A model generated the notes under the pieces. That model saw only the letters and a program-made list of their open reading frames with translations, was not told the DNA's origin and did not search any database. Positions 1 through 64,000 of a DNA stretch of 64,000 bases are shown one piece after another. Source of the DNA: Paenibacillus sp. Soil787 (lineage in GTDB: Bacteria > Bacillota > Bacilli > Paenibacillales > NBRC-103111); the NCBI RefSeq assembly GCF_001429545.1, contig NZ_LMSP01000011.1, positions 69,498 to 133,497 of the forward strand, written 5' to 3'. The stretch's first letter is position 1. The number at the start of each line of letters is the position of its first letter. A program made the translations under genes and the position numbers.

Positions 1-357
1 CGCCAACACCGGCTCCAACGCCAGATCCAACACCAGCGCCAACACCGGCACCAACGCCAGATCCGACACCAGCGCCAACACCGGCACCAACGCCAGATCC
101 AACACCGGCACCAACGCCAGATCCGACACCGGCGCCAACGCCAGATCCGACACCAGCGCCAACGCCAGATCCGACACCAGCGCCAACACCAGATCCGACA
201 CCGGCACCAACGCCAGATCCGACACCGGCGCCAACGCCAGATCCGACACCAGCGCCAACACCAGATCCGACACCAGCGGCAACACCAGATCCGACACCAG
301 CACCAACACCGGTGCCAACACCAGATCCGACACCAGCGCCAACACCGGCACCGGCAC
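1..357 (+). repeat. Pro-Thr linker tandem repeat (coding)
   Basis: Imperfect tandem repeat with a basic unit of 24 bp (8 codons, P-T-P-D-P-T-P-A and rearrangements). Variation lies mostly in third positions (ccg/cca, aca/acg) and in the Asp/Ala alternation, as expected for a coding repeat under slippage and recombination. It continues off the left edge, so its full length is unknown. Confidence 0.9.
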
Positions 358-1919
358 TAACGATAACTTCAGTGGCTCTTAATTCGGGAAATGTAACGGG
401 TGGAGATATTGTATATGTATTCGGCACGGGATTTGTATCTACGTCGCAAGTATTGATCGGAGGTAAGAATGCTCCAATTGTGAGCTACATATCTTCCACT
501 GAAATGTCAGTTCAGGTGCCTGCAGGCGATGCAATCGGCAGCGTCGATGTAACTGTCATAAACACAGATGGTCAACAAGTTACATTGAGCGGAGGATATA
601 CATATATTGCACCTCTGACAGCAGATCCGGAAATTACGTCAGTTACACCGAATACAGGTGTTATCACAGGCGGAAACCAGGTCTATGTCAACGGGAAAAA
701 TTTTAAAACTGGTATGACAATATTTGTAGGCGGAAAACAAGCGTCTACGACATATGTATCTACAACGAAATTTATGATCACTGTTCCAGCAGGTGATAAT
801 GTAGGTGCAGTAGATGTTGCAGTAGCGGATTTGAACAATAAATTCTTCACGCTGGCAACTGCTTATACCTATACCGCTGTTCAATATCCGATACCAACGA
901 TTACTTCGATTGTGCCTAATACTGGACTTGTTGCAGGTGGTGAAACCATCTATGTAAACGGCACGAATTTTGTAAATGGCATCTCACAAGTAACGATTGG
1001 CGGAAAACCTGCTTCTACAACCTATATGAGCAGAACAAGCTTGATGGTAATTGTTCCGGCTGGAGACGCACCTGGAAAAGTGGATGTGAAAGTGACTAAT
1101 GTTACGAATGAAGTTGTTCTTACTCAAGGCTATGAGTATACGCTCCCGGCTATTAAACCAGTAACCGTAACAACTGTTTCTCCTAATCAAGGAAAAGTTA
1201 TGGGCGGAGATATCGTATATATCTACGGTACGAATTTCATGTCCGGTGCAACTGTAACATTTGGCTCAAACATTGCTAGCAGTACTTATGTAAATGCTAC
1301 GACAATTAAAGCTACAGTGCCAGCTGGAACTGTGGTTGGCAAGGTTGACGTAACGGTAACGAATCCGGATGGCGGTACCGGTACGCTACCGCAAGGCTAC
1401 CTGTACACGGTAGTTACACCGACAATTACAAGCTTATCACCGAATCATGGCAACAAAGCGGGTGGAGATGTTATCTACGTTAACGGCACGAACTTTGAAA
1501 GTGGAGCGAACGTAACGATAAACGGTGTGAACGCGTCTGTAACTTTTATGAATAGTACAAGTTTGAAAGTTACAGTACCGAGCAGTCCGACAATAGGGGA
1601 TGTACCGCTTGTTGTCACTTTATCGAACGGACAGTCAGCATCGGCAACCTTTACTTATGATAATGGACCAGTCCTTCCGGCGCCAAAAATCACAAGTATG
1701 TCGCCGACTACGAGTCCCGTAGGTTCTCTTGTTTATGTTAATGGTTTAAACTTTGCTAGTACTTCGAAGGTGTATTTTGGTGGAGTTCAAGCTACAGCTG
1801 TATATATGAACTCGAAGAGTTTAAAAGTTACTGTACCCAGCGGTTCCGGTGTGGTTAACGTTACCGTCGTTAACGCTGACGGACAAACAAGTAATGCACT
1901 CACATTTACAATTAATTAA
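1..1919 (+). CDS. IPT/TIG-repeat surface protein, 5'-truncated by window edge
   Basis: The reading frame is open from base 3 to the TAA at 1917-1919, so the gene starts upstream of the window; the GTG at 312 lies inside the repeat and is not a credible start. About 118 residues of Pro-Thr-Pro-Asp/Ala linker are followed by six IPT/TIG (immunoglobulin-like) modules of roughly 85 residues. Each opens with an I-T-S-[VLIM]-x-P-like strand, then G-G-[DNE]-x-[IV]-Y-[VI]-x-G-x-[NG]-F, and most end in G-x-x-x-Y. Such modules are common in extracellular proteins and the linker suits a wall-spanning stalk. Binding target and anchoring domain are not visible. A strong terminator follows at once. The convergent glycosyltransferase gene makes linker glycosylation conceivable, which is inference only. 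Confidence 0.85.
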
Positions 1920-1927
1920 ATAACAGT

Positions 1928-1959
1928 AAAAAGGACTGCCCACGTGGACAGTCCTTTTT
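1928..1959. terminator. Bidirectional terminator between convergent genes
   Basis: Arms AAAAAGGACTG and CAGTCCTTTTT flank a short GC-rich loop. A-tract and T-tract on either side let it serve both the + strand IPT/TIG gene and the - strand glycosyltransferase gene. Confidence 0.85.
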
Positions 1960-1966
1960 ACTATTA

Positions 1967-3880
1967 TTATAGAAATATGCATTGAGAAGTATTTGGAAAT
2001 TGCTCTATGTAACTAGATTTAAACCTTCGATAAGCTTCAGGACTGGCGTGCTCTTTATAGAGCCCGATGATGTCAACGAAAGCTTCTTTTTTGAAAGATG
2101 CTTCTAGAAATGGGAGTGCTTCTTCCATATTTCCACAGTTAATATACCATACTCCGACATTCTTAAGCCCCTTTGCATGGAGCAAGTTGTTTTCAAGGAG
2201 AACACTGTACAGATCAAGTGCTTGTTCATGAAATCCACGAGTGTAAAACCAGTCAGCCATATTATTCAGGACTGTTTCACTTGCCATAATTTGCATAAGA
2301 GACAAATAGATCTCTGTATATCCGTAACGCCAAAGCAGTTGCAAAGTTTGAGTAAACCTATCCTCTTGGTTCGTTAGGACTTCGCTGTTCCAAGTTTTAT
2401 TATTAATGGCTAACAAGGCTTCCTGCACGAGGGCGGTGCAAGCAGTGGTGTCTCCCGTGGCAGTATCAGCAATTGAGATTTCTTGATGAACAATAGCAGC
2501 GGCTATTGCAAGCGAATCATCTAACGAATTCGGCCGAAGAGAAGAAGTGGTCGATGTAGACAAATTGCGAAGCAGCAGATTTTGCTGAACAATATCGGCT
2601 TTATCAATCTGCAAGCCAAGCTCAAGCACATCAGAAGCATATTTGGTAACAAGTTCAATACTCCCGATTTTTAGTGCCATTTTATGTAATAACATTTTGT
2701 TCATAGGTTGGTGAAGAGGATAGAGTTGTTCAATAATGTCTGCTACTTGATCATATGGTTCAGATTGAAGAAGGGCCTCCATTAATAGCTGGAGAACAGC
2801 GTAATTCTTTGGTTGATGTTGCAGAGTTTTCACCCAGTGATGAATCGCGCCCGTAATATCGCCTTTTCTACGCTTTATCTCAGCAATGGACTGATGGGGG
2901 ACAATTTTCCCATATGATGGCTTTATAATCCAATAAGGCGAACCCTTCTTTTCAGCTTCCACTGCAATTTGAATGCATTGATGAAATACATTCTCAGCGG
3001 CGTTCCAGAGCCCGAGAGCTTCCAATAGAATCCCTTCCATACATAGGAAATCTGTCCGGTCAGGTAGTAGTTTTATACCATTTCGAATATTTACATGTGC
3101 TTTCGAATAATTGCCCTTCTTCATTTCAAGTACGGCAAGTCTTTCGAGCAGATAAAAATACCACGTATCCGATGGGCTGCTTCGTTCCAAGGACCGCCGG
3201 TAAACATCCAGAGCCTCATCTTCGCGTCCGGCGCTTGTATACTCATTGCCGAGCACGAAGCAGAAGTAAGGGTTGTTCCGCTTTTCGCCCGCATTCATTT
3301 TCTCCAATATCGATAAATTTCGTTCCGATTTGTTTTTTTCCTGAACAACCTGTACTGTGTAGCCAGTGTGGAAAATCACGAACGGATAAGGTGTGAATAA
3401 AGGTGTACCGAAGTCGGATGTTAACTGCTCATGAATCGGTTCAATATATCGAATGGATTGAGCGTTGAGGAACAAGCGCGCTCCCGTCGATTCCGCTACA
3501 TTCGATTCGTCATTTCCGCTGCCACCAAAATTCATAATGTTCAGCACAAATCCGCAAGGCCTATCGCTTTTATATTCCAGCAAAAATTTTCTAAGTTTAT
3601 CATGATCTGCCGGTTGCACATATTCATCTGCATCAAGAATTAATATCCAACGCCCAGAAGCATGGCGGATTGACTCGTTTCGTGCAGCAGAGAAATCGTT
3701 CGTCCATGATAAATCATATACTTTGTCCGTATGGCGGGCTGCAATAGCTTTGGTTTGATCTGTTGACCCCGTATCGACGACAATAATCTCATCGACAAGG
3801 GTTTTGACGCTAAGAAGGCATCGTTCAAGTACTTTTTCTTCATTTTTAACGATCATGCAGAGAGAAAGAAGGGGTTTCAT
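1967..3880 (-). CDS. Family 2 glycosyltransferase with TPR-like region
   Basis: 637 residues. The N-terminal ~110 residues are a GT-A family 2 domain: MIVKNEE near 9-15, VDTGSTD at 35-41 (nucleotide-binding acidic residue) and LDADE at 82-86 (the DxD-type metal/nucleotide-sugar motif). The rest is helical and contains several TPR-like pairs, for example the stretch with Y-x-x-A-L-D-x-Y. This GT2-TPR layout is common in Paenibacillaceae and is usually cytoplasmic, modifying protein or polysaccharide acceptors; donor and acceptor cannot be read here. The start is supported by GGAGG about 7 bases upstream. It follows the methyltransferase gene on the same strand with an 89 bp gap, probably as one unit. 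Confidence 0.85.
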   Translation of the reverse strand: MKPLLSLCMIVKNEEKVLERCLLSVKTLVDEIIVVDTGSTDQTKAIAARHTDKVYDLSWTNDFSAARNESIRHASGRWILILDADEYVQPADHDKLRKFLLEYKSDRPCGFVLNIMNFGGSGNDESNVAESTGARLFLNAQSIRYIEPIHEQLTSDFGTPLFTPYPFVIFHTGYTVQVVQEKNKSERNLSILEKMNAGEKRNNPYFCFVLGNEYTSAGREDEALDVYRRSLERSSPSDTWYFYLLERLAVLEMKKGNYSKAHVNIRNGIKLLPDRTDFLCMEGILLEALGLWNAAENVFHQCIQIAVEAEKKGSPYWIIKPSYGKIVPHQSIAEIKRRKGDITGAIHHWVKTLQHQPKNYAVLQLLMEALLQSEPYDQVADIIEQLYPLHQPMNKMLLHKMALKIGSIELVTKYASDVLELGLQIDKADIVQQNLLLRNLSTSTTSSLRPNSLDDSLAIAAAIVHQEISIADTATGDTTACTALVQEALLAINNKTWNSEVLTNQEDRFTQTLQLLWRYGYTEIYLSLMQIMASETVLNNMADWFYTRGFHEQALDLYSVLLENNLLHAKGLKNVGVWYINCGNMEEALPFLEASFKKEAFVDIIGLYKEHASPEAYRRFKSSYIEQFPNTSQCIFL

Positions 3881-3969
3881 TGATTTCCTCCAAGGCGTTA
3901 AATAGTCAGGTATTTTAAAGCAAATATTAGTTCTAAATTCAACGTAATTAAGAATACTGAACTGTTTGT

Positions 3970-4995
3970 TTATTTTTTTATAGCGGTAACCTCCATAGAC
4001 CCGTTATAGTGGCCTGAAACATTGTAATCCACTACCTCAAAGCCCAAAATATCCAACCATTTTTTGAGAGAACGGAAGGAAAAGTAATTTAAATGCTCAA
4101 CAATTCTCCACATAGGGTCAGTATCTTTTTTTACCATGGAAAACGCACTTTCGAAATTGGGTGTAGAAATCCAAAGGGCACCTTTGTCATTAAGAAGTGA
4201 ATGTGCTTTACGTAAAGCTTGAATAGGATCAAACATATGTTCTATGACATCACCCATAATCAAAACGTCAAATTTTTCCGCGGTTTCAAATTCAAGGAAA
4301 TCTACCGTGTAGACTGGAATATCAAGCATATTGGTAGCAGCTTCTGCATAGGGAGGTCGTATATCTATTCCTGTAACATTAAACATGAATTCCTTTGCGA
4401 CCGCTGATAATTCACCTGCACCTACACCAACCTCAAGTAAACGGTCTCCCGGAGCTATAAAAGTTAAATTCCTCATCATTTGACTGATGGTTGGGAAGAA
4501 TGTTGTTTTTGGACTTAAATTGAAATCAAAAGCACTATTAGCGAGAAGTTCGCCAAGGTTTACAGGATAGTTAAATGCGAATAAGTGATGACATGAATCA
4601 CAGCACATCCAGAGTCGGATTGGGTGAAAACCTGGGATGAAATCCATTGAAGTCGTAGTATTGTAAGTGGCGTATGGATGGCCTTTTTCTCCACACAGAG
4701 GGCAATTTTCAATATGATTTTCTTGTGGTTCCATGTAATTGTATGTGTAAGCAGGATGATCTTCTTTTAAAAGTATTTGACTTAGCCGAGGATTTTTTTC
4801 AAAAGCTGTTCGGAAGTATTGAAAGGAAGAGATAGGGTCACGAAGTCGGTTATATATCTCTCCTATCCGATAACAAGATATGGCAGAGAGTGGCTGATTG
4901 TTATCGATAATTTCAAGATATATTGTCAATGCTTGCTCATCCCTAATTCTTAGTAATCCTTCAGCCTCTTTAAACAAGGAAACCCAATCTGTCAT
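3970..4995 (-). CDS. Class I SAM-dependent methyltransferase with zinc-knuckle segment
   Basis: 341 residues. Residues 1-75 look like TPR helices. Residues 98-135 carry two CxxC pairs (C98/C101 and C132/C135), likely a structural zinc site. From about 186 comes a Rossmann methyltransferase: LLEVGVGAGE at 186-195 (motif I), acidic D211 after strand beta-2, and M-G-D-V-I-E-H-M (motif IV region). It fits the Methyltransf_23/11 type that acts on sugars, lipids or protein-linked glycans. AAGGAG precedes the ATG. Its neighbour is a glycosyltransferase, so joint glycan decoration is a fair inference; the substrate is unknown. Confidence 0.82.
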   Translation of the reverse strand: MTDWVSLFKEAEGLLRIRDEQALTIYLEIIDNNQPLSAISCYRIGEIYNRLRDPISSFQYFRTAFEKNPRLSQILLKEDHPAYTYNYMEPQENHIENCPLCGEKGHPYATYNTTTSMDFIPGFHPIRLWMCCDSCHHLFAFNYPVNLGELLANSAFDFNLSPKTTFFPTISQMMRNLTFIAPGDRLLEVGVGAGELSAVAKEFMFNVTGIDIRPPYAEAATNMLDIPVYTVDFLEFETAEKFDVLIMGDVIEHMFDPIQALRKAHSLLNDKGALWISTPNFESAFSMVKKDTDPMWRIVEHLNYFSFRSLKKWLDILGFEVVDYNVSGHYNGSMEVTAIKK

Positions 4996-5156
4996 AGTAT
5001 TCTCCTTAAGTATGTTGTTTTCTCTTACGTATTATTGACATTTCAAATATTACAGGTGTTTATTTAATATCGGCATCCAAACTAGTCAACGTAATAGCTG
5101 AGTAATAATCCATTTAAGATATCGTTTAAAGATTCAATGGCCTAGTTATAGAACGC

Positions 5157-5250
5157 TGTGGATAATGTGCACAACTCTGTGCATAACTTTGTTAATAAGT
5201 TGTAAAAAGCCTGATACGACAATGTTCTACAAATTCTGCACTTATCCACG
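5157..5250. promoter_or_regulatory. DnaA-box cluster upstream of the cold-shock gene
   Basis: Two perfect matches to TTATNCACA on the minus strand (TGTGGATAA 5157-5165, TGTGCATAA 5178-5186) and one single-mismatch site on the plus strand (TTATCCACG 5242-5250) lie within 94 bp. The 4996-5402 interval has no gene otherwise. DnaA binding is an inference from the motif. Confidence 0.55.
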
Positions 5251-5302
5251 GCTTGTATATACCCGAATTTTCAAAATATTTCTTCAAATGGTAAGTTAGA
5301 AA

Positions 5303-5332
5303 TTGACAGGCCAAGCGGACGGGTGATATAGT
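5303..5332 (+). promoter_or_regulatory. Sigma-A-type promoter of the cold-shock gene
   Basis: TTGACA (5303-5308), an 18 bp spacer and TATAGT (5327-5332). Transcription would start near 5340 and leave an untranslated leader of about 60 nt, rich in A and T, in keeping with the long leaders of csp genes. Confidence 0.65.
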
Positions 5333-5402
5333 TAAAAAGTAAGGGCTTTCATTTTTAGTTTTATCATTTATTATTTTTTAAAACGAAAGGAATGTGTACG
5401 TT

Positions 5403-5600
5403 ATGCAAGGTAAAGTAAAATGGTTTAACGCAGAAAAAGGGTATGGTTTCATTGAGCGTGAAGATGGCGGGGATGTATTCGTGCATTTCTCAGCGATTCA
5501 ATCAGAAGGCTTCAAAACGTTAGATGAAGGTCAGGCTGTAGAGTTTGACATCGTAGAAGGCGCACGTGGACCGCAAGCCGCTAATGTAAGCAGAATATAA
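5403..5600 (+). CDS. CspA/CspB-family cold-shock protein
   Basis: 65 residues, the typical size of a single cold-shock domain. It has RNP1 (K-G-Y-G-F-I-E, about residues 13-19) and RNP2 (V-F-V-H-F, about 27-31), which bind single-stranded RNA/DNA; the family melts mRNA structure in the cold. The ATG at 5403 is preferred because AAAGGA ends about 11 bases upstream; an in-frame GTG at 5394 sits too close to that site. A promoter and a terminator bracket it, so it is probably monocistronic. Which csp paralogue it is cannot be decided from one gene. Confidence 0.95.
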
Positions 5601-5647
5601 GTTTCCGGTACGTTTGTGCCGCTTGAATACATCTATGAACTAACTAG

Positions 5648-5680
5648 CACCCTGGGGCAATGACTCTGGGGTGTTTTTTT
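5648..5680 (+). terminator. Terminator after the cold-shock gene
   Basis: CACCC pairs with GGGTG around a loop of about 15 nt and is followed by seven T residues. Confidence 0.65.
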
Positions 5681-5767
5681 GCTTAAATTGTAAGATCGGA
5701 ATTTAAAGGAATTATGAAGATGGGGGTGGAATGTAGTATAATGTAAGCAGGAAGGGAGATGTTGAAC

Positions 5768-6316
5768 ATGGAAATTAGCATTCGCGGAGAACACCTTGAA
5801 GTAACTGAAGCCCTCAGGGACTATGTCGACAAGAAATTGAACAGACTAGAGAGGTATTTTGAAGCTCCCCTTACATCAGATGTACAAGTAAAGCTTAGCG
5901 TAGTCAAAGGTTTGCAAGCTATTGAGGTAGGTATTCCCCTAACAGGCGTGCTGCTGAGAGCTGAAGAACGCAACAATGATATGTATGCGTCGATTGATTT
6001 GGTCGTAGACAAGTTGGAACGCCAGATACGCAAGCATAAGACGAGGACGAATCGAAAAATTCGCCAAGAGGGCGGCAAGCGTGATTTATTTAAGGTTGAA
6101 ACATCGTCTGTTACTTATTTGGACGAAGAAGAAGACTTTGAACTGGTCCGCAACAAACGTTTTGATTTGAAGCCGATGGATGTGGAAGAAGCGATTCTAC
6201 AAATGAACATGGTAGGCCATAATTTCTTCGTTTTTTCGAACATGGATACGGATCAAGTCAATGTAGTTTACAAACGTGATGACGGCAAGTATGGTCTGAT
6301 TGAGCCGGCTGTTTAA
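5768..6316 (+). CDS. hpf: Ribosome hibernation promoting factor, long form
   Basis: 182 residues, the size of long HPF (YvyD/HPF-long). The N-terminal ~100 residues form the beta-alpha-beta ribosome-binding domain opening M-E-I-S-I-R-G. The C-terminal ~60 residues (starting near R-N-K-R-F-D-L-K-P, ending Y-G-L-I-E-P) are the dimerisation domain that joins two ribosomes into 100S particles in stationary phase. The ATG at 5768 lies 9 bases after GGGAG; an upstream in-frame ATG at 5759 touches the Shine-Dalgarno and is unlikely. A TATAAT lies at 5737-5742 without a clear -35 box. Position just before secA matches Bacillus synteny. Confidence 0.93.
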   Translation: MEISIRGEHLEVTEALRDYVDKKLNRLERYFEAPLTSDVQVKLSVVKGLQAIEVGIPLTGVLLRAEERNNDMYASIDLVVDKLERQIRKHKTRTNRKIRQEGGKRDLFKVETSSVTYLDEEEDFELVRNKRFDLKPMDVEEAILQMNMVGHNFFVFSNMDTDQVNVVYKRDDGKYGLIEPAV

Positions 6317-6354
6317 TAACAAAAGCGGAGCAACTCGAGACATCCCTATAACAA

Positions 6355-6394
6355 AAAATGAGCTTGATTCGATTCAATCGAATTAAGCTTTTTC
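6355..6394. terminator. Terminator after hpf
   Basis: A long hairpin with arms built on AGCTTGATTCGAT and ATCGAATTAAGCT is followed by TTTTTC; A-residues precede it. Confidence 0.7.
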
Positions 6395-6564
6395 TTATGC
6401 ATGCAATCGAGACATCGATTCAATACTAAAGAAATAAGGAAAAACGTGATCTTTTCAGCCGCCTTGGACTGTGTATATCGATGTAGAAATGGTCATTTGT
6501 TGCGGCAAGACCGTCAAAAGTGGTACAATTTAAGGATACGAATGCAAGGGAAAGGGGTTCACCG

Positions 6565-9084
6565 ATGCTAGGACTAGTGAAGAAAATTTTTGGTGATTCC
6601 AATGAACGGGAAATTAAACGGATGCTCAAGGCTGTTGATTATATCAACGACCTTGAAGCCAGTATTAAGCCGCTGTCCGATGAGGAATTGAAAGGCAAGA
6701 CAATTGAGTTCAGAAACCGCCTGGCAAAAGGCGAAGAATTGGATGATTTGCTACCTGAAGCTTTTGCTGTTGTTAGAGAAGCGGGTTTACGTGTTTTAGG
6801 TAAACGTCATTACGATGTTCAGCTCATTGGTGGTATGGTGCTTCACGAAGGCCGTATTGCCGAGATGAGAACAGGGGAAGGGAAAACGCTCGTTGGAACA
6901 TTACCTGTCTATTTGAATGCTTTGCTTGGCAGAGGCGTACACGTGGTTACGGTCAATGACTATTTGGCTCAACGTGATAGCGCCGAGATGGGTCAGATCT
7001 ATGAATTCCTCGGTTTGACGGTTGGGGTTAATCTACATGATCTATCTCATGAGGAAAAGCAAGCGGCTTACGCTTGCGATATTACGTATGGTACGAATAA
7101 CGAATACGGTTTCGACTACTTGCGTGATAACATGGTGCTTTATAAAGAGCAGATGGTTCAGCGTCCGCTTTATTTTGCGGTTATCGATGAAGTTGACTCC
7201 ATTTTGGTCGATGAGGCGAGAACACCTTTGATTATTTCGGGACAAGCTGCTAAGTCGACAGACTTGTACTACGCGGCTGACCGTTTTGTGGCTAAGTTGA
7301 AAGAAGAAGAGGATTACACGATTGATATTAAAGTTCGTTCCGTAGCTCTTACTGAAGAAGGGGTAGCTAAAGCGGAGCGAGCATTCGGTATAGAGAACTT
7401 ATTCGATCATCAGAATGTGAATATCAATCATCACGTGACTCAAGGGCTCAAGGCTCGTTTCATTATGAAGCGCGATGTGGATTATGTGGTACAAGAAGAC
7501 GAAGTTATGATTGTTGATGAATTCACGGGCCGTATTATGACTGGCCGTCGTTATAGTGATGGGCTGCACCAAGCCATTGAGGCCAAAGAGCAGCTGCAAG
7601 TTCAGAATGAGAGCATGACGCTTGCGACAATTACATTCCAGAACTATTTCCGGATGTACCGCAAGCTAGCGGGTATGACAGGTACTGCGAAGACGGAAGA
7701 GGAAGAGCTCAAGAAAATTTACGGTCTTGAAGTTATCATTGTTCCGACGAACCGTCCGATGATTCGTAAGGATATGCCGGATGTTGTTTACAAGTCAGAG
7801 ATGGGTAAATTCAGAGCCGTTGTTGAGCAAATCGTAGAGCGTCATAAGCTGAACCAACCGGTACTTGTTGGTACAGTGTCTATTGAGAACTCAGAGAAAT
7901 TGTCGGAGATGCTCAAAAAGAAAGGCGTTCAGCACAAAGTACTGAATGCGAAGTATCATGCTGAAGAAGCTGAAATCGTAGCACGTGCAGGTCAACCAGG
8001 CTCTGTGACGATTGCAACGAACATGGCGGGCCGCGGTACGGACATTGTGCTCGGTGAAGGCGTACATGATGCAGGCGGACTGCATATCATAGGTACTGAA
8101 CGTCATGAAAGCAGACGGATCGATAATCAGCTGCGTGGACGCGCAGGCCGTCAAGGTGACCCTGGTTCTTCACAGTTCTACCTCTCCCTTGAGGACGAAT
8201 TGATGAAACGTTTCGGCGCTGACAATATCATGGCGATGATGGACCGCCTTGGGATGGAAGAAGATCAACCGATCGAAAGTAAATTGATCTCGCGTGCCGT
8301 TGAATCGGCCCAAAAACGCGTTGAGGGTAACAACTTCGACGTTCGTAAAGTCGTACTTCAATATGACGATGTGATGAATCAACAACGGGAAATTATATAT
8401 AAACAGCGCCGTGAGCTGCTGGAATCCGAGAATATTCGTGAAGTTATCGAGGGCATGATCAACGCGGTTATCGAACGCATCGTGAAAGCACACTGTCCGG
8501 AGGAACAAATTCCGGAGGAGTGGGAGCTTCAGGAAGTGGCTAACTTCGTGAACAACAACTTCTTAACTGAAGAAGGCCAGATTACGGATCAAAATATTTG
8601 GGGCAAAGAACAAGAAGAGATTATTGACTACATCAAAGATCTCGTTAGCAAGCGTTATGATGAGCGTGAGGCGGAGATCGGTGAAGAATTCATGCGTGAA
8701 TTCGAAAAGGTCGTTGCTCTTCGTGCGGTAGATAGCAAATGGATGGATCACATCGACGCGATGGATCAGCTGCGCCAAGGTATTCATCTTCGTGCTTACG
8801 GCGGAACGGATCCGCTGCGTGAGTATCAATTCGAAGGCTTCGAGATGTTCCAAGAAATGATCGACAATATCCGCGAAGAAGTCGCGATGTACATCATGAA
8901 GGCTCACGTACAAAGCAACCTGGAACGTCAAGCGGTAGCCGAAGGTCAAGCGGTGGATACGAAGAATGAAGCTGGCGGGAAGAAACCGCTCGTGCGCGGC
9001 GATGAGCAGCGTATTGGTCGCAACGACCCGTGCCCATGCGGCAGCGGGAAGAAATTCAAGCAGTGCCACGGACAAGGCAGCTAA
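6565..9084 (+). CDS. secA: Preprotein translocase ATPase SecA
   Basis: 839 residues, close to the usual Bacillus length. It drives proteins through SecYEG using ATP. Walker A is MRTGEGKT at 101-108 and Walker B lies in the V-I-D-E-V-D segment near 220. NBD2 carries [10 protein letters not shown] and the arginine-finger stretch R-G-R-A-G-R-Q-G-D. The C-terminal zinc/SecB-type tail is complete: C823, C825, C834 and H835. The ATG at 6565 follows AAAGGGG; the frame is open further upstream but without family sequence. prfB follows after 67 bp, the conserved secA-prfB pair. Confidence 0.98.
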
Positions 9085-9151
9085 TCAATCTGAGAAGCGT
9101 ACGCCCAAGTCCGGTTGGCAGGTCACAAGCAGAATAAATGAGGTGTACAAC

Positions 9152-10265
9152 ATGCTGGAACCAGAAGTAAAACAAGATTTAAGAGAGACAGCAAAGCGAC
9201 TAACCGAATTACGGGGGTCTCTTTGACTTAGATCATAAGCTTGAAGCAATCGGGGATTTTGAGGAAAAAATGGGGGCGCCGGACTTCTGGGACGATAATG
9301 ATCGTGCCCAGAAGACCATCGCGGATCTCAACGCCATCAAAAGTGTCGTCGATCAGTTCCAAGGCTTCTCGAACGAGTTCGACGACCTGCAGGTCATGGT
9401 CGAGCTCGAGGAAGAGGAGAGCGATGCCGGCCTAGCGAAAGACATTGAAGCAGGCATCGATGCTTTGAAGAAGAAGCTCGAATCCTTCGAGCTTGGCTTG
9501 CTTCTCAATCAGCCGTACGATCGGCTGAATGCGATCCTTGAGCTGCATCCCGGTGCCGGCGGCACCGAGTCGCAGGACTGGGCGGAGATGCTGCTGCGCA
9601 TGTACCGCCGCTGGGCGGAGAAGCGGGGCTACAAAGTCGAGGTGCTCGACTATTTGCCCGGCGACGAAGCCGGCGTGAAGAGTGTCACGCTGCAGATCAC
9701 GGGCTTCAACGCCTACGGCTATTTGAAGGCGGAGAAGGGCGTGCATCGGCTCGTCCGGATCTCGCCGTTCGACGCCTCCGGTCGTCGTCACACCTCGTTT
9801 GCGTCGTGTGACGTCATGCCGGAGATTGAGGACGACACGGATGTGGGCGAGATCCGCTCCGAGGATCTCAAGATCGACACATACCGCGCAAGCGGCGCCG
9901 GCGGTCAACACATCAACACCACGGATTCGGCTGTGCGGATTACGCACATACCGACGGGTGTCGTGGTGAGCTGTCAGCAAGAACGCTCGCAGATCAAGAA
10001 CCGTGAGAAAGCGATGAAGATGCTTAGGTCTAAGCTCTACGAGCGGAAGATCGAAGAGCAGCTGAAGCATCTCGCTGAGATTCGCGGCGAGCAGTCTGAC
10101 ATTGCCTGGGGCAGCCAGATTCGTTCTTATGTGTTTCATCCCTATAGCATGGTCAAAGATCACAGGACTTCAGCGGAAACCGGGAATATTGGCGCAGTCA
10201 TGGATGGAGATCTCAATATGTTCATCGATGCTTACCTGCGTCATCAGATTCGGAAGCCGGAGTAG
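9152..10265 (+). CDS. prfB: Peptide chain release factor 2 with programmed +1 frameshift
   Basis: RF2 ends translation at UAA and UGA. The first frame runs from the ATG at 9152 for 24 codons to an in-frame TGA at 9224-9226. Slipping +1 at CTT (9221-9223) skips T9224 and resumes at GAC 9225, giving D-L-D-H-K and a 370-residue product. The recognition tripeptide S-P-F is at 204-206 and the catalytic G-G-Q at 250-252. The GAGGT before the ATG supports the start. The coding region from 9270 onward is visibly richer in G and C than secA. The frameshift makes synthesis self-limiting: abundant RF2 ends translation at the early UGA. Confidence 0.97.
9213..9227 (+). promoter_or_regulatory. RF2 autoregulatory frameshift site
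   Basis: An internal Shine-Dalgarno-like GGGGG (9213-9217), three bases, then CTT TGA C. This is the standard prfB recoding signal: slippery CTT, poor-context UGA followed by C, and a purine stretch just upstream. Confidence 0.95.
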
Positions 10266-10350
10266 AACGTGTGCACAGGAACTGTGTACTGGAAGAGCTT
10301 GGTGCACGGATCACTTAACGCAAAACGCATACATGGAGCTATAGACGTTT

Positions 10351-10381
10351 ATCCTACATCTGAAAGGTGTAGGATTTTTTT
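10351..10381 (+). terminator. Terminator after prfB
   Basis: ATCCTACA pairs with TGTAGGAT around a short loop, followed by a run of seven T residues. Confidence 0.85.
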
Positions 10382-10449
10382 AAGTTTAATGTCAATCAGG
10401 GATTGGGTAAGGAAATAGTAAGGATGGAACAACGAGGAGGAAGAAAATC

Positions 10450-11268
10450 ATGACACTTACTACGGAGCAGCGCATTACGCTGCACGGTTTTAACAACCTT
10501 ACGAAATCATTGAGCTTCAATATGTACGATATCTGCTATACCAGAACCAAAGAAGAGCGCGAAGCTTACATAGAATATATTGACGAACAGTACAATGCTG
10601 CCCGGCTAACCAAAATTCTCAAAGCGGTAGCAGATATTATCGGTGCCCATGTGCTCAATGTGGCCAAACAGGATTATGATCCGCAAGGGGCAAGCGTTAC
10701 GATGTTAGTTTCTGAAGGTCCTGTGGAGGGCGCTCCTGAAGCTTCATTTGAGGAATCCCCGGGGCCCTTGCCGGAGACGGTGCTTATGCACCTGAACACC
10801 AGCCATATCACGGTTCATACCTACCCGGAATATCACCCGGATGAAGGGATCAGCACGTTTAGGGCGGACATTGATGTATCCACATGCGGGGAAATTTCGC
10901 CACTGAAGGCACTGAATTACTTAATCCATTCCTTCGATACGGACATTATGACGATGGACTATCGGGTTCGAGGCTTCACACGGGATATAAACGGGCATAA
11001 GCTGTTTATTGATCATGATATCAGTTCGATTCAGAACTACATTCCTGAGGAAATCAAAAACATGTACGACATGATCGATGTGAACGTGTATCAGGAGAAT
11101 ATTTTTCACACGAAATGTAAGCTGAAGAAATTTGATTTAAACAATTATTTGTTCGGTTATACGAAAGAAAAGCTGAGCGAAGCGGAGCAGAAGGACATTA
11201 CAGAGAGTGTAAAGTGGGAAATGGACGAAATATTTTACGGTAAAAATATGAGTGCACCCCTGTTGTAG
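10450..11268 (+). CDS. speD: S-adenosylmethionine decarboxylase proenzyme
   Basis: 272 residues, matching the long E. coli-type SpeD and not the ~125-residue Bacillus SpeH type. The enzyme makes decarboxylated SAM, the aminopropyl donor for spermidine. Self-cleavage would occur before Ser118 in [13 protein letters not shown], where the serine becomes the pyruvoyl cofactor. Downstream [11 protein letters not shown] contains the conserved catalytic Cys. GAGGAGG sits a suitable distance upstream of the ATG. No other polyamine gene is adjacent. Confidence 0.93.
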
Positions 11269-11300
11269 GAGTAGGCTTGGAACCGGGAGGAGGGCCGTTC

Positions 11301-12170
11301 GTGCCCAGAAAAGAACCGCGAATACGGATAGGAAGTCCAGCACATACCGTGTTTGAGTATACAATGATGTTGATCGGCTCGCTGATTATGGCGGCTAGTT
11401 TTAACTGCTTTTTGAACCCGAATCAAATTGCGACGGGCGGGGTTTCAGGTGTTTCTACGATTGTTCAGCATTTGACGGGTCTTAACCCGGCGTTGACGCA
11501 GTGGGCCCTGAACATCCCGATTTTCTTGTTAGCCCTATGGCTGCTAGGCGGACAGTACGGAGTTAAGGCGGCAGTTGGGTCGGTTATATTTCCACTGTGT
11601 GTACTCGTTACAAGCCATTTAGGGGTGCCCACGCAAAATCCCTTGCTTGCATCCGTCTATGGAGGCATTGGTGTTGGACTTGGACTCGGCATCGTCTTTC
11701 GAGGACGCGGTTCAACAGGCGGACTGGGGCTGGCTGCGCAAATTTTACATAAATACACAGGCTTAAGTTTAGGATTCTCGGTAGCGATTTTTGATGGTCT
11801 GGTCATTCTAAGCTCCGCACTTGTTTTCACGCCAGAGAATGCCCTGTACGGGTTAATTGGGTTATTTGTCACCACGAAAACGATCGATATCGTTCAACTC
11901 GGCTTCAACTATGCCAAGGTGGCCTTCATCATTTCTGATCATACAGAAGCTATACGCAAAGCGATTTTATATGATTTGGACCGTGGACTTACGGAGCTTA
12001 GCGGGTCTGGAGGATTTACAGGGGAATCGCGAACGGTCTTGATGGTCGTAGTGAAACAAAATGAAGTAAGTCGATTGAAAACACTAGTCCAGTCGGTGGA
12101 TCCGCAGGCTTTTGTCATTTTGAGTGAAACAAATGAGGTACTAGGGGAAGGTTTCAAACGACATGCATAA
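11301..12170 (+). CDS. YitT-family membrane protein (DUF161/DUF2179)
   Basis: 289 residues from a GTG with GGAGGAGG six bases upstream; an in-frame TTG at 11277 lacks that spacing. About five membrane helices (for example M-M-L-I-G-S-L-I-M-A and W-A-L-N-I-P-I-F-L-L-A) make up the YitT/DUF161 part, with the typical N-P-N-Q-I-A-T-G-G-V-S-G loop. The cytosolic C-terminal ~90 residues are a DUF2179 domain ending near E-V-L-G-E-G-F. The role of the family is unknown; transport has been suggested. It begins 32 bp after speD and may be co-transcribed. Confidence 0.88.
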   Translation: MPRKEPRIRIGSPAHTVFEYTMMLIGSLIMAASFNCFLNPNQIATGGVSGVSTIVQHLTGLNPALTQWALNIPIFLLALWLLGGQYGVKAAVGSVIFPLCVLVTSHLGVPTQNPLLASVYGGIGVGLGLGIVFRGRGSTGGLGLAAQILHKYTGLSLGFSVAIFDGLVILSSALVFTPENALYGLIGLFVTTKTIDIVQLGFNYAKVAFIISDHTEAIRKAILYDLDRGLTELSGSGGFTGESRTVLMVVVKQNEVSRLKTLVQSVDPQAFVILSETNEVLGEGFKRHA

Positions 12171-12191
12171 CGTGAGGCTATAAAAATAGAT

Positions 12192-12215
12192 TGGCGCACT
12201 TGGGTGCGTCTTTTT
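12192..12215 (+). terminator. Weak terminator after the yitT-like gene
   Basis: GCGCAC pairs with GTGCGT around TTGG and is followed by CTTTTT. The stem is short, and the T-run abuts the first DnaA box. Confidence 0.5.
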
Positions 12216-12420
12216 GTGCATAACTTTTTAAAGGAAAGTACCACTTGTGGATAAAGTGTGTATAATCTGTGGATAACAACACCATTTACCCACACTTCTT
12301 AAATAATTCGAAATAATCGCATACAAGATTTGCCTGTATGGCTTATAATTTGGGATAATTGATTTGTCATATAAAAAGGTATCGATAAGAAAGAAATGTT
12401 TTTATGCACAGGTTACGTTT
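12215..12420. promoter_or_regulatory. DnaA-box cluster upstream of argC
   Basis: Five perfect TTATNCACA sites: TGTGCATAA 12215-12223, TGTGGATAA 12246-12254, TGTGTATAA 12257-12265 and TGTGGATAA 12268-12276 (minus-strand orientation), and TTATGCACA 12412-12420 (plus). A one-mismatch TTACCCACA lies at 12286-12294. Three sites are spaced exactly 11 bp apart. No gene lies in 12171-12627, so this resembles the DnaA-box clusters that titrate DnaA or regulate nearby genes in Bacillus. Confidence 0.65.
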
Positions 12421-12560
12421 AATTGATGCATATTGTGTATACTTCTTGTCGAAAGACAGGAATCGAAAGAATGAAAGACCCGTCGTTTTTAATGTAAAAA
12501 ATCCTTGAAATTCCTTACTTAGGCGCAATAAAATTGTCAAAAATAGTACAAAAAAATTCA

Positions 12561-12595
12561 TTGAATTATTATGTATGCGACTGTATAATAATACA
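12561..12595 (+). promoter_or_regulatory. argC promoter overlapped by two ARG-box-like operators
   Basis: TTGAAT (12561-12566), a 17 bp spacer and TATAAT (12584-12589) form a good sigma-A promoter. TGAATTATTATGTA (12562-12575) and TGTATAATAATACA (12582-12595) each match 12 of 14 positions of the ArgR/AhrC half-site palindrome TGAATWWWWATTCA and are 20 bp apart. One covers the -35 box and the other the -10 box. Arginine-dependent repression is the expected outcome. Confidence 0.7.
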
Positions 12596-12627
12596 TATAT
12601 TTTCGGAATATCGGGAGGGAAATTCGA

Positions 12628-13677
12628 ATGAGTCATGGAGTTAGGGCAGCTATTATTGGAGCCACGGGTTATGGTGGTGCGGAGTTGATTCGTCTTTTGC
12701 AGGCGCATCCGTTGGTGCAGATTACTTCGGTCATTTCGACCTCTAATGCAGGAGCGCCGCTTGCGGAGCATTTTCCACACTTGCAGGAAGTGGTTGTGGA
12801 TATTCTAGATGTGCTTGATGTTGACTTGATTGCGGGCAAAGCGGACGTTGTGTTCTTGGCGACACCAGCTGGTGTGAGTGCAGAACTTTCACCAAAGCTT
12901 CTGGCAGCTGGCCTGAAGGTCATTGATATTTCTGGAGATTTAAGATTGAAATCTAGTGCTGACTATGAGAAATGGTATAAAAAGACTGCAGCTTCCGAGG
13001 AAACATTGGCGCAATCGATTTATGGCTTGTCTGAGGTATTCGGGGATGAAGTGAAGGGCAGTGAATTAATCGCTAACCCAGGCTGCTATCCGACAGCGAC
13101 GCTGCTTGGTCTGATTCCTGCCGTTAAAGCGGGTTGGATCGATCCGTCGACGATTATTATTGATGCTAAATCCGGTGTTTCCGGAGCGGGTCGTGGCGTT
13201 AGTCTAGGCTTTCACTATGCGGAAGCGAACGAGAATTTAACAGCCTATAAAGTGAATAAACATCAGCATATTCCGGAAATCGAGCAGGCGCTCAGCCGTG
13301 TTGCAGGTAAGCCGGTTGTAACGACGTTCACGACACATCTTGTGCCTATGACGCGTGGAATTATGTCTACAATGTACGCAACGATACAAGGTGAGCACAC
13401 TGCTGAAGAATTCATCGAATTGTACCGCCAGTATTATGAAGGCCGGAGATTTGTGCGGATTCGTCAAAATGGTAAGCTCCCTTCAACGAAGGAAGTATAC
13501 GGCTCTAACTACTGCGACATCGGCTTTGCGGTGGATGAGCGAACGGGGCGTGTGACCATCGTTTCCGTCATCGACAATGTGGTTAAAGGCGCTGCAGGTC
13601 AGGCCATTCAGAATTTGAATTTGATGCAAGGCTGGGACGAAACGACAGGGCTGTTGTTCGCACCGGTGTATCCATAA
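12628..13677 (+). CDS. argC: N-acetyl-gamma-glutamyl-phosphate reductase
   Basis: 349 residues. It catalyses the NADPH-dependent reduction of N-acetylglutamyl phosphate to the semialdehyde, step 3 of arginine synthesis. The N-terminal Rossmann motif is I-I-G-A-T-G-Y-G-G-A-E and the catalytic Cys153 lies in N-P-G-C-Y-P-T-A. GGGAGG precedes the ATG. It is the first gene of the arginine cluster, 33 bp downstream of the ARG-box promoter, with argJ 18-24 bp after its stop. Confidence 0.97.
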   Translation: MSHGVRAAIIGATGYGGAELIRLLQAHPLVQITSVISTSNAGAPLAEHFPHLQEVVVDILDVLDVDLIAGKADVVFLATPAGVSAELSPKLLAAGLKVIDISGDLRLKSSADYEKWYKKTAASEETLAQSIYGLSEVFGDEVKGSELIANPGCYPTATLLGLIPAVKAGWIDPSTIIIDAKSGVSGAGRGVSLGFHYAEANENLTAYKVNKHQHIPEIEQALSRVAGKPVVTTFTTHLVPMTRGIMSTMYATIQGEHTAEEFIELYRQYYEGRRFVRIRQNGKLPSTKEVYGSNYCDIGFAVDERTGRVTIVSVIDNVVKGAAGQAIQNLNLMQGWDETTGLLFAPVYP

Positions 13678-13701
13678 ACAAACAGACGAGGACGGATGAA
13701 G

Positions 13702-14925
13702 ATGTCAGGCCAAAAGTTTACCGTTGTGCCGGAAGGTACCGTAACAACGCCGAAAGGCTTTCGTGCAGGGGGGCTGCACTGTGGATTGAAGAAGACGGAG
13801 CGCTATGATCTAGGCGCAATCGTCTGTGATGTTCCAGCTGCAGCGGCTGGCGTATACACACTGAACGCGTTCCAAGCGGCACCGCTGCGCGTGACGCAGG
13901 AGAGCATCGCCCAAGGCGGCAAGCTGCAGGCGATGATCGTCAACAGCGGCAACGCGAATGCGTGCACCGGCCAGCAGGGCGAGGACGACGCGTACGCGAT
14001 GCGTGCTGCAAGTGCGAAGGCGCTAGGCGTGGCGGAGCACCACGTCGGCGTGACGAGCACGGGCGTCATCGGCGAGCTTCTGCCGATGGGGAAAGTGCTA
14101 AGCGGCATCGAGCAGCTGCCGCTTAAAGTGAAGGCAGACGGCGGCGAAGACTTCTGCCAAGCGATCCTGACAACGGATCTCGTACAGAAGATGACGTGTG
14201 TCCGTGTTATGGTTGGCGGCAAGGAGGTTCACATTGCCGGGGCGGCGAAGGGTTCGGGGATGATTCACCCGAACATGGCGACGATGCTCGGTTTCATGAC
14301 AACCGACGCGCCGATTGAGAGCGAATACCTGCAGCAGCTGCTAAGCAGGATTACAGATTCTACGTTCAACATGATCACTGTTGACGGGGATACGAGCACC
14401 AACGACATGGTCGTGGCGATGGCAAGCGGGCTGGCCGGCGGCGAAGCTTTGAATCCGGAGCATCCGGATTGGGAAGCGTTCGCGGCAGGGTTCCAGTACG
14501 TTGGCGAGTACCTCGCCAAGGCGATTGCGCGCGACGGCGAGGGCGCAACGAAGCTGATCGAGACGACGGTGATCGGCGCGGAGAGCATTGAAGCGGCACG
14601 CAAGATCGTGAAGTCGATCATTGGCTCTAGCTTGGTCAAATCCGCTGTTTATGGCGCAGACGCGAACTGGGGTCGGATTATTGCGGCTGTCGGTTACTCA
14701 GGACAGCCGGTGAATGTGAACACCGTCGATATTCGCCTAGGCGATATTGCAGTGTTAGAGCAGTCGCGTCCGGTGAAGTTCGACGAGGAAGCGGCGCTTG
14801 CCTATTTGAAAACAGACACGATTCAAATTCATGTGAATTTACATATGGGCGCTGGCAAGGCTACAGGCTGGGGCTGCGACTTAACATATGATTATGTGCG
14901 GATCAATGCGGCTTATCGGACTTAG
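13702..14925 (+). CDS. argJ: Bifunctional ornithine acetyltransferase/N-acetylglutamate synthase
   Basis: About 407 residues. ArgJ recycles the acetyl group from N-acetylornithine to glutamate, so the pathway is cyclic and needs no ArgE. The self-cleavage motif K-G-S-G-M-I-H-P-N-M-A-T-M-L is present; Thr194 becomes the nucleophile at the start of the beta chain. The ATG at 13702 is nine bases after GAGGA; an in-frame ATG at 13696 is only three bases from it and is less likely. Codon use is strongly GC-rich compared with argC. Whether this enzyme also uses acetyl-CoA cannot be read from sequence. Confidence 0.96.
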   Translation: MSGQKFTVVPEGTVTTPKGFRAGGLHCGLKKTERYDLGAIVCDVPAAAAGVYTLNAFQAAPLRVTQESIAQGGKLQAMIVNSGNANACTGQQGEDDAYAMRAASAKALGVAEHHVGVTSTGVIGELLPMGKVLSGIEQLPLKVKADGGEDFCQAILTTDLVQKMTCVRVMVGGKEVHIAGAAKGSGMIHPNMATMLGFMTTDAPIESEYLQQLLSRITDSTFNMITVDGDTSTNDMVVAMASGLAGGEALNPEHPDWEAFAAGFQYVGEYLAKAIARDGEGATKLIETTVIGAESIEAARKIVKSIIGSSLVKSAVYGADANWGRIIAAVGYSGQPVNVNTVDIRLGDIAVLEQSRPVKFDEEAALAYLKTDTIQIHVNLHMGAGKATGWGCDLTYDYVRINAAYRT

Positions 14926-14971
14926 GTTTGTTAAAGCTAGCACATGAGGAAGCAAAGGGGACCGAAAGCTT

Positions 14972-15763
14972 GTGAAGAACAATTGCTTTGTGATGAAATG
15001 CGGCGGCAGCACGCTGGCTGCGTTGCCGATTAGTTTCTTTGAAGATATGCGTCAGCTTCAGGATGAGGGTATAGTAACTGTTATCGTTCACGGCGGCGGT
15101 CCTGCCATTTCGGAAACGCTTGGGAAGCTAGGGATAGAGTCCGGCTTCGTGAATGGCCTACGGGTGACGAATGAAGCGGTGCTCGACGTTGTGGAGATGG
15201 TGCTTTCCGGCCAGATTAACAAAGAGATCGTACGCCGAATTCAGTTAACAGGCGCAATGGCGCTTGGATTGTCCGGGGTGGATGGACATTTGATTGAAGC
15301 GAAGCCAGTTGCGAATAGTCACGAGGTTGGCCTTGTTGGTGATGTCACGAAAGTGAACGCTGAGCTGATTCAAGGTATCGTAAGCATGGGTTACATTCCG
15401 GTGATCGCACCGGTTGGACTTGGCGAGGGTGGCGGCCAGCGTTACAACATTAATGCCGATACAGCAGCAGGAGCTGTTGCTTCTCACCTTGGTGTGGAGC
15501 AGATGGTTGTGGTGACGGACGTTCCCGGCATTATGAAAACGGTGGATAGCGAGAAGCGGGTGCTTCCCGTTGTCAGCGTGGCAGAGATTGAAGACATGAT
15601 CGCGAGCGGTGATATCTACGGGGGCATGATTCCGAAGGTTCGAGCAGCGATTGCTTGTATCCAAGGCAGGGTCCAAGAAGTTGTCATCGTGAACGGCTCT
15701 GAGCCGAATGTGCTGAGCAAAGTGCTGAAGGGTACGGGTATTGGCACGAGGATTGTGCGCTAA
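14972..15763 (+). CDS. argB: Acetylglutamate kinase
   Basis: 263 residues with a GTG start following AAAGGGGA. It phosphorylates N-acetylglutamate, step 2 of the pathway. The amino-acid-kinase fold shows K-C-G-G-S-T near the N-terminus, the glycine loop V-H-G-G-G-P and the substrate segment N-I-N-A-D-T-A-A. It lacks the N-terminal extension typical of arginine-inhibited hexameric kinases, so feedback inhibition at this enzyme is doubtful. The gene follows argJ by 46 bp. Confidence 0.96.
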   Translation: MKNNCFVMKCGGSTLAALPISFFEDMRQLQDEGIVTVIVHGGGPAISETLGKLGIESGFVNGLRVTNEAVLDVVEMVLSGQINKEIVRRIQLTGAMALGLSGVDGHLIEAKPVANSHEVGLVGDVTKVNAELIQGIVSMGYIPVIAPVGLGEGGGQRYNINADTAAGAVASHLGVEQMVVVTDVPGIMKTVDSEKRVLPVVSVAEIEDMIASGDIYGGMIPKVRAAIACIQGRVQEVVIVNGSEPNVLSKVLKGTGIGTRIVR

Positions 15764-15830
15764 AAAGCACACTTAGTAACCGAATGGATTGATCTTTCAG
15801 GAATACTTCCACTAAGTTGAGTTGTAGGTA

Positions 15831-16061
15831 ACAATGTTTTTTCATTGTATCGACAACCGATACGGACTTGAAAATATGTGCGTTAACGATGGTTTTCATC
15901 CTAATGGTGCAGGGCTCCAGAGCGAGTTTAACGATATTTTTCATCCTTAAATAGGGCTGTAAGGTAGGATAACCTGTAAATTGACTCACTTAACGATGAT
16001 TTTCATCGTTATAATCAAGTTTCAACGTCTGACTGGCTCCATAGCGATGAAAAACATCGTT
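15831..16061. repeat. Palindrome array, family 1 (ACGATG-N4/5-CATCGT)
   Basis: Five copies: 15831-15848 (ACAATG/CATTGT variant), 15886-15902, 15931-15947, 15993-16009 (perfect ACGATG/CATCGT) and 16044-16060. Centre distances are about 54, 45, 62 and 51 bp. A GGCTCC word precedes the third and fifth copies. The array fills most of the argB to small-membrane-protein gap. Copies lack T-runs long enough to be ordinary terminators. Confidence 0.8.
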
Positions 16062-16102
16062 ACCACTCAATAATCAAAGGTTTTTGAACGGAGGTATCTG
16101 TG

Positions 16103-16378
16103 ATGCAGCGGATTAGGTTTATGTATAAACAATTCCTAAGAGAGCCTCTATGGTTTAAAATACTTATTTCGATAACCTTGCTAATTGCACTCATTTTTAG
16201 CAATTCTTACTTCTCGAATGATCCGGCTTACCAAGGCTTCTCCAAATTAGCGGCAGCCGTCTTTTTCATCGCATACGGGATGAAAATGCGAAGAAATCCA
16301 ACAACGGCTATCATTTTATTTGCAGCTGCAGCCATATGTCTATATTTAGCTTGGCACAAGTTCGAATTCATGGGTTGA
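16103..16378 (+). CDS. Small membrane protein of unknown function
   Basis: 91 residues. GGAGG ends eight bases before the ATG at 16103; the GTG just ahead at 16100 is less well placed. Two or three hydrophobic segments are evident (around I-L-I-S-I-T-L-L-I-A-L-I-F, A-A-V-F-F-I-A-Y-G and A-I-I-L-F-A-A-A-A-I-C-L-Y-L-A), with a basic N-terminus. I do not recognise the family. It stands 30 bp before argD on the same strand, in the middle of the arginine genes, with no obvious link to arginine. The strong ribosome binding site and clean frame argue that it is real. Confidence 0.7.
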   Translation: MQRIRFMYKQFLREPLWFKILISITLLIALIFSNSYFSNDPAYQGFSKLAAAVFFIAYGMKMRRNPTTAIILFAAAAICLYLAWHKFEFMG

Positions 16379-16408
16379 ACCAAAAAAACTTTTAAGGAGG
16401 GAATGTAC

Positions 16409-17605
16409 ATGACTGAAACGGGAAAAAGCTCGTTATTTCCAACCTATGCAAGATATCCAATCACACTAGTAAAGGGTGAGGGCAGCCGTCTGTGGGATGA
16501 TACTGGCAAGGAATATATCGACTTGATGAGCGGGATCGCGGTGACGAACCTCGGGCACGCGCCACAAGCGGTGAAGGAGAAGTTGATTGATCAGCTCGAT
16601 CAATTATGGCATGTGAGCAATCTTTTCCATATTCCGAATCAGGAGAAGCTAGCTGCTTTACTTACAGATAATAGCTGTGCAGACGCGGTATTCTTCTGTT
16701 CCACTGGTGCGGAAGCGAATGAGGCTGCAATTAAGCTGGCACGTCGCTATAACCAGAAGGTTTTGAACAATGGTCGGTACGAGATTATCACGTTCAACAT
16801 GTCGTTCCACGGACGCACGCTAGCGACATTGACCGCTACAGGTCAAGATAAAGTGAAGGAAGGCTTCCATCCGCTTCCTGGCGGCTTCGTTTATGCGCCT
16901 TATAACGATATCGAGGCTGTTCGCAGTCTTGTAAATGAGCATACATGTGCCATTATGCTGGAGATGGTGCAAGGGGAAGGCGGCGTACTGCCGGCTGATC
17001 CGGAGTTCGTGAAACAAATTGCAGAGCTGTGCAAGCAAGAGAATCTGCTTCTGATCGTGGATGAAATCCAGACGGGCGTGGGACGTACGGGTAAGCTTTT
17101 TGCCTATGAGCATTATGGGGTGGAGCCGGATATTTTCACGTTGGCCAAAGGCCTTGGTGGAGGGTTTCCGATCGGTGCTATGTTAGGTAAAGCGTTCTTG
17201 GCTGAAGGATTCAGCGCTGGAAGCCACGGTTCAACCTTTGGTGGAACGCCGATAGCTACGGCTGCAGGTTATGCGGCTGTGGACACGATTATCACGAATC
17301 AACTGCCAGAGCGCGCTGCAGAATTAGGCGAATACACAGTGAAGAAGCTGGAGAGCAAGCTTGCAGGCAATCCGCTTATCAGCAATATTCGCGGCATTGG
17401 TCTTCTCATCGGGATCGAATGCACACAGCCGGCAGGTGAAATTATTAGCGAAATTCATAAGCAAGGTGTACTCGTGATTCCGGCAGGGCCGAACGTTATT
17501 CGTCTGGTACCCGCTTTGACTATACCGCAAGAAGATTTAGATCAAGCCCTAGATGTGGTGTGCAGTGTCCTCTCTCAGAAGGCATCAACCATCAGCGGCG
17601 TCTAG
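16409..17605 (+). CDS. argD: Acetylornithine aminotransferase
   Basis: 398 residues, class III PLP aminotransferase. It converts N-acetylglutamate semialdehyde to N-acetylornithine, step 4. The PLP lysine is K247 in [13 protein letters not shown], and the acidic cofactor partner lies in [21 protein letters not shown] is eight bases before the ATG at 16409; an in-frame ATG at 16403 nearly touches it. argF follows after 30 bp. Confidence 0.96.
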
Positions 17606-17635
17606 TAAAAGTTCCGTTTAGAGAGGTTGGATGAC

Positions 17636-18595
17636 ATGAATATGGCTGTACAGGAAGAACTGGCTGCCCAGTTGAAGGGCAAGGATTTTCTTGCTTTAGT
17701 TGATTATACATCAGAAGAAATTGAATATTTGATTCACTATGCAATTGAGCTTAAACGTAAGCAGAAAGCTAGAGAGCCGCATGCTGTGCTCGCTGGTAAA
17801 ACGCTTGGAATGATTTTTGAGAAATCCTCGACGCGTACGCGAGTTTCCTTTGAAGTGGGGATGTACCAACTTGGGGGTCAGGCTCTATTCCTTAGCAAAA
17901 ATGATCTTCAGCTAGGACGCGGTGAAACCGTTTGGGATACTGCGCAAACACTGTCCCGTTACCTCGATGGCATCATGATTCGTACGTACGAACACCGCAA
18001 AGTGATTGACCTTGCACGTGGATCAACGGTGCCGGTCATTAATGGATTGACGGATTATGCCCACCCTTGTCAGGTTATGGCTGATTATCAGACGGTTTTG
18101 GAGAAAAAAGGCCGTTTGAAAGGTCTCAAAGTCGCCTACATCGGAGATGGCAACAATATGGTGCACTCCCTCATGATGGGTGCAAGCAAATTGGGAATGA
18201 ATTTCGCGATTGCCTCGCCGGAAGGCTACGATCCTGATAAGGAAGTCATTCAGATTTCTAAGGAGAATGCAGCGCAAACCGGAGGCAGTATTCTCCTTAC
18301 TCGCGATCCACGCGAAGCGATTGAAAATGCGGACGTCGTCTACACAGACGTTTGGGCAAGCATGGGCTTTGAGGCGGAGCAGCAGGAGCGGGAGATTGCT
18401 TTCAAGAACTTCCAAATCAACGAGGCGCTTGTGAAGCATGCCAAATCGGATTACTTGTTCATGCATTGCTTGCCTGCACATCGCGGGGAAGAAGTGAGCG
18501 AGGGCGTTATTGACGGCCCGAATTCCATTATTTTTGATCAAGCAGAGAATCGTCTTCATGCGCAAAAGGCCATTATGGCCGCGACAATGATATAA
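17636..18595 (+). CDS. argF: Ornithine carbamoyltransferase
   Basis: 319 residues. It joins ornithine and carbamoyl phosphate to give citrulline. Carbamoyl-phosphate binding S-S-T-R-T-R at 64-69, H-P-C-Q at 143-146, and the ornithine-side H-C-L-P-A-H-R-G near the C-terminus are all intact. The ATG at 17636 is nine bases after AGAGAGG; the in-frame TTG at 17627 is too close. No carAB genes lie between argD and argF here, unlike in B. subtilis. Confidence 0.96.
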   Translation: MNMAVQEELAAQLKGKDFLALVDYTSEEIEYLIHYAIELKRKQKAREPHAVLAGKTLGMIFEKSSTRTRVSFEVGMYQLGGQALFLSKNDLQLGRGETVWDTAQTLSRYLDGIMIRTYEHRKVIDLARGSTVPVINGLTDYAHPCQVMADYQTVLEKKGRLKGLKVAYIGDGNNMVHSLMMGASKLGMNFAIASPEGYDPDKEVIQISKENAAQTGGSILLTRDPREAIENADVVYTDVWASMGFEAEQQEREIAFKNFQINEALVKHAKSDYLFMHCLPAHRGEEVSEGVIDGPNSIIFDQAENRLHAQKAIMAATMI

Positions 18596-18634
18596 TAATT
18601 CGCAGCAGACATAGAAACGGAGAGATTAGTAGAC

Positions 18635-19873
18635 ATGGCTAAGGAAAAAATCGTTCTCGCCTATTCCGGCGGATTGGATACATCGGTTATCCTCAAATGG
18701 TTAAAAGAGACTTACGATGCGGAAATTATTGCTTTCACAGCGGATATCGGGCAAAAGGATGAGCTGGACGGTCTGGAGGAAAAAGCGCTCCAAACCGGCG
18801 CATCCAAGATCTACATCGACGACCTGCGCGAAGAGTTCGCGAAGGATTTCATCAACCCGATGTTCCAAGCGGGTGCTCTATATGAAGGGCAATACCTGCT
18901 CGGCACTTCGATTGCTCGTCCGTTGATCGCGAAGCGCATGGTCGAAATCGCTCGCGCTGAAGGCGCAACAGCGATTGCGCACGGCGCAACCGGCAAAGGA
19001 AACGACCAAGTGCGTTTCGAGCTGACAGCAGCGGCGTTGGCGCCTGAGCTGTCCGTGATCGCGCCTTGGCGTCTAGAGCAATTCCGCGAGGAGTTCCCAG
19101 GTCGCGCAGAGATGATCGCATATGCCGAGAAACACGGCATTCCGGTTACGGCATCTGCGGCGAAGCCGTATTCGACGGATCGCAACTTGCTGCACATCTC
19201 TTTCGAGAGCGGCATGTTGGAAGATCCTTGGTTCGATGCTGCATCCGACGAGAACAAAGGCATGTACGTATTGAGCGTAGCTCCAGAAGATGCACCGGAT
19301 CAAGCGGAGTACATCGAGCTTGAGTTCGACAAAGGTGACTGCGTAGCCATCAATGGCCAGAAGTTGTCCCCACTTCAAGTTATGGAAACCTTGAACGAAA
19401 TCGGCGGCAAGCACGGTATTGGCCGTGTGGACATGGTCGAGAACCGTTTCGTCGGCATGAAGAGCCGCGGCGTGTACGAGACTCCGGGCGGTACGATCCT
19501 TTTCACGGCTCACCGCAAAATGGAATCCCTCACGATGGACCGCGATGTTATGCACCTTCGTGATTCCCTTATTACGAAATATGCGACATTAGTTTACAAC
19601 GGCTTCTGGTTCGCACCTGAGCGTTTGGCGATTCAAGCACTTGTGGGAGAGAGCCAAAAGAACGTAACAGGTACTGTACGCTTGAAATTGTACAAAGGCA
19701 ACGTAATGGGCGCTGGTGTGAAAAGCCCAGTATCCTTGTACAATCCGGATATCGCTACAATGGAAGCAGATCCGACGAAAGCATACGACCAAGGCGATGC
19801 AACAGGATTCATTCGCTTGAACGCGCTTCGTCTGAAAGTATCTTCCGGCGTAGAACAAAACGCTAGGAAGTAA
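18635..19873 (+). CDS. argG: Argininosuccinate synthase
   Basis: 412 residues. It condenses citrulline and aspartate using ATP. The N-type ATP-pyrophosphatase loop A-Y-S-G-G-L-D-T-S is at 9-17, and [12 protein letters not shown] and Y-S-T-D-R-N-L are typical of the family. GGAGA precedes the ATG. The gap from argF is 39 bp, so it probably belongs to the same transcript; a hairpin at 19924-19952 closes that unit. Confidence 0.97.
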
Positions 19874-19923
19874 TTGTCTGGGCGGAGCACCGGTTGGCAC
19901 CGAAAGTCCAGAATGGTGAAGTG

Positions 19924-19952
19924 AATAGCAGCCTCATAGGGGCTGCTATTTC
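19924..19952 (+). terminator. Hairpin terminator after argG
   Basis: AATAGCAGCC pairs with GGCTGCTATT around a seven-base loop. The T-tract is short (TTTC), so termination may be incomplete. Confidence 0.6.
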
Positions 19953-19977
19953 AACGGAAAGCGGTTGTTTTAGTCAA

Positions 19978-20115
19978 ATAAGAGTCTTTAGGGACTGTTA
20001 GTGACGGCTACATGCATGGGAATCGCTCGGATTAGGTGAAATAAGAGTCTCTAGGGACTGCTAATTGATCAAAAAGTGGCTGTTTTTTGGCATAAGAGTC
20101 TTTAGGGACTCTTAT
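19978..20115. repeat. Palindrome array, family 2 (ATAAGAGTC-N6-GACTCTTAT)
   Basis: Copies begin at 19978, 20041 and 20092, that is 63 and 51 bp apart. The third is a perfect nine-base inverted repeat (20092-20115); the first two have decayed right arms. The flank TGACGGCTA follows copies one and three. The array occupies the 365 bp argG-argH gap together with the family 3 hairpin at 20175. Confidence 0.8.
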
Positions 20116-20174
20116 TGACGGCTAAGTGAAGTCGAAGTTATGCGAAGTTTATATAGGATGCAAATTTATCCAGA

Positions 20175-20204
20175 AGAGAGACTTTGAGCTCCGCTCAAAG
20201 ATCC
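20175..20204 (+). repeat. Leader hairpin repeat, family 3, copy A
   Basis: AGAGAG followed by CTTTGAGC-TCC-GCTCAAAG and ATCC. The same element occurs twice at 25165-25229 before ftsE. It ends 34 bp before the argH start and is followed by TATAT and GATGTG, which recur at the other locus. Confidence 0.8.
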
Positions 20205-20238
20205 CTATATGATGTGTGAACGAGAGGAGCCATGCACG

Positions 20239-21654
20239 GTGTCTAAGCTTTGGGGTGGGCGATTTACGAAGAAAACCGACCAACTGGTCGAAGAATATAC
20301 CGCATCGATTACATTTGATAAAGAGTTAGCTGAGGAGGATATCGAAGGCAGCTTGGCGCATGTGACCATGCTGGGCAAGTGCGGCATTCTGCCTGCGGAT
20401 GATGTCGAGAAAATTAAGGATGGCTTGTTGGCTGTGCAAGGTATGATCCGCCGCGGCGAGCTGGAGTACACGATCCAGAATGAAGATATTCATATGAATA
20501 TCGAGAAAACCTTGATCGACTTGATCGGTCCTGTCGGCGGCAAGCTTCATACGGGCCGCAGCCGTAACGACCAAGTGGCGACGGACATGCATCTCTACCT
20601 GCGCAAGCGGGTGGTTGAGTTCGTAGGTCTGCTGATTAAGCTGCAGGAGGCTTTGCTTGAAAAAGCGAAGGATAATCTGGATACGATTATCCCGGGGTAT
20701 ACGCATCTGCAGCGTGCGCAGCCGATTCTGTTCGCGCATCATATGATGGCCTACGTCAGCATGTTCCAGCGTGACCTTGAGCGCTTGCAGGACAGCTACA
20801 AGCGCGTAGACATGCTGCCGCTTGGCGCTGGCGCGCTCGCCGGCACGACCTTCCCGATCGACCGCCATTTCGTGGCGGAGCAGCTCGGGTTCGGACGCGT
20901 GTACGAGAACTCCCTGGATGCGGTCAGCGACCGCGATTTCATCCTGGAGTTCCTCTCTAACGCGTCCATGATCATGATGCACCTTTCTCGCTTCAGCGAG
21001 GAAATGGTGCTCTGGTCCTCGACCGAGTTCGCGTTCATCGAACTCGATGATGCTTTCTGCACCGGCAGCTCGATCATGCCGCAGAAGAAGAACCCGGACG
21101 TGGCTGAGCTCGTCCGCGGCAAAACAGGCCGCGTCTATGGCAACTTGTTCGGTCTGATGACCGTGCTCAAGTCGCTGCCGCTGGCTTACAACAAGGACAT
21201 GCAGGAAGACAAAGAAGGCATGTTTGATACGGTTCGTACCCTGCAGGGCGCGCTTCAATTATTCGCTCCGATGGTCGCTACGATGAAAGTAAACACGGAT
21301 CGTATGAGACAAGCTGTGAACCAAGATTTCTCGAACGCAACGGATATCGCTGATTACCTTGTGAACAAAGGATTGCCTTTCCGTCAAGCACACGAAGTGA
21401 TTGGCAAAACAGTCTTGTATTGCATCCAAAACAAAAAATACCTGCTCGATATGAGTATCGAGGAGTTCAATACCTTCTCCAGCCTCTTCGAGTCCGATAT
21501 TTATCAGGTTCTACAGCCTGAGCAAGTGGTTAACGCGCGTAATGTTTACGGCGGAACAGCCAGCAACCAAGTGACAGAGGCTATCGCTCGCGCCGAGCAA
21601 GTGCTGGCACAGTCGACCGAGTGGTTGCAAGTTTATTTAGAGAAAAGCAAGTAA
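20239..21654 (+). CDS. argH: Argininosuccinate lyase
   Basis: 471 residues from the GTG at 20239, which is nine bases after AGAGGAG and begins with the family's S-K-L-W-G-G-R-F. An ATG at 20209 would add ten residues of non-family sequence and overlap the leader hairpin. It cleaves argininosuccinate to arginine and fumarate. The aspartase/fumarase-superfamily signature [12 protein letters not shown] begins at 276, with the catalytic serine inside it. Separated from argG by 365 bp, it likely has its own promoter; a 12/14 ARG-box-like site lies at 20159-20172. Confidence 0.96.
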
Positions 21655-21661
21655 ACGAATA

Positions 21662-21710
21662 AACAAAAAGCCTTCAAGCCACCGAATCCGATGGTCTTGA
21701 AGGTTTTTTG
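21662..21710. terminator. Bidirectional terminator after argH
   Basis: CCTTCAAG (21671-21678) pairs with CTTGAAGG (21696-21703). AAAAAG on the left and a T6 run on the right serve argH on + and possibly the DUF4097 gene on -. Confidence 0.8.
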
Positions 21711-21745
21711 TTATCGTCCCTGAAGGATGACGGAGTCGTTTATCC

Positions 21746-22633
21746 TTATCTGCCGTTAACGGAGATATACCCCGTATCTGTTCGTACATTTACTTTTTTG
21801 CTGCCATCGCCGATGGAGCCTTTTGCCGAATGATGATCAGACTTTTGTACAATCAAACCAGGAACTTCTATATGGACACTGCCTACGTCGGAAAGGAGAT
21901 CGAAGCTTGCGCCTTTTGGAGTAGGATCGAGCTGAAGACGAATCGAGCCTGTGTCGGATTGAAGCGATACGGAATCTACGATATCATGCAGCTTAGCTGT
22001 AATGCTGCCTGTATCTGTTTTCATCTTGACATCACCTTGCCCATCCTCTACGTTGATACGCCCCGTATCTGTTTGAAGATTTAGCTGCTTCCCTTCGTAA
22101 CGATCAATGGAAATGCCGCCAGTGTCGGTGGTGACAGTAAGTTTGTCGGCTTTTACTTCTTTGAAGTTGATGCCCCCAGTATCCGAGGAAACCGTGATAG
22201 CTTTGTACATTTTTTCAGGAAGTGTGACTTCTGTTCGTAGTCGGAAACCTTTGTTATTGATCAGGGCTTTCAAATCTGTCAAATTGAAACCGAAATTAAT
22301 TTGTGGTTTCTTCTGCGTACATACGTCTACTCGCCATACATTGCTACCTTCTGTCGCCGCCTCAATGGTGCAGCTTTTAGCCGTAAGCTCTCCAACTGTT
22401 CCAACGAGATTCACTTTAATTTCATCGGAATTACTTGGGATAAACGTTACCCCGGAGATGTCATTTTGAATGATTAATGTATCAATATTGGCTGCTGGAA
22501 TTTTCTTTTCGATATCAATATTCGTGATACCTGCATTCATATCCAAATCTTTGAAAGTAACAGCTGCTCCAATAAGGCCGACCCCAAGGCAGGCAAAGCC
22601 GAGCAGTAAGAAAAATTTGACTCCACGTTTCAT
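21746..22633 (-). CDS. DUF4097-family protein with N-terminal membrane anchor
   Basis: 295 residues: a short basic start and one hydrophobic segment (F-F-L-L-L-G-F-A-C-L-G-V-G-L-I-G), then a right-handed beta-repeat region with recurring D-T-G-x-I motifs, as in DUF4097 proteins (YvlB-like). AAGGGGGC, overlapping the end of the upstream gene, serves as ribosome binding site. It lies three bases after the DUF1700 gene. Such pairs often occur with a PadR-type regulator and are tied to envelope stress; no regulator is visible here. Function is unproven. Confidence 0.8.
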   Translation of the reverse strand: MKRGVKFFLLLGFACLGVGLIGAAVTFKDLDMNAGITNIDIEKKIPAANIDTLIIQNDISGVTFIPSNSDEIKVNLVGTVGELTAKSCTIEAATEGSNVWRVDVCTQKKPQINFGFNLTDLKALINNKGFRLRTEVTLPEKMYKAITVSSDTGGINFKEVKADKLTVTTDTGGISIDRYEGKQLNLQTDTGRINVEDGQGDVKMKTDTGSITAKLHDIVDSVSLQSDTGSIRLQLDPTPKGASFDLLSDVGSVHIEVPGLIVQKSDHHSAKGSIGDGSKKVNVRTDTGYISVNGR

Positions 22634-22636
22634 GGC

Positions 22637-23341
22637 TTAAGCCCCCTTAATTAGTTTGGCATTGAATCGGATGTACAACCAGCTTAGCTTGAAGAATTGT
22701 TTGAACAACCAAGAACTAAGCGTTGTCAGAATGATGCCTAAACCAAAGCAAGCTAGCATTGCAAATCCAATGAACATCAGGTCGCTGCTGGGTGATCCCG
22801 TAATGCTGCCAAGAATGCCGACGATTGGTGCGATGATGAGCGCAAAGCCCGCAACGAATAACGCAATTAACGCAGCGAGAACACCGAACCATGGACCAAC
22901 AACGAAAAGGAGGTTAAAAAATCCGAGCATAATACTTACGATTATAGCCTTAATACTCGACTCCTGTTTAACCGGATAAGGGTATGGATTGGGACTCATA
23001 TAAGGATTCGTGCCCTGTGGATGCGTATAAGGCGGAAAGCCTCTAGTTTCGGGAGCTTGCTTAGGCGTCACAGTTGGTTCAGGTCTGGGATAAGATTTCT
23101 CTACCCGTTCGCCAGTCGTGCTTTTGGACGGCTCCTGTTCTGTACTAGGTGTCTCCTTCTGCGCGTCCCAGTTAGGAACTCGCGGATAGCCGAGAGACTG
23201 TGCAACATCATCCTCTTGCTTGCCATTTTCAATTGCTTTCTGAAACAATTCTTCATAAACAGACAATATATTTTGGCGCTCCTTATCGGGAAGTCCACGC
23301 AGTCGATAGTTTAATTCTTTGAAATAATCGATTTTGCTCAT
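22637..23341 (-). CDS. DUF1700/HAAS-domain membrane protein
   Basis: 234 residues. Residues 1-65 form the helical HAAS signalling-type domain (Y-F-K-E-L-N-Y-R-L-R-G-L-P, then helix pairs to L-G-Y-P-R-V). A Pro-rich linker of about 65 residues follows, then three or four membrane helices. AAGGAGG precedes the ATG. It is first in a two-gene minus-strand operon with the DUF4097 protein. HAAS proteins usually interact with a PadR regulator encoded next to them; none is in this stretch. Confidence 0.8.
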   Translation of the reverse strand: MSKIDYFKELNYRLRGLPDKERQNILSVYEELFQKAIENGKQEDDVAQSLGYPRVPNWDAQKETPSTEQEPSKSTTGERVEKSYPRPEPTVTPKQAPETRGFPPYTHPQGTNPYMSPNPYPYPVKQESSIKAIIVSIMLGFFNLLFVVGPWFGVLAALIALFVAGFALIIAPIVGILGSITGSPSSDLMFIGFAMLACFGLGIILTTLSSWLFKQFFKLSWLYIRFNAKLIKGA

Positions 23342-23461
23342 CGCCTAGCCTCCTTGTGTGTTATTTCATATTCCTATCATAATAGAAAAAAGTCATAATG
23401 ACCTAGTAACTACAGTCACATGACCTTTCCTATTCGCAAAAGAGGCAGCAGCATCTAACTA

Positions 23462-24904
23462 TTACCGGTTAACCGGTCCTTTCACGCCATCTTCAAGGAT
23501 AGGCTGCTCAGGCGATGAGGGATTCATTTCTTCCGACTTGATGTCACTCCGGTTGGCGGCGATGATCGTAGGGACTGGAGAATACTGATCCTTCGAGATT
23601 AATTCTTTGCTGACGACCGTGCCATTTTCTCTTTTGATCCGATATGTCTCTACCTTATAGCCGACCTTGCCGGTGCTGATAGGGCGTGTAGTGCCAGGTT
23701 TCAGGCTTGTATTTTGTAAGTATTTAACCGGTGGTTGAATGGTTTCGACAATGTTGGAATTGATGTCATAGGTTATGGAAGGCGACATATGACCGAAAAG
23801 CTTCACGGTGACGGCTTGATCTGTTGTTATGGTTCGTATCAATAGATAGGCATCTGTGTTGTTGCGGAATTTGAAGTTAATATAACCGCTGGCGAAAGTG
23901 GCATCTTGGCCGAGGGTAACATAGCTAACAGGGAGTGAATGATTACGTCGCTCAACAATGTCGAGACCGCTCCGCAGGACAGCATTGTAAAGTGTTGTAG
24001 AAACTTGGCAAATACCGCCGCCGATGCCTGGCACGAGCTTGCCGTTTAGGATGACGGGAGCTTCCTTATAGCCGAATTGGGCTTCGGTTTGCTCAATAAT
24101 TTTGCTATAGTCGAAGGTCTCTCCCGGCGCCATTAGCAAATCCTGAATCGTGGCAGCTGTAGAGCGTATATTGTAAATTCTCCCTTCGCCTGATGGGGGG
24201 AATGAGGTCGTAAATTCTGAGATTTTGCGATCGACGCCTTGACGCTTCAATGTTTCGACTGTTATCGAAGGACCCTGCTCGTACAGAGGCAAGGACAGTG
24301 TAATAGGAGCGGCATTATGAATATAGGCAATGGATGGGGCAACTTCTTTCAAGTGTTCAAGCAAATGGGCCGTATCAATTCTCAGCACTTTACGTTCGGG
24401 TTCGAAAGCTAGTAAATCTTCATTGGTCACGATTCGTTTGGCGGCAACCGGTTGAAGGCTATAGAGGTCTTTCCAAGTTTCTTTGAGTACGGTGTTTAGC
24501 TGCGCTTCATTGATGGTGACCTCAAGCGGTATATCAGCGTGACGTAGCGTCCAGCGAGCTTTAATACGTCCTATCGGAGAGCTTCCGAATAGCTGACCAA
24601 GTGAACGAGCTAGGGTTTCCTTTTGATATTGAATACCTAGTTGTCCAAGCGCCAGTTGTTTATTGGGAATATTCGAACGGGAGGATTGCAATTGAACGGG
24701 ATAGGAGGTAAGCAGCTGTAGGCGCTTTTCGTATTCTTGTTGAAATTTATCATAGGGCATTCCTCCAACCCGCCAGCCTGCAACTGTGAAATCCGCAGGA
24801 AATGTAGGTTGAGATCCATAGATATATAGAGCAATGCTAAACGCACTAAGTAAGCCTATGAAGATAGACGCATAGAAGATAACTTTTCTAATTTGGCTTG
24901 GCAT
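23462..24904 (-). CDS. VanW/YoaR-like membrane-anchored wall protein
   Basis: 480 residues from the ATG whose complement is 24902-24904, nine bases after AAAGGAG; ten further in-frame codons upstream lack such a site. One N-terminal transmembrane helix, a peptidoglycan-binding-4-like domain (about 80-230), then a VanW domain with the conserved G-G-G-I-C-Q-V-S-T-T-L-Y-N-A and G-x-D-A-T-x-x-x-G block. The C-terminal ~70 residues resemble a G5-like beta domain. VanW-domain proteins are extracytoplasmic and their biochemical role is unknown; the name does not imply vancomycin resistance. Confidence 0.82.
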   Translation of the reverse strand: MPSQIRKVIFYASIFIGLLSAFSIALYIYGSQPTFPADFTVAGWRVGGMPYDKFQQEYEKRLQLLTSYPVQLQSSRSNIPNKQLALGQLGIQYQKETLARSLGQLFGSSPIGRIKARWTLRHADIPLEVTINEAQLNTVLKETWKDLYSLQPVAAKRIVTNEDLLAFEPERKVLRIDTAHLLEHLKEVAPSIAYIHNAAPITLSLPLYEQGPSITVETLKRQGVDRKISEFTTSFPPSGEGRIYNIRSTAATIQDLLMAPGETFDYSKIIEQTEAQFGYKEAPVILNGKLVPGIGGGICQVSTTLYNAVLRSGLDIVERRNHSLPVSYVTLGQDATFASGYINFKFRNNTDAYLLIRTITTDQAVTVKLFGHMSPSITYDINSNIVETIQPPVKYLQNTSLKPGTTRPISTGKVGYKVETYRIKRENGTVVSKELISKDQYSPVPTIIAANRSDIKSEEMNPSSPEQPILEDGVKGPVNR

Positions 24905-25074
24905 GTACAGCGGCTCCTTTACGCTCAGATACAAGCGGTACAGGCAGTAGGATGCCTGTACTATTATATGTATCGTTAGCTAAGGGGTTTTAGTACTTGC
25001 TAGGGGATTAACGTATGGCATATTTTTCTAGTTCGACATTACTTGCGTTGGATTTCTCATATTCTCTTAGAAAA

Positions 25075-25083
25075 TGATATAAT
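25075..25083 (+). promoter_or_regulatory. Extended -10 promoter upstream of ftsE
   Basis: TGA followed by TATAAT (25078-25083) fits an extended -10 element; no good -35 box is at the expected distance. The leader to ftsE would be about 160 nt and contains the two family 3 hairpins. Confidence 0.5.
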
Positions 25084-25164
25084 GACGGTATTCAACAGGA
25101 ATTTCAAAGCTATTTTAAAAGGAATTTCAGCTTTTGTGTCGAATGGTTAAAAGCTATGTTTACA

Positions 25165-25229
25165 AGCAGAGAGACTTTGCTACGCAAAGATCCAAAAGCA
25201 GAGAGACTTTGAGCTCCACTCAAAGATCC
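25165..25229 (+). repeat. Leader hairpin repeat, family 3, copies B and C
   Basis: Two tandem copies: 25165-25193 with stem CTTTGC-TAC-GCAAAG and 25198-25229 with stem CTTTGAG/CTCAAAG. Both begin AGCAGAGAGA and end GATCC. Copy C is nearly identical to the copy before argH, including the downstream TATAT and GATGTG. Confidence 0.85.
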
Positions 25230-25249
25230 ATATATTAGGATGTGATATT

Positions 25250-25936
25250 GTGATCGAAATGCAGGACGTATGGAAAACATACTCCAACGGCACTCATGCA
25301 TTGCGAGGGATTAATGTAAAAGTGGACAGCAACGAGTTCGTCTATGTTGTTGGACCTTCCGGCGCAGGTAAATCTACATTTATGAAGTTGATGTATAGAG
25401 AAGAGAGGCCGACTAAGGGGCAAATCTTCGTGAACGGTTTTAATTTGGAAAAGCTGAAACAGCGTAAGATTCCTTACGTGCGTCGTAATATCGGCGTTAT
25501 TTTCCAGGATTATCGATTGCTTCCGAAGCTTAATATTTTTGAAAATGTGGCTTTCGCTATGGAAGTTATCGAGGCCCCTAAGAAGCAGATTAAGAAACGC
25601 ACGATGGAAGTGCTCGAGCTTGTTAAGTTGAAGGATAAAGCGAATTCGCTGCCCTCTCAGCTTTCTGGAGGCGAGCAGCAGCGGGTAGCGATTGCCCGGG
25701 CAATAATTAACAACCCAGCTGTCATTATCGCCGATGAACCGACAGGAAATCTCGACCCTGAGACCTCCTGGGGGATCATGAAATTGATGGAGGAAATTAA
25801 CTTCCGGGGAACAACCATAGTCATGGCTACGCATAACAAGGAAATCGTCAATACGATGCGTAAACGAGTCATTGCGATTGAGAATGGACTCATTGCTCGT
25901 GATCAGGCACGGGGGGAATACGGCTATGAAGATTAG
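25250..25936 (+). CDS. ftsE: Cell-division ABC transporter ATPase FtsE
   Basis: 228 residues with a GTG start. Walker [10 protein letters not shown] at 35-43, signature L-S-G-G-E-Q-Q-R and Walker B V-I-I-A-D-E-P-T are complete. FtsE pairs with FtsX and, in Bacillus-like bacteria, switches on a CwlO-type hydrolase. It overlaps ftsX by 11 bp, so translation is probably coupled. AGGATG lies upstream of the start; an ATG nine bases further in is the alternative. Confidence 0.95.
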
Positions 25937-26843
25937 TACGATTTCTCGTCATTTGCGAGAAGGCACGAAGAATGTCGTTCGGAATGGTTGGATGACGTTT
26001 GCATCGATCAGTTCGATTGCCATTTCGTTATTTATTTTAGGTGTTTTTGTCCTTATTACGCTTAATGTGAATGATATTGCAGGTCAGATTGAGAAACAGG
26101 TTGAGATTAATGTGTATCTGGAGGTTAATACTTCGCAGGACCAAATTAAGGCGCTTGAATCTCAAATCCAAGCTATTCATGAGGTAAAAACGATCAAGTT
26201 TGTTTCGAAAGAAGAAGGCCTTGTTTATTTAAGGCAAAAGCTTGGTGAGAGCGGTAAAGCTTTGTTAGATGGATTTGAAGGGGATAATAACCCGCTAAAC
26301 GATGCATTCACCATTGAAGTTGATGACCCGCGAAATGTGGCCGTCGTTGCTGATCAAATCAGCGCACTCAACATCGGTAAAGATCCAAAGCCTATTTATA
26401 AAGTGAATTATGGAAAAGGCACGGTGGAAGCTCTATTTAAGGTGACACAAATTGTTCGTTGGATCGGGATTGGTATCGTTGTTTTACTTTCATTTACCGC
26501 TGTGTTCCTGATCGCGAATACGATCAAAATTACGATTTTGGCCAGACGCAAAGAAATATCAATTATGAAACTGGTGGGTGCGACGAATTCCTTTATTCGT
26601 TGGCCGTTCTTTATAGAGGGTGCTCTACTCGGATTCATTGGCTCTGTGATCCCGACAGCTATTATTCTAGGTGGGTACTGGAAGCTGCTTAACACAAGTT
26701 CACTGAACTTGAATCTGCTTATGGTTGAATTAACACCTTTCGGGAAGATTGCTCCTACGATGATGGCTTTGTTGTTAGGTATTGGTATGGTTATCGGAAT
26801 CTGGGGGTCCCTAATCTCCGTACGCAAATTCCTCCGCGTCTAA
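25926..26843 (+). CDS. ftsX: Cell-division protein FtsX
   Basis: 305 residues from the ATG at 25926 (GGGGGG about 10 bases upstream), starting [13 protein letters not shown] as in Bacillus FtsX. One membrane helix near residues 25-50, an extracellular loop of about 120 residues that would contact the hydrolase, then three more helices in the C-terminal FtsX/MacB-type domain with R-R-K-E-I-S-I-M-K-L-V-G-A-T. The M23 hydrolase gene lies downstream after a 437 bp gap. Confidence 0.95.
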   Translation: MKISTISRHLREGTKNVVRNGWMTFASISSIAISLFILGVFVLITLNVNDIAGQIEKQVEINVYLEVNTSQDQIKALESQIQAIHEVKTIKFVSKEEGLVYLRQKLGESGKALLDGFEGDNNPLNDAFTIEVDDPRNVAVVADQISALNIGKDPKPIYKVNYGKGTVEALFKVTQIVRWIGIGIVVLLSFTAVFLIANTIKITILARRKEISIMKLVGATNSFIRWPFFIEGALLGFIGSVIPTAIILGGYWKLLNTSSLNLNLLMVELTPFGKIAPTMMALLLGIGMVIGIWGSLISVRKFLRV

Positions 26844-26880
26844 AATGACTACTTCTGTTCTTACACAAAACTCAGAAGAG

Positions 26881-27056
26881 GGAACGTAGATGCGCTATTT
26901 GTGGAAAAACGGCCTCATTTCAAGATTAAGCGGAACGTAGATGCTCTATTTCGTTATTTTTACTTCAAAATCGTTCATTTTGAGCAAAATAAGGCACTCA
27001 CGTTCCACACTAATCCATTTTAAGTGCTATTTCCCGAAATAGAGCATCGTCGTTCC
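26881..27056. repeat. Mirror-arranged 20-bp repeat array, family 4, locus 1
   Basis: Motif GGAACGTAGATGCTCTATTT at 26881-26900 and 26932-26951 in direct orientation and at 26987-27006 and 27037-27056 inverted. Starts are 51, 55 and 50 bp apart. It fills the gap between ftsX and the hydrolase gene; the same two-direct-two-inverted layout is at 48279-48453. Confidence 0.85.
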
Positions 27057-27280
27057 GCTTGATGGCTTTGAGTAGCGAAATTCCGTTCCTCTTGGTGCGT
27101 TCGAGGCAAGCGATCCTTTTATTAACGAGCTGATGACATTTCTGGAGTCCAAGCTTATATCGCTTTTTAAGTTTCTATTTGTTTTTTCATTTTCAAAGAT
27201 TCATAGATTCAGAATTTAAGAGCTTCAAAGTATAAAAGATTCAAGAAGAACCAGGTTTTAATGATGGGGAGGCTACGTGC

Positions 27281-28471
27281 TTGAAGAAGAAGATTCTACC
27301 TGTAGTGTTGACACTTGGGATTGCGGCTTCATTAGCGGTTCCATATGCGGGATATGCCGCTTCGACAACGGAAAAGATCGATCAGCAGTTGACTCAGCTC
27401 AAGAAGATGAAGGCGCAAGCGCAGCAGAAGGCAAATGATGCGCAGAATCAAATAACGAAGGTCCAGACAGAGAAGGACCAGGCGACCAAGGATATGAAAA
27501 CGCTTGTTAATCAGGTGAATGAGGCTAGTGCGAAGCTCACGAAGCTGAATGAGGAGATCGATCAGGTATCGGACACATTAGAGGATAATGCCAAACAATT
27601 GGATGAAGCGGAAGCGCGTGTGGAAAGCCGTGATCTCATGCTGAAATCCCGAGTGCGTTTGATGTATATGAACGGCTTTGTTTCGTACATGGATGTGGTG
27701 CTTAGCGCGACCAGTTTTTCTGATTTCTTGAATCGTATTGAAGCTTTGAAATCTATTGTCAATCAAGATAAAGAGATACTAGAGTCGAATAAGAAAGATA
27801 AAGAGACGGTTGCCCAGAAGAAAGTGGATACGGAGCAGCAGCTTGAGAAGGTTAAAGCACTTTACGCTGACGCAGATGACCTTAGGGATGATCTGCAAGC
27901 GAAGGAGAAGGCCAAGGAAGTTAAGATTGCTTCCCTTACGAAGCAAGAGAAGGTACTTGAGGATATTTCAGAAGAAAGTGATAAACAGATTACTCAATTA
28001 GCGAAGCAAGAAGCTGACCTACAGGCGAAGAAGCGGGCTGCAAGTAATGCGAAGTCGCCTTTCACTTATTCCGGTGGGAAACTGGGTTACCCATTGGCTG
28101 TTCAAGCGCCACTTACATCTGATTTCACGAATAGAATCAACCCAGTTACAGGCAGAGCAGAGAGCCATAAAGGGATTGATTTGGGAGCTCCCAAAGGAAC
28201 GGACATCCTCGCGGCAGAGAACGGCTCTGTCATCTATGCCTCTTGGATGAACGGCTACGGGAATTGCGTCATCGTGGATCATGGGAATGGGTTATGGACG
28301 GTATATGGACATATTATGAATGATGGGATCTACGTCAAAGTTGGCGATGTGGTGAAACGCGGACAGAAGATTGCCGGTGTTGGCTCGACAGGTCAATCGA
28401 CAGGGAACCATTTGCATTTTGAAGTTAGGAAGAATGAAGTTCCAACCGATCCTAAACCGTTCTTGCGATAG
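27281..28471 (+). CDS. M23 murein hydrolase with coiled coil (EnvC/CwlO-like position)
   Basis: 396 residues, TTG start with GGGGAGG eight bases upstream. A signal peptide ends near G-Y-A-A-S. Residues about 30-255 form a long coiled coil rich in Lys, Gln and Glu. The C-terminal LytM/M23 domain has H-K-G-I-D-L-G and H-L-H-F-E-V, which carry the zinc ligands. Its layout is that of EnvC-type hydrolases, which are activated by FtsEX; location after ftsEX supports the same role, though CwlO itself has an NlpC/P60 domain. All zinc ligands seem present, so it may be catalytically active, unlike EnvC. Confidence 0.92.
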   Translation: MKKKILPVVLTLGIAASLAVPYAGYAASTTEKIDQQLTQLKKMKAQAQQKANDAQNQITKVQTEKDQATKDMKTLVNQVNEASAKLTKLNEEIDQVSDTLEDNAKQLDEAEARVESRDLMLKSRVRLMYMNGFVSYMDVVLSATSFSDFLNRIEALKSIVNQDKEILESNKKDKETVAQKKVDTEQQLEKVKALYADADDLRDDLQAKEKAKEVKIASLTKQEKVLEDISEESDKQITQLAKQEADLQAKKRAASNAKSPFTYSGGKLGYPLAVQAPLTSDFTNRINPVTGRAESHKGIDLGAPKGTDILAAENGSVIYASWMNGYGNCVIVDHGNGLWTVYGHIMNDGIYVKVGDVVKRGQKIAGVGSTGQSTGNHLHFEVRKNEVPTDPKPFLR

Positions 28472-28529
28472 GGGAACTTGGTTATAAAATGGGAATAGCT
28501 TGTCATATACTACAAACAGGCAAGCCCAA

Positions 28530-30026
28530 ATGGGTTTTAGGAAAAAGGTGGTGAAACGCGCTTTGCAATTCAAAGGACGCACGGTCATAGTATTTGTTTT
28601 GTTAGCCATGTTTGCAAGCAGTATCGTAACACTGACGATTGTGGATTCATCCTTTTCTTGGGGGCGGAAAGAGCAGCCAGCGGGCAGTACAGCCGCGTCC
28701 ACGGCCACTTCATCCGGGCTATCAAGTAAGGATTTGAGCAAAATCTCTACAACGTTTCAATTGATCGAGAGCAAGTATTTGAAGCAGCCGGATCATGATA
28801 AGTTGGTCAACGGCGCAATCAATGGCATGTTGGAATCTCTAGAAGATCCGTTTACAGTCTATATGGATCAGAAGGAAGCGAAGCAGTTCGATGAGAGTAT
28901 TACGTCCTCTTTTCAAGGTATAGGGGCAGAGGTTTCGATTGAGGAAGGTAAATTCGTTATCGTGTCTCCCATCAAGGGATCTCCTGCTGAGAAAGCGGGA
29001 ATTCAATCCAAAGACGTGATTGTCTCCGTCAACGGAGAGAAATTGGACGGGCTTACACTCAACCAAGCGGTCATGAAAATCCGCGGCCCTAAAGGGACGC
29101 AGGCGAAGCTGGATTTACTTCGTCAAGGTGCCGGTGATCCGGTGCAAGTCATCGTGGTCAGGGATAATATTGACGTTGAAACGGTTTATGGCGAAATGCT
29201 GCAGGACCAAATCGGGAAGATTGAGATTCGCCAATTCTCCTCGAATACAGCCGTCCGTTTCGCTGAAGAACTGAAAAGCCTTGAAGCCAAAGGGATGAAA
29301 GGACTTGTTATCGACGTGCGTAATGACCCAGGCGGTCTGCTGAACGTAGTCGTAGACATCGTGAATCCTTTCGTTAAGAGCGGCAAGCCGATCGTTCAGG
29401 TCGAGAACCGGGATGGCAAGCGGGAGCCGACACCTTCAACGGGTTCAGGCAAGAACTATCCGGTTACTGTGCTTATCAACAAGGGAAGTGCGAGTGCTTC
29501 GGAGATATTGGCAGGAGCATTCCAGGAAGCGGTTGGCAGCAAGATTATTGGCGAAACTTCCTATGGGAAAGGAACCGTTCAGGTTACTTTTGAGAAGGAA
29601 ATGGGCGACGGCAGCAATATTAAAATGACGGTGTACAAATGGTTAACGCCTAACGGCAACTGGATTCACAAAACGGGGATCCAACCGGATATTCCAATTG
29701 AGCAGCCAGGTTATTTCAAAGCAGCTCCGCTGTCTAAGAAAAGTGTGCTTAAACAGGATACGACAAGCGATGATGTGAAGAATCTTCAGCTCATGTTATC
29801 CGGACTTGGCTTTAACCCAGAACGTACGGATGGTTATTTCAATGATAAAACAGTTACAGCTGTTAAAGCATTCCAACGGACTAACGGTTTGACTATGACA
29901 GGCGAAGTAGACACGGAAACAGCGGCTAAAATCGAAAAATCAATTTTGGCGCAAATCCGTGAACCGAAAAACGATTTGCAGCTGAAGGCAGCAATTGGGC
30001 AAATCCAAAAGCAAATCGGGAAATAA
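28530..30026 (+). CDS. ctpB: CtpB-like carboxy-terminal processing protease (S41)
   Basis: About 498 residues. An N-terminal membrane anchor (V-I-V-F-V-L-L-A-M-F-A), a PDZ domain near 110-190, the S41 protease domain with catalytic S322, K347 and Q351 at CtpB-like spacing, and a C-terminal peptidoglycan-binding-1 domain. In Bacillus CtpB cleaves SpoIVFA during sporulation. The start is uncertain: TTG 28500, ATG 28530 and GTG 28551 are all in frame with modest ribosome binding sites; all keep the anchor. Synteny ftsEX-ctpB-minJ supports the name. Confidence 0.88.
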   Translation: MGFRKKVVKRALQFKGRTVIVFVLLAMFASSIVTLTIVDSSFSWGRKEQPAGSTAASTATSSGLSSKDLSKISTTFQLIESKYLKQPDHDKLVNGAINGMLESLEDPFTVYMDQKEAKQFDESITSSFQGIGAEVSIEEGKFVIVSPIKGSPAEKAGIQSKDVIVSVNGEKLDGLTLNQAVMKIRGPKGTQAKLDLLRQGAGDPVQVIVVRDNIDVETVYGEMLQDQIGKIEIRQFSSNTAVRFAEELKSLEAKGMKGLVIDVRNDPGGLLNVVVDIVNPFVKSGKPIVQVENRDGKREPTPSTGSGKNYPVTVLINKGSASASEILAGAFQEAVGSKIIGETSYGKGTVQVTFEKEMGDGSNIKMTVYKWLTPNGNWIHKTGIQPDIPIEQPGYFKAAPLSKKSVLKQDTTSDDVKNLQLMLSGLGFNPERTDGYFNDKTVTAVKAFQRTNGLTMTGEVDTETAAKIEKSILAQIREPKNDLQLKAAIGQIQKQIGK

Positions 30027-30091
30027 TAAGGATCAGATATTGGAAATTCGTCAAGATGGGCAGGAGTTAGGCTCTAATAGTCGAATTAGTG

Positions 30092-30129
30092 TAGGAAGGT
30101 TGCTACGGCTGCCTTCCTATTTCTTTTTC
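30092..30129 (+). terminator. Terminator between ctpB and the minJ-like gene
   Basis: TAGGAAGG (30092-30099) pairs with CCTTCCTA (30112-30119) and is followed by a T-rich run. It argues that the next gene starts after it. Confidence 0.8.
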
Positions 30130-30150
30130 ATCAAGGAGACCCAGATTCGT

Positions 30151-31434
30151 ATGGATGTATTGATTCAACTCTTGGACAGATTGCTGCAGGCTGTAGGGCA
30201 GTTGTTTGCGAATCCTTTTTACTATATAGGTATTCTATTTATCGTGCTTCATTATCGGAAGCAGATTCAGATGGAGCGTAAGTTGTTTCACACGCGCTTG
30301 CATTCTTTATTGAATGAGACGTGGCGAACCGTACTTTGGGGATGGCTAGGCGGTATCAGTGCCTCCGTACTTATGCTCTTCGTAGGAGTTAATATTCAGG
30401 CGGGCACGGTGATTCTGTTATGGGTCCTATCGATTATCCTAGTGATGATGCGTGTTAGATTCTTCTGTTTGGCTTATGCGGTAGGTATTTTGGGAATCGC
30501 ACAAGTGATTCTTTCATGGCTACCGAATGCTGCCAGCCTCCAGGAGGCGGTTCCGGTTCTAGGCATTGTGGTTGGTGCAGATATCCCCTCCTTACTGGTC
30601 ATTGTCGCTGTGCTTCACCTTCTAGAAGGGACGCTCGTGGGCTTTCAAGGGGCACGTATGGCAACACCGCTATTTCTCGAAGGAAGAAGAGGGAAAATTA
30701 TTGGCGGGCAACAGCTGCAAGGCTTCTGGCCTGTCCCTTTATTCTTGCTTGTTCCAATGACGGGGGGAAGTATACAAGGTCTTCCATGGGAAACGCTGTT
30801 TGGTTCGAATCTCGCATCAGGATGGATACTTCTTGCCTTTCCGGCAATGATTGGCTTTACGGAGCTAACGATATCGAAGCTTCCCCGTAAACAAGCTCGT
30901 TTCAGTGCAAGCTTGCTCTACTTATATGGCATCATCCTGTTAGTTACAGCGATTGCCGCTCATTTCTGGCCGCCGATTCTGCTTGTAGGAGCCGTATTAA
31001 GCATTGCTTTACATGAAGTATTGATTCGTTATAACCAATGGATGGAAGATAAGCTGGTCCCGTTCTACGTTCACTCACAGCGAGGTCTTATGGTGTTGTC
31101 GGTAGTACCGAACAGTCCTGCTCACGAGCTAGGTATTCAAACGGGCGAACTCATTCACAAAGTGAACGGTCACAAAATCAAGACGAAAACCGATCTGCAC
31201 GTTGCCATGGGGCTGAATTCCGCCTTCTGCCGGCTGGAAGTGCTGAATGAGCAGGATGAGGTGCGTTTCTTGCAGCGAGCCATATACTCTGGCGATCATC
31301 ATCAATTAGGAATTATTTTAGCTCCGGATCAGGATGCACTTTATTTCCTAGAGCAAAGACCCTTGCATCTGTTTTCCTATTTGCGAAGTAAACTGACCGG
31401 CTTGTTATCCAATGATTCGACGAAATCCATGTGA
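30151..31434 (+). CDS. MinJ-like polytopic PDZ protein
   Basis: 427 residues from the ATG at 30151 (AAGGAG 12 bases upstream); an ATG at 29995 in the same frame would overlap ctpB and span a terminator. About eight membrane helices (residues ~15-330) are followed by a single PDZ domain with V-P-N-S-P-A-H-E-L-G-I-Q-T-G-E-L-I. The layout and the place between ctpB and uvrB match B. subtilis MinJ, the adaptor that links DivIVA to MinD at division sites. Sequence identity could not be scored, so the name is an inference from topology and context. Confidence 0.72.
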   Translation: MDVLIQLLDRLLQAVGQLFANPFYYIGILFIVLHYRKQIQMERKLFHTRLHSLLNETWRTVLWGWLGGISASVLMLFVGVNIQAGTVILLWVLSIILVMMRVRFFCLAYAVGILGIAQVILSWLPNAASLQEAVPVLGIVVGADIPSLLVIVAVLHLLEGTLVGFQGARMATPLFLEGRRGKIIGGQQLQGFWPVPLFLLVPMTGGSIQGLPWETLFGSNLASGWILLAFPAMIGFTELTISKLPRKQARFSASLLYLYGIILLVTAIAAHFWPPILLVGAVLSIALHEVLIRYNQWMEDKLVPFYVHSQRGLMVLSVVPNSPAHELGIQTGELIHKVNGHKIKTKTDLHVAMGLNSAFCRLEVLNEQDEVRFLQRAIYSGDHHQLGIILAPDQDALYFLEQRPLHLFSYLRSKLTGLLSNDSTKSM

Positions 31435-31437
31435 TAA

Positions 31438-31480
31438 TAAAAAGACCCTATCCTCTCGTTTGAAAGAGGAAGGGTCTTTG
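31438..31480. terminator. Bidirectional terminator, minJ-like / motB
   Basis: AAAGACCCT (31441-31449) pairs with AGGGTCTTT (31471-31479), and TCCTCT with AGAGGA inside. It sits between convergent genes. Confidence 0.85.
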
Positions 31481-31481
31481 C

Positions 31482-32303
31482 TTATTTAACAGTTGTTGTT
31501 GGAGAAAGCCCATCACGCAGTACGATGATTTCGACGCGACGATTTTTGCTGCGGTTCTCATCGCTGGTGTTAGCTACTTTTGGCATCGTATCGGCATAAG
31601 CGGTAGCGATAAATTTATTGTTATCCAGTTTGGCCGTATCACTAAAATAACGAAGCACCGAAAGGGAACGGGCGAAGGATAATCCCCAGTTATCTTTGAA
31701 AGGATTGCCTGTAGCTAACGGCAAGTTGTCGGTATGACCTTCAATGCTCACCTTGCTGTTCAGCGTAGGGATGAGGGAAGCAAGCTTCTGTAGAATAGGA
31801 AAGGAGGCCGTTTTCAGATCCGCTTTTCCCAAGTCGAACAGGAATAAGTCGTTTAACGTAATGGCCACACCGCGTTCTGTATCACTAGCGGACACTTGTG
31901 CCTCTAGATTTTGATCCTTAATATAGGCTTGGACTTGTTTTAAAAGATCTTGAAGCTCCTTCTCGCGCTTCTCTTTTTCACTTACCTCTGGCTTTGTTTT
32001 ATCTTTCTGTTCCTTCTGATCATTCACGTTATGCTTGGCAGCATCTTTGTCCTTACTGTCCGCATCGCCTTGCTTAGGGGTCATTTGGCCGCTAACGCCA
32101 AAGCCTTTATCCAAAACCGAGTCGGCTTTCTGGAATTGCATGTTTAAGGCTTGGGCCAGAACGGAATACTTTTGAACATCGACTTTACTCATTGCATACA
32201 TAATAATGAAGAAAACGAGCAGAAGGGTGATTAAATCGGCGTAAGTAATGAGCCATCTCTCATGATTGACATGTTCCTCGTGCTTCTTACCTCTCCGCGC
32301 CAT
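31482..32303 (-). CDS. motB: Flagellar stator protein MotB
   Basis: 273 residues. The single membrane helix carries the proton-binding D23 in I-T-Y-A-D-L-I-T-L-L-L. A Lys/Glu-rich linker (about 75-125) precedes an OmpA-like peptidoglycan-binding domain with G-H-T-D-N-L-P and N-R-R-V-E. The start is the ATG whose complement is 32301-32303, nine bases after GGAGG; the ATG at 32312 would touch that site. It overlaps motA by 17 bp. The proton or sodium preference cannot be settled by eye. Confidence 0.93.
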   Translation of the reverse strand: MARRGKKHEEHVNHERWLITYADLITLLLVFFIIMYAMSKVDVQKYSVLAQALNMQFQKADSVLDKGFGVSGQMTPKQGDADSKDKDAAKHNVNDQKEQKDKTKPEVSEKEKREKELQDLLKQVQAYIKDQNLEAQVSASDTERGVAITLNDLFLFDLGKADLKTASFPILQKLASLIPTLNSKVSIEGHTDNLPLATGNPFKDNWGLSFARSLSVLRYFSDTAKLDNNKFIATAYADTMPKVANTSDENRSKNRRVEIIVLRDGLSPTTTVK

Positions 32304-33081
32304 TATCGGCATCCTCCTCTACGACTATCTTCGTTGGTTTATCGTGGAGGAACGAATTCAGTTTTTTCTTAATTAATTGTGGGTTCTCACCGGCTTGAAG
32401 GGCAAGAATGCCTTCTAACATCAGTTCCATTTCGGAAACCATTTCTTTGCCGCGAACCTTAATTTTATTAGCAATCGGAAGATAGACCAAGTTGGCGCTC
32501 ATAACACCATATAAGGTAGCTGTGAAAGCAACAGCAATAGCAGGTCCGAGACTGGAGGGGTCGTCGAGATTACCGAGAACGTGAATGAGCCCCATAACGG
32601 TACCGATAATTCCCATGGTTGGTGCATATCCGCCTCCGGCTTCGAATACCTTTGACATATTGTTAACCTGGTGCTCAATAGCGTCCATTTCAAGCTCCAG
32701 AATTTGTCTGGTCAGCTCGGGATCGGTTCCATCCACCACCATAAGCAGGCCATCTTTAAGGAACGGATTTGTATGCTCCTGTGCGCGCTGCTCTAGGGCT
32801 AGTACTCCTTCTCGACGAGCGATTGAAGCCATATCCACAAGTTCATCAATCGTCGCCCCTGGATCTCTTTTTACTTCTTTGAAGGCAATGCTTAGAGCTT
32901 TAGGAATTTTGGCTAAAATAGAGAGCGGGAAGCTGATGGCTACCGCACCAAAGGTCCCCCCGAAAACGATTAGCATGGCACTCGGGATGATCAATGAATT
33001 AATATGACCGCCATCCCACATGTACCCGCCGACTAAACCTGCTAGACCCAATACTAATCCTAAAACTGTTGTCAAATCCAT
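32287..33081 (-). CDS. motA: Flagellar stator protein MotA
   Basis: 264 residues from the ATG at 33081 (AGGAG 10 bases upstream). Four membrane helices in the MotA/ExbB pattern, with the conserved A-P-T-M-G-I-I-G-T-V-M-G-L in helix 3 and a charged cytoplasmic loop of about 100 residues that meets FliG. motA and motB form a translationally coupled pair. No clear SigD promoter was found upstream. Confidence 0.93.
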   Translation of the reverse strand: MDLTTVLGLVLGLAGLVGGYMWDGGHINSLIIPSAMLIVFGGTFGAVAISFPLSILAKIPKALSIAFKEVKRDPGATIDELVDMASIARREGVLALEQRAQEHTNPFLKDGLLMVVDGTDPELTRQILELEMDAIEHQVNNMSKVFEAGGGYAPTMGIIGTVMGLIHVLGNLDDPSSLGPAIAVAFTATLYGVMSANLVYLPIANKIKVRGKEMVSEMELMLEGILALQAGENPQLIKKKLNSFLHDKPTKIVVEEDADNGAER

Positions 33082-33193
33082 GATTGTACCACTCCTAATT
33101 AGCATAAAAAGAATAGGAACCATAAAGCAACCTGATAAGTACGTTGGAGCCGCACTCCACAAAATTTATACAGGCCGTAACAGATATTGCCGT

Positions 33194-33244
33194 TTGCATC
33201 CATGATTCAAAAAGGGTATAATGGAAAAACCAGAACAAACATTC
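33194..33244 (+). promoter_or_regulatory. Possible uvrB promoter with LexA-like site
   Basis: TTGCAT (33194-33199), 17 bp, TATAAT (33217-33222). GAAC-AAAC-ATTC at 33233-33244 matches the Firmicute LexA core GAAC-N4-GTTC except for one base and lies where a start site would be. SOS control of uvrBA is known in Bacillus. Confidence 0.45.
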
Positions 33245-33369
33245 TTATGATGGATGAATTTAGAGATTCCTTCATATTTGTGCAGAATAAGTTCCATAAA
33301 CTTCTATATCGGAAATAGCATAAGGAAAGTTAATAGGATAAAAGTTCGATTTATTTCGATAAAATGTAG

Positions 33370-33393
33370 GTTTAAAAAGTGAACTTTTTAAAC
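33370..33393. promoter_or_regulatory. Perfect palindrome in the uvrB leader
   Basis: GTTTAAAAAGT and ACTTTTTAAAC, 11-base arms separated by GA, 27 bp before the uvrB start. No T-run follows it, so it is not a normal terminator. Protein binding or an RNA hairpin affecting translation are both possible. Confidence 0.6.
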
Positions 33394-33420
33394 AACCTCT
33401 ATAAGTGTAGGTGATTATTG

Positions 33421-35418
33421 ATGAGTGAACTTGTAGTAAGCTCTAAAAAGTTTGAGCTTGTATCCGATTTCTCACCGCAAGGCGACCAGCCTAAAGCGAT
33501 TGAGGAAATTGTTCAAAGTATACAAGCGGGTAATAAGCATCAGACGCTCTTAGGTGCGACGGGAACAGGAAAAACGTTCACAGCGGCGCAAGTCATTGCC
33601 AAGTTGAACCGTCCTACCCTGATTATTGCGCATAACAAAACGTTAGCCGCACAGTTGTGCAGTGAATTTAAAGAATTTTTCCCTCATAATGCCGTCTCCT
33701 ACTTCGTTAGTTACTATGATTACTACCAACCAGAAGCCTACATTGCCTCCTCTGACACTTACATCGAGAAAGATTCCAGCATCAATGAAGAGATTGATAA
33801 GCTTCGCCACTCGGCGACAAGCTCTTTATTTGAACGTCGTGACGTTATTATCGTTGCGAGTGTATCTTGTATTTACGGCTTGGGTTCGCCAATTGAATAC
33901 GGTAATATGCTTCTTTCTTTACGTGTAGGTATGGAGAAATCGCGTAATGAGATTTTACACAAGCTTGTGGATATTCAATATCAGCGGAATGATATGAATT
34001 TTGTCCGTGGTACATTTCGTGTGCGCGGAGATGTCGTTGAGATTTTCCCGGCTTCTCATGGCGAACAAGCGGTGAGAGTTGAGTTGTTTGGTGATGAGAT
34101 TGAAAAGATTACGGAAATCAATGTGCTTACCGGCGAAATAATCGGCGAGCGCGATCATATTGCTATCTTCCCAGCGTCTCACTTTGTAACGCACGAAGAT
34201 ACGATGAAGCGCGCGCTCGTGAATATTGAGCGTGAGCTGGAGGAGCGTCTTGCCGAGCTGAAAGAGCAAGGTAAGCTGCTCGAAGCGCAGAGGCTGGAAC
34301 AGCGGACGCGTTACGATATGGAAATGATGCAAGAGATGGGTTTCTGCTCCGGCATTGAGAACTACTCAGGGCCGCTGACATTCCGTGAGCGGGGAGCTAC
34401 GCCTTATACACTTTTGGATTATTTCCCGGACGATATGCTTTTCATGGTCGATGAATCTCATGTGACTTTGCCGCAAATTCGAGCAATGTATAATGGAGAT
34501 AGGGCGAGAAAAGAAGTTTTGGTTGATCATGGTTTCCGTTTGCCGTCTGCACTCGATAACCGACCTCTACGCTTTGAGGAGTTTGAGGAGAAAGTCAGCC
34601 AAATTTTATATATATCAGCAACGCCTGGACCTTATGAGCTGGAACATTGTCCACAAATGACACAGCAAATTATTCGTCCTACAGGGTTACTGGATCCTAT
34701 TATTGAGGTAAGACCAACCAAAGGACAAATTGATGATTTAATAGCGGAAATTCATGATCGAATTCGTAAAGATGAGCGGGTGCTCGTTACTACCTTAACG
34801 AAAAAGATGTCGGAAGATTTAACCGATTACTTTAAGGAAATAGGGATTAAGGTTCGATACTTGCACTCGGATATCAAGACATTTGAACGTATGCAGATTT
34901 TACGTGATTTGCGGTTGGGGACTTTCCATGTTCTTGTGGGGATTAACCTCCTTAGGGAAGGGCTTGATTTACCAGAGGTTTCGCTGGTCGCTATTCTAGA
35001 TGCGGACAAAGAAGGGTTCCTACGCTCGGAACGATCGCTGATTCAAACCATCGGCCGTGCAGCAAGGAATTCAGACGGACGTGTCATTATGTATGGAGAT
35101 AAAATAACAGACTCCATGCAGAAAGCGATCTATGAGACGAGTCGCCGTCGAAGTCTGCAAGAAGCGCATAATGAGAAGCTGGGGATCACACCGCAAACGA
35201 TTGCCAAGAAAATTCGCGATGTCATTGAAGCTACGAAGGTGGCTGAACAGAAAGCGGATTATCTGGCCGATGTGAAGGGTGCGAAGATGTCGAAGAAGGA
35301 TCGCGCATCGCTGATCGAGCGTTTGGAAGGCGAGATGAAAGAGGCTGCGAAGAACCTGCAGTTCGAACGAGCCGCGCAGCTGCGTGATGCTATTATGGAA
35401 ATGAAAGCTGACGCCTAG
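33421..35418 (+). CDS. uvrB: Excinuclease ABC subunit B
   Basis: 665 residues. Damage verification helicase of nucleotide excision repair. Walker A G-A-T-G-T-G-K-T at 45-52, the beta-hairpin [10 protein letters not shown] at 98-107, helicase motif [11 protein letters not shown], and a C-terminal UVR domain that binds UvrC. AGGTG is seven bases before the ATG at 33421. uvrA follows after 37 bp. Confidence 0.98.
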
Positions 35419-35455
35419 AAGGGGCTTCAGCTTCACATAGGAGAGGAAGGGTACT

Positions 35456-38338
35456 GTGTCTAGAGATCAAATCGTCATTAAAGGAGCGAGAGCTCATAAT
35501 CTGAAAAATATCGATGTCACGATTCCGCGTGATAAGTTTGTTGTTCTCACAGGCTTAAGTGGATCTGGGAAATCATCGCTTGCCTTTGATACGATTTATG
35601 CGGAGGGGCAGCGCAGATACGTTGAATCTCTATCTGCCTATGCCAGACAATTTCTAGGGCAAATGGATAAGCCGGATGTAGATTCGATTGAAGGTCTATC
35701 CCCGGCTATTTCCATTGATCAGAAAACAACAAGCCGTAATCCGCGCTCCACGGTTGGGACAGTAACGGAGATTTACGACTATTTGCGCTTACTATATGCT
35801 CGAATTGGACGTCCGCATTGTCCGACCCATGGCATTGAGATTACATCGCAAACCGTGGAACAAATGGTGGATCGCATTATGGAGTATCCGGAACGAACGA
35901 AGCTCCAGATTCTATCTCCCCTTATTTCAGGACGCAAGGGCGAACATACGAAGCTGCTTGCTGATATTCAAAAGCAGGGATTCGTCAGGGTGCGTGTCAA
36001 TGGTGAAACGGTCGATCTCGCTGAGAAGATTGAGCTCGACAAAAATAAAAAGCATACGATCGAGGTCGTTGTTGACCGTATCGTGATCAAAGAGGATGTT
36101 CAAACTCGTCTTGCGGATTCCCTGGAGACAGCGCTTAAGTTGGCAAATGGCCGAGTCATCGTCGATATCATAGACCAAGAAGAGCTGCTCTTTAGCCAGA
36201 ACTTAGCTTGTCCGGAGTGCGGCTTCAGCGTTGAAGAATTAGCGCCGAGAATGTTCTCGTTTAACAGTCCCTTCGGTGCTTGTCCTGATTGTGATGGACT
36301 AGGCAGTCAGATGATCGTTGATCCTGATTTACTTGTCCCTGATGCGAAGCTGACGATTGAAGAGGGAGCATTCGAAGCTTGGGCGGGCAGCACTTCCAAC
36401 TATTATCCGCAGTTTCTTGCAGCGGTTTGTGAACATTATTCCATTCCGCGCAATGTACCTGTTTCTGAGATCAGCAGTGATCAGATGAAGGTGATCCTTT
36501 ATGGAACAGGCGGGGAGAAGATTCGCTTCCGCTACGAGAATGATATGGGAGCGAGCAAGGAAGCGCTAGTTCCTTTCGAGGGTATCATTCGCAACTTGGA
36601 ACGCAGATTCAAAGATACGTTCTCTGAGGGGATCAGGGAGCACATTCAGACGTATATGAGTACGAAGCCTTGTCCGAAGTGTAAAGGTCAGCGTCTGAAG
36701 CCTGAAACGCTAGCTGTGACGATCAATGGCAAAAACATTGCGCATGCAACTTCCCTCTCGATTGGTGACGCTGAGGAATGGTTCAAAGGGCTTGACTTGA
36801 ATGAACGAGAGCTGACGATTTCCAATTTGATTCTCAAAGAAATCAGATCTCGCCTAGGGTTCCTAGTCAACGTAGGTCTTGATTACTTAACGATGCATCG
36901 TGCCGCAGGTACGTTATCGGGTGGAGAAGCACAGCGGATTCGCTTGGCTACTCAGATCGGTTCTAGTTTGATGGGTGTCCTTTATATTTTGGATGAGCCC
37001 AGCATCGGACTGCACCAGAGAGATAATACGCGTCTGATTCAGACGCTCGAACATATGCGTGATCTCGGCAATACATTAATCGTCGTAGAACATGATGAAG
37101 ACACGATGATGGCTGCGGATTACATTATCGATATCGGACCTGGCGCCGGTATTCATGGCGGACAAGTCATTGCACAAGGTACGCCTAAAGAGTTAATGAA
37201 AGATGAAAACTCACTTACAGGGCAATACCTTAGCGGCAAACGTTTCATTCCTATTCCAGCGGCGCGACGCAAGCCTAACGGGAAATGGATCGAGGTCAAA
37301 GGCGCCAAAGAAAATAATTTGCGCAACGTTTCGGCTAAAGTACCACTAGGTGTATTCACCTGCGTAACAGGGGTATCCGGTTCAGGCAAAAGTACGTTGA
37401 TTAATGAGATTTTGTTCAAAACCTTGTCACGTGATTTAAACGGAGCTAAGGTGCGTCCTGGTGATCACAAGGAAATTGTGGGACTTGAACATATTGATAA
37501 AGTCATCGATATTGACCAATCACCGATTGGTCGAACGCCACGCTCGAATCCAGCAACGTATACCGGTGTGTTTGATGATATTCGTGATGTTTATGCGAAT
37601 ACGAACGAAGCCAAGGTTCGCGGTTACAAGAAGGGCCGCTTCAGCTTTAACGTGAAGGGCGGCCGTTGTGAGGCTTGTCGCGGTGACGGCATCATCAAGA
37701 TCGAGATGCACTTCTTGCCGGACGTGTACGTGCCTTGTGAAGTCTGCAAAGGCAAGCGATACAACCGCGAGACGATGGAAGTGAAGTACAAAGGCAAGAG
37801 CATTTCCGAAGTGTTGGAGATGACGATTGAGGACGGCTGCGAGTTCTTCAAGAACTTGCCGCGTATTCATCGTAAGCTGACGACACTTCTGGATGTGGGG
37901 CTGGGCTACATGACCCTCGGCCAGCCAGCGACTACGCTGTCCGGCGGCGAAGCCCAGCGTGTGAAGCTCGCGGCGGAGCTTTACCGCCGCAGCACAGGCA
38001 AGACGATCTACATCCTGGATGAGCCCACTACGGGGCTCCACATCCACGATATCGATCGTCTGCTGAAGGTGCTTCACCGTCTCGTTGAGAACGGTGAAAC
38101 TGTTCTTGTCATCGAGCATAACCTCGATGTGATCAAGACGGCGGACCACGTCATCGATCTAGGCCCCGAGGGTGGTACCCGCGGAGGACTGATCGTGGCT
38201 GCCGGTACGCCGGAGGATGTCGTGAAGGTGGCCGGGTCTTACACCGGCCAGTATTTGAAACCGATCCTTGAACGGGATCGGGAGCGTTCTGAGAACTACG
38301 CGAAGCGTCTTGAAGTGCTAGAAGAATCAGTTGGCTAG
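35456..38338 (+). CDS. uvrA: Excinuclease ABC subunit A
   Basis: 960 residues, GTG start with GAGGAAGG upstream. Two ABC ATPase halves: Walker A G-L-S-G-S-G-K-S at 33-40 and G-V-S-G-S-G-K-S near 640. Zinc modules include C-P-E-C, C-P-D-C, and the DNA-binding finger C-E-A-C ... C-E-V-C. Two L-S-G-G-E-A-Q-R signatures. It recognises lesions and loads UvrB. A strong terminator follows. Confidence 0.98.
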
Positions 38339-38349
38339 TAAGTTACCCG

Positions 38350-38400
38350 AATAAGCTTGGCTCACGATACAAGTGATCGTGACGCCAAGCTTATTTTTTT
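38350..38400 (+). terminator. Terminator after uvrA
   Basis: Long stem: AATAAGCTTGGC pairs with GCCAAGCTTATT, with an inner TCACGAT/ATCGTGA stem, followed by seven T residues. Confidence 0.92.
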
Positions 38401-38605
38401 ACTTTTGTCACAATTTTGACTAACAAACCTTAAATTTTGTTAAGACTTAATTGAATGATACAAGCTTCGACAATTTAACCCTCTATCACAATGGGGGAGA
38501 ATAGACCTATAATTAGGTTATAAGTAGCATACGAAAATATCCCTCTATACTATCCTTGATCGAGGATATAGCAGTTCTAATCTATCTACTTTATGGAGGC
38601 TTATT

Positions 38606-38764
38606 ATGAAACCGACGTTAGAGTTACAAGAGATTGTTTCTGCTTTAGGTATTGATCCTTTTCGATTCTTAGCCTGGCAGGAGAAAGAATTAGCAGAAAA
38701 ACTACAAAACGCATACATCGAGGAGCATAAAGAATTCGACCCCGTGTACGGACTAGTCGTTTAA
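38606..38764 (+). CDS. 52-residue protein of unknown function
   Basis: Starts M-K-P-T-L-E-L-Q-E-I-V and ends Y-G-L-V-V. GGAGG is six bases upstream and a strong hairpin terminator follows 26 bp after the stop, so it looks like a complete monocistronic gene. The sequence is mostly helical and acidic, with F-R-F-L-A-W-Q-E-K-E-L in the middle. I do not recognise the family. Confidence 0.65.
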   Translation: MKPTLELQEIVSALGIDPFRFLAWQEKELAEKLQNAYIEEHKEFDPVYGLVV

Positions 38765-38789
38765 GAAGTGCAACTCTATGAAAACATAG

Positions 38790-38834
38790 AACCCGAATTG
38801 TCCCTCGATAGGGATTTCGGGTTTATTTTTTTTT
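38790..38834 (+). terminator. Terminator after the 52-residue gene
   Basis: AACCCGAA pairs with TTCGGGTT, an inner TCCCT/AGGGA stem, then ATTTTTTTTT. The rest of the gap up to 39074 shows no gene. Confidence 0.85.
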
Positions 38835-39074
38835 GATATAGAGTTAAGAGCTGAATCATAGTATGCCCGGTTATAAATATCCGAAGAGATGGACATTTTA
38901 TACTTACGAGGCAGGTTTGAGAAATCTCGATTCATCAAGAAGAAACCCTGCAAAAGGTGACAAACTTGTTACACATCAGTGTAATCACTTGCATCTAGTG
39001 CTCAATCAAGCTAACATAGAATTAAAATAGCAGGACGTGTGCCTTGCACCGAGTTACTATAAGGAGGTTTCACC

Positions 39075-39275
39075 ATGTTATTAGCGGAAGCAGCAGCAAC
39101 AACAAGCACGTATACAAGCTTTGATATTTACGTTTTGATCTTCACGGTGGTCATCGCCATTGCGGTCATTAAACAGTTGATCAACCCTCGAAGAAATTTG
39201 TTTGCCCTGGGGTTTGCGGGAGTTGCCTTGATCGTATTCGGCATCATGGATGTCGTTATGATCAGAGGCTGGTAA
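39075..39275 (+). CDS. Small DUF2759-like membrane protein
   Basis: 66 residues with two membrane helices (I-Y-V-L-I-F-T-V-V-I-A-I-A-V-I and F-A-L-G-F-A-G-V-A-L-I-V-F-G-I-M-D), joined by N-P-R-R-N. This matches the YqgW/DUF2759 proteins of Bacilli. A perfect AAGGAGGT precedes the ATG and a terminator follows. No function is known. Confidence 0.78.
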   Translation: MLLAEAAATTSTYTSFDIYVLIFTVVIAIAVIKQLINPRRNLFALGFAGVALIVFGIMDVVMIRGW

Positions 39276-39293
39276 GTCGGAGCAAAACAAGAT

Positions 39294-39356
39294 AAAAGCC
39301 CACAGGACCAAGATCGTAAGATCAACGGCGCCTGCGGGCTTTTTTGTTTTAATTAG
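39294..39356 (+). terminator. Terminator after the DUF2759-like gene
   Basis: AAAAGCCCACAGG pairs with CCTGCGGGCTTTTTT around a partly paired loop. Confidence 0.85.
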
Positions 39357-39395
39357 TAGATAAGAAAGTATAAGTTTTATCCTTGAAGCGAGTGC

Positions 39396-40364
39396 TTATA
39401 CCCACCACATTTCACCAAGAGGTTCCTTGATGAGTACTTGTTGGAGATTTTGCACGGCTTTGGAGAATCCTTCTTCAACGGACATCAAACCGTCTTCATG
39501 CTCGATACTCACGACATAGTCATAACCAACAAGGCGCAGAGCACTGATGATGTCAGCCCAAACTTTCATATCGTGACCGTAACCAACGGAACGGAACTGC
39601 CAAGCGCGGTCAAGCATGTTAGCATAGGATTGCATATCTGTTACACCATAACGGTTCACATTGTTCACATCAAGGGATGTGTCTTTGGCGTGGAAATGGT
39701 GGATCGCTCCCGCACGGCCAAGAATTTGAACAGCTTGAACAGGATCGATACCTTGCCACCACATGTGACTTGGGTCAAGATTTGCTCCGATTGCTTCACC
39801 TGCTGCTTCGCGCAGACGAAGGAGGGTTGCTGGCGTATGTACGGAGAAGCCACCGTGCAGTTCCAGTCCAATTTTAATATTACGATCAGAAGCGTATTTG
39901 CCTGTCTCTGTCCAGTAAGGAATAACTTTATTCCCCCACTGCCAGTCCAGAATCTCTTGGAAATCGTTCGGCCAAGGCGCTACCGGCCAGTTCGGATACT
40001 TCGCATCCTCATGGTCTCCAGGACAGCCTGAGAACGTGTTAACTACAGGTACTTCTAAGCGTTCAGCAAGATCAATCGTTTGTATGATAGCATCGTGAAA
40101 CTCTTTTGCAATGTGTTTTTGCGGGTGCAGCGGGTTACCGTGGGCGCTAAGTGCGCTAATTGTCAATCCGCGGGATTCTACCGCATGTTTAAATGCTTTT
40201 AGTTTCCCTGCGTCTGCAAGAAGTTCGCTTGGGTTGCAGTGCGCTGTACCGGGATAGCCCCCTGTACCAATTTCAACAGCATCTAAGCCTTTCGCAGCAA
40301 TATAATCCAACGCTTCCTCGAAAGGTTTTCCACCGAACAGAACCATAAAAACGCCTAACTTCAT
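39396..40364 (-). CDS. Sugar phosphate isomerase/epimerase-like TIM barrel
   Basis: 322 residues from the ATG at 40364, six bases after GGAGGTG; an ATG at 40379 lies inside that site. It belongs to the xylose-isomerase-like/AP-endonuclease-2 superfamily: V-F-M-V-L-F-G-G at the start, G-L-E-L-H-G-G-F for the metal-binding Glu, N-L-D-P-S-H-M-W-W-Q-G for Asp/His, H-F-H-A-K-D-T and S-I-E-H-E-D for the last ligands. All metal ligands look present. The natural sugar or inositol substrate is unknown; the gene stands alone. Confidence 0.85.
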   Translation of the reverse strand: MKLGVFMVLFGGKPFEEALDYIAAKGLDAVEIGTGGYPGTAHCNPSELLADAGKLKAFKHAVESRGLTISALSAHGNPLHPQKHIAKEFHDAIIQTIDLAERLEVPVVNTFSGCPGDHEDAKYPNWPVAPWPNDFQEILDWQWGNKVIPYWTETGKYASDRNIKIGLELHGGFSVHTPATLLRLREAAGEAIGANLDPSHMWWQGIDPVQAVQILGRAGAIHHFHAKDTSLDVNNVNRYGVTDMQSYANMLDRAWQFRSVGYGHDMKVWADIISALRLVGYDYVVSIEHEDGLMSVEEGFSKAVQNLQQVLIKEPLGEMWWV

Positions 40365-40412
40365 TAGGTACACCTCCATAAATGGTTAACAATCACACAA
40401 ATTATACCACTA

Positions 40413-41567
40413 TCATCCAGTAAAATGAAGCAAGCCTTTATAGATTCGAAGAACCGTCTCATAATTGGAGCTATAGATAATAACTGAGAACGTAACCAGC
40501 GCTTGTGTCACGAAACAACGAAAGTAGAAATAGGTTTTGGATACTTTCTTTTTATTAACTGTCGTGATTTTAAATATATTTTCGATAGCAAGAATGATTC
40601 CATGATAGAGCCCATAGAAGAAATAAAGCCACGTAAAGCCATGCCACAGTCCAATCAAGACCATAATCAGAACGGACAGGCTGGAAGCTACCCAGCGGGA
40701 GGGAGCGGTACGAGAGAAGAACATGAAGATATGATCACGGAAAAAATCGCCTAACGTCGCGTGCCAATTCCGCCAAAACTGCGTCATGGAAGGCGAGAAG
40801 AGTGGACGCTTGAAGTTCTCAGGCATCGTATAGCCCATCAATCGCCCAAAGCCGATTGCCATATCGGAATAACCGGAGAAATCGAAGTAAATGAGTGCAT
40901 AGAACCAGATCAATAGAAATAACGACTGATGGGTGTGCAGGTCTTGTTTCAGCACTTGATCGAAAACGCTGGTCATCCAAGTGACCACAACGATTTTCTT
41001 GAACAATCCTAGAATAATCCGTTTCACACTGTCTTCGAAGAGCGCAGCATCAACGTTGTAAGGTTTTTTGCTATCGGCCATAAAATCACGGAATTTTAAA
41101 ATCGGCCCTGATGTAAAAGTTGGGATAAACAACAGGTAATTCGCGTAATCAATAGCTGGAACTTGGCCTTCTTTGCCGAAAAAATAAGCAAAATAATAAG
41201 CATCGATCACTTTAAGAACGTTATAAATGAGGCCTAAATAGATGATGGCATCGAATAACGGATTGTGAAAAATGTCCATGACGAAAAGCCGGACTCCGAG
41301 AAACACACCGACAACATTAGCGGCAATCGCGAAAATAAACGTCGCTTTACGCCATAACGTCGTTCGGCATAAATAAACAAAGCCTGCATAATTAATGACC
41401 GTAAAAGCGGTATAGAAAATAAGCAGCTTCTGGCTGAAGAGCAGCAGAAAGCAGAGGCTGAAAATAATCATCAGAATGCGTTTGTTATTAGCCCACTTGC
41501 GGGTGAGCATCAGAACGGCAACCATGCCTATCATAGCGATAATTGCGTTCATGTGCATATAAAACAT
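40413..41567 (-). CDS. MBOAT acyltransferase, DltB-like
   Basis: 384 residues, about ten membrane helices. The MBOAT signature F-W-R-N-W-H-A-T-L-G-D-F-F-R-D and the catalytic-histidine motif G-L-W-H-G-F-T-W are present, as in DltB and AlgI. DltB accepts D-Ala from DltC and passes it outward. GAGGAG is 10 bases before the ATG. It is last in a run of DltD-like, DltX-like and this gene, with a carrier protein and an aminoacyl-carrier ligase upstream on the same strand. What it transfers, and to which polymer, is open. Confidence 0.85.
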   Translation of the reverse strand: MFYMHMNAIIAMIGMVAVLMLTRKWANNKRILMIIFSLCFLLLFSQKLLIFYTAFTVINYAGFVYLCRTTLWRKATFIFAIAANVVGVFLGVRLFVMDIFHNPLFDAIIYLGLIYNVLKVIDAYYFAYFFGKEGQVPAIDYANYLLFIPTFTSGPILKFRDFMADSKKPYNVDAALFEDSVKRIILGLFKKIVVVTWMTSVFDQVLKQDLHTHQSLFLLIWFYALIYFDFSGYSDMAIGFGRLMGYTMPENFKRPLFSPSMTQFWRNWHATLGDFFRDHIFMFFSRTAPSRWVASSLSVLIMVLIGLWHGFTWLYFFYGLYHGIILAIENIFKITTVNKKKVSKTYFYFRCFVTQALVTFSVIIYSSNYETVLRIYKGLLHFTG

Positions 41568-41635
41568 AGCTATAGAACTCCTCGCTTCGAATGCTTGATC
41601 AGTCTCATCTTAGACTTCTAGAAGATTTAGAAATA

Positions 41636-41746
41636 CTAGAATTTCTCGTAGATAAACAAGCCCTTGCCAGTAAAATAGATGAAAACCAAATACAGCATTA
41701 CGAGATAGATCAGGACTTCGATGGTTTTCCTAAGGATTTTAACCAT
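41636..41746 (-). CDS. DltX-like 36-residue membrane microprotein
   Basis: Sequence starts M-V-K-I-L-R-K-T-I-E-V-L-I-Y and ends G-K-G-L-F-I-Y-E-K-F. One membrane helix with a C-terminal F-I-Y-x-x-F motif is the hallmark of DltX, which helps D-alanylation beside DltB. GGAGG is seven bases before the ATG. It overlaps the end of the DltD-like gene by 37 bp in another frame and precedes the MBOAT gene by 68 bp. Position and motif together make it convincing despite its length; in canonical operons dltX lies before dltA. Confidence 0.72.
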   Translation of the reverse strand: MVKILRKTIEVLIYLVMLYLVFIYFTGKGLFIYEKF

Positions 41747-42621
41747 GTGTCTACCTCCTTCGTAAATAACGGCGCGCCATCTTCGCGGTTCAAGTGGACA
41801 AGGTCATTGAAATAGCGTGGATCGTATTTATGCAGTAAATTCAGCGTAGGCACATTCGCAGCTTGCAGCTGGCGGTTTGCCTCTTGCATCAAGGCGGAGA
41901 CATAAGGCGGGTCTGCATAGCCTTTGTTCCACGGCATCCAAATCACACGCAGAGGAAGTTGATGCTTATTCGCATACTGGATAACCCACTGCAGAGCATC
42001 CAAATTTGCCTGAAAATCTTTAAGTGTCATGGCACCGAAACGCTTGTCGTATTCGGTCCACTTCGTCTTTAGGAAAACATCGTCTTTGCGACCGGGGTAT
42101 AGCTCTTTATCAATCCAGCGGGGCTCGTAGCCTAGGCTGCCTTTGCGCAAATTCCGAGCAAACTCTTCACCAGAATCCCGGAAATAGTCGCGGTACGTAT
42201 AAACATATGGCTGATACCATGGTTTGAACCATTGGTAGGTTGGATCCGTTTCAAGTGAGTCTAGCATGGTGTGAACATCAATGCCAATCACAAGCTCATC
42301 CTTCACCTGATAAAGGTTATTTGATAGGATGGCTTTCAGGTCGGTTAGCTTTCCATAGGAAAGTCCCATCTCAACCAAATGGGCTTCGGATTTCTCTTCG
42401 ATATACGCACCCGTAACGGACGAATTACCGAAGAAAACCGGACCCGATTGGGACCAGCCGTGGTGGTAGAGCGTTTTGGTGAAGTCGTTTTTGTAAAAAC
42501 GGCGCGAGCTAACCATCGGGTCCCACCAGGAAATGAGCAGGTCGGAGACGACGAGTGCCAGCAGCAGGCCGAGTACGAAACTATTTTTTTTGAGAAATGC
42601 AGCTACTTTCAACGGAATCAC
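41710..42621 (-). CDS. DltD-like membrane-anchored SGNH-type protein
   Basis: 303 residues. One N-terminal helix (about 14-32), then an SGNH/AlgX-like fold: G-N-S-S-V-T-G at 65-71 holds the nucleophile serine candidate and D-L-V-H at 273-276 the Asp-His pair, with G-I-D-V-H and W-M-P-W-N-K in between. DltD proteins act on the outer face in the last steps of D-alanine transfer. The start is a GTG directly after an in-frame stop and has no clear Shine-Dalgarno, so initiation may be weak. A 734 bp gap separates it from the carrier ligase gene. Confidence 0.75.
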   Translation of the reverse strand: MIPLKVAAFLKKNSFVLGLLLALVVSDLLISWWDPMVSSRRFYKNDFTKTLYHHGWSQSGPVFFGNSSVTGAYIEEKSEAHLVEMGLSYGKLTDLKAILSNNLYQVKDELVIGIDVHTMLDSLETDPTYQWFKPWYQPYVYTYRDYFRDSGEEFARNLRKGSLGYEPRWIDKELYPGRKDDVFLKTKWTEYDKRFGAMTLKDFQANLDALQWVIQYANKHQLPLRVIWMPWNKGYADPPYVSALMQEANRQLQAANVPTLNLLHKYDPRYFNDLVHLNREDGAPLFTKEVDTWLKSLGKPSKS

Positions 42622-43355
42622 TCATTATCTTTGTATAGGATGGACGCTTCATAGCGCTTGCTCGCCATAGAGAACGCATGAAGCATTAGTTGGCCCACAG
42701 CTGACAAGGAACTGTAATTGTGCAGCTAATGTCGGCGTGTGGGCTATTGTGATGTTACTTTGATATAAATGTGCAGGTAGATGGGCGGATATGAATGCGT
42801 TCTGTGAAAAAACAGAATTGCTCCAGGTGAAGTGTCTGCAGACCCAGTGAGCTTAAAGTATCCAGTGATCACAACAAGCTCGATGAGCCTAAGCACTCTG
42901 CGCAACTGAGGGAATCACCGAACTCAGCGAGGGGTCAACAAGCCTAATGCAGCCAGATCGGGACCAATAAGCTTAACGCCTAGAGAATACCTGGCGAACC
43001 CAACTCACCCAAGAACCAGCCCAATGTGCCGAACGAGTTCAATGAGCACGTATCCGCCGAACCCAATGGTCTCAATGTACCCGACGCCACCGAATGCCGC
43101 CCAACGCCCCCCAACGCCATTTTATTGAGAAATTGTTGCACAAAATACAACTTAGACGGTTAGGATTGAACACCGCCATGCGGGATGGCGCCGATGTCGA
43201 CTATGTCCGCGATTCCGGATGACAGCGTCTCGCGGTGCTACAACGTACGCCCAGGATTAGCTCGCGTAGAGAAATGAATCACTCATCAATGATTAACAGC
43301 TATCTGCTAAAGGTCGACCAAGCAAAAGTAGTTAGGGATTGAAGAGAAAAGGCAC
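42622..43355. other. 734-bp gap: hairpin, palindrome copy and degenerate C-rich repeats
   Basis: No gene with a credible start is seen. A long hairpin at 42690-42746 (CCCACA-GCTGACA against TGTCGGC-G-TGTGGG) lies near the start of the DltD-like gene. From about 42845 to 43125 the + strand is C-rich, made of degenerate words such as GAACCCAATG, AAGCCTAATG and TTCAATGAGC. At 43133-43151 lies TTGTTGCACAAAATACAAC, a family 5 palindrome. This region may hold a promoter for the DltD-like unit, but none was recognised. Confidence 0.6.
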
Positions 43356-44555
43356 TTACAGCGCCTTCTCCTGCCAAGCATAGTACTGCTCACGGAATGT
43401 GGCTGGCCATTGCTGCTCGTCGAGACCATATTGCGCCAAGAACGCGAACGCCCAGCGTTCGATTCCGAAGCCTACACAGCCAGTAACGGCGTTGCGCTTG
43501 CCCATTTTAATATTAAAAGCATTCCCAAACGTATTGCTATGGAAATTGACAGAGGAGCAGGCGATTGATTTCTTCACATGAGGAATGCTCAAGCGCAGCT
43601 CATATTTCATCTCCTGATTGCGTTGGAAGGAAGCTTTCACTTGGAAATCGTTCGTGAAGAACGGGTCGTTGGCGATCTCCATCATGCTGTCTACGTTCCA
43701 TTCAACGGCAAGCTCTTTGAGATATTCGATCGATTTCAGGCGATTTTCTTTAACGAAGTCGGGTTTGCCGACGAAAATAATTTCGCGCATCGAGAAGTCG
43801 AGCAGACGACCGAAATCGGTGTGGTTTTTGGATTCGAAACGGTGACATTTCGCAATGGCTGTAACGACGATGCCGTCCCCTTCGAGCGTTTCATTCTCTA
43901 GGCCTTCATAGCAGTGATAACAAGTGGAAGGATTCATCATGAAGTTCGGCTTCACCATATTGTTATCAAGCGCGAGCGGCTGCTCTTGGTTCCAACCGCC
44001 AGCTTCACGGATGGATTGGGAGAAGGATTCGATGACATCCAAATCCTCACGCAAATGAGTCACGAAATGAATGTGCTCAGGGAAAGAAGTGAAGTGATTC
44101 GTTTTATTTAAAGTGTGACTATGAATAACAGCTGGATAAGACTCTTCCTGCATACCTTCGAAACGCTTGGCGATCTTCGTTACGAAAGAGTAATCAAAGA
44201 AACGCATTAAGCTGGAGAAAGGCTCACGGAAAATAAAAAGGCCGGGTTCCAACACTTTAATTGCTTTACGCTCTACAAGCTCAGCGATAATATCGCCTTC
44301 GTAGGGAGTGTCGACTTTGTTCTCGAATAAAATGTTTTCCTTGAAGCCGAAATCACCGTGGGAGAAACGTTCAATCAGACGCTGAACCCGCTCGGTAATG
44401 CCTTCGTTTCCGCCAGGAGAGTTATGCGTAATGATAATGTGACCATCCACAAGGGCAATATCCTGAATATGCTCATCGGCAAAGGCGGACGCGTATTTAA
44501 CTTGTCCATGCTGACTTTCAGCCAGGCCTTCTAAAGAAATTTTACATGTCAACAT
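43356..44555 (-). CDS. Seryl-tRNA-synthetase-like amino acid:[carrier protein] ligase
   Basis: 399 residues. The C-terminal ~200 residues are a class II synthetase core: motif 2-like S-M-R-E-I-I-F-V-G (R257, E258) and motif 3-like V-G-F-G-I-E-R-W (R367). Putative zinc ligands C212, E258 and C360 match the Cys-Glu-Cys pattern of methanogen-type SerRS and of the aa:CP ligases described from rhizobia, which lack a tRNA-binding domain and load Gly or Ala on a carrier. The ~100 N-terminal residues are an extra domain. GAGG is 10 bases before the ATG at 44555, seven bases after the carrier gene stop. Amino acid specificity is unknown. Confidence 0.78.
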   Translation of the reverse strand: MLTCKISLEGLAESQHGQVKYASAFADEHIQDIALVDGHIIITHNSPGGNEGITERVQRLIERFSHGDFGFKENILFENKVDTPYEGDIIAELVERKAIKVLEPGLFIFREPFSSLMRFFDYSFVTKIAKRFEGMQEESYPAVIHSHTLNKTNHFTSFPEHIHFVTHLREDLDVIESFSQSIREAGGWNQEQPLALDNNMVKPNFMMNPSTCYHCYEGLENETLEGDGIVVTAIAKCHRFESKNHTDFGRLLDFSMREIIFVGKPDFVKENRLKSIEYLKELAVEWNVDSMMEIANDPFFTNDFQVKASFQRNQEMKYELRLSIPHVKKSIACSSVNFHSNTFGNAFNIKMGKRNAVTGCVGFGIERWAFAFLAQYGLDEQQWPATFREQYYAWQEKAL

Positions 44556-44562
44556 GAATGTG

Positions 44563-44820
44563 TTACCTCGCAGTCTTTTTGGAAATAAAATCGGCAATTT
44601 CGCTTACCGTGTTCATAGAGTACAGCATTAAGTCTTGATTCGTCACTTGGATGCCGTACGTCTTCTCAATATAGGCGATAAGCGCTGTGGCGCCAATGGA
44701 GTCAATGAACCCGTAATCAAATAGATGAACATCAACGTCAAAATCATCGTCATCCTCAGCTATTTCATAACGCTCGCGAATATGCTGTTCAAGCTGCGCT
44801 ACTAATTCTTCATTAGACAT
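44563..44820 (-). CDS. Acyl/aminoacyl carrier protein
   Basis: 85 residues, acidic, four-helix carrier fold. The phosphopantetheine site is Ser41 in D-Y-G-F-I-D-S-I-G. AGGAGG precedes the ATG. It sits between the large anchored protein gene (45 bp) and the ligase gene (seven bp), so it is the natural substrate of that ligase. The D-S-I-G motif and small size recall DltC and stand-alone carriers more than fatty-acid ACP (usual D-S-L). Confidence 0.88.
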   Translation of the reverse strand: MSNEELVAQLEQHIRERYEIAEDDDDFDVDVHLFDYGFIDSIGATALIAYIEKTYGIQVTNQDLMLYSMNTVSEIADFISKKTAR

Positions 44821-44865
44821 GTTGGAAAGCCTCCTGGTTAAATTAAGTGGTAAAGGAACGTTAGT

Positions 44866-47800
44866 TCACTTTGCGGTAAAAGAAAGTGTCGTCAAATCAC
44901 CGTATCGGGTGATGGTGTACATATGAGTTTGAGCGTCATGCTCGATTTTGACCTCGGATGATTCGTCGAGACGGAGCTCCGTAGGACTGAATACCTTAAT
45001 TTGCTGCAGACCTGCTGATTTCAGGACTAATTGTTGCGTGTTTCCTTGCTGCGTCAGCTCAAAAGGGACATTAGAACGCACGATATGAAACTTTTCCTTG
45101 GCTGCTCCAATACCGATGGAAGATGGCTTAGCCAAACCTAGATAGAACCTGTTGTCTATCGTTGTGTAGGTCGTAGAGTCGGTTTGCAGCGAGTACTGGG
45201 ATAGTTTATCGCCTTTTTCAACGACGACGCCAAGTGTGGCGGCATACTCACCAGCCAAGCCGGGCACCTTGGCCTTGTTGGGTGTCAAAGTGGCATGAAA
45301 GTGTGGACTGCCGCCAGCTAATCGATCTTTCATCTTGTCCCATATATAAGAGGCCCATGATTGGCTGATATGAACCTCGCTTTTCATAGCGGTTAGGAAT
45401 GACTTCGCCATCTGCGTTTCGGTCATAAAATTATAATCATGCTTCATACGAAGTTTATTAAAATAGTCAGCGAAATTGGTTAGGTCGGCAACCAAAGATG
45501 GTACGGGAAAATGGTACTCGATGTGCTCGAAATAATCAATCGGCATGTCCAATTTTACCATCGATTCGAAAATATCCGTCGTTTCATAGTCTCCTGTCCG
45601 AAGTACGGGCGTAGGTGTATGAATCAGCATCGTATGATCCACATTCCCTTGTTTATCCTGTAATAGAAAGGGAAGCGACCAGATCTCTTCCGGACGTGGA
45701 ATAACGGGCGAATCGGGCGCTAAGAATCCGAAATTGTACCATAATCCTTGCTGCTGTTCATTCGCCAGTGTTTGCTGATGGTCTATGTTATTGATGCGCC
45801 ATGTGTGTTGGTTCGTTCCGGGGTGCAGCCAAGGGATGCCTAGTTTATCGAAAGCTTTCTTGTGAAGGGAAAGCTCGGTGCGTTCCTCTTCAGCACTTTT
45901 GAAATTATGCACAAACACGTGCGGATCGATTTGTAAATGATTATCATGCGCGTATTGGATGAACTCCTTGAGTTCCGCTTGATAAGGAAACTGCGGGTCG
46001 TCGATCGAAACGGGGGACCCGAATTCGATACCGCCGACGACCAGGTCGTCTTTGCCGTCGTGATTAAGATCTAACCAAAGCGGGACGGAGTAGTGGCCGG
46101 CAACCAAGGCGTGATCGCCGACTTGGTTCAGGGTTGTGCCCTGTAGGGGACCTGCATTCGCCCAAGCGCCATCAGCGCCTTGGAGATACACCTGCAGGTC
46201 CCCATCACTGCTGCCGACCACGATATCGAGTCGGCCGTCGCCATTGATGTCATGCACGGATGGTGCGGCGTGCGTGGCTTTGTTCGGCAGCGTGATGATG
46301 GCGCTGCCTTGGTCGAGTAGCAGGCCCGCTGCGCTGCGGCCCTTGTAGAGCCATACTTGTCCATCGGCTCCGCCTAGGACAAGGTCGAGCTTGCCGTCGC
46401 CATCGACGTCGGCGACGAACGGCGCTGCAGGCCCTCCGGGCAGCTGCAGCGGCTTCCCGCCCGCGAGCAGCGCCGCGGGCTTCGCGAACCTGCCGCCAGC
46501 AAGCTGCGGCAGAAGCCTTACCGCCCCGGACTCGTCAGAGACGACGAGGTCCGTGCGGCCATCCCCGTTCACGTCTGCGGCGTGAACAGCACTGTAAGGG
46601 CCAAGCTGGAGCGGCAAGCCGCTCTCCAGCAGCAGCTTTACCGGCGCGCCGAACGTGTCCGGCAGCGCCAAGCCCTCAGACAGCGGCTCACTCGCGTAAG
46701 CCGCCGTGTCAATGCCTTGATTCGTGTACACATACACGAATCCGTCCGAGCTGCCGACGACGAGGTCCGTGCGGCCGTCGCCGTTCATATCCGCGGCCGT
46801 CGGGTACGCACGGTAAGGCAGCTCAATCGCGCTCGACAGATCGCGATACTGCGGGAACAAAGCTTGCCGCAGAGGCTTGCCGGCAGCCATCACGTGCAGC
46901 CCGCTCGCGTAGCCCGAGCCGGGCAGCTCGCCGACGAACTTCGGCTGCGCGTTCGTTCCTGTACCCAGCTGCACCGTTACGCTCTCACGCCATTGCCCCC
47001 AATAGAAGGCGTTCCGCACGAGTGTATACGAGGGAATCTCGTTATATTCCTTCAGCTTCTCCGCCCAAGCAATGCCGTCCTTTTGCCCAATGGCCGGCAT
47101 CGCCTCAAAATGATTCTGAAAGGCCATCGCAGGCCTTCCGTAAGGGCCAAGGATTTTCCGCACACTGTAACCAAATGTTTCTTTCGATACATAAGCCAGC
47201 TGCTCACTGCGGTACTGCATGTTGGCGGCAGCAAAAGCAAAGTTAAAGTAAGGCTCAATCGGTAACGTTGTTCTATTGAAATAAGTTGTTCCCGGAACTT
47301 GTTTCATGTCATGTTGGTACTTGGCAGCCAGCTGAGAGAAGCCTAGCTTCGGATCCATGCCGCTCATCATGTCGTAACCAGTTGGGAAGTACCGGTTCGG
47401 CAGGAAGTTGCTGCTGATCAGCACGGCGCCTTTGCCGACGCGATTTTGCATCACGAGGGAAACGGGCATCTTGGATTCCAACGGGTTAAACATGTTGACA
47501 ATCGTTTGACCTGTGGAAGGATCGAAACCGTATCCGAGGTTAAAGCCAGGTAGCTCGTCCATTGTATGATGCTTAAGATAGCTTTGCGTAAATAATTGAA
47601 AGGTTTGTTGAATGCCCTGAAGATTAATTGGCACCTGCGGGTAGCTAAGAGACAGTGAATCCCCTGATAAGAAAGGCGAGCCAAATTTGTTCAGTGGTAC
47701 CTTTTTTAAATCGACAATTCTGGCAGCTCCAAGAAAATCCAGCGGGAACCGGTCAGCAAACTCATTTTCCAACAATAAATGTCCGCCCTGCTTCACGAAT

Positions 47801-48111
47801 GTGACAAGTTTCGGAACTTGCTCCGCCCACCCGGTGTCTTGTGCAAGAGCAGGATCTAGATAAATGGCATCGTACTTATGAAGCTGGCTCGTTGATAAGG
47901 AAGGCAGGTTTTGTTTGTCTGTGTGAACGCCTGCTTGCAAGGTTTGCTGAAAATTTCCATAGGCGGCCGCATCATAAAGATCCCCGCTCGTCGCATAGAG
48001 GAGCTTGGTTTCATCTACTTTTGGCAAAAATAAAAGAAGGACAATGGTAAATAGGCAGACAAGGCCTAATCCGATCAATAGTTTAAGAACACGAATTTTC
48101 GACAAAACCAA
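44866..48111 (-). CDS. Large membrane-anchored protein with central FG-GAP/VCBS repeats
   Basis: 1081 residues, TTG start five bases after GAGGGA. An N-terminal helix (about 8-30) anchors an extracytoplasmic chain. Residues ~35-290 resemble a glutamine-amidotransferase-like fold. Five calcium-type repeats (D-x-N/D-G-D-G-x-x-D-[LI]-V) lie near 439, 512, 570, 622 and 683, a partial beta-propeller inserted between the flanking parts. The C-terminal part (700-1000) might be a deacetylase- or hydrolase-like barrel related to DUF2194, which I hold only weakly. The repeat-coding part is very GC-rich. It heads the operon with the carrier and ligase, suggesting a role on the same envelope polymer. Confidence 0.65.
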   Translation of the reverse strand: MVLSKIRVLKLLIGLGLVCLFTIVLLLFLPKVDETKLLYATSGDLYDAAAYGNFQQTLQAGVHTDKQNLPSLSTSQLHKYDAIYLDPALAQDTGWAEQVPKLVTFVKQGGHLLLENEFADRFPLDFLGAARIVDLKKVPLNKFGSPFLSGDSLSLSYPQVPINLQGIQQTFQLFTQSYLKHHTMDELPGFNLGYGFDPSTGQTIVNMFNPLESKMPVSLVMQNRVGKGAVLISSNFLPNRYFPTGYDMMSGMDPKLGFSQLAAKYQHDMKQVPGTTYFNRTTLPIEPYFNFAFAAANMQYRSEQLAYVSKETFGYSVRKILGPYGRPAMAFQNHFEAMPAIGQKDGIAWAEKLKEYNEIPSYTLVRNAFYWGQWRESVTVQLGTGTNAQPKFVGELPGSGYASGLHVMAAGKPLRQALFPQYRDLSSAIELPYRAYPTAADMNGDGRTDLVVGSSDGFVYVYTNQGIDTAAYASEPLSEGLALPDTFGAPVKLLLESGLPLQLGPYSAVHAADVNGDGRTDLVVSDESGAVRLLPQLAGGRFAKPAALLAGGKPLQLPGGPAAPFVADVDGDGKLDLVLGGADGQVWLYKGRSAAGLLLDQGSAIITLPNKATHAAPSVHDINGDGRLDIVVGSSDGDLQVYLQGADGAWANAGPLQGTTLNQVGDHALVAGHYSVPLWLDLNHDGKDDLVVGGIEFGSPVSIDDPQFPYQAELKEFIQYAHDNHLQIDPHVFVHNFKSAEEERTELSLHKKAFDKLGIPWLHPGTNQHTWRINNIDHQQTLANEQQQGLWYNFGFLAPDSPVIPRPEEIWSLPFLLQDKQGNVDHTMLIHTPTPVLRTGDYETTDIFESMVKLDMPIDYFEHIEYHFPVPSLVADLTNFADYFNKLRMKHDYNFMTETQMAKSFLTAMKSEVHISQSWASYIWDKMKDRLAGGSPHFHATLTPNKAKVPGLAGEYAATLGVVVEKGDKLSQYSLQTDSTTYTTIDNRFYLGLAKPSSIGIGAAKEKFHIVRSNVPFELTQQGNTQQLVLKSAGLQQIKVFSPTELRLDESSEVKIEHDAQTHMYTITRYGDLTTLSFTAK

Positions 48112-48278
48112 AGGGATCCCTCAATTGCTAAAAAGGTCACTATCCTTGCCATTATAGCATTCATAGGAAGCTTTGTTAACTTCTAAAGGTGTTGGCTGCA
48201 TGCGGTAAGGAAAACATCTGAGCATATACAAAAAATGTAAATGACGATCGCCCAACACGATCCCCGAACGTTTCAAAG

Positions 48279-48453
48279 GGAACCTCGATGCTCTATTTAT
48301 GAAAATAGATGCTTTTAATGGCATGGTGAGGAACATGAGTGTCTTATTTGTCAAAATGATAGACTTCACAGTCAAAAAGCGGAAATAACGTATCGACGTT
48401 CCGCTTGAGCTTGAAAAAAGGCGTTTTCCTAGCAAATAACGCATCGACGTTCC
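48279..48453. repeat. Mirror-arranged 20-bp repeat array, family 4, locus 2
   Basis: Copies at 48279-48298 and 48330-48349 (direct) and 48383-48402 and 48434-48453 (inverted); starts are 51, 53 and 51 bp apart. Motifs resemble GGAACGTMGATGCNCTATTT as at 26881-27056. It fills most of the 521 bp divergent gap between the large anchored protein and the U32 gene; no promoter is evident in the rest. Confidence 0.85.
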
Positions 48454-48632
48454 CGTTAAGGACGAGAATTTCGAGCTTAAGTATTTTTTACTCTTAAATA
48501 TGCCGTTGTTGTCGGATATTGGCTAAGTTTGTAATTACCCCCCGCCCTAGATTCCTACCTACTCTTTCTGTTACACTTAAGAGAAGACTTTGAGGATGAC
48601 CCGAGGATCTATTATTGAAAGGATTTGCTGCC

Positions 48633-51179
48633 ATGCGTACGATACGCAGAGAAGATATAGAATTGTTGGCCCCTGCGGGGGATTGGGATTGTTTGAGAGC
48701 GGCTGTAGCCAATGGGGCGGATGCCGTGTTTTTTGGTGTGGAGAAATTTAATGCTAGAGCACGCGCGCATAACTTTACGATGGCTGAACTGCCGGATATT
48801 ATGTCGTTTCTTCATTTATATGGGGTAAAGGGCTTCCTGACCTTCAACATCCTGGTGTTTGAGGAAGAACTGAATGATGCGAAGCAATTGATAGATGCAT
48901 GTGTAGACGCCGGTGTGGACGCGGTCATTGTACAGGATCTTGGTTTGGTTAAAATGATTCGCCAAATCTCCCCGGATTTCCCGATTCACGGATCGACACA
49001 GATGACGATTACATCGCCTGAGGCGGTTGAATTTACGAAGCCGTTCGATATTGAACGCGTTGTTTTAGGGCGCGAAAATAACTTAAAGCAGATTAAACAA
49101 ATCGGCGATCAAGCGAAGCTTCCGATGGAAGTATTCGTTCATGGTGCGCTTTGCGTATCCTATTCCGGCCAGTGTCTGACTTCTGAAATGTGGGGCGGGC
49201 GTTCCGCTAACCGCGGAGAATGCGCACAAGCCTGCCGCTTGCCGTATGATCTGATGGTCGATGGCGTGCAAAAGCCGATGGGCGACGTAACGTATTTGCT
49301 GTCGCCAAAGGATTTGGCAGCGATAGAGATCGTGCCGGAGCTTATTGAAGCCGGCGTACGCTCTTTCAAAATTGAAGGGCGTCTGAAGACCCCTGAATAT
49401 GTGGCCAATGTCGTGAGCAAGTATCGCCGCGCGATCGATCGTTATTTCGCTGGAGAGGATGCTCGTCCGACCAAAGAAGAGGTTCGTGAGCTGCAGCAAA
49501 GCTTCTCGCGTGGATTTACCGTTGGATTCCTGCAAGGAACCAACAATAAGCAGTTGGTTGACGGCACGTTTCCGAAGAGCCGCGGTGTGTTTGTGGGCCG
49601 TATCAAGCAGATTTTGCGCGATGGGGTGATCTGTGAGCTGGAGGCTCCGCTTAAGCGCGGTGACGGGCTTGTTTTCGACGCTGGGGATCCGACGAAGAAG
49701 GAAGAAGGCGGGCGCATCTACGATTTGCGCCGCAAGGGAGAGAAGCTCGAAGGCGAAGCCGAGGGTGGACTGATCGAAATCATCATGGGACGCAATGATG
49801 TGGAACTGGGCCGTCTGCATGTCGGCGACCGCATCTGGAAGACGAATGATCCACAGCTGGACAAGCGCTTGCGCCAGACGTTCGAGACCGACAAGCCTTA
49901 CCGGACATTCCCAGTAAGCGTCCAAATCAGCGGTGTAGAAGGCGAGCCGCTCAAAAGCTGGTGGACGGATGTGCAAGGCGGACATACCGTCTTCGTACAA
50001 TCCGAGCTTCCGCTGGTTCGCGCGGAGAAAAGACCGATGGACGAACAGCTCTTTACGGAGCAGTTCGGACGCCTTGGCGGCACGATTTATGAGCTCAGTC
50101 AGCTGGATGTGCAGCTGACTGGTGAGCTGATCGTGCCGATGCGTGAACTTAACAGCATGCGCCGCACGGCTGTGGAGCTGATGGAAGACGAGCGGCAGAA
50201 GCCGCGTGCTTACATGAAGCGCGAAATCGGCGTGTATGACGACGTTCTTCAGCCAGCTGCTGAGTCTGCTGTCACCGCCTCTGCCGCGCCTGCGCTTTCC
50301 CTGGCGGAACGCAAGGCTGTGGAACTTACAGCACTTTGCCGTAACCTGGATCAGGTGAAGGCCGTACTTGAGACAACGGATATCGCGTTTATTTATGCGG
50401 ATTTCGAATTTATTAAGCAGTTCCCTGCGGCCGTGGAAGCCGTTCGTGCAGCCGGGCGCCGGATTGCCTTGGTGACACCGCGTATTCATATGCCAGGGGA
50501 AACGGGCTATTTTAACCATATATTAAAGCTTAATCCGGATGCGGTATTGATCCGCAATACGGGCGCAGCCTACTTCTTCTTGAAGCATCGGTTGGAAAAT
50601 CCGGATGCGCCGAAACCGCAATTAATCGGGGATTTCTCGCTCAATGTGGCCAACCACAAAACAGCTGCCTTGTTCTTAGAAGCAGGTCTATCGAAGATTA
50701 CGCCTTCTTACGATTTGAACATTCAGCAAATGGTCGATTTACTTCGCCGTGCTGAGACTTCAAAGCTTGAGGTTGTTATCCATCAGCACATGCCGATGTT
50801 CCATACGGAGCACTGTGTGTACTGTACGTTCCTGAGCGAGGGCACAGACTTTACAAACTGCGGTCGTCCTTGTGAGGATCACAGCGTTTCTTTGCAAGAC
50901 CGTATCGGTATGTCTCACCCGGTGCGTGTCGATGAAGGCTGTCGTAATACGGTGTATAACGCGGTGGATCAATCTGGTGCCGAGTACTTGAGTCATTTCA
51001 TGGATCTGGGCATTCGCTCCTTCCGTGTTGAGTTCCTTGAAGAAACGCCAGACAAGGTGCGCGAAATTCTCGACTTGTACCGTCGCGCGATTGATGGTGA
51101 GATTAGCGGTACGCAAGTATGGCGTTCGTTGAAAGCTACGAATCAATTAGGTGTTACTCGCGGTCAGTTGGTGAAGTAA
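48633..51179 (+). CDS. U32-family protein with DUF3656, RlhA-like
   Basis: 848 residues from the ATG at 48633 (AAAGGA nine bases upstream; a TTG at 48615 is inside that region). The N-terminal U32 domain has L-A-P-A-G-D and the cysteine cluster C-L-T-S-E ... G-E-C-A-Q-A-C-R. A DUF3656 middle part and a second U32-like C-terminal part with H-C-V-Y-C and N-C-G-R-P-C follow. E. coli RlhA (YdcP), of the same layout, makes 5-hydroxycytidine in 23S rRNA, and the cysteines likely bind an iron-sulfur centre. It is therefore more likely an RNA-modifying enzyme than a peptidase. Confidence 0.82.
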   Translation: MRTIRREDIELLAPAGDWDCLRAAVANGADAVFFGVEKFNARARAHNFTMAELPDIMSFLHLYGVKGFLTFNILVFEEELNDAKQLIDACVDAGVDAVIVQDLGLVKMIRQISPDFPIHGSTQMTITSPEAVEFTKPFDIERVVLGRENNLKQIKQIGDQAKLPMEVFVHGALCVSYSGQCLTSEMWGGRSANRGECAQACRLPYDLMVDGVQKPMGDVTYLLSPKDLAAIEIVPELIEAGVRSFKIEGRLKTPEYVANVVSKYRRAIDRYFAGEDARPTKEEVRELQQSFSRGFTVGFLQGTNNKQLVDGTFPKSRGVFVGRIKQILRDGVICELEAPLKRGDGLVFDAGDPTKKEEGGRIYDLRRKGEKLEGEAEGGLIEIIMGRNDVELGRLHVGDRIWKTNDPQLDKRLRQTFETDKPYRTFPVSVQISGVEGEPLKSWWTDVQGGHTVFVQSELPLVRAEKRPMDEQLFTEQFGRLGGTIYELSQLDVQLTGELIVPMRELNSMRRTAVELMEDERQKPRAYMKREIGVYDDVLQPAAESAVTASAAPALSLAERKAVELTALCRNLDQVKAVLETTDIAFIYADFEFIKQFPAAVEAVRAAGRRIALVTPRIHMPGETGYFNHILKLNPDAVLIRNTGAAYFFLKHRLENPDAPKPQLIGDFSLNVANHKTAALFLEAGLSKITPSYDLNIQQMVDLLRRAETSKLEVVIHQHMPMFHTEHCVYCTFLSEGTDFTNCGRPCEDHSVSLQDRIGMSHPVRVDEGCRNTVYNAVDQSGAEYLSHFMDLGIRSFRVEFLEETPDKVREILDLYRRAIDGEISGTQVWRSLKATNQLGVTRGQLVK

Positions 51180-51199
51180 AGGATCTATAGTGTGGATAA

Positions 51200-51237
51200 C
51201 AGCCCAGTGCCGTATAGGTACTGGGCTTGTTGTTTTC
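51200..51237 (+). terminator. Terminator after the U32 gene
   Basis: AGCCCAGTGCC pairs with GGTACTGGGCT around GTATA, followed by a T-rich stretch. A single perfect DnaA box, TGTGGATAA, lies just before it at 51191-51199. Confidence 0.75.
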
Positions 51238-51368
51238 TGGAAGAAAAGGAAAGCGGAGTCTTAAATGTTTTCTTCATTTATTGTCATTTGTATGATGTCC
51301 TGAATAATATGTTACAGCTAATGCCTAAGCCTAACGGACATAAGAAGAAAGGATGACGATGGATTACG

Positions 51369-53384
51369 ATGAAAAGGACATATAAGTTAACCGAGATCGC
51401 TAGTAAAATCGGGAAAACGCGAGCAGCTGTGATGGAATGGTCCAATTATTTTCGCGACTTTCTTCCGACTAAAGCTGTTGGCGGATCCCTAAAGTACACA
51501 GAAGAAGCCATCGAAATTTTTGAGACCATTGCCAAGATGAGCGATACCAATAAACCGCCTAAATTTATAAAAGAACATTTACAGGAAAAGCGTCAGAGGT
51601 CAATTATCGCACTCAATGAAGTAAAGCCTTTACCGCCTACACCTACTATTGTTCCTGACTCCAATTTACCTCCTTCCGCAGACAACTCAATCCTACCTCC
51701 AGTTATGAACAACTCCAATTTGCAATTAAGTAAAGAAACAATGGAATTAAGTAACATGGTACAGCTCCTCACGCGAAAGATTGAAGCGAATAAATCGCCA
51801 AGGAATTTAAAGGACCCAATCGACGACAAGAATCGAAAGGCTGATATATCGTCTATAGCAGGTGGCGGGCTTTTGTTATCTATGATGGATCACTCAAACC
51901 CTCAGTTCGTTCAATTAAGTAATGAAGTCGCGGAACTTAGTAACATCATCCATACGCTCAAGCAACAAGTTAATGAAGTTTCGGGCGTTTCTGAAGAAGT
52001 AACGGAACTGCGAAACGTAATCCAAATTCTCACCCAACATGTAACTGGGTTGTTCGAACAGGACATTAAAAGTGAAGTTGCTGCCGCACTCCAATTACTG
52101 AATAGACAAATTGAGGTTGTTTCAACCGAAGTAACAGGGCTGCAGCATGCGATCCACATTGTTCAACAAAAGGCAGCTGAAGCTTCGGAGAGAGATCTCA
52201 AGGGTGAAATACTTACTGCCACAACGGAGTTACTGAACCAACGCTATAAAGGTATTTCGGAGGATGTAAAGAAGCAGCTTAATGAGATTCATCTCCATAC
52301 GCAAAAGGTTAATGAAAGTTTGGAACAAGAAATCCGGAGTGAAATAAATGCTGCTACAGGATCGTTAGACCAGCGCTATGACACCGTATCGGAAGAAGTA
52401 ATGGAGCTGCGAAACGTGATCCAGATTCTCACCCAAGAGGTAGCTGAGATTTTTGAAGAAGACATCCGAAGTGAGGTTGTTTCCACAATTGAAGTGTTGA
52501 AAAGACAAATTGAGGGTGTTTCTACCGAAATAACAGGGGTGCAGCATGCGATCCAAACCGTGCAGCAAAAGGTAACTGAAACATCGGAGAGAGATCTCAA
52601 AGGTGAAGTGCTTGCTGCAACAACGGAATTGCTGAATCAACGCTATGAAGGCGTTTCAGGGGATGTGAAGGACCTTCGCAATCTGATTGATCTTCACATG
52701 CAAAAGGTAAATGAAGTGGTGGAACAAGAAATCCGAAGTGAAATAAATGCTGCTGCAGTATCGCTAGACCAACGCTATGACACCGTATCGGAAGAAGTAA
52801 CGGAGCTGCGAAACGTGATCCAAATTCTCAACCAAAAGATAGCTGAGGTTTTTGAACAAGACGTCAGAAACGAGGTTGTATCCACAATTGAATTAATGAA
52901 TAGACAAATTGAGGGTGTTTCTACAGATGTAATGGGGTTGCAGCATGCGATCCAAACGGTTCAGCAAAAGGTAACTGAAACTTCGGATCGAGATTTCAAA
53001 GGTGAAGTGCTGACTGCAACAGCGGAGTTACTGAACCAACGCTATGACACCGTATCGGAAGAAGTAACGGAGCTGCGAAACGCGATCGAAATTGTTCAAG
53101 AGAAGGTAACTGAAGCTTTGGATCCAGATCCCAAAAGTGAAGTGCTTACTGCTACAGCGGAGTTACTGAACCAAAAGTATGAAGGCGTGTCGGAGGATGT
53201 AAAGGATCTGCGCAATTTGATTCATCTTCAAACACAAAAGGTAAGTGAAGTGTTGGAACAAGAAAACCGAAGTGAAATGCTTGATACAGCAGAGTTACTA
53301 AACAAACGATATGATGACATATCCCAACAATTGATATCACAGCAACGGCTACTTGAAAAGATCTCTAAAATGTTAGGTTTCTAG
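51369..53384 (+). CDS. HTH protein with long ~44-residue-repeat coiled coil
   Basis: 671 residues. The first ~70 look like a MerR/RacA-type winged helix (Y-K-L-T-E-I-A-S-K-I-G-K-T-R-A-A-V ... L-K-Y-T-E-E-A). A Pro/Asn-rich linker (about 85-120) leads to a long helical region from ~175 onward built of about ten imperfect 44-45-residue repeats, alternating two subtypes (E-V-T-E-L-R-N-V-I-Q and L-L-N-Q-R-Y-x-G-V-S). Forty-four residues equal four hendecads. RacA of B. subtilis has a similar N-terminal layout but is much shorter. A chromosome- or cytoskeleton-linked role is inference; no annotated family was recognised for the whole. Confidence 0.75.
   Translation: MKRTYKLTEIASKIGKTRAAVMEWSNYFRDFLPTKAVGGSLKYTEEAIEIFETIAKMSDTNKPPKFIKEHLQEKRQRSIIALNEVKPLPPTPTIVPDSNLPPSADNSILPPVMNNSNLQLSKETMELSNMVQLLTRKIEANKSPRNLKDPIDDKNRKADISSIAGGGLLLSMMDHSNPQFVQLSNEVAELSNIIHTLKQQVNEVSGVSEEVTELRNVIQILTQHVTGLFEQDIKSEVAAALQLLNRQIEVVSTEVTGLQHAIHIVQQKAAEASERDLKGEILTATTELLNQRYKGISEDVKKQLNEIHLHTQKVNESLEQEIRSEINAATGSLDQRYDTVSEEVMELRNVIQILTQEVAEIFEEDIRSEVVSTIEVLKRQIEGVSTEITGVQHAIQTVQQKVTETSERDLKGEVLAATTELLNQRYEGVSGDVKDLRNLIDLHMQKVNEVVEQEIRSEINAAAVSLDQRYDTVSEEVTELRNVIQILNQKIAEVFEQDVRNEVVSTIELMNRQIEGVSTDVMGLQHAIQTVQQKVTETSDRDFKGEVLTATAELLNQRYDTVSEEVTELRNAIEIVQEKVTEALDPDPKSEVLTATAELLNQKYEGVSEDVKDLRNLIHLQTQKVSEVLEQENRSEMLDTAELLNKRYDDISQQLISQQRLLEKISKMLGF
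51900..53340 (+). repeat. Tandem ~132-bp coding repeats
   Basis: DNA-level repeats that encode the 44-45-residue coiled-coil units. Long stretches are near identical, for example around the words encoding Q-R-Y-D-T-V-S-E-E-V at about 52370, 52770 and 53040, pointing to recent duplication of double units. Confidence 0.8.
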
Positions 53385-53411
53385 GCTAAAATTAATTCTC
53401 ATCATGATGCC

Positions 53412-53462
53412 ATAAATAAATAAAAACTCCCTAGTAGCTAGGGGAGTTTTTATTTATTTATA
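53412..53462. terminator. Terminator after the coiled-coil gene
   Basis: A very long stem: ATAAATAAATAAAAACTCC with CTAG, a TAG loop, then the complementary arm ending in TTTTTATTTATTTAT. Confidence 0.9.
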
Positions 53463-53639
53463 CATATACGATTACAATTTACTTTCAAGCATTCGACAAT
53501 TTAGCATCTTCTCACCCCATTCGTTCACGATTTAGACACATATTTTTAATCTATTTTTCAGATTTGCTTAAGGTTGGTTTATTGTTCCGCGGGTATAGTG
53601 ATGATGGTTATATGAACGAGTAGAAATGGGGGATCTTGG

Positions 53640-54719
53640 ATGCTTGAGGTCAAACAAGTCAGCAAGCTGTACGAAAATGATCGCGGCGTACACAACATCG
53701 ACTTCTCGATGCAGCGCGGCGAAATCGTCGGCTTTTTAGGACCGAACGGTGCTGGCAAAACAACGACAATGCGCATGATTACGGGTTATTTGAACCCTAC
53801 GCATGGTCAAATATGGGTGGATGGTCACTCCATGGCGGATAACCCGAAGAAAGCACGCCGCAAAATCGGCTACTTACCCGAAACGCCGCCTCTCTATCCC
53901 GAGATGACAGTGCAAGCTTATTTACGATTCATCGCAAATCTTCGCGATGTACCTGCCCGGGAGCAGAAGCTGCGTGTCGGCGAAGCAATCGACAAGCTGG
54001 GTCTTCAAGGCCGCGAGAAGCAAATCATCCGCTCCTTGTCCAAGGGCTACAAGCAGCGCTTGGGCCTCGCGCAAGCGATTCTGCACCAACCGGATCTGCT
54101 TATCCTGGACGAGCCTACGTCCGGCCTCGATCCGAAGCAGATCATCGAGATTCGCCAGCTGATTCATGAGCTGGGGGAGAACCATACAGTGCTGCTGAGC
54201 ACGCACATTCTCCCGGAAATCAACGCGATTTGCAACCGCGTTCTGATCATTAACCAAGGCCGCGTCGTGCTCGACGAGCGCCCTGAGCATCTCGGCCGTA
54301 CGATGGGCGAGACGTTCGAGGTGTCGCTCGAGGTCAAGGGACCTCGCGAGCGGATCTTGACCGAGCTGCGCAGCCTAGAGACGGTCGCAGAAGTGAAAGA
54401 AGTCGACGCGCCGAGCGACGCTGCAACTATCGCTGCGCCTGTTGCGCAGGATGTGTTCATCACCGACGATGCAGTCGCGGAAGCGGCGACTACAGAACCA
54501 GTATCAGCTGCCGCCGAAACCGTGAAGCTGCTAGTGACCTCTGCGGATCGCTCTGATATCCGCGAAGCGCTGTTCTTCCGCCTGGCTGGCGCAGGCTATC
54601 CGATTCTCGAGATGAAGCGGGAAAGCCTCAGCCTAGAGGATATCTTCCTCAAGTTGACGACGGATGAACCTGCCGAAGTCGACAGCACGCCGAAGGAGGA
54701 GGTTGACACCGATGCGTAG
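53640..54719 (+). CDS. ABC transporter ATPase, GldA-like
   Basis: 359 residues. Walker A G-P-N-G-A-G-K-T-T at 34-42, signature L-S-K-G-Y-K-Q-R, Walker B L-L-I-L-D-E-P-T. The C-terminal ~140 residues are longer than in typical ABC-2 ATPases and hold an Ala/Glu/Thr-rich insert (about 265-300). GGGGGATC lies before the ATG. It overlaps the permease gene by eight bp and heads a four-gene operon like gldA-gldF-gldG. In Bacillota such systems have no settled substrate; gliding itself is not implied. Confidence 0.88.
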   Translation: MLEVKQVSKLYENDRGVHNIDFSMQRGEIVGFLGPNGAGKTTTMRMITGYLNPTHGQIWVDGHSMADNPKKARRKIGYLPETPPLYPEMTVQAYLRFIANLRDVPAREQKLRVGEAIDKLGLQGREKQIIRSLSKGYKQRLGLAQAILHQPDLLILDEPTSGLDPKQIIEIRQLIHELGENHTVLLSTHILPEINAICNRVLIINQGRVVLDERPEHLGRTMGETFEVSLEVKGPRERILTELRSLETVAEVKEVDAPSDAATIAAPVAQDVFITDDAVAEAATTEPVSAAAETVKLLVTSADRSDIREALFFRLAGAGYPILEMKRESLSLEDIFLKLTTDEPAEVDSTPKEEVDTDA

Positions 54720-55428
54720 AGTCTGGGCCATTTGCTCGAAAGAGCTGCAAATGTATTTCTTTTCGCCTGTTGCTTACGTAGCGTTCGCATTCTATGTGCT
54801 GCTATCGAGCTTCTTCTTCTACATCAACTTCGTTAACGGCCAGCCACCGATTGTGGATGCGCGTTCCGTTGTTGGAAATACCACATTCGTGTACCTATTT
54901 ATCATCCCGCTTTTAACGATGCGTCTCATCGCAGATGAGTTCCGTCAAGGCACCGATGAGCTGCTTCTGACTTCACCTGCAGGTATTGGTGAAATCGTGT
55001 TGGGTAAATATTTATCAGCTTTTATTGTACAAGTAGGACTAGTGGGGATTAGTTTGATTTATCCGCTCATTATGTCTGCCTTCGGAACGCTCGATAAGCC
55101 TGTCATGTGGCTGTCTTATCTAAGTATGTTCCTATTAGGCTGCGCGATGATGGCCATTGGCTTGTTCGCGTCCAGTTTGTCCAACAATCAGATGGTAGCC
55201 GGTATTTCAGGCTTTGTTATCTTGCTTTTGCTGTGGCTGCTTGATTGGGTAAGCGGCAGCATGACAGGGAAGCTGAAGGATTACGTCGCTCAATTCTCAT
55301 TGACGAGCCATCTGACGAACTTGCAAAAGGGCGTCCTGCACGGCGGAGACATCCTCTTTTATATCACATTAACAGCTGTGTTCCTGGTTCTTTGCATACA
55401 AGTCCTTGAAAGAAAGCGTTGGAGGTGA
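54712..55428 (+). CDS. ABC-2 type permease, GldF-like
   Basis: 238 residues from the ATG at 54712, after GGAGGAGG; the frame upstream lies inside the ATPase gene. Six membrane helices, with the conserved D-E-F-R-Q-G-T-D-E-L-L-L-T-S-P loop of ABC-2 permeases. Tightly coupled to the ATPase gene and followed after five bp by the GldG-like gene. Confidence 0.9.
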   Translation: MRRVWAICSKELQMYFFSPVAYVAFAFYVLLSSFFFYINFVNGQPPIVDARSVVGNTTFVYLFIIPLLTMRLIADEFRQGTDELLLTSPAGIGEIVLGKYLSAFIVQVGLVGISLIYPLIMSAFGTLDKPVMWLSYLSMFLLGCAMMAIGLFASSLSNNQMVAGISGFVILLLLWLLDWVSGSMTGKLKDYVAQFSLTSHLTNLQKGVLHGGDILFYITLTAVFLVLCIQVLERKRWR

Positions 55429-55433
55429 GCGGG

Positions 55434-56822
55434 ATGAATAAGTGGATACGGGGAACTAATGCGACTGTTTTATCAATCGCCGTTATCGGCATTTTCATTA
55501 TACTGACGATCTTCCTTCATTCGCTGAAAGGCTTTCAGGTTGATTTGACGAAAAATAAGAGCTTTACGCTCTCCGAGCAAACAGTGGCCACACTCAAAAA
55601 TTTAAATCAAGATATTCACATCGTTGCCTTTACGAATAGTGGGGATAACAACGGTTTTGTGACGCGGCAAGTCACTGATATGGTGACCGAATATAAGAAG
55701 CAAAGCGGTAAGATTACGTATGATGAATACGATATGCTGAAACAGCCGTCGATGGCCAAGCAGTATGGTGTCGATCAGGGCGGAACAATTATTTTTGAAA
55801 TGGGTTCTAAAAAGCAGAATATCAATTTCTATGAATTGTTTGTGGGCCAGCAAGATGGTTCTTACACGTTCTCAGGGGAAGAGAAGTTTACCCAGGCCAT
55901 TAAGAGCCTCACGTCCACAGAGAAGCACACGGTTTATCTGCTTTCCGGTCATCAGGAATATCCACTGAATGCCATGACGATTCTGAAAAGCAGTCTGGAA
56001 GCCGCTAATTATGTCGTGAAGGACCTTAATCTGTTCGTTGAGGGTAAAATACCGGACGATGCGCAGATGCTGATGCTGCTTGGTCCGCAAAATGACCTGA
56101 ATGATAAAGAGGCGGCGCTGATTGAAGCTTATTTGAAGGATAAAGGCAAGATTTATATGGCATTAGGCTTCAATAAAGATATGGCGGCTAAGTGGAAAAA
56201 CATCGATGCGATCATGAAAACATACGGCATTCAGGATCAACATGCGATTGCGATTGAACCGAAACAAACGTCGCTCTATGATCCGCTGACGATTATTCCA
56301 GAGTATGGCCCGCATGACATTACCAACAAGCTCTCCAGCAATAATTTGATTACGATGTTGTCGCTGGCTGTAAGTTTGAATGCGGATGGCAGTGCGCCAG
56401 ACTACACCCAGTCTCTGCTTTTGAAAACAACAGATAAAGCTTACGGGGAAACCGATATCAATCTTCTTGCACAATCCAAAACCAAGCAGGATGCGGCAGA
56501 TGTCAAAGGTCCGCTGAATCTGGGTTACGCGATTGCGGATAAGGATAACAAGCCTAAAGCTGTCATTCTTGGGGGATCTACGTTTGTACTAGATGAAGAT
56601 ATTCAGAATCAAGGCAACAAGGATTTTGCTCTGAACAGTATCGGCTGGCTGCAGGAACAGAAGGATCAGATCACGATCCGTCCTCGCCAAGGGGATGCGT
56701 TCCAACAAGCGATGATTACGCCTGGCCAAGCGAATACTATTTTCCTCGTAACGATCGTGTTCTTACCGCTCTTGTTCTTAGTGATTGGCGGCTTGATCTG
56801 GTGGAGGAGGAGACGAGGATGA
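55434..56822 (+). CDS. GldG-like auxiliary transport protein
   Basis: 462 residues. An N-terminal helix (about 10-32), an extracytoplasmic ABC-transporter-auxiliary domain (L-S-G-H-Q-E-Y-P-L-N, L-M-L-L-G-P-Q-N-D-L), and a C-terminal helix followed by R-R-R. GGAGGTGAGC precedes the ATG at 55434. Its TGA stop overlaps the start of the next gene (ATGA). Confidence 0.87.
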   Translation: MNKWIRGTNATVLSIAVIGIFIILTIFLHSLKGFQVDLTKNKSFTLSEQTVATLKNLNQDIHIVAFTNSGDNNGFVTRQVTDMVTEYKKQSGKITYDEYDMLKQPSMAKQYGVDQGGTIIFEMGSKKQNINFYELFVGQQDGSYTFSGEEKFTQAIKSLTSTEKHTVYLLSGHQEYPLNAMTILKSSLEAANYVVKDLNLFVEGKIPDDAQMLMLLGPQNDLNDKEAALIEAYLKDKGKIYMALGFNKDMAAKWKNIDAIMKTYGIQDQHAIAIEPKQTSLYDPLTIIPEYGPHDITNKLSSNNLITMLSLAVSLNADGSAPDYTQSLLLKTTDKAYGETDINLLAQSKTKQDAADVKGPLNLGYAIADKDNKPKAVILGGSTFVLDEDIQNQGNKDFALNSIGWLQEQKDQITIRPRQGDAFQQAMITPGQANTIFLVTIVFLPLLFLVIGGLIWWRRRRG

Positions 56823-57751
56823 AACGGTTTATTCCAACGATTCTGTTAGTCGTTATTTGTATCGGCGGTTTTTGGTACGCTTCGAGCAAAGACTTCTTTC
56901 AAGAGAAAAAAGATGAACCGAAATCGCTCATCACACTCAAGCAAGAAGACGTGCAGTCCATTCATGTGAAAAAAGAGGAACAGCAGATCGAGCTAGCTCG
57001 GAATGGCAGCGGTTGGGAGATGAAAAACCCGGCAGCAGCGCCAATCAATACGAATCAAGTGGGTTCGTGGTTGGATGCCCTCGGTTTGGTGTCATCAACG
57101 AAACTAGTTGAAGATCAGGTAAGTAATCTATCCAACTATGGGTTAGATAAGCCGCTTGGAACTTATGAAGTTACGTTAAAAGACGGCTCCAAGAAAGGAC
57201 TGCTGGTGGGTACGGCTCTTCCTATTGAAGGCTTCTCCTATGTTCAGGTCGAGGGATCTCCTGCTGTGTATCAGGTGAGCGATCAGTCGCTCTCTGCCCT
57301 CGGCAAAAACCCGGTAGATTTTACTGATGCTAGCCCAGTCCAATTTGAAAGCGACAAGGTGCAAAACGTAAAACTGACATGGAAAGGTCAGACCTATATG
57401 CTGGCCAAAACAGATAAAGACAAGGTAGCTGCTGAGGCGAACTGGAAGCTTGGCGATAAAGAGCTGAAAGGCGCGGAGGCGACTCCGCTGCTGAATGAGC
57501 TGAACTTCCTGCATAGCGTTGATCTTCCACAGCCAGCGGCTCAGAAGCCAACTGCGGGCGGTGAGCTCAAAATAGAGCTTGGATCGTCTGTTGATGGCAA
57601 AGAGGTCACCGAGATCTATGAAGGTAAGCTAAGTCAAGATCAGGTCTGGTTGACGAAGCAAGGCGGACAGTGGGCGTACCCGCTTGCAGCCGCAGATATA
57701 CAGAAATTGGCGGATGTCTATGCCGGTAAACCGGCTCAGCCCGCATCTTAA
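56819..57751 (+). CDS. DUF4340 membrane-anchored protein
   Basis: 310 residues. One N-terminal helix (F-I-P-T-I-L-L-V-V-I-C-I-G-G-F-W-Y), then beta-rich extracytoplasmic DUF4340 domains. Start and the preceding stop share ATGA, so translation is coupled. DUF4340 proteins usually accompany GldG-like transporters; the role is unknown. Confidence 0.87.
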   Translation: MKRFIPTILLVVICIGGFWYASSKDFFQEKKDEPKSLITLKQEDVQSIHVKKEEQQIELARNGSGWEMKNPAAAPINTNQVGSWLDALGLVSSTKLVEDQVSNLSNYGLDKPLGTYEVTLKDGSKKGLLVGTALPIEGFSYVQVEGSPAVYQVSDQSLSALGKNPVDFTDASPVQFESDKVQNVKLTWKGQTYMLAKTDKDKVAAEANWKLGDKELKGAEATPLLNELNFLHSVDLPQPAAQKPTAGGELKIELGSSVDGKEVTEIYEGKLSQDQVWLTKQGGQWAYPLAAADIQKLADVYAGKPAQPAS

Positions 57752-57755
57752 CAGG

Positions 57756-57800
57756 AAAACTGCTCTCTTCAGCTAATGTGCTGCGGGGGGGCAGTTTTTT
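57756..57800 (+). terminator. Terminator after the ABC operon
   Basis: AAAACTGC pairs with GCAGTTTTTT, with an imperfect inner stem. Confidence 0.75.
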
Positions 57801-57861
57801 CCTCTCCTCTCTCCTTCATTCCTCCTTCATTTCATTCCTTTATTCCCAGCGGAAGTCGGAA

Positions 57862-58042
57862 GTTGTACGAAGTACAACAATTCCCTTAGTTTTGTCCCAT
57901 GGATCTGGAAATGTTGTATTTTGTACAACAATCTAGCCCGATTTCATTCAAAAATGCCCATTTTGGCTGGAAATGTTGTATTTTCTACAACAATCGGTGA
58001 GATCTCACGGATTAGCTTCCTTATTGTTGTATGATGTACAAC
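57862..58042. repeat. Palindrome array, family 5 (GTTGTA-N4/5-TACAAC)
   Basis: Copies start at 57862, 57913, 57975 and 58026, so spacings are 51, 62 and 51 bp. Copies two and three share GGAAAT upstream and CAATC downstream. The array lies in the 421 bp gap before the coat genes; a further copy is at 43133-43151. Confidence 0.88.
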
Positions 58043-58172
58043 TTTGCTACAGCTGCAGTTGGCAGGGACCTTAACTTCTCAAACAATTGGTTAACTTTTT
58101 TTTCCAATGGCACATAAAACGGAATAATTTGGGAAACCTACAAAAAAGGAATGGAAAGGAGGTAAGATTCAC

Positions 58173-58397
58173 ATGTATAGCAATCAAGGGAACCAACAAA
58201 TTTCAGGCAAAGAGCTTTTGTATGTAACCGATACGCTAAAAAATGAGGAACTGCTAGCGAAGCTTTGTGTACAAGGTGCTGTGAACAGCCAGAGTCAATC
58301 CTTGAAACAAACCTTGTCTCATCTTTCTCAGGAGCGTCTGCAAAACATTAGCGTCCTCATCAACACCCTACAGCAGCAATCAGGTATTACCCATTAA
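58173..58397 (+). CDS. Small spore-coat-like protein
   Basis: 74 residues, Gln/Ser/Leu-rich, mostly helical, with G-K-E-L-L-Y-V-T-D-T-L-K-N-E-E. It resembles the short partners encoded next to CotF-like proteins. AAAGGAGG precedes the ATG. The next gene starts 29 bp later, so both are probably made together in the mother cell. Confidence 0.7.
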   Translation: MYSNQGNQQISGKELLYVTDTLKNEELLAKLCVQGAVNSQSQSLKQTLSHLSQERLQNISVLINTLQQQSGITH

Positions 58398-58426
58398 TTC
58401 GTACATAATAGGAGGTGCAAGAAGCC

Positions 58427-59245
58427 ATGTATCAGCAAAACCCGTATCAACAACAGCAGCAACAGTCTCACCAGGTACAAGCACAATTAAAAGACGAGGA
58501 CTTCGCGAACTTTGTCCTTTCCGAGTTGAAGCGCAGTGCTCGTGAATATACAACTGCCGCTATGGAGGCCGCTAATCCACAGATTAGGCAGACCTTCCAG
58601 TCGTTATTGCAAAAGACACTGGAGGATCAAGTTGCTGTATTTCAAGAAATCCAGAAGCTTGGCCAATATGAGATTCAAGCTGCTCCTCAGCAGCAAATTC
58701 AGCAAGAGCTGCAGAAACAAAGCCAGACCGCAGCTCAGCTGCAGTCCTTTGTACAACAAAATTTGAGTCAAACCAACGCGGCGAGCTATCAGGAGCAAGA
58801 CCAGATGACTATCGCTCAGCAGCAACAGCAACATTATCAGCAGCAGAGTCAACAACAGAACCAGATTGCGGCTTTATATCAAACACAGACACCTATCCAA
58901 CCCATGATTAGTGCCTCTCAATATCCTAATGCGGTGCATAATAATCAAGGGCAAGGCTATTCAACCCATACGCAGTCTTCACCAAATCAGGCTAGTCAAC
59001 AGCAAGCCTATATTAGCAACCTGCAAGGACAAAATTTTCAAGATCAGAATTATGGACAAACCGGCTATGGTCAATCGCAGGGTTATGCCGGATCGTCCGG
59101 ATACAACGCATCTGAAAATGCCAGCATTTCTAGTAAATCAGCAAGTTCCACTGGCGTTTCCCGCAGTCAAACAGGTTCTCATACCTCGACGGCAGGAGAA
59201 AGTTCTTACAGTAAACAGCATGAGGGAAGTAAATACAGCTTCTAA
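58427..59245 (+). CDS. CotF-like spore coat protein with Gln-rich tail
   Basis: 272 residues from the ATG at 58427 (GGAGG 11 bases upstream; a GTG at 58415 lies on the Shine-Dalgarno). A Coat-F-like helical domain spans about 25-95 (D-E-D-F-A-N-F-V-L-S-E-L-K-R), followed by a low-complexity tail rich in Gln, Ser, Tyr and Asn. Such tails favour cross-linking or assembly in coats. Confidence 0.78.
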   Translation: MYQQNPYQQQQQQSHQVQAQLKDEDFANFVLSELKRSAREYTTAAMEAANPQIRQTFQSLLQKTLEDQVAVFQEIQKLGQYEIQAAPQQQIQQELQKQSQTAAQLQSFVQQNLSQTNAASYQEQDQMTIAQQQQQHYQQQSQQQNQIAALYQTQTPIQPMISASQYPNAVHNNQGQGYSTHTQSSPNQASQQQAYISNLQGQNFQDQNYGQTGYGQSQGYAGSSGYNASENASISSKSASSTGVSRSQTGSHTSTAGESSYSKQHEGSKYSF

Positions 59246-59268
59246 ATTCCCATTGTTCCCTCAGCTCC

Positions 59269-59307
59269 AAAGACGCCCTAGCTTTTAGCTAAAGGGCGTC
59301 TTTTTTT
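59269..59307 (+). terminator. Terminator after the coat genes
   Basis: AAAGACGCCCT pairs with AGGGCGTCTTT, then TTTT. Confidence 0.9.
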
Positions 59308-59439
59308 ATCAAAAACTTCATCGATCCAAATATGTTTAATTTATTTTGTCCCACTTTTCTCATAATCATGGTATGGAACCAGCTTGTCACTCATATATAA
59401 GGAACATAGGATGTCCAAACTTATGGGAGAAGGGTGCAA

Positions 59440-59913
59440 ATGCTGATGAGAAAAACGTGGATTTACGGCACAGCTACTTTAATTGTACTAGGAGCATTAA
59501 CAACAGCATGTGGTTCCAAAGAGGAAGTTGCTAGCAGCGGCGCAGCAGGCTTGAAGGACACCATGGCAGCAACTACAGTGGCTCAAGGAAAGACGGAAAG
59601 CAGTGTGAAGACAGTGACCTCCAGCGGCAAGCCAGCCATCGATGCCGATTATAAAGTAGAGGGCAGGAACGTTACGATCACGTATCAGACAAGTAATTTC
59701 CAGATAGCGGATCATATGGATCAGAAAGCCGTACAGGGTGAAGGACATTTGCATTTGTACGTGGATGGTAAGCAGAAAGCCATGATTGGCAAAACAGGTC
59801 CGTTAACCCTGACCAATTTAGCAGCAGGTAAACATGAGATCAAACTAGAGCTTCAGCAAAATGATCATAAGGATCTCAATGTAGAGAAAATTCTTAATAT
59901 TGAAGTGAAATAA
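59440..59913 (+). CDS. Putative lipoprotein of unknown function
   Basis: 157 residues. A signal peptide ends in a lipobox-like A-L-T-T-A-C-G-S, so the Cys is likely lipidated. The mature part has a short Ser/Ala/Thr-rich linker and a beta-sandwich-like domain (I-T-Y-Q-T-S-N-F, G-H-L-H-L-Y-V-D-G-K-Q-K) recalling copper- or ligand-binding extracellular domains. The start could be ATG 59440 or 59446; GAAGGG favours 59440. Confidence 0.72.
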   Translation: MLMRKTWIYGTATLIVLGALTTACGSKEEVASSGAAGLKDTMAATTVAQGKTESSVKTVTSSGKPAIDADYKVEGRNVTITYQTSNFQIADHMDQKAVQGEGHLHLYVDGKQKAMIGKTGPLTLTNLAAGKHEIKLELQQNDHKDLNVEKILNIEVK

Positions 59914-60093
59914 CTGGGAACATTTGTGCGTATTTAGTCAGAAATCAAGCTTTGGCGATGATCAGATAACATTACGTACATATTCCTTGAAAAGGCGGGC
60001 GCTTAGCCCGTCTTTTGTCATTTGACACACCTGAATACGTAGCATAGACTGTTGATAGTATGGCAGTATTGCCGCCTAATCGGAGGGAAACAA

Positions 60094-60789
60094 TTGATCG
60101 TCGATATACGCAAGTGGAAGCATGTATTTAAGCTTGACCCTGATCGTGACATCTCAGACGAAGCGCTCGATCGGCTTTGCCAGTCTGGGACGGATGCGAT
60201 CATGGTGGGTGGCTCAACGGGGGTAACTTTCGATAACACGGTAGATCTTCTATCGCGGATTCGCCAGTATGAGGTACCTTGTGTGCTTGAGATATCCAAT
60301 CAAGAGGCCATCGTCCCTGGGTTTGATTTATTTTTAATTCCGATTGTGCTAAATAGCGATGATCCGAAATGGATCGTTGGGCAGCATCACGAGGCGTTAA
60401 AGGAATATGGTTCAATGCTCAATTGGGACGAAATTATTGCCGAAGGCTATATTATTCTAAATAAAGAAGCTACGGCTGCGCAATTAACGTCGGCTCGTAC
60501 GAACTTGGATGCCAAGGATGTTGCGGCATATGCACGCATGGCGGACAAGCTTTTTCACATGTCTATTGTTTACTTGGAATATAGCGGTGTGTTTGGAGAT
60601 ATGGAGCTGGTACGGCGGACACGGCAAGTGCTGGAGAATGCCCGTTTATTGTATGGCGGCGGCATTGACAGCCTGGATAAAGCGCAGCAAGCAGCGGAGG
60701 TCGCAGATACCATTGTCGTCGGCAACATTATTTATAGTGATCTGGAGCAGGCGCTTCAGACCGTGAACTTTGATAGAACAGGAAGGTAA
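60094..60789 (+). CDS. pcrB: Heptaprenylglyceryl phosphate synthase
   Basis: 231 residues from a TTG six bases after GGAGGG. TIM-barrel prenyltransferase joining a polyprenyl chain to glycerol-1-phosphate, the archaeal-like ether lipid step in Bacilli. Motifs: F-K-L-D-P-D near the start, G-G-S-T-G-V, Y-L-E-Y-S-G, Y-G-G-G-I-D and V-V-G-N-I-I-Y. It is three bases upstream of pcrA, the usual pair. Confidence 0.95.
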   Translation: MIVDIRKWKHVFKLDPDRDISDEALDRLCQSGTDAIMVGGSTGVTFDNTVDLLSRIRQYEVPCVLEISNQEAIVPGFDLFLIPIVLNSDDPKWIVGQHHEALKEYGSMLNWDEIIAEGYIILNKEATAAQLTSARTNLDAKDVAAYARMADKLFHMSIVYLEYSGVFGDMELVRRTRQVLENARLLYGGGIDSLDKAQQAAEVADTIVVGNIIYSDLEQALQTVNFDRTGR

Positions 60790-60792
60790 CTT

Positions 60793-63147
60793 ATGAACGA
60801 GACAGTCAATATTTTAGATGCGATAAAAAGGTTGAATCCCGAGCAGCGCAAAGCAGTTGAAGCTGTCGACGGCCCACTTCTGATTATGGCTGGAGCGGGA
60901 AGCGGGAAGACACGAGTGCTAACGCATCGTATTGCATACTTGATCGGCACGCGCAAAGCGGCGCCATGGAGCATTTTGGCCCTTACATTTACGAATAAAG
61001 CGGCTCGTGAGATGCAGGACCGTGTCGGCAAGCTGGTTGGCGGCAGCGGGAGCGATATTTGGGTTTCCACGTTTCACTCGATGTGTGTACGTATGCTGCG
61101 CAAAGACATTTCACGCATCGGTTTCACCTCGAATTTTACCATTCTAGATTCCGGTGATCAGTTATCCGTCATCAAAACGTGTTGTAAAGAACTGAACATT
61201 GATACCAAGAAGTACGAACCTAAGACCTTTCAAGCGGCCATTTCTACAGCCAAAAATGAACTCATCTCTCCTAAACAATTTGAAGATAAAATCGGTGACT
61301 ACTTCGACGGGTTGACCTCGAAAATTTATACGCTTTATCAGAAAAAGCTTAGAAGCAACAACTCCCTGGATTTCGACGACTTAATTATGGCAACCATTCA
61401 TTTGTTTAATGAAGTTCCAGAGGTTCTGGAGTTTTATCAAAATAAATTTCAATATATTCATGTCGATGAGTATCAGGATACGAACAGGGCGCAGTATATG
61501 CTGTGTCAAATGATTGCAGCCAAGCATAAGCGCATTTGCGTTGTGGGAGACAGTGACCAGTCCATTTACCGTTGGCGTGGAGCTGACATTTCGAATATCC
61601 TTAATTTTGAAAAAGATTATCCGAATGCTACCGCTATTTTATTGGAGCAAAATTATCGCTCCACATCTAATATTTTGCAGGCTGCCAATAAGGTCATTGC
61701 CAATAATACGGGCCGTAAGCCCAAAAATTTATGGACGGATAAAGAGGGCGGCGTAAGGATTAAGCTGTTTCAAGCTGATTCTGAGCACGAAGAAGGCTAT
61801 TTTGTTACGAGTGAAATTAATAAAAATAAGTCTAATGGGAAAAAGTTCGGTCATCACGCTATTCTGTACCGGACGAACGCACAATCTCGGGTGATTGAGG
61901 AAATTCTTATTAAATCCGATATCCAATACACCATCGTTGGCGGCGTAAAGTTCTACGATCGGAAAGAGATCAAAGATATTTTGGCGTATCTGCGCCTTAT
62001 CTCCAATCCGGACGACGATATCAGCTTGGGCCGTATCGTAAACGTGCCGAAGCGGGGCATTGGTGACACCTCGATGGATCGAGTGGCCGAAATGGCGGGA
62101 CGAAGAGGCATTTCCTTATACGCTATGCTGGAGGAAGTCGATTCACTCGAGATCACGTCGAAGGCTAAGCACGCTTTAGCTGATTTCCGCGAAATGATTG
62201 ATAACCTGAACCGAATGGTTGAATACTTATCTGTAACTGAACTAACGGAGAAAATACTGGAGATGTCGCAATACCGTCTGGAGATGCAGCGTGAGAATAC
62301 GATTGAATCCAAGGCTCGTCTCGAAAATATCGATGAGTTCCTGTCTGTGACGATGGACTTCGAGAAACGTAACGAGGACAAGTCACTCATTTCATTCCTG
62401 ACCGATTTGGCGCTTATCGCCGATATCGATACGCTGGATAAAGAAAAAAGCGAGGAAGAACAGGACGCCGTTGTGCTCATGACGATGCATAGCGCCAAAG
62501 GTCTAGAGTTCCCGGTTGTCTTCATCATCGGGATGGAAGAAGGCGTCTTCCCGCACAGCCGTGCCTTCGCCGATAACGAAGAGCTCGAGGAGGAGCGCCG
62601 TTTGGCCTATGTCGGCATCACGCGTGCCGAGCAAGAGCTTTTCCTCACGTGCGCCCGCATGCGCACGCTCTTCGGTCGCACCGCCGCGAACGCGCCGTCG
62701 AGATTCCTTCAGGAGATTCCGAAGGAACTCCTGGAGAACGTCTCGATGGGCGGCTCCATCGGCGGAGGCTTCTCGCGAGCTGGCCGCACCAGCTCGTGGG
62801 GCAGCAGCAGTGGCAGCAGCGCCACTGCCTCACAAGCGGGCCGCGGCTCCGCCGGCTCGTCCGCTTGGGGTACGCCGTCCTCGTTCGGACGGCCTAGCTC
62901 TGGCGCGGCTGCGCCAAGCCCTGCAGCCGGGGTGAAGCCGGCTGCGTTCCGGGCTCCGCAGCCTGCCGCAGGCGGCGCGGTGCCGGACTACAAAGCCAGC
63001 GACAAAGTGTCGCATGGCAAGTGGGGCATCGGCACCGTCGTGTCAGTGAAAGGCTCGGGCGACGACACCGAGCTGCAAATTGCTTTCCCGGCGCCTGTTG
63101 GCTTGAAGCGCCTGCTTGCCAAGTTCGCTCCTATAACGAAAGAATAG
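60793..63147 (+). CDS. pcrA: ATP-dependent DNA helicase PcrA (UvrD family)
   Basis: 784 residues. SF1A helicase: Walker A A-G-A-G-S-G-K-T at 33-40, [19 protein letters not shown] and the late motif [13 protein letters not shown]-rich, Gly/Ser/Ala linker of about 80 residues leads to the C-terminal Tudor-like domain ([11 protein letters not shown]), which binds RNA polymerase in Bacillus. The linker makes it longer than the ~740-residue homologue. Confidence 0.97.
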
Positions 63148-63211
63148 GAGCCGATTTTTCGTCTTTATTTGCCGTACCACCCTATTACCCATTAGAGAGG
63201 AAGAGCCCGTA

Positions 63212-64000
63212 ATGACAGATGCCATCGCGGCAATGAAAACCCTCATCCAAGAAATCAACAAGCACAACCATAACTACTACACACTGGATCAACCGGCGAT
63301 TTCCGATGCCGAGTGGGATGCTTTATACAATAAATTGACCTCGCTAGAGAAGGAGACAGGGATTACCTTGCCTTCATCTCCAACCCAGCGCGTGGGCGGC
63401 GACATTCTCAAAGGGTTTGATCCACACAAGCATCTGTCCAGGCTTTGGAGCTTGGACAAAGCGCAAAATGCCGAAGACCTGCAGACATGGCACACGCGTG
63501 TGCTTAAGTTAATTGCAGATTATAACAGCAAGAATCCAGAGAACCCACTGCCGGACCCGACGTATGTGGTGGAATTGAAGTTCGATGGGCTCACGTTGAA
63601 CCTTACCTACAAGCAAGGAGAGCTTGTTCAAGCCTCCACGCGAGGAAATGGTACGGTTGGCGAGGGCATTTTAGCCCAAGTCAAGACGATCAAATCCATC
63701 CCGCTGGAAATCCCGTACAATGAGGGAACCATTGAAGTGCAAGGTGAGGGCATGATGTTCCTCTCTGTTCTCGAGGCGTACAATCAGACAGCCACGGATC
63801 CGCTCAAAAACGCCCGCAACGCAGCAGCTGGAGCGCTGCGTAATCTCAATCCCAAAATGACGGCAGAGCGTAAGCTGAACGCTTTTTTCTATAATGTGGG
63901 TTACTCGGACGGCATCCAGTTCGATAATCATTTCGACATGGTTCAGTTTCTTCGTGACAACCACTTTAAAGTGAGCAACCGCACGCGGTATTTCAGCACG
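63212..64000 (+). CDS. NAD-dependent DNA ligase, divergent, truncated by window end
   Basis: 263 codons up to the edge, still open. ATG after GAGAGGAAG. S-D-A-E-W-D, S-P-T-Q-R-V-G-G and N-A-R-N-A-A-A-G-A-L-R-N-L are LigA hallmarks; the adenylated lysine is K123 in E-L-K-F-D-G. Canonical LigA has E-P-K-I-D-G and P-M-L-S-L; here those read E-L-K-F-D-G and S-R-L-W-S-L. It holds the usual ligA place after pcrA but may be a divergent paralogue, so I withhold the symbol. Confidence 0.85.
   Translation, partial: MTDAIAAMKTLIQEINKHNHNYYTLDQPAISDAEWDALYNKLTSLEKETGITLPSSPTQRVGGDILKGFDPHKHLSRLWSLDKAQNAEDLQTWHTRVLKLIADYNSKNPENPLPDPTYVVELKFDGLTLNLTYKQGELVQASTRGNGTVGEGILAQVKTIKSIPLEIPYNEGTIEVQGEGMMFLSVLEAYNQTATDPLKNARNAAAGALRNLNPKMTAERKLNAFFYNVGYSDGIQFDNHFDMVQFLRDNHFKVSNRTRYFST

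Follow-up and report, generated by a model that had tools for sequence, protein, structure and literature searches.

Organization of the locus

Six genes lie on the minus strand between positions 48111 and 40413 of the window, that is, the whole 64,000-nucleotide stretch of Paenibacillus sp. Soil787 DNA that was analysed. The original prediction had described a six-gene locus here; its five larger open reading frames were confirmed in place, and the microprotein gene beside them was read straight from the DNA at 41746-41636 on the same strand. The features are as follows.

48151..48179, minus strand: sigma-70-type promoter-like site (TTAACA-17-TATAAT, extended -10), upstream of the first gene, from a consensus scan
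44866..48111, minus strand: membrane-anchored extracytoplasmic protein, 1081 aa, with an N-terminal helix, an alpha/beta domain, an FG-GAP propeller insert, and a predicted PelA/Agd3-like deacetylase fold
44563..44820, minus strand: stand-alone carrier protein, 85 aa, phosphopantetheine site Ser41 (PF00550, 1.8e-12)
43356..44555, minus strand: class II amino acid:carrier protein (aa:CP) ligase with a SerRS-2-like catalytic core, 399 aa from ATG (NF005479, under cut-off; 3mey)
42622..43355, minus strand: 734-bp spacer between the ligase and DltD-like genes, with no convincing ORF and a length that varies among relatives
41710..42621, minus strand: DltD-like SGNH transferase, 303 aa, with an N-terminal helix and the candidate triad S67/D273/H276 (Foldseek, orthologue profile hits)
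41636..41746, minus strand: DltX-like membrane microprotein, 36 aa, ending in FIYEKF; its gene overlaps the 3' end of the dltD-like gene by 37 nt
40413..41567, minus strand: DltB-like MBOAT, 384 aa, with His269 (WxxWH) and His309 (LWHG) (PF03062, TIGR04091, 6bug)

The site upstream of the first gene agrees with the promoter consensus at 11 of 12 positions and is the best of 15 such sites, with shuffles giving 11.2 (sd 3.3). Neither promoter-like nor terminator-like sites are clearly commoner here than in shuffled sequences, and the site remains a consensus match, which is no proof of a promoter. At the other end of the locus, AAGGAGGT sits 6 nt upstream of the microprotein ATG.

Carrier protein and ligase

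The carrier serine was confirmed as residue 41, a DSx[G/A] serine site is present in the carriers of all 80 named loci and of L172, a locus from another family, and the carrier gene adjoins the ligase gene in 80/80 named loci. The ligase itself matches the NF005479 model (E 1.2e-45, 155.9 bits, below the curated cut-off of 357) and Bll0957 (3mey; E 9.6e-28). A failure of the synthetase homologue to match the aa:CP ligase family in profile searches had been named beforehand as refuting the prediction, and these matches place the protein in that family. The numbering of the proposed Cys-Glu-Cys zinc pattern (C212, E258, C360) is right for a protein that begins with the ATG at 44555; the ORF tool had placed the start further out, at a TTG at 44597. 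All three residues are invariant in 20 aligned orthologues, and the motif 2 and motif 3 arginines (R239 and R367) are invariant together with the zinc residues (20 and 21 rows), which meets the criterion of conserved catalytic and metal-binding positions. Ahead of the region aligned with SerRS 3w3s the ligase has about 84 residues, compared with 190 in 3w3s, a difference, in length only, that bears on whether a tRNA-binding domain is missing.

A histidine beside the motif-2 arginine (His238) occurs in 21/21 rows of envelope-type ligases and in 0/40 others, and the envelope-type ligases form one clade (support 100/99). In building this tree, 3 of the 61 extracted rows were removed by the length filter (300-520 aa); a few rows are spurious overlapping ORFs (e.g., L086_7397_417), and long-branch warnings were issued for both the ligase and the MBOAT trees.

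MBOAT, microprotein, and DltD-like protein

The MBOAT matches PF03062 above the cut-off (9.6e-20), the DltB model TIGR04091 with 177 bits (equivalog cut-off 375), and DltB 6bug with E 6.2e-29; it thus satisfies the criterion of likeness to DltB, as had been proposed. Both histidine motifs are kept in 76/76 MBOAT orthologues longer than 370 aa, and the MBOATs of envelope-type loci form one clade (100/99). The proposed DltX-like character of the microprotein was equally borne out, its FIYEKF end corresponding to the FxYxxF acyl-shuttle motif that served as the criterion for DltX, and an FIYExF microprotein was found in 80/80 named loci. Acyl-Tyr shuttle chemistry is attributed to the FXYXXF motif in the accessible part of a published account (PMC12148441).

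The DltD-like protein gave no Pfam match at E<=1 and nothing significant in a profile search of PDB sequences. The possibility that the DltD-like call, lacking a Pfam hit, had merely been imagined was rejected on the support of orthologue scans and a fold search: PF04914 (DltD) is weakly matched by 8 of 43 aligned orthologues (best 9.2e-5), and the best Foldseek match of the predicted structure is DltD 6o93 (E 3.6e-4). The assignment as a DltD-like SGNH protein was upheld on these grounds, and the predicted structure meets the criterion of a DltD SGNH fold. Against DltD it reaches only low TM-scores (0.39-0.49, normalized by query length), and its comparison with 3bma_D (Z 12.3, rmsd 4.1, 213 aligned) is tied with other SGNH enzymes. 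S67 and H276 are kept in 43/43 orthologues and D273 in 42/43.

Membrane-anchored protein

The large anchored protein of the original prediction is real and can now be described more specifically, since its predicted fold matches polysaccharide deacetylases of the PelA/Agd3 type. FG-GAP repeats were found by Pfam search, and the AlphaFold model (pLDDT 84) aligned with PelA 9cgy (Z 22.2, rmsd 6.6, 529 aligned) and Agd3 6nwz (Z 13.7, rmsd 7.7, 488 aligned), in agreement with the criterion of an overall PelA/Agd3-type (CE18/CE21-like) fold. The deacetylase motifs sought, after published descriptions, were DD, HxxxH, Arg, and His, and they were placed by eye without structure superposition; on this basis HxxxH is conserved at 731-735, and the Asp-Asp motif is not evident, the expected place reading QNHFE. 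The protein is present in 80/80 named loci and has its full-length size in 74.

Conservation and distribution of the gene set

Within the GTDB family of the window's genome, 96/104 genomes have the ligase, which occurs as two pieces in a few, and in 92 of these 96 an MBOAT lies on the same contig within 10 kb. The other outcome named in advance as a refutation, namely that the MBOAT never accompanies the carrier and ligase elsewhere, can thus be dismissed. Among the four exceptions, G002 is on a 5.5-kb contig, G007 is near a contig end, and G023 has an MBOAT detected by tblastn; for G026 (78% complete, 490 contigs) no MBOAT was shown. The anchored protein, carrier, ligase, DltD-like protein, and microprotein occur in 80/80 named loci and the MBOAT in 77/80; in L155, where the contig ends 4.1 kb beyond the microprotein gene, no MBOAT was found in that stretch even at E 10. 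In L172 all six genes recur in another order (ligase 60% and anchored protein 34% identical), and in L072 and L073, from two genomes of a third family, they keep the order seen here. As judged by comparative sequence analysis, this conservation of the gene set rules out a chance assembly.

In 38 loci of weaker ligase homologues, which are part of such matches and not all of them, no MBOAT match was obtained at E<=0.1, the same query being positive in 10/10 control loci with another kind of MBOAT (L181-L188, L190, L191). One of the weaker-homologue loci (L045) has a 21% DltD-like stretch (E about 0.05), and the few chance hits to the motif pattern in these loci include none beside an MBOAT. In a survey of the class, the ligase was matched in 13/398 genomes; besides the window's genome the full set was present in G404 only, as judged from ten of the other 11 matching genomes (all but G122). 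A phylum survey gave a match in 2/398 genomes. The class and phylum samples overlap, and their first-look filters may miss distant members.

Two neighbouring features were also considered. A TIM-barrel gene downstream (39396-40379) was left out of the system because its distance to the MBOAT gene varies from 39 bp to 2.8 kb and it was not seen in the 18-kb L172. A U32 peptidase gene neighbours the locus in 19/28 longer loci of relatives and in 67/80 named loci, on which ground a mobile or one-off origin was rejected; it was not seen in L172. Plasmid searches returned only matches below 60% identity.

Canonical Dlt and acceptor-polymer genes

A DltA adenylation enzyme, the criterion for a Dlt locus that was not met here, was absent from the locus in ORF, Pfam, and profile checks. 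The DltA model TIGR01734 exceeded its cut-off in 3/103 family genomes, not including G000, in which the DltA-model matches, among those listed, lie in frames of >2,500 codons; the control for this model was positive in 12/14 genomes. Another charging enzyme is not excluded, because all 103 family genomes have adenylation domains that match the DltA model below the cut-off.

Canonical DltB exceeded the cut-off in 4/103 family genomes, and these four hold the locus as well. The single DltB-like hit in the window's genome is the MBOAT of the locus. Among the eight family genomes without the ligase, two have no DltB-like hit, the hits of a further four are all long (466-483 codons), G021 has four (three of 477-479 codons among the matches listed), and G001 has a single hit. 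Outside the family, canonical DltB was over the cut-off in 0/192 sampled genomes of the order, and only two of the 192 have an envelope-type ligase; the absence of dlt, as far as these profile searches can tell, is therefore not tied to the locus. The original proposal that the ligase stands in for DltA is consequently supported as a functional reading, with no replacement event demonstrated, since other families of the order lack canonical DltB too, mostly without having the locus.

A genome search found no TagF-type gene, and the genome's three LtaS-like multi-TM sulfatase-domain proteins have weak LtaS scores and are only distant relatives; for both reasons, teichoic acid remains uncertain as the putative acceptor.

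Proposed pathway and alternative explanations

We consider it likely that the operon encodes a pathway that aminoacylates the cell surface in the manner of Dlt but begins with a non-homologous enzyme; the activity, amino acid, and polymer are inferred, and none has been measured. Each protein was assigned by profile, sequence, or fold, and against the pathway stand the ligase and MBOAT scores, both under the curated equivalog cut-offs. The SerRS-like ligase, whose family membership is established and whose activity is inferred, would make an aminoacyl-adenylate and load the phosphopantetheine of the adjacent carrier. By homology with DltB and DltX, the MBOAT would accept the carrier's aminoacyl group on the inner side of the membrane and pass it to Tyr33 of FIYEKF, from which the DltD-like enzyme, using Ser67, is predicted to attach it to a hydroxyl group of a polymer outside the cytoplasm. 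That polymer may also be bound or deacetylated by the anchored PelA/Agd3-like propeller protein. The SerRS-like core of the ligase, and the small amino acids that its family reportedly loads, lead us to infer that glycine or a small L-amino acid is a likelier group than D-alanine and the most probable one. The acceptor is likewise inferred and may be LTA-like, or an N-acetylhexosamine-containing wall polysaccharide or exopolysaccharide. For the wider claim that the ligase occupies the place of DltA across nearly the whole family and in members of two others, in a pathway for glycine or an L-amino acid, our confidence only slightly exceeds an even chance.

The 734-bp spacer raised the possibility that the anchored protein-carrier-ligase and dltD-dltX-dltB-like halves are two independent transcription units. 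The gap itself is real and lineage-dependent: it measures 155-635 bp in 15/56 relatives' loci, which would suit two units, as would a weaker promoter-like site (9/12) at 42612-42583, just within the DltD-like gene, but it is below 140 bp in 41/56 loci and only 3-15 bp in 12 of those 41. These counts come from 59 relatives' loci less three start-codon artefacts (L020, L029, L052) and are not independent, as L028 and L038 are one genome and many loci come from one genus. The spacer has no open stretch longer than 72 codons and, in a site scan, no terminator-like site; the best promoter-like site, with the shuffle caveat given above, lies upstream of the first gene. Because most relatives have short gaps and the gap lacks a terminator-like site, the halves are probably a single operon on the evidence of gene spacing; the possibility, allowed for in the prediction, that they are separate units is not favored, and we regard independent transcription as very improbable.

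The remaining explanations accept the genes as assigned and differ in what they do. Ordinary D-alanylation, with a ligase re-tuned to D-alanine and the locus acting as DltXABCD on LTA, would account for downstream parts that are all Dlt-like, for the near absence of canonical dlt from the family, and for the weakly scoring LtaS-like proteins. It is unlikely, however, given the SerRS-like ligase core, the listing of Gly, Ala, and Ser for the ligase family in the available portion of a 2022 review (PMC9437257), and the four genomes that retain canonical DltB beside the locus. Less probable still is a division of labour in which the ligase and carrier make another product, such as a small secreted peptide or glycoconjugate, while the MBOAT, SGNH protein, and microprotein O-acetylate a polysaccharide from acetyl-CoA. 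aa:CP ligases do occur elsewhere in the order without an MBOAT, and family f10 has sets of an MBOAT, an SGNH-like protein, and an FIYMNF microprotein in which no carrier was seen. Nevertheless, the two halves occur together in 92/96 genomes, come within 3-15 bp of each other in 12/56 loci, and are rearranged as a whole set in L172, and the short MBOAT is likewise missing from most family genomes that have no ligase.

Comparison with known systems and significance

The aminoacylation pathway that we favor resembles the Dlt pathway (DltX-DltA-DltB-DltC-DltD, D-alanylation of teichoic acid) in its carrier, two-histidine MBOAT, FxYxxF microprotein, and DltD-fold SGNH protein, and its reactions can be written in the same sequence. 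It differs in having an unrelated class II synthetase-like ligase in place of DltA, an ANL adenylation enzyme, in the additional PelA/Agd3-like anchored protein, in an MBOAT far under the canonical cut-off, and in a DltD-like protein that falls about 90 residues short of the solved DltD chains it matched. With the aa:[carrier protein] ligases of Bradyrhizobium (Bll0957) the locus ligase has in common the catalytic core and the Cys-Glu-Cys zinc site, and a carrier gene is described beside them too; those enzymes were reportedly described by Mocibob et al. in 2010 and 2013, work that the 2022 review (PMC9437257) cites. In contrast to Bll0957, the locus ligase shows no alignment with 3mey before about residue 130, forms its own clade, has His238 beside the motif-2 arginine, and has its partners in an envelope acylation operon.

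The review cited above, as far as its accessible text goes, reports structures and in vitro activity of aa:CP ligases and calls their role unknown, and nothing tying such a ligase to an MBOAT, Dlt, or the envelope was found in the open-licence literature, seen in part, most subscription papers being outside the scope of the search. The locus connects one clade of these ligases (96/104 sampled family species) with an acyl relay in the membrane whose chemistry is known, which opens the purpose of the clade to direct testing. If the pathway is true, a bacterial aa:CP ligase would for the first time have a known biological role, giving the family a biological job in a large group of Paenibacillus species that carry the gene set, and the DltB-X-D relay would be modular as to its charging enzyme. 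The locus also hints that an unrelated charging enzyme can drive a surface-charge pathway in Gram-positive bacteria, and it leads one to expect a new ester in the cell envelope of bacteria mostly without canonical Dlt.

Two further systems offer partial parallels. AlmE of Vibrio cholerae is an ANL-type enzyme, like DltA. AlmEFG, responsible for glycylation of lipid A in V. cholerae, is similar in that a carrier protein brings an amino acid (glycine) to an envelope polymer, according to the part of the source available (PMC12930378), but its acceptor and acyltransferase are unlike those of the locus. PatAB and other MBOAT-SGNH O-acetyltransferases share the MBOAT/SGNH pair and the acyl-Tyr shuttle motif with the locus; PatAB-type enzymes are said, in the available part of the account, to work from acetyl-CoA without a carrier, the motif being part of their MBOAT (PMC12148441).

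Organization of the locus

Six genes and one spacer occupy the minus-strand stretch 48111-40413; the five larger genes were called as open reading frames, and the microprotein gene was read directly from the DNA.

Features of the locus (window positions)
48179-48151, minus: promoter-like site (11/12), the region's best, directly upstream of the anchored-protein gene
First gene, minus: anchored protein, 1081 aa
Second gene, minus: carrier, 85 aa
ATG at 44555, minus: amino acid:carrier protein (aa:CP) ligase, 399 aa
42622-43355: spacer between the ligase and dltD-like genes, 734 bp
After the spacer, minus: DltD-like protein, 303 aa
Between the dltD-like and MBOAT genes, minus: microprotein, 36 aa
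Last gene, minus: MBOAT, 384 aa

The 3' end of the dltD-like gene and the start of the microprotein gene share 37 nt; the latter gene has a separate ribosome site, AAGGAGGT. The original prediction allowed that the two halves of the locus might be separate units; the 734-bp gap is real, but the ligase-dltD gap is below 140 bp in 41 of 56 usable loci from relatives (3-15 bp in 12 of them), which argues for one operon. A consensus scan gave a weak promoter-like site (9/12) just within the dltD-like gene, whereas the spacer showed no terminator-like site when the region was scanned; neither kind of site was clearly more frequent than in shuffles. Among relatives, the spacer ranges from an overlap up to 734 bp, and in the window short G-rich, GGCGTTGGG-like repeats were seen in it by eye.

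Characteristics of the encoded proteins

The ligase matched the amino acid--[acyl-carrier-protein] ligase family NF005479 in a profile search (E 1.2e-45, below the curated cut-off), the solved Bradyrhizobium ligase Bll0957 (E 9.6e-28) and type-2 SerRS (E 5.1e-23). C212, E258 and C360, together with the motif 2 and motif 3 arginines, are invariant in the aligned orthologues. The SerRS-like aa:CP ligase identity proposed earlier is supported by the family match. His238, adjoining the motif-2 arginine, occurs in all 21 rows of envelope-type ligases (those of this six-gene locus type) and in none of 40 other rows, making it a candidate specificity marker, so far only on alignment grounds.

The MBOAT resembles solved DltB (E 6.2e-29) and keeps both histidine motifs. 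The DltD-like protein itself has no Pfam match, with weak DltD matches in 8 of 43 aligned orthologues; DltD is the top Foldseek match of its model (pLDDT 88), which aligns with DltD 3bma_D over 213 residues (Z 12.3), a score that other SGNH enzymes tie. Its candidate triad is conserved (Ser67 and His276 in 43/43 orthologues, Asp273 in 42/43). The microprotein ends in FIYEKF. According to one report, FXYXXF is an acyl-shuttle motif whose Tyr is loaded by DltB before the group passes to DltD, and other MBOAT/SGNH pathways are there described as lacking both such a microprotein and a carrier (PMC12148441). The presence of both at this locus favors a carrier-fed relay of the Dlt type.

The anchored-protein model (pLDDT 84) has a propeller inserted in a PelA/Agd3-like fold, matching the Pel modification enzyme PelA over 529 residues (Z 22.2) and the deacetylase Agd3 over 488 (Z 13.7). 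With HxxxH conserved but the Asp-Asp motif not evident (both placed by eye from descriptions, without superposition), we take it as a polymer-binding protein or a variant deacetylase, either function being inferred from the predicted structure.

Conservation among relatives

The ligase is present in 96 of 104 genomes of the window's GTDB family (a few in two pieces), and 92 of these 96 have an MBOAT on the same contig, no more than 10 kb from it. No MBOAT was found within 10 kb in G002, where the contig is 5.5 kb, or in G007, where the ligase is near a contig end; in G023 one was detected by tblastn, and in the fragmented G026 none was found. Named genomes were also searched; of the 94 loci obtained, the best 80 were kept, almost all under Paenibacillus titles and including P. 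alginolyticus, P. chondroitinus, P. tyrfis, P. ehimensis, P. validus and P. koleovorans. Among these best 80 of 94, the anchored-protein, carrier, ligase, DltD-like and microprotein genes each occur in all 80 (full-length by size as extracted in 74, 80, 75, 77 and 79, respectively), as does the microprotein end FIYExF, and the MBOAT occurs in 77; the predicted co-occurrence of the MBOAT and DltD-like genes with carrier and ligase therefore holds elsewhere. Of the three loci without one, L169 has 10 bp, L154 620 bp and L155 4.1 kb of contig left beyond the microprotein gene; L155, with no MBOAT in those 4.1 kb, is an unexplained exception. Outside the family, the set occurs in two genomes of family f7 (ligase identity 58-67%), and a genome of family f46 (G404, L172) has all six genes, with the anchored-protein gene shifted to the opposite end.

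Envelope-type ligases form one side of a branch in a 58-row tree (support 100/99), and the MBOATs of their loci separate from canonical DltB, AlgI-like and f10-type MBOATs in a 27-row tree (100/99). No MBOAT match was obtained in 38 loci of weaker ligase homologues; the same query detected the MBOAT in 10/10 control loci holding other MBOAT kinds.

In genomes of the neighboring family f10 (loci L181-L184 and L191), a short MBOAT of ~400 aa lies roughly 5-7 kb into each locus. It adjoins a 390-aa protein, whose SGNH-like motifs (GxSTVxG, DxSH) were identified by eye and which gave no Pfam match in the two cases scanned, and a microprotein-like frame that spans 64-78 codons and ends in EFIYMNF. 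Neither carrier nor ligase was seen in these sets, which may represent an acyl-CoA-fed system with a DltX-like microprotein, a component that systems of this kind are described as lacking.

Relation to canonical Dlt

Canonical DltB scored above the cut-off in 4 of 103 family genomes and DltA in three, with a fourth just below; gene order and size are consistent with dltXABCD in the three canonical-DltB loci read (L185-L187). All four genomes also carry the ligase-based locus, so the two systems are not mutually exclusive. Across the order, the same four are the only ones of 296 genomes above the DltB cut-off (0 of 192 sampled outside the family), and the envelope-type ligase occurs in 2 of those 192. 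The ligase locus is found where dlt is absent; however, dlt absence is commoner than the locus. The earlier proposal that the ligase takes the place of DltA is supported as a functional reading; a direct replacement event was not shown. Of eight ligase-less family genomes, two have no DltB-like match and four have long ones only; in G021, three of its four matches are listed, all long, and G001 has a single match, which is not listed. On contig C47 of the window's genome (~151-191 kb), adenylation-domain frames reach the great length of 4247 codons and probably form an NRPS cluster.

Proposed mechanism and acceptor

Although the parts, their conservation, linkage and active-site residues are established, the chemistry is inferred: the ligase would charge the carrier, the MBOAT would move the aminoacyl group onto Tyr33 of the microprotein, and Ser67 of the DltD-like protein would pass it to a polymer. 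That one operon encodes such a ligase-fed, DltB-X-D-like relay esterifying a surface polymer is, as a whole, the explanation we consider quite probable, the lack of dlt throughout the order counting slightly against it. The substrate is inferred to be glycine or a small L-amino acid, given the SerRS-like core of the ligase and a 2022 review that lists Gly, Ala and Ser for the family (PMC9437257). The same review describes the role of aa:CP ligases as unknown, an open question that the locus makes testable. The PelA/Agd3-like partner, itself known only as a model, points to an aminosugar polymer as acceptor, which is otherwise undetermined; no TagF-type gene was found in the window's genome, and three multi-TM proteins have weak LtaS scores.

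Dlt and AlmEFG, the latter putting glycine on lipid A (PMC12930378), are the nearest functional precedents. The parts are of known kinds; their combination was not found in the open-licence literature, in a search that was not exhaustive.

Neighboring genes

Other features of the window
53640-57751: ABC transporter (ABC-2 permease, ABC_transp_aux and DUF4340 proteins), which we take to be Gld-like
51369-53384: 671-aa protein with long, repeated segments resembling coiled coils and an N-terminus that looks MerR-like by eye; Pfam matches only weak and chance-like
12628-18595: arginine biosynthesis genes (semialdehyde dehydrogenase, ArgJ, class III aminotransferase, carbamoyltransferase)
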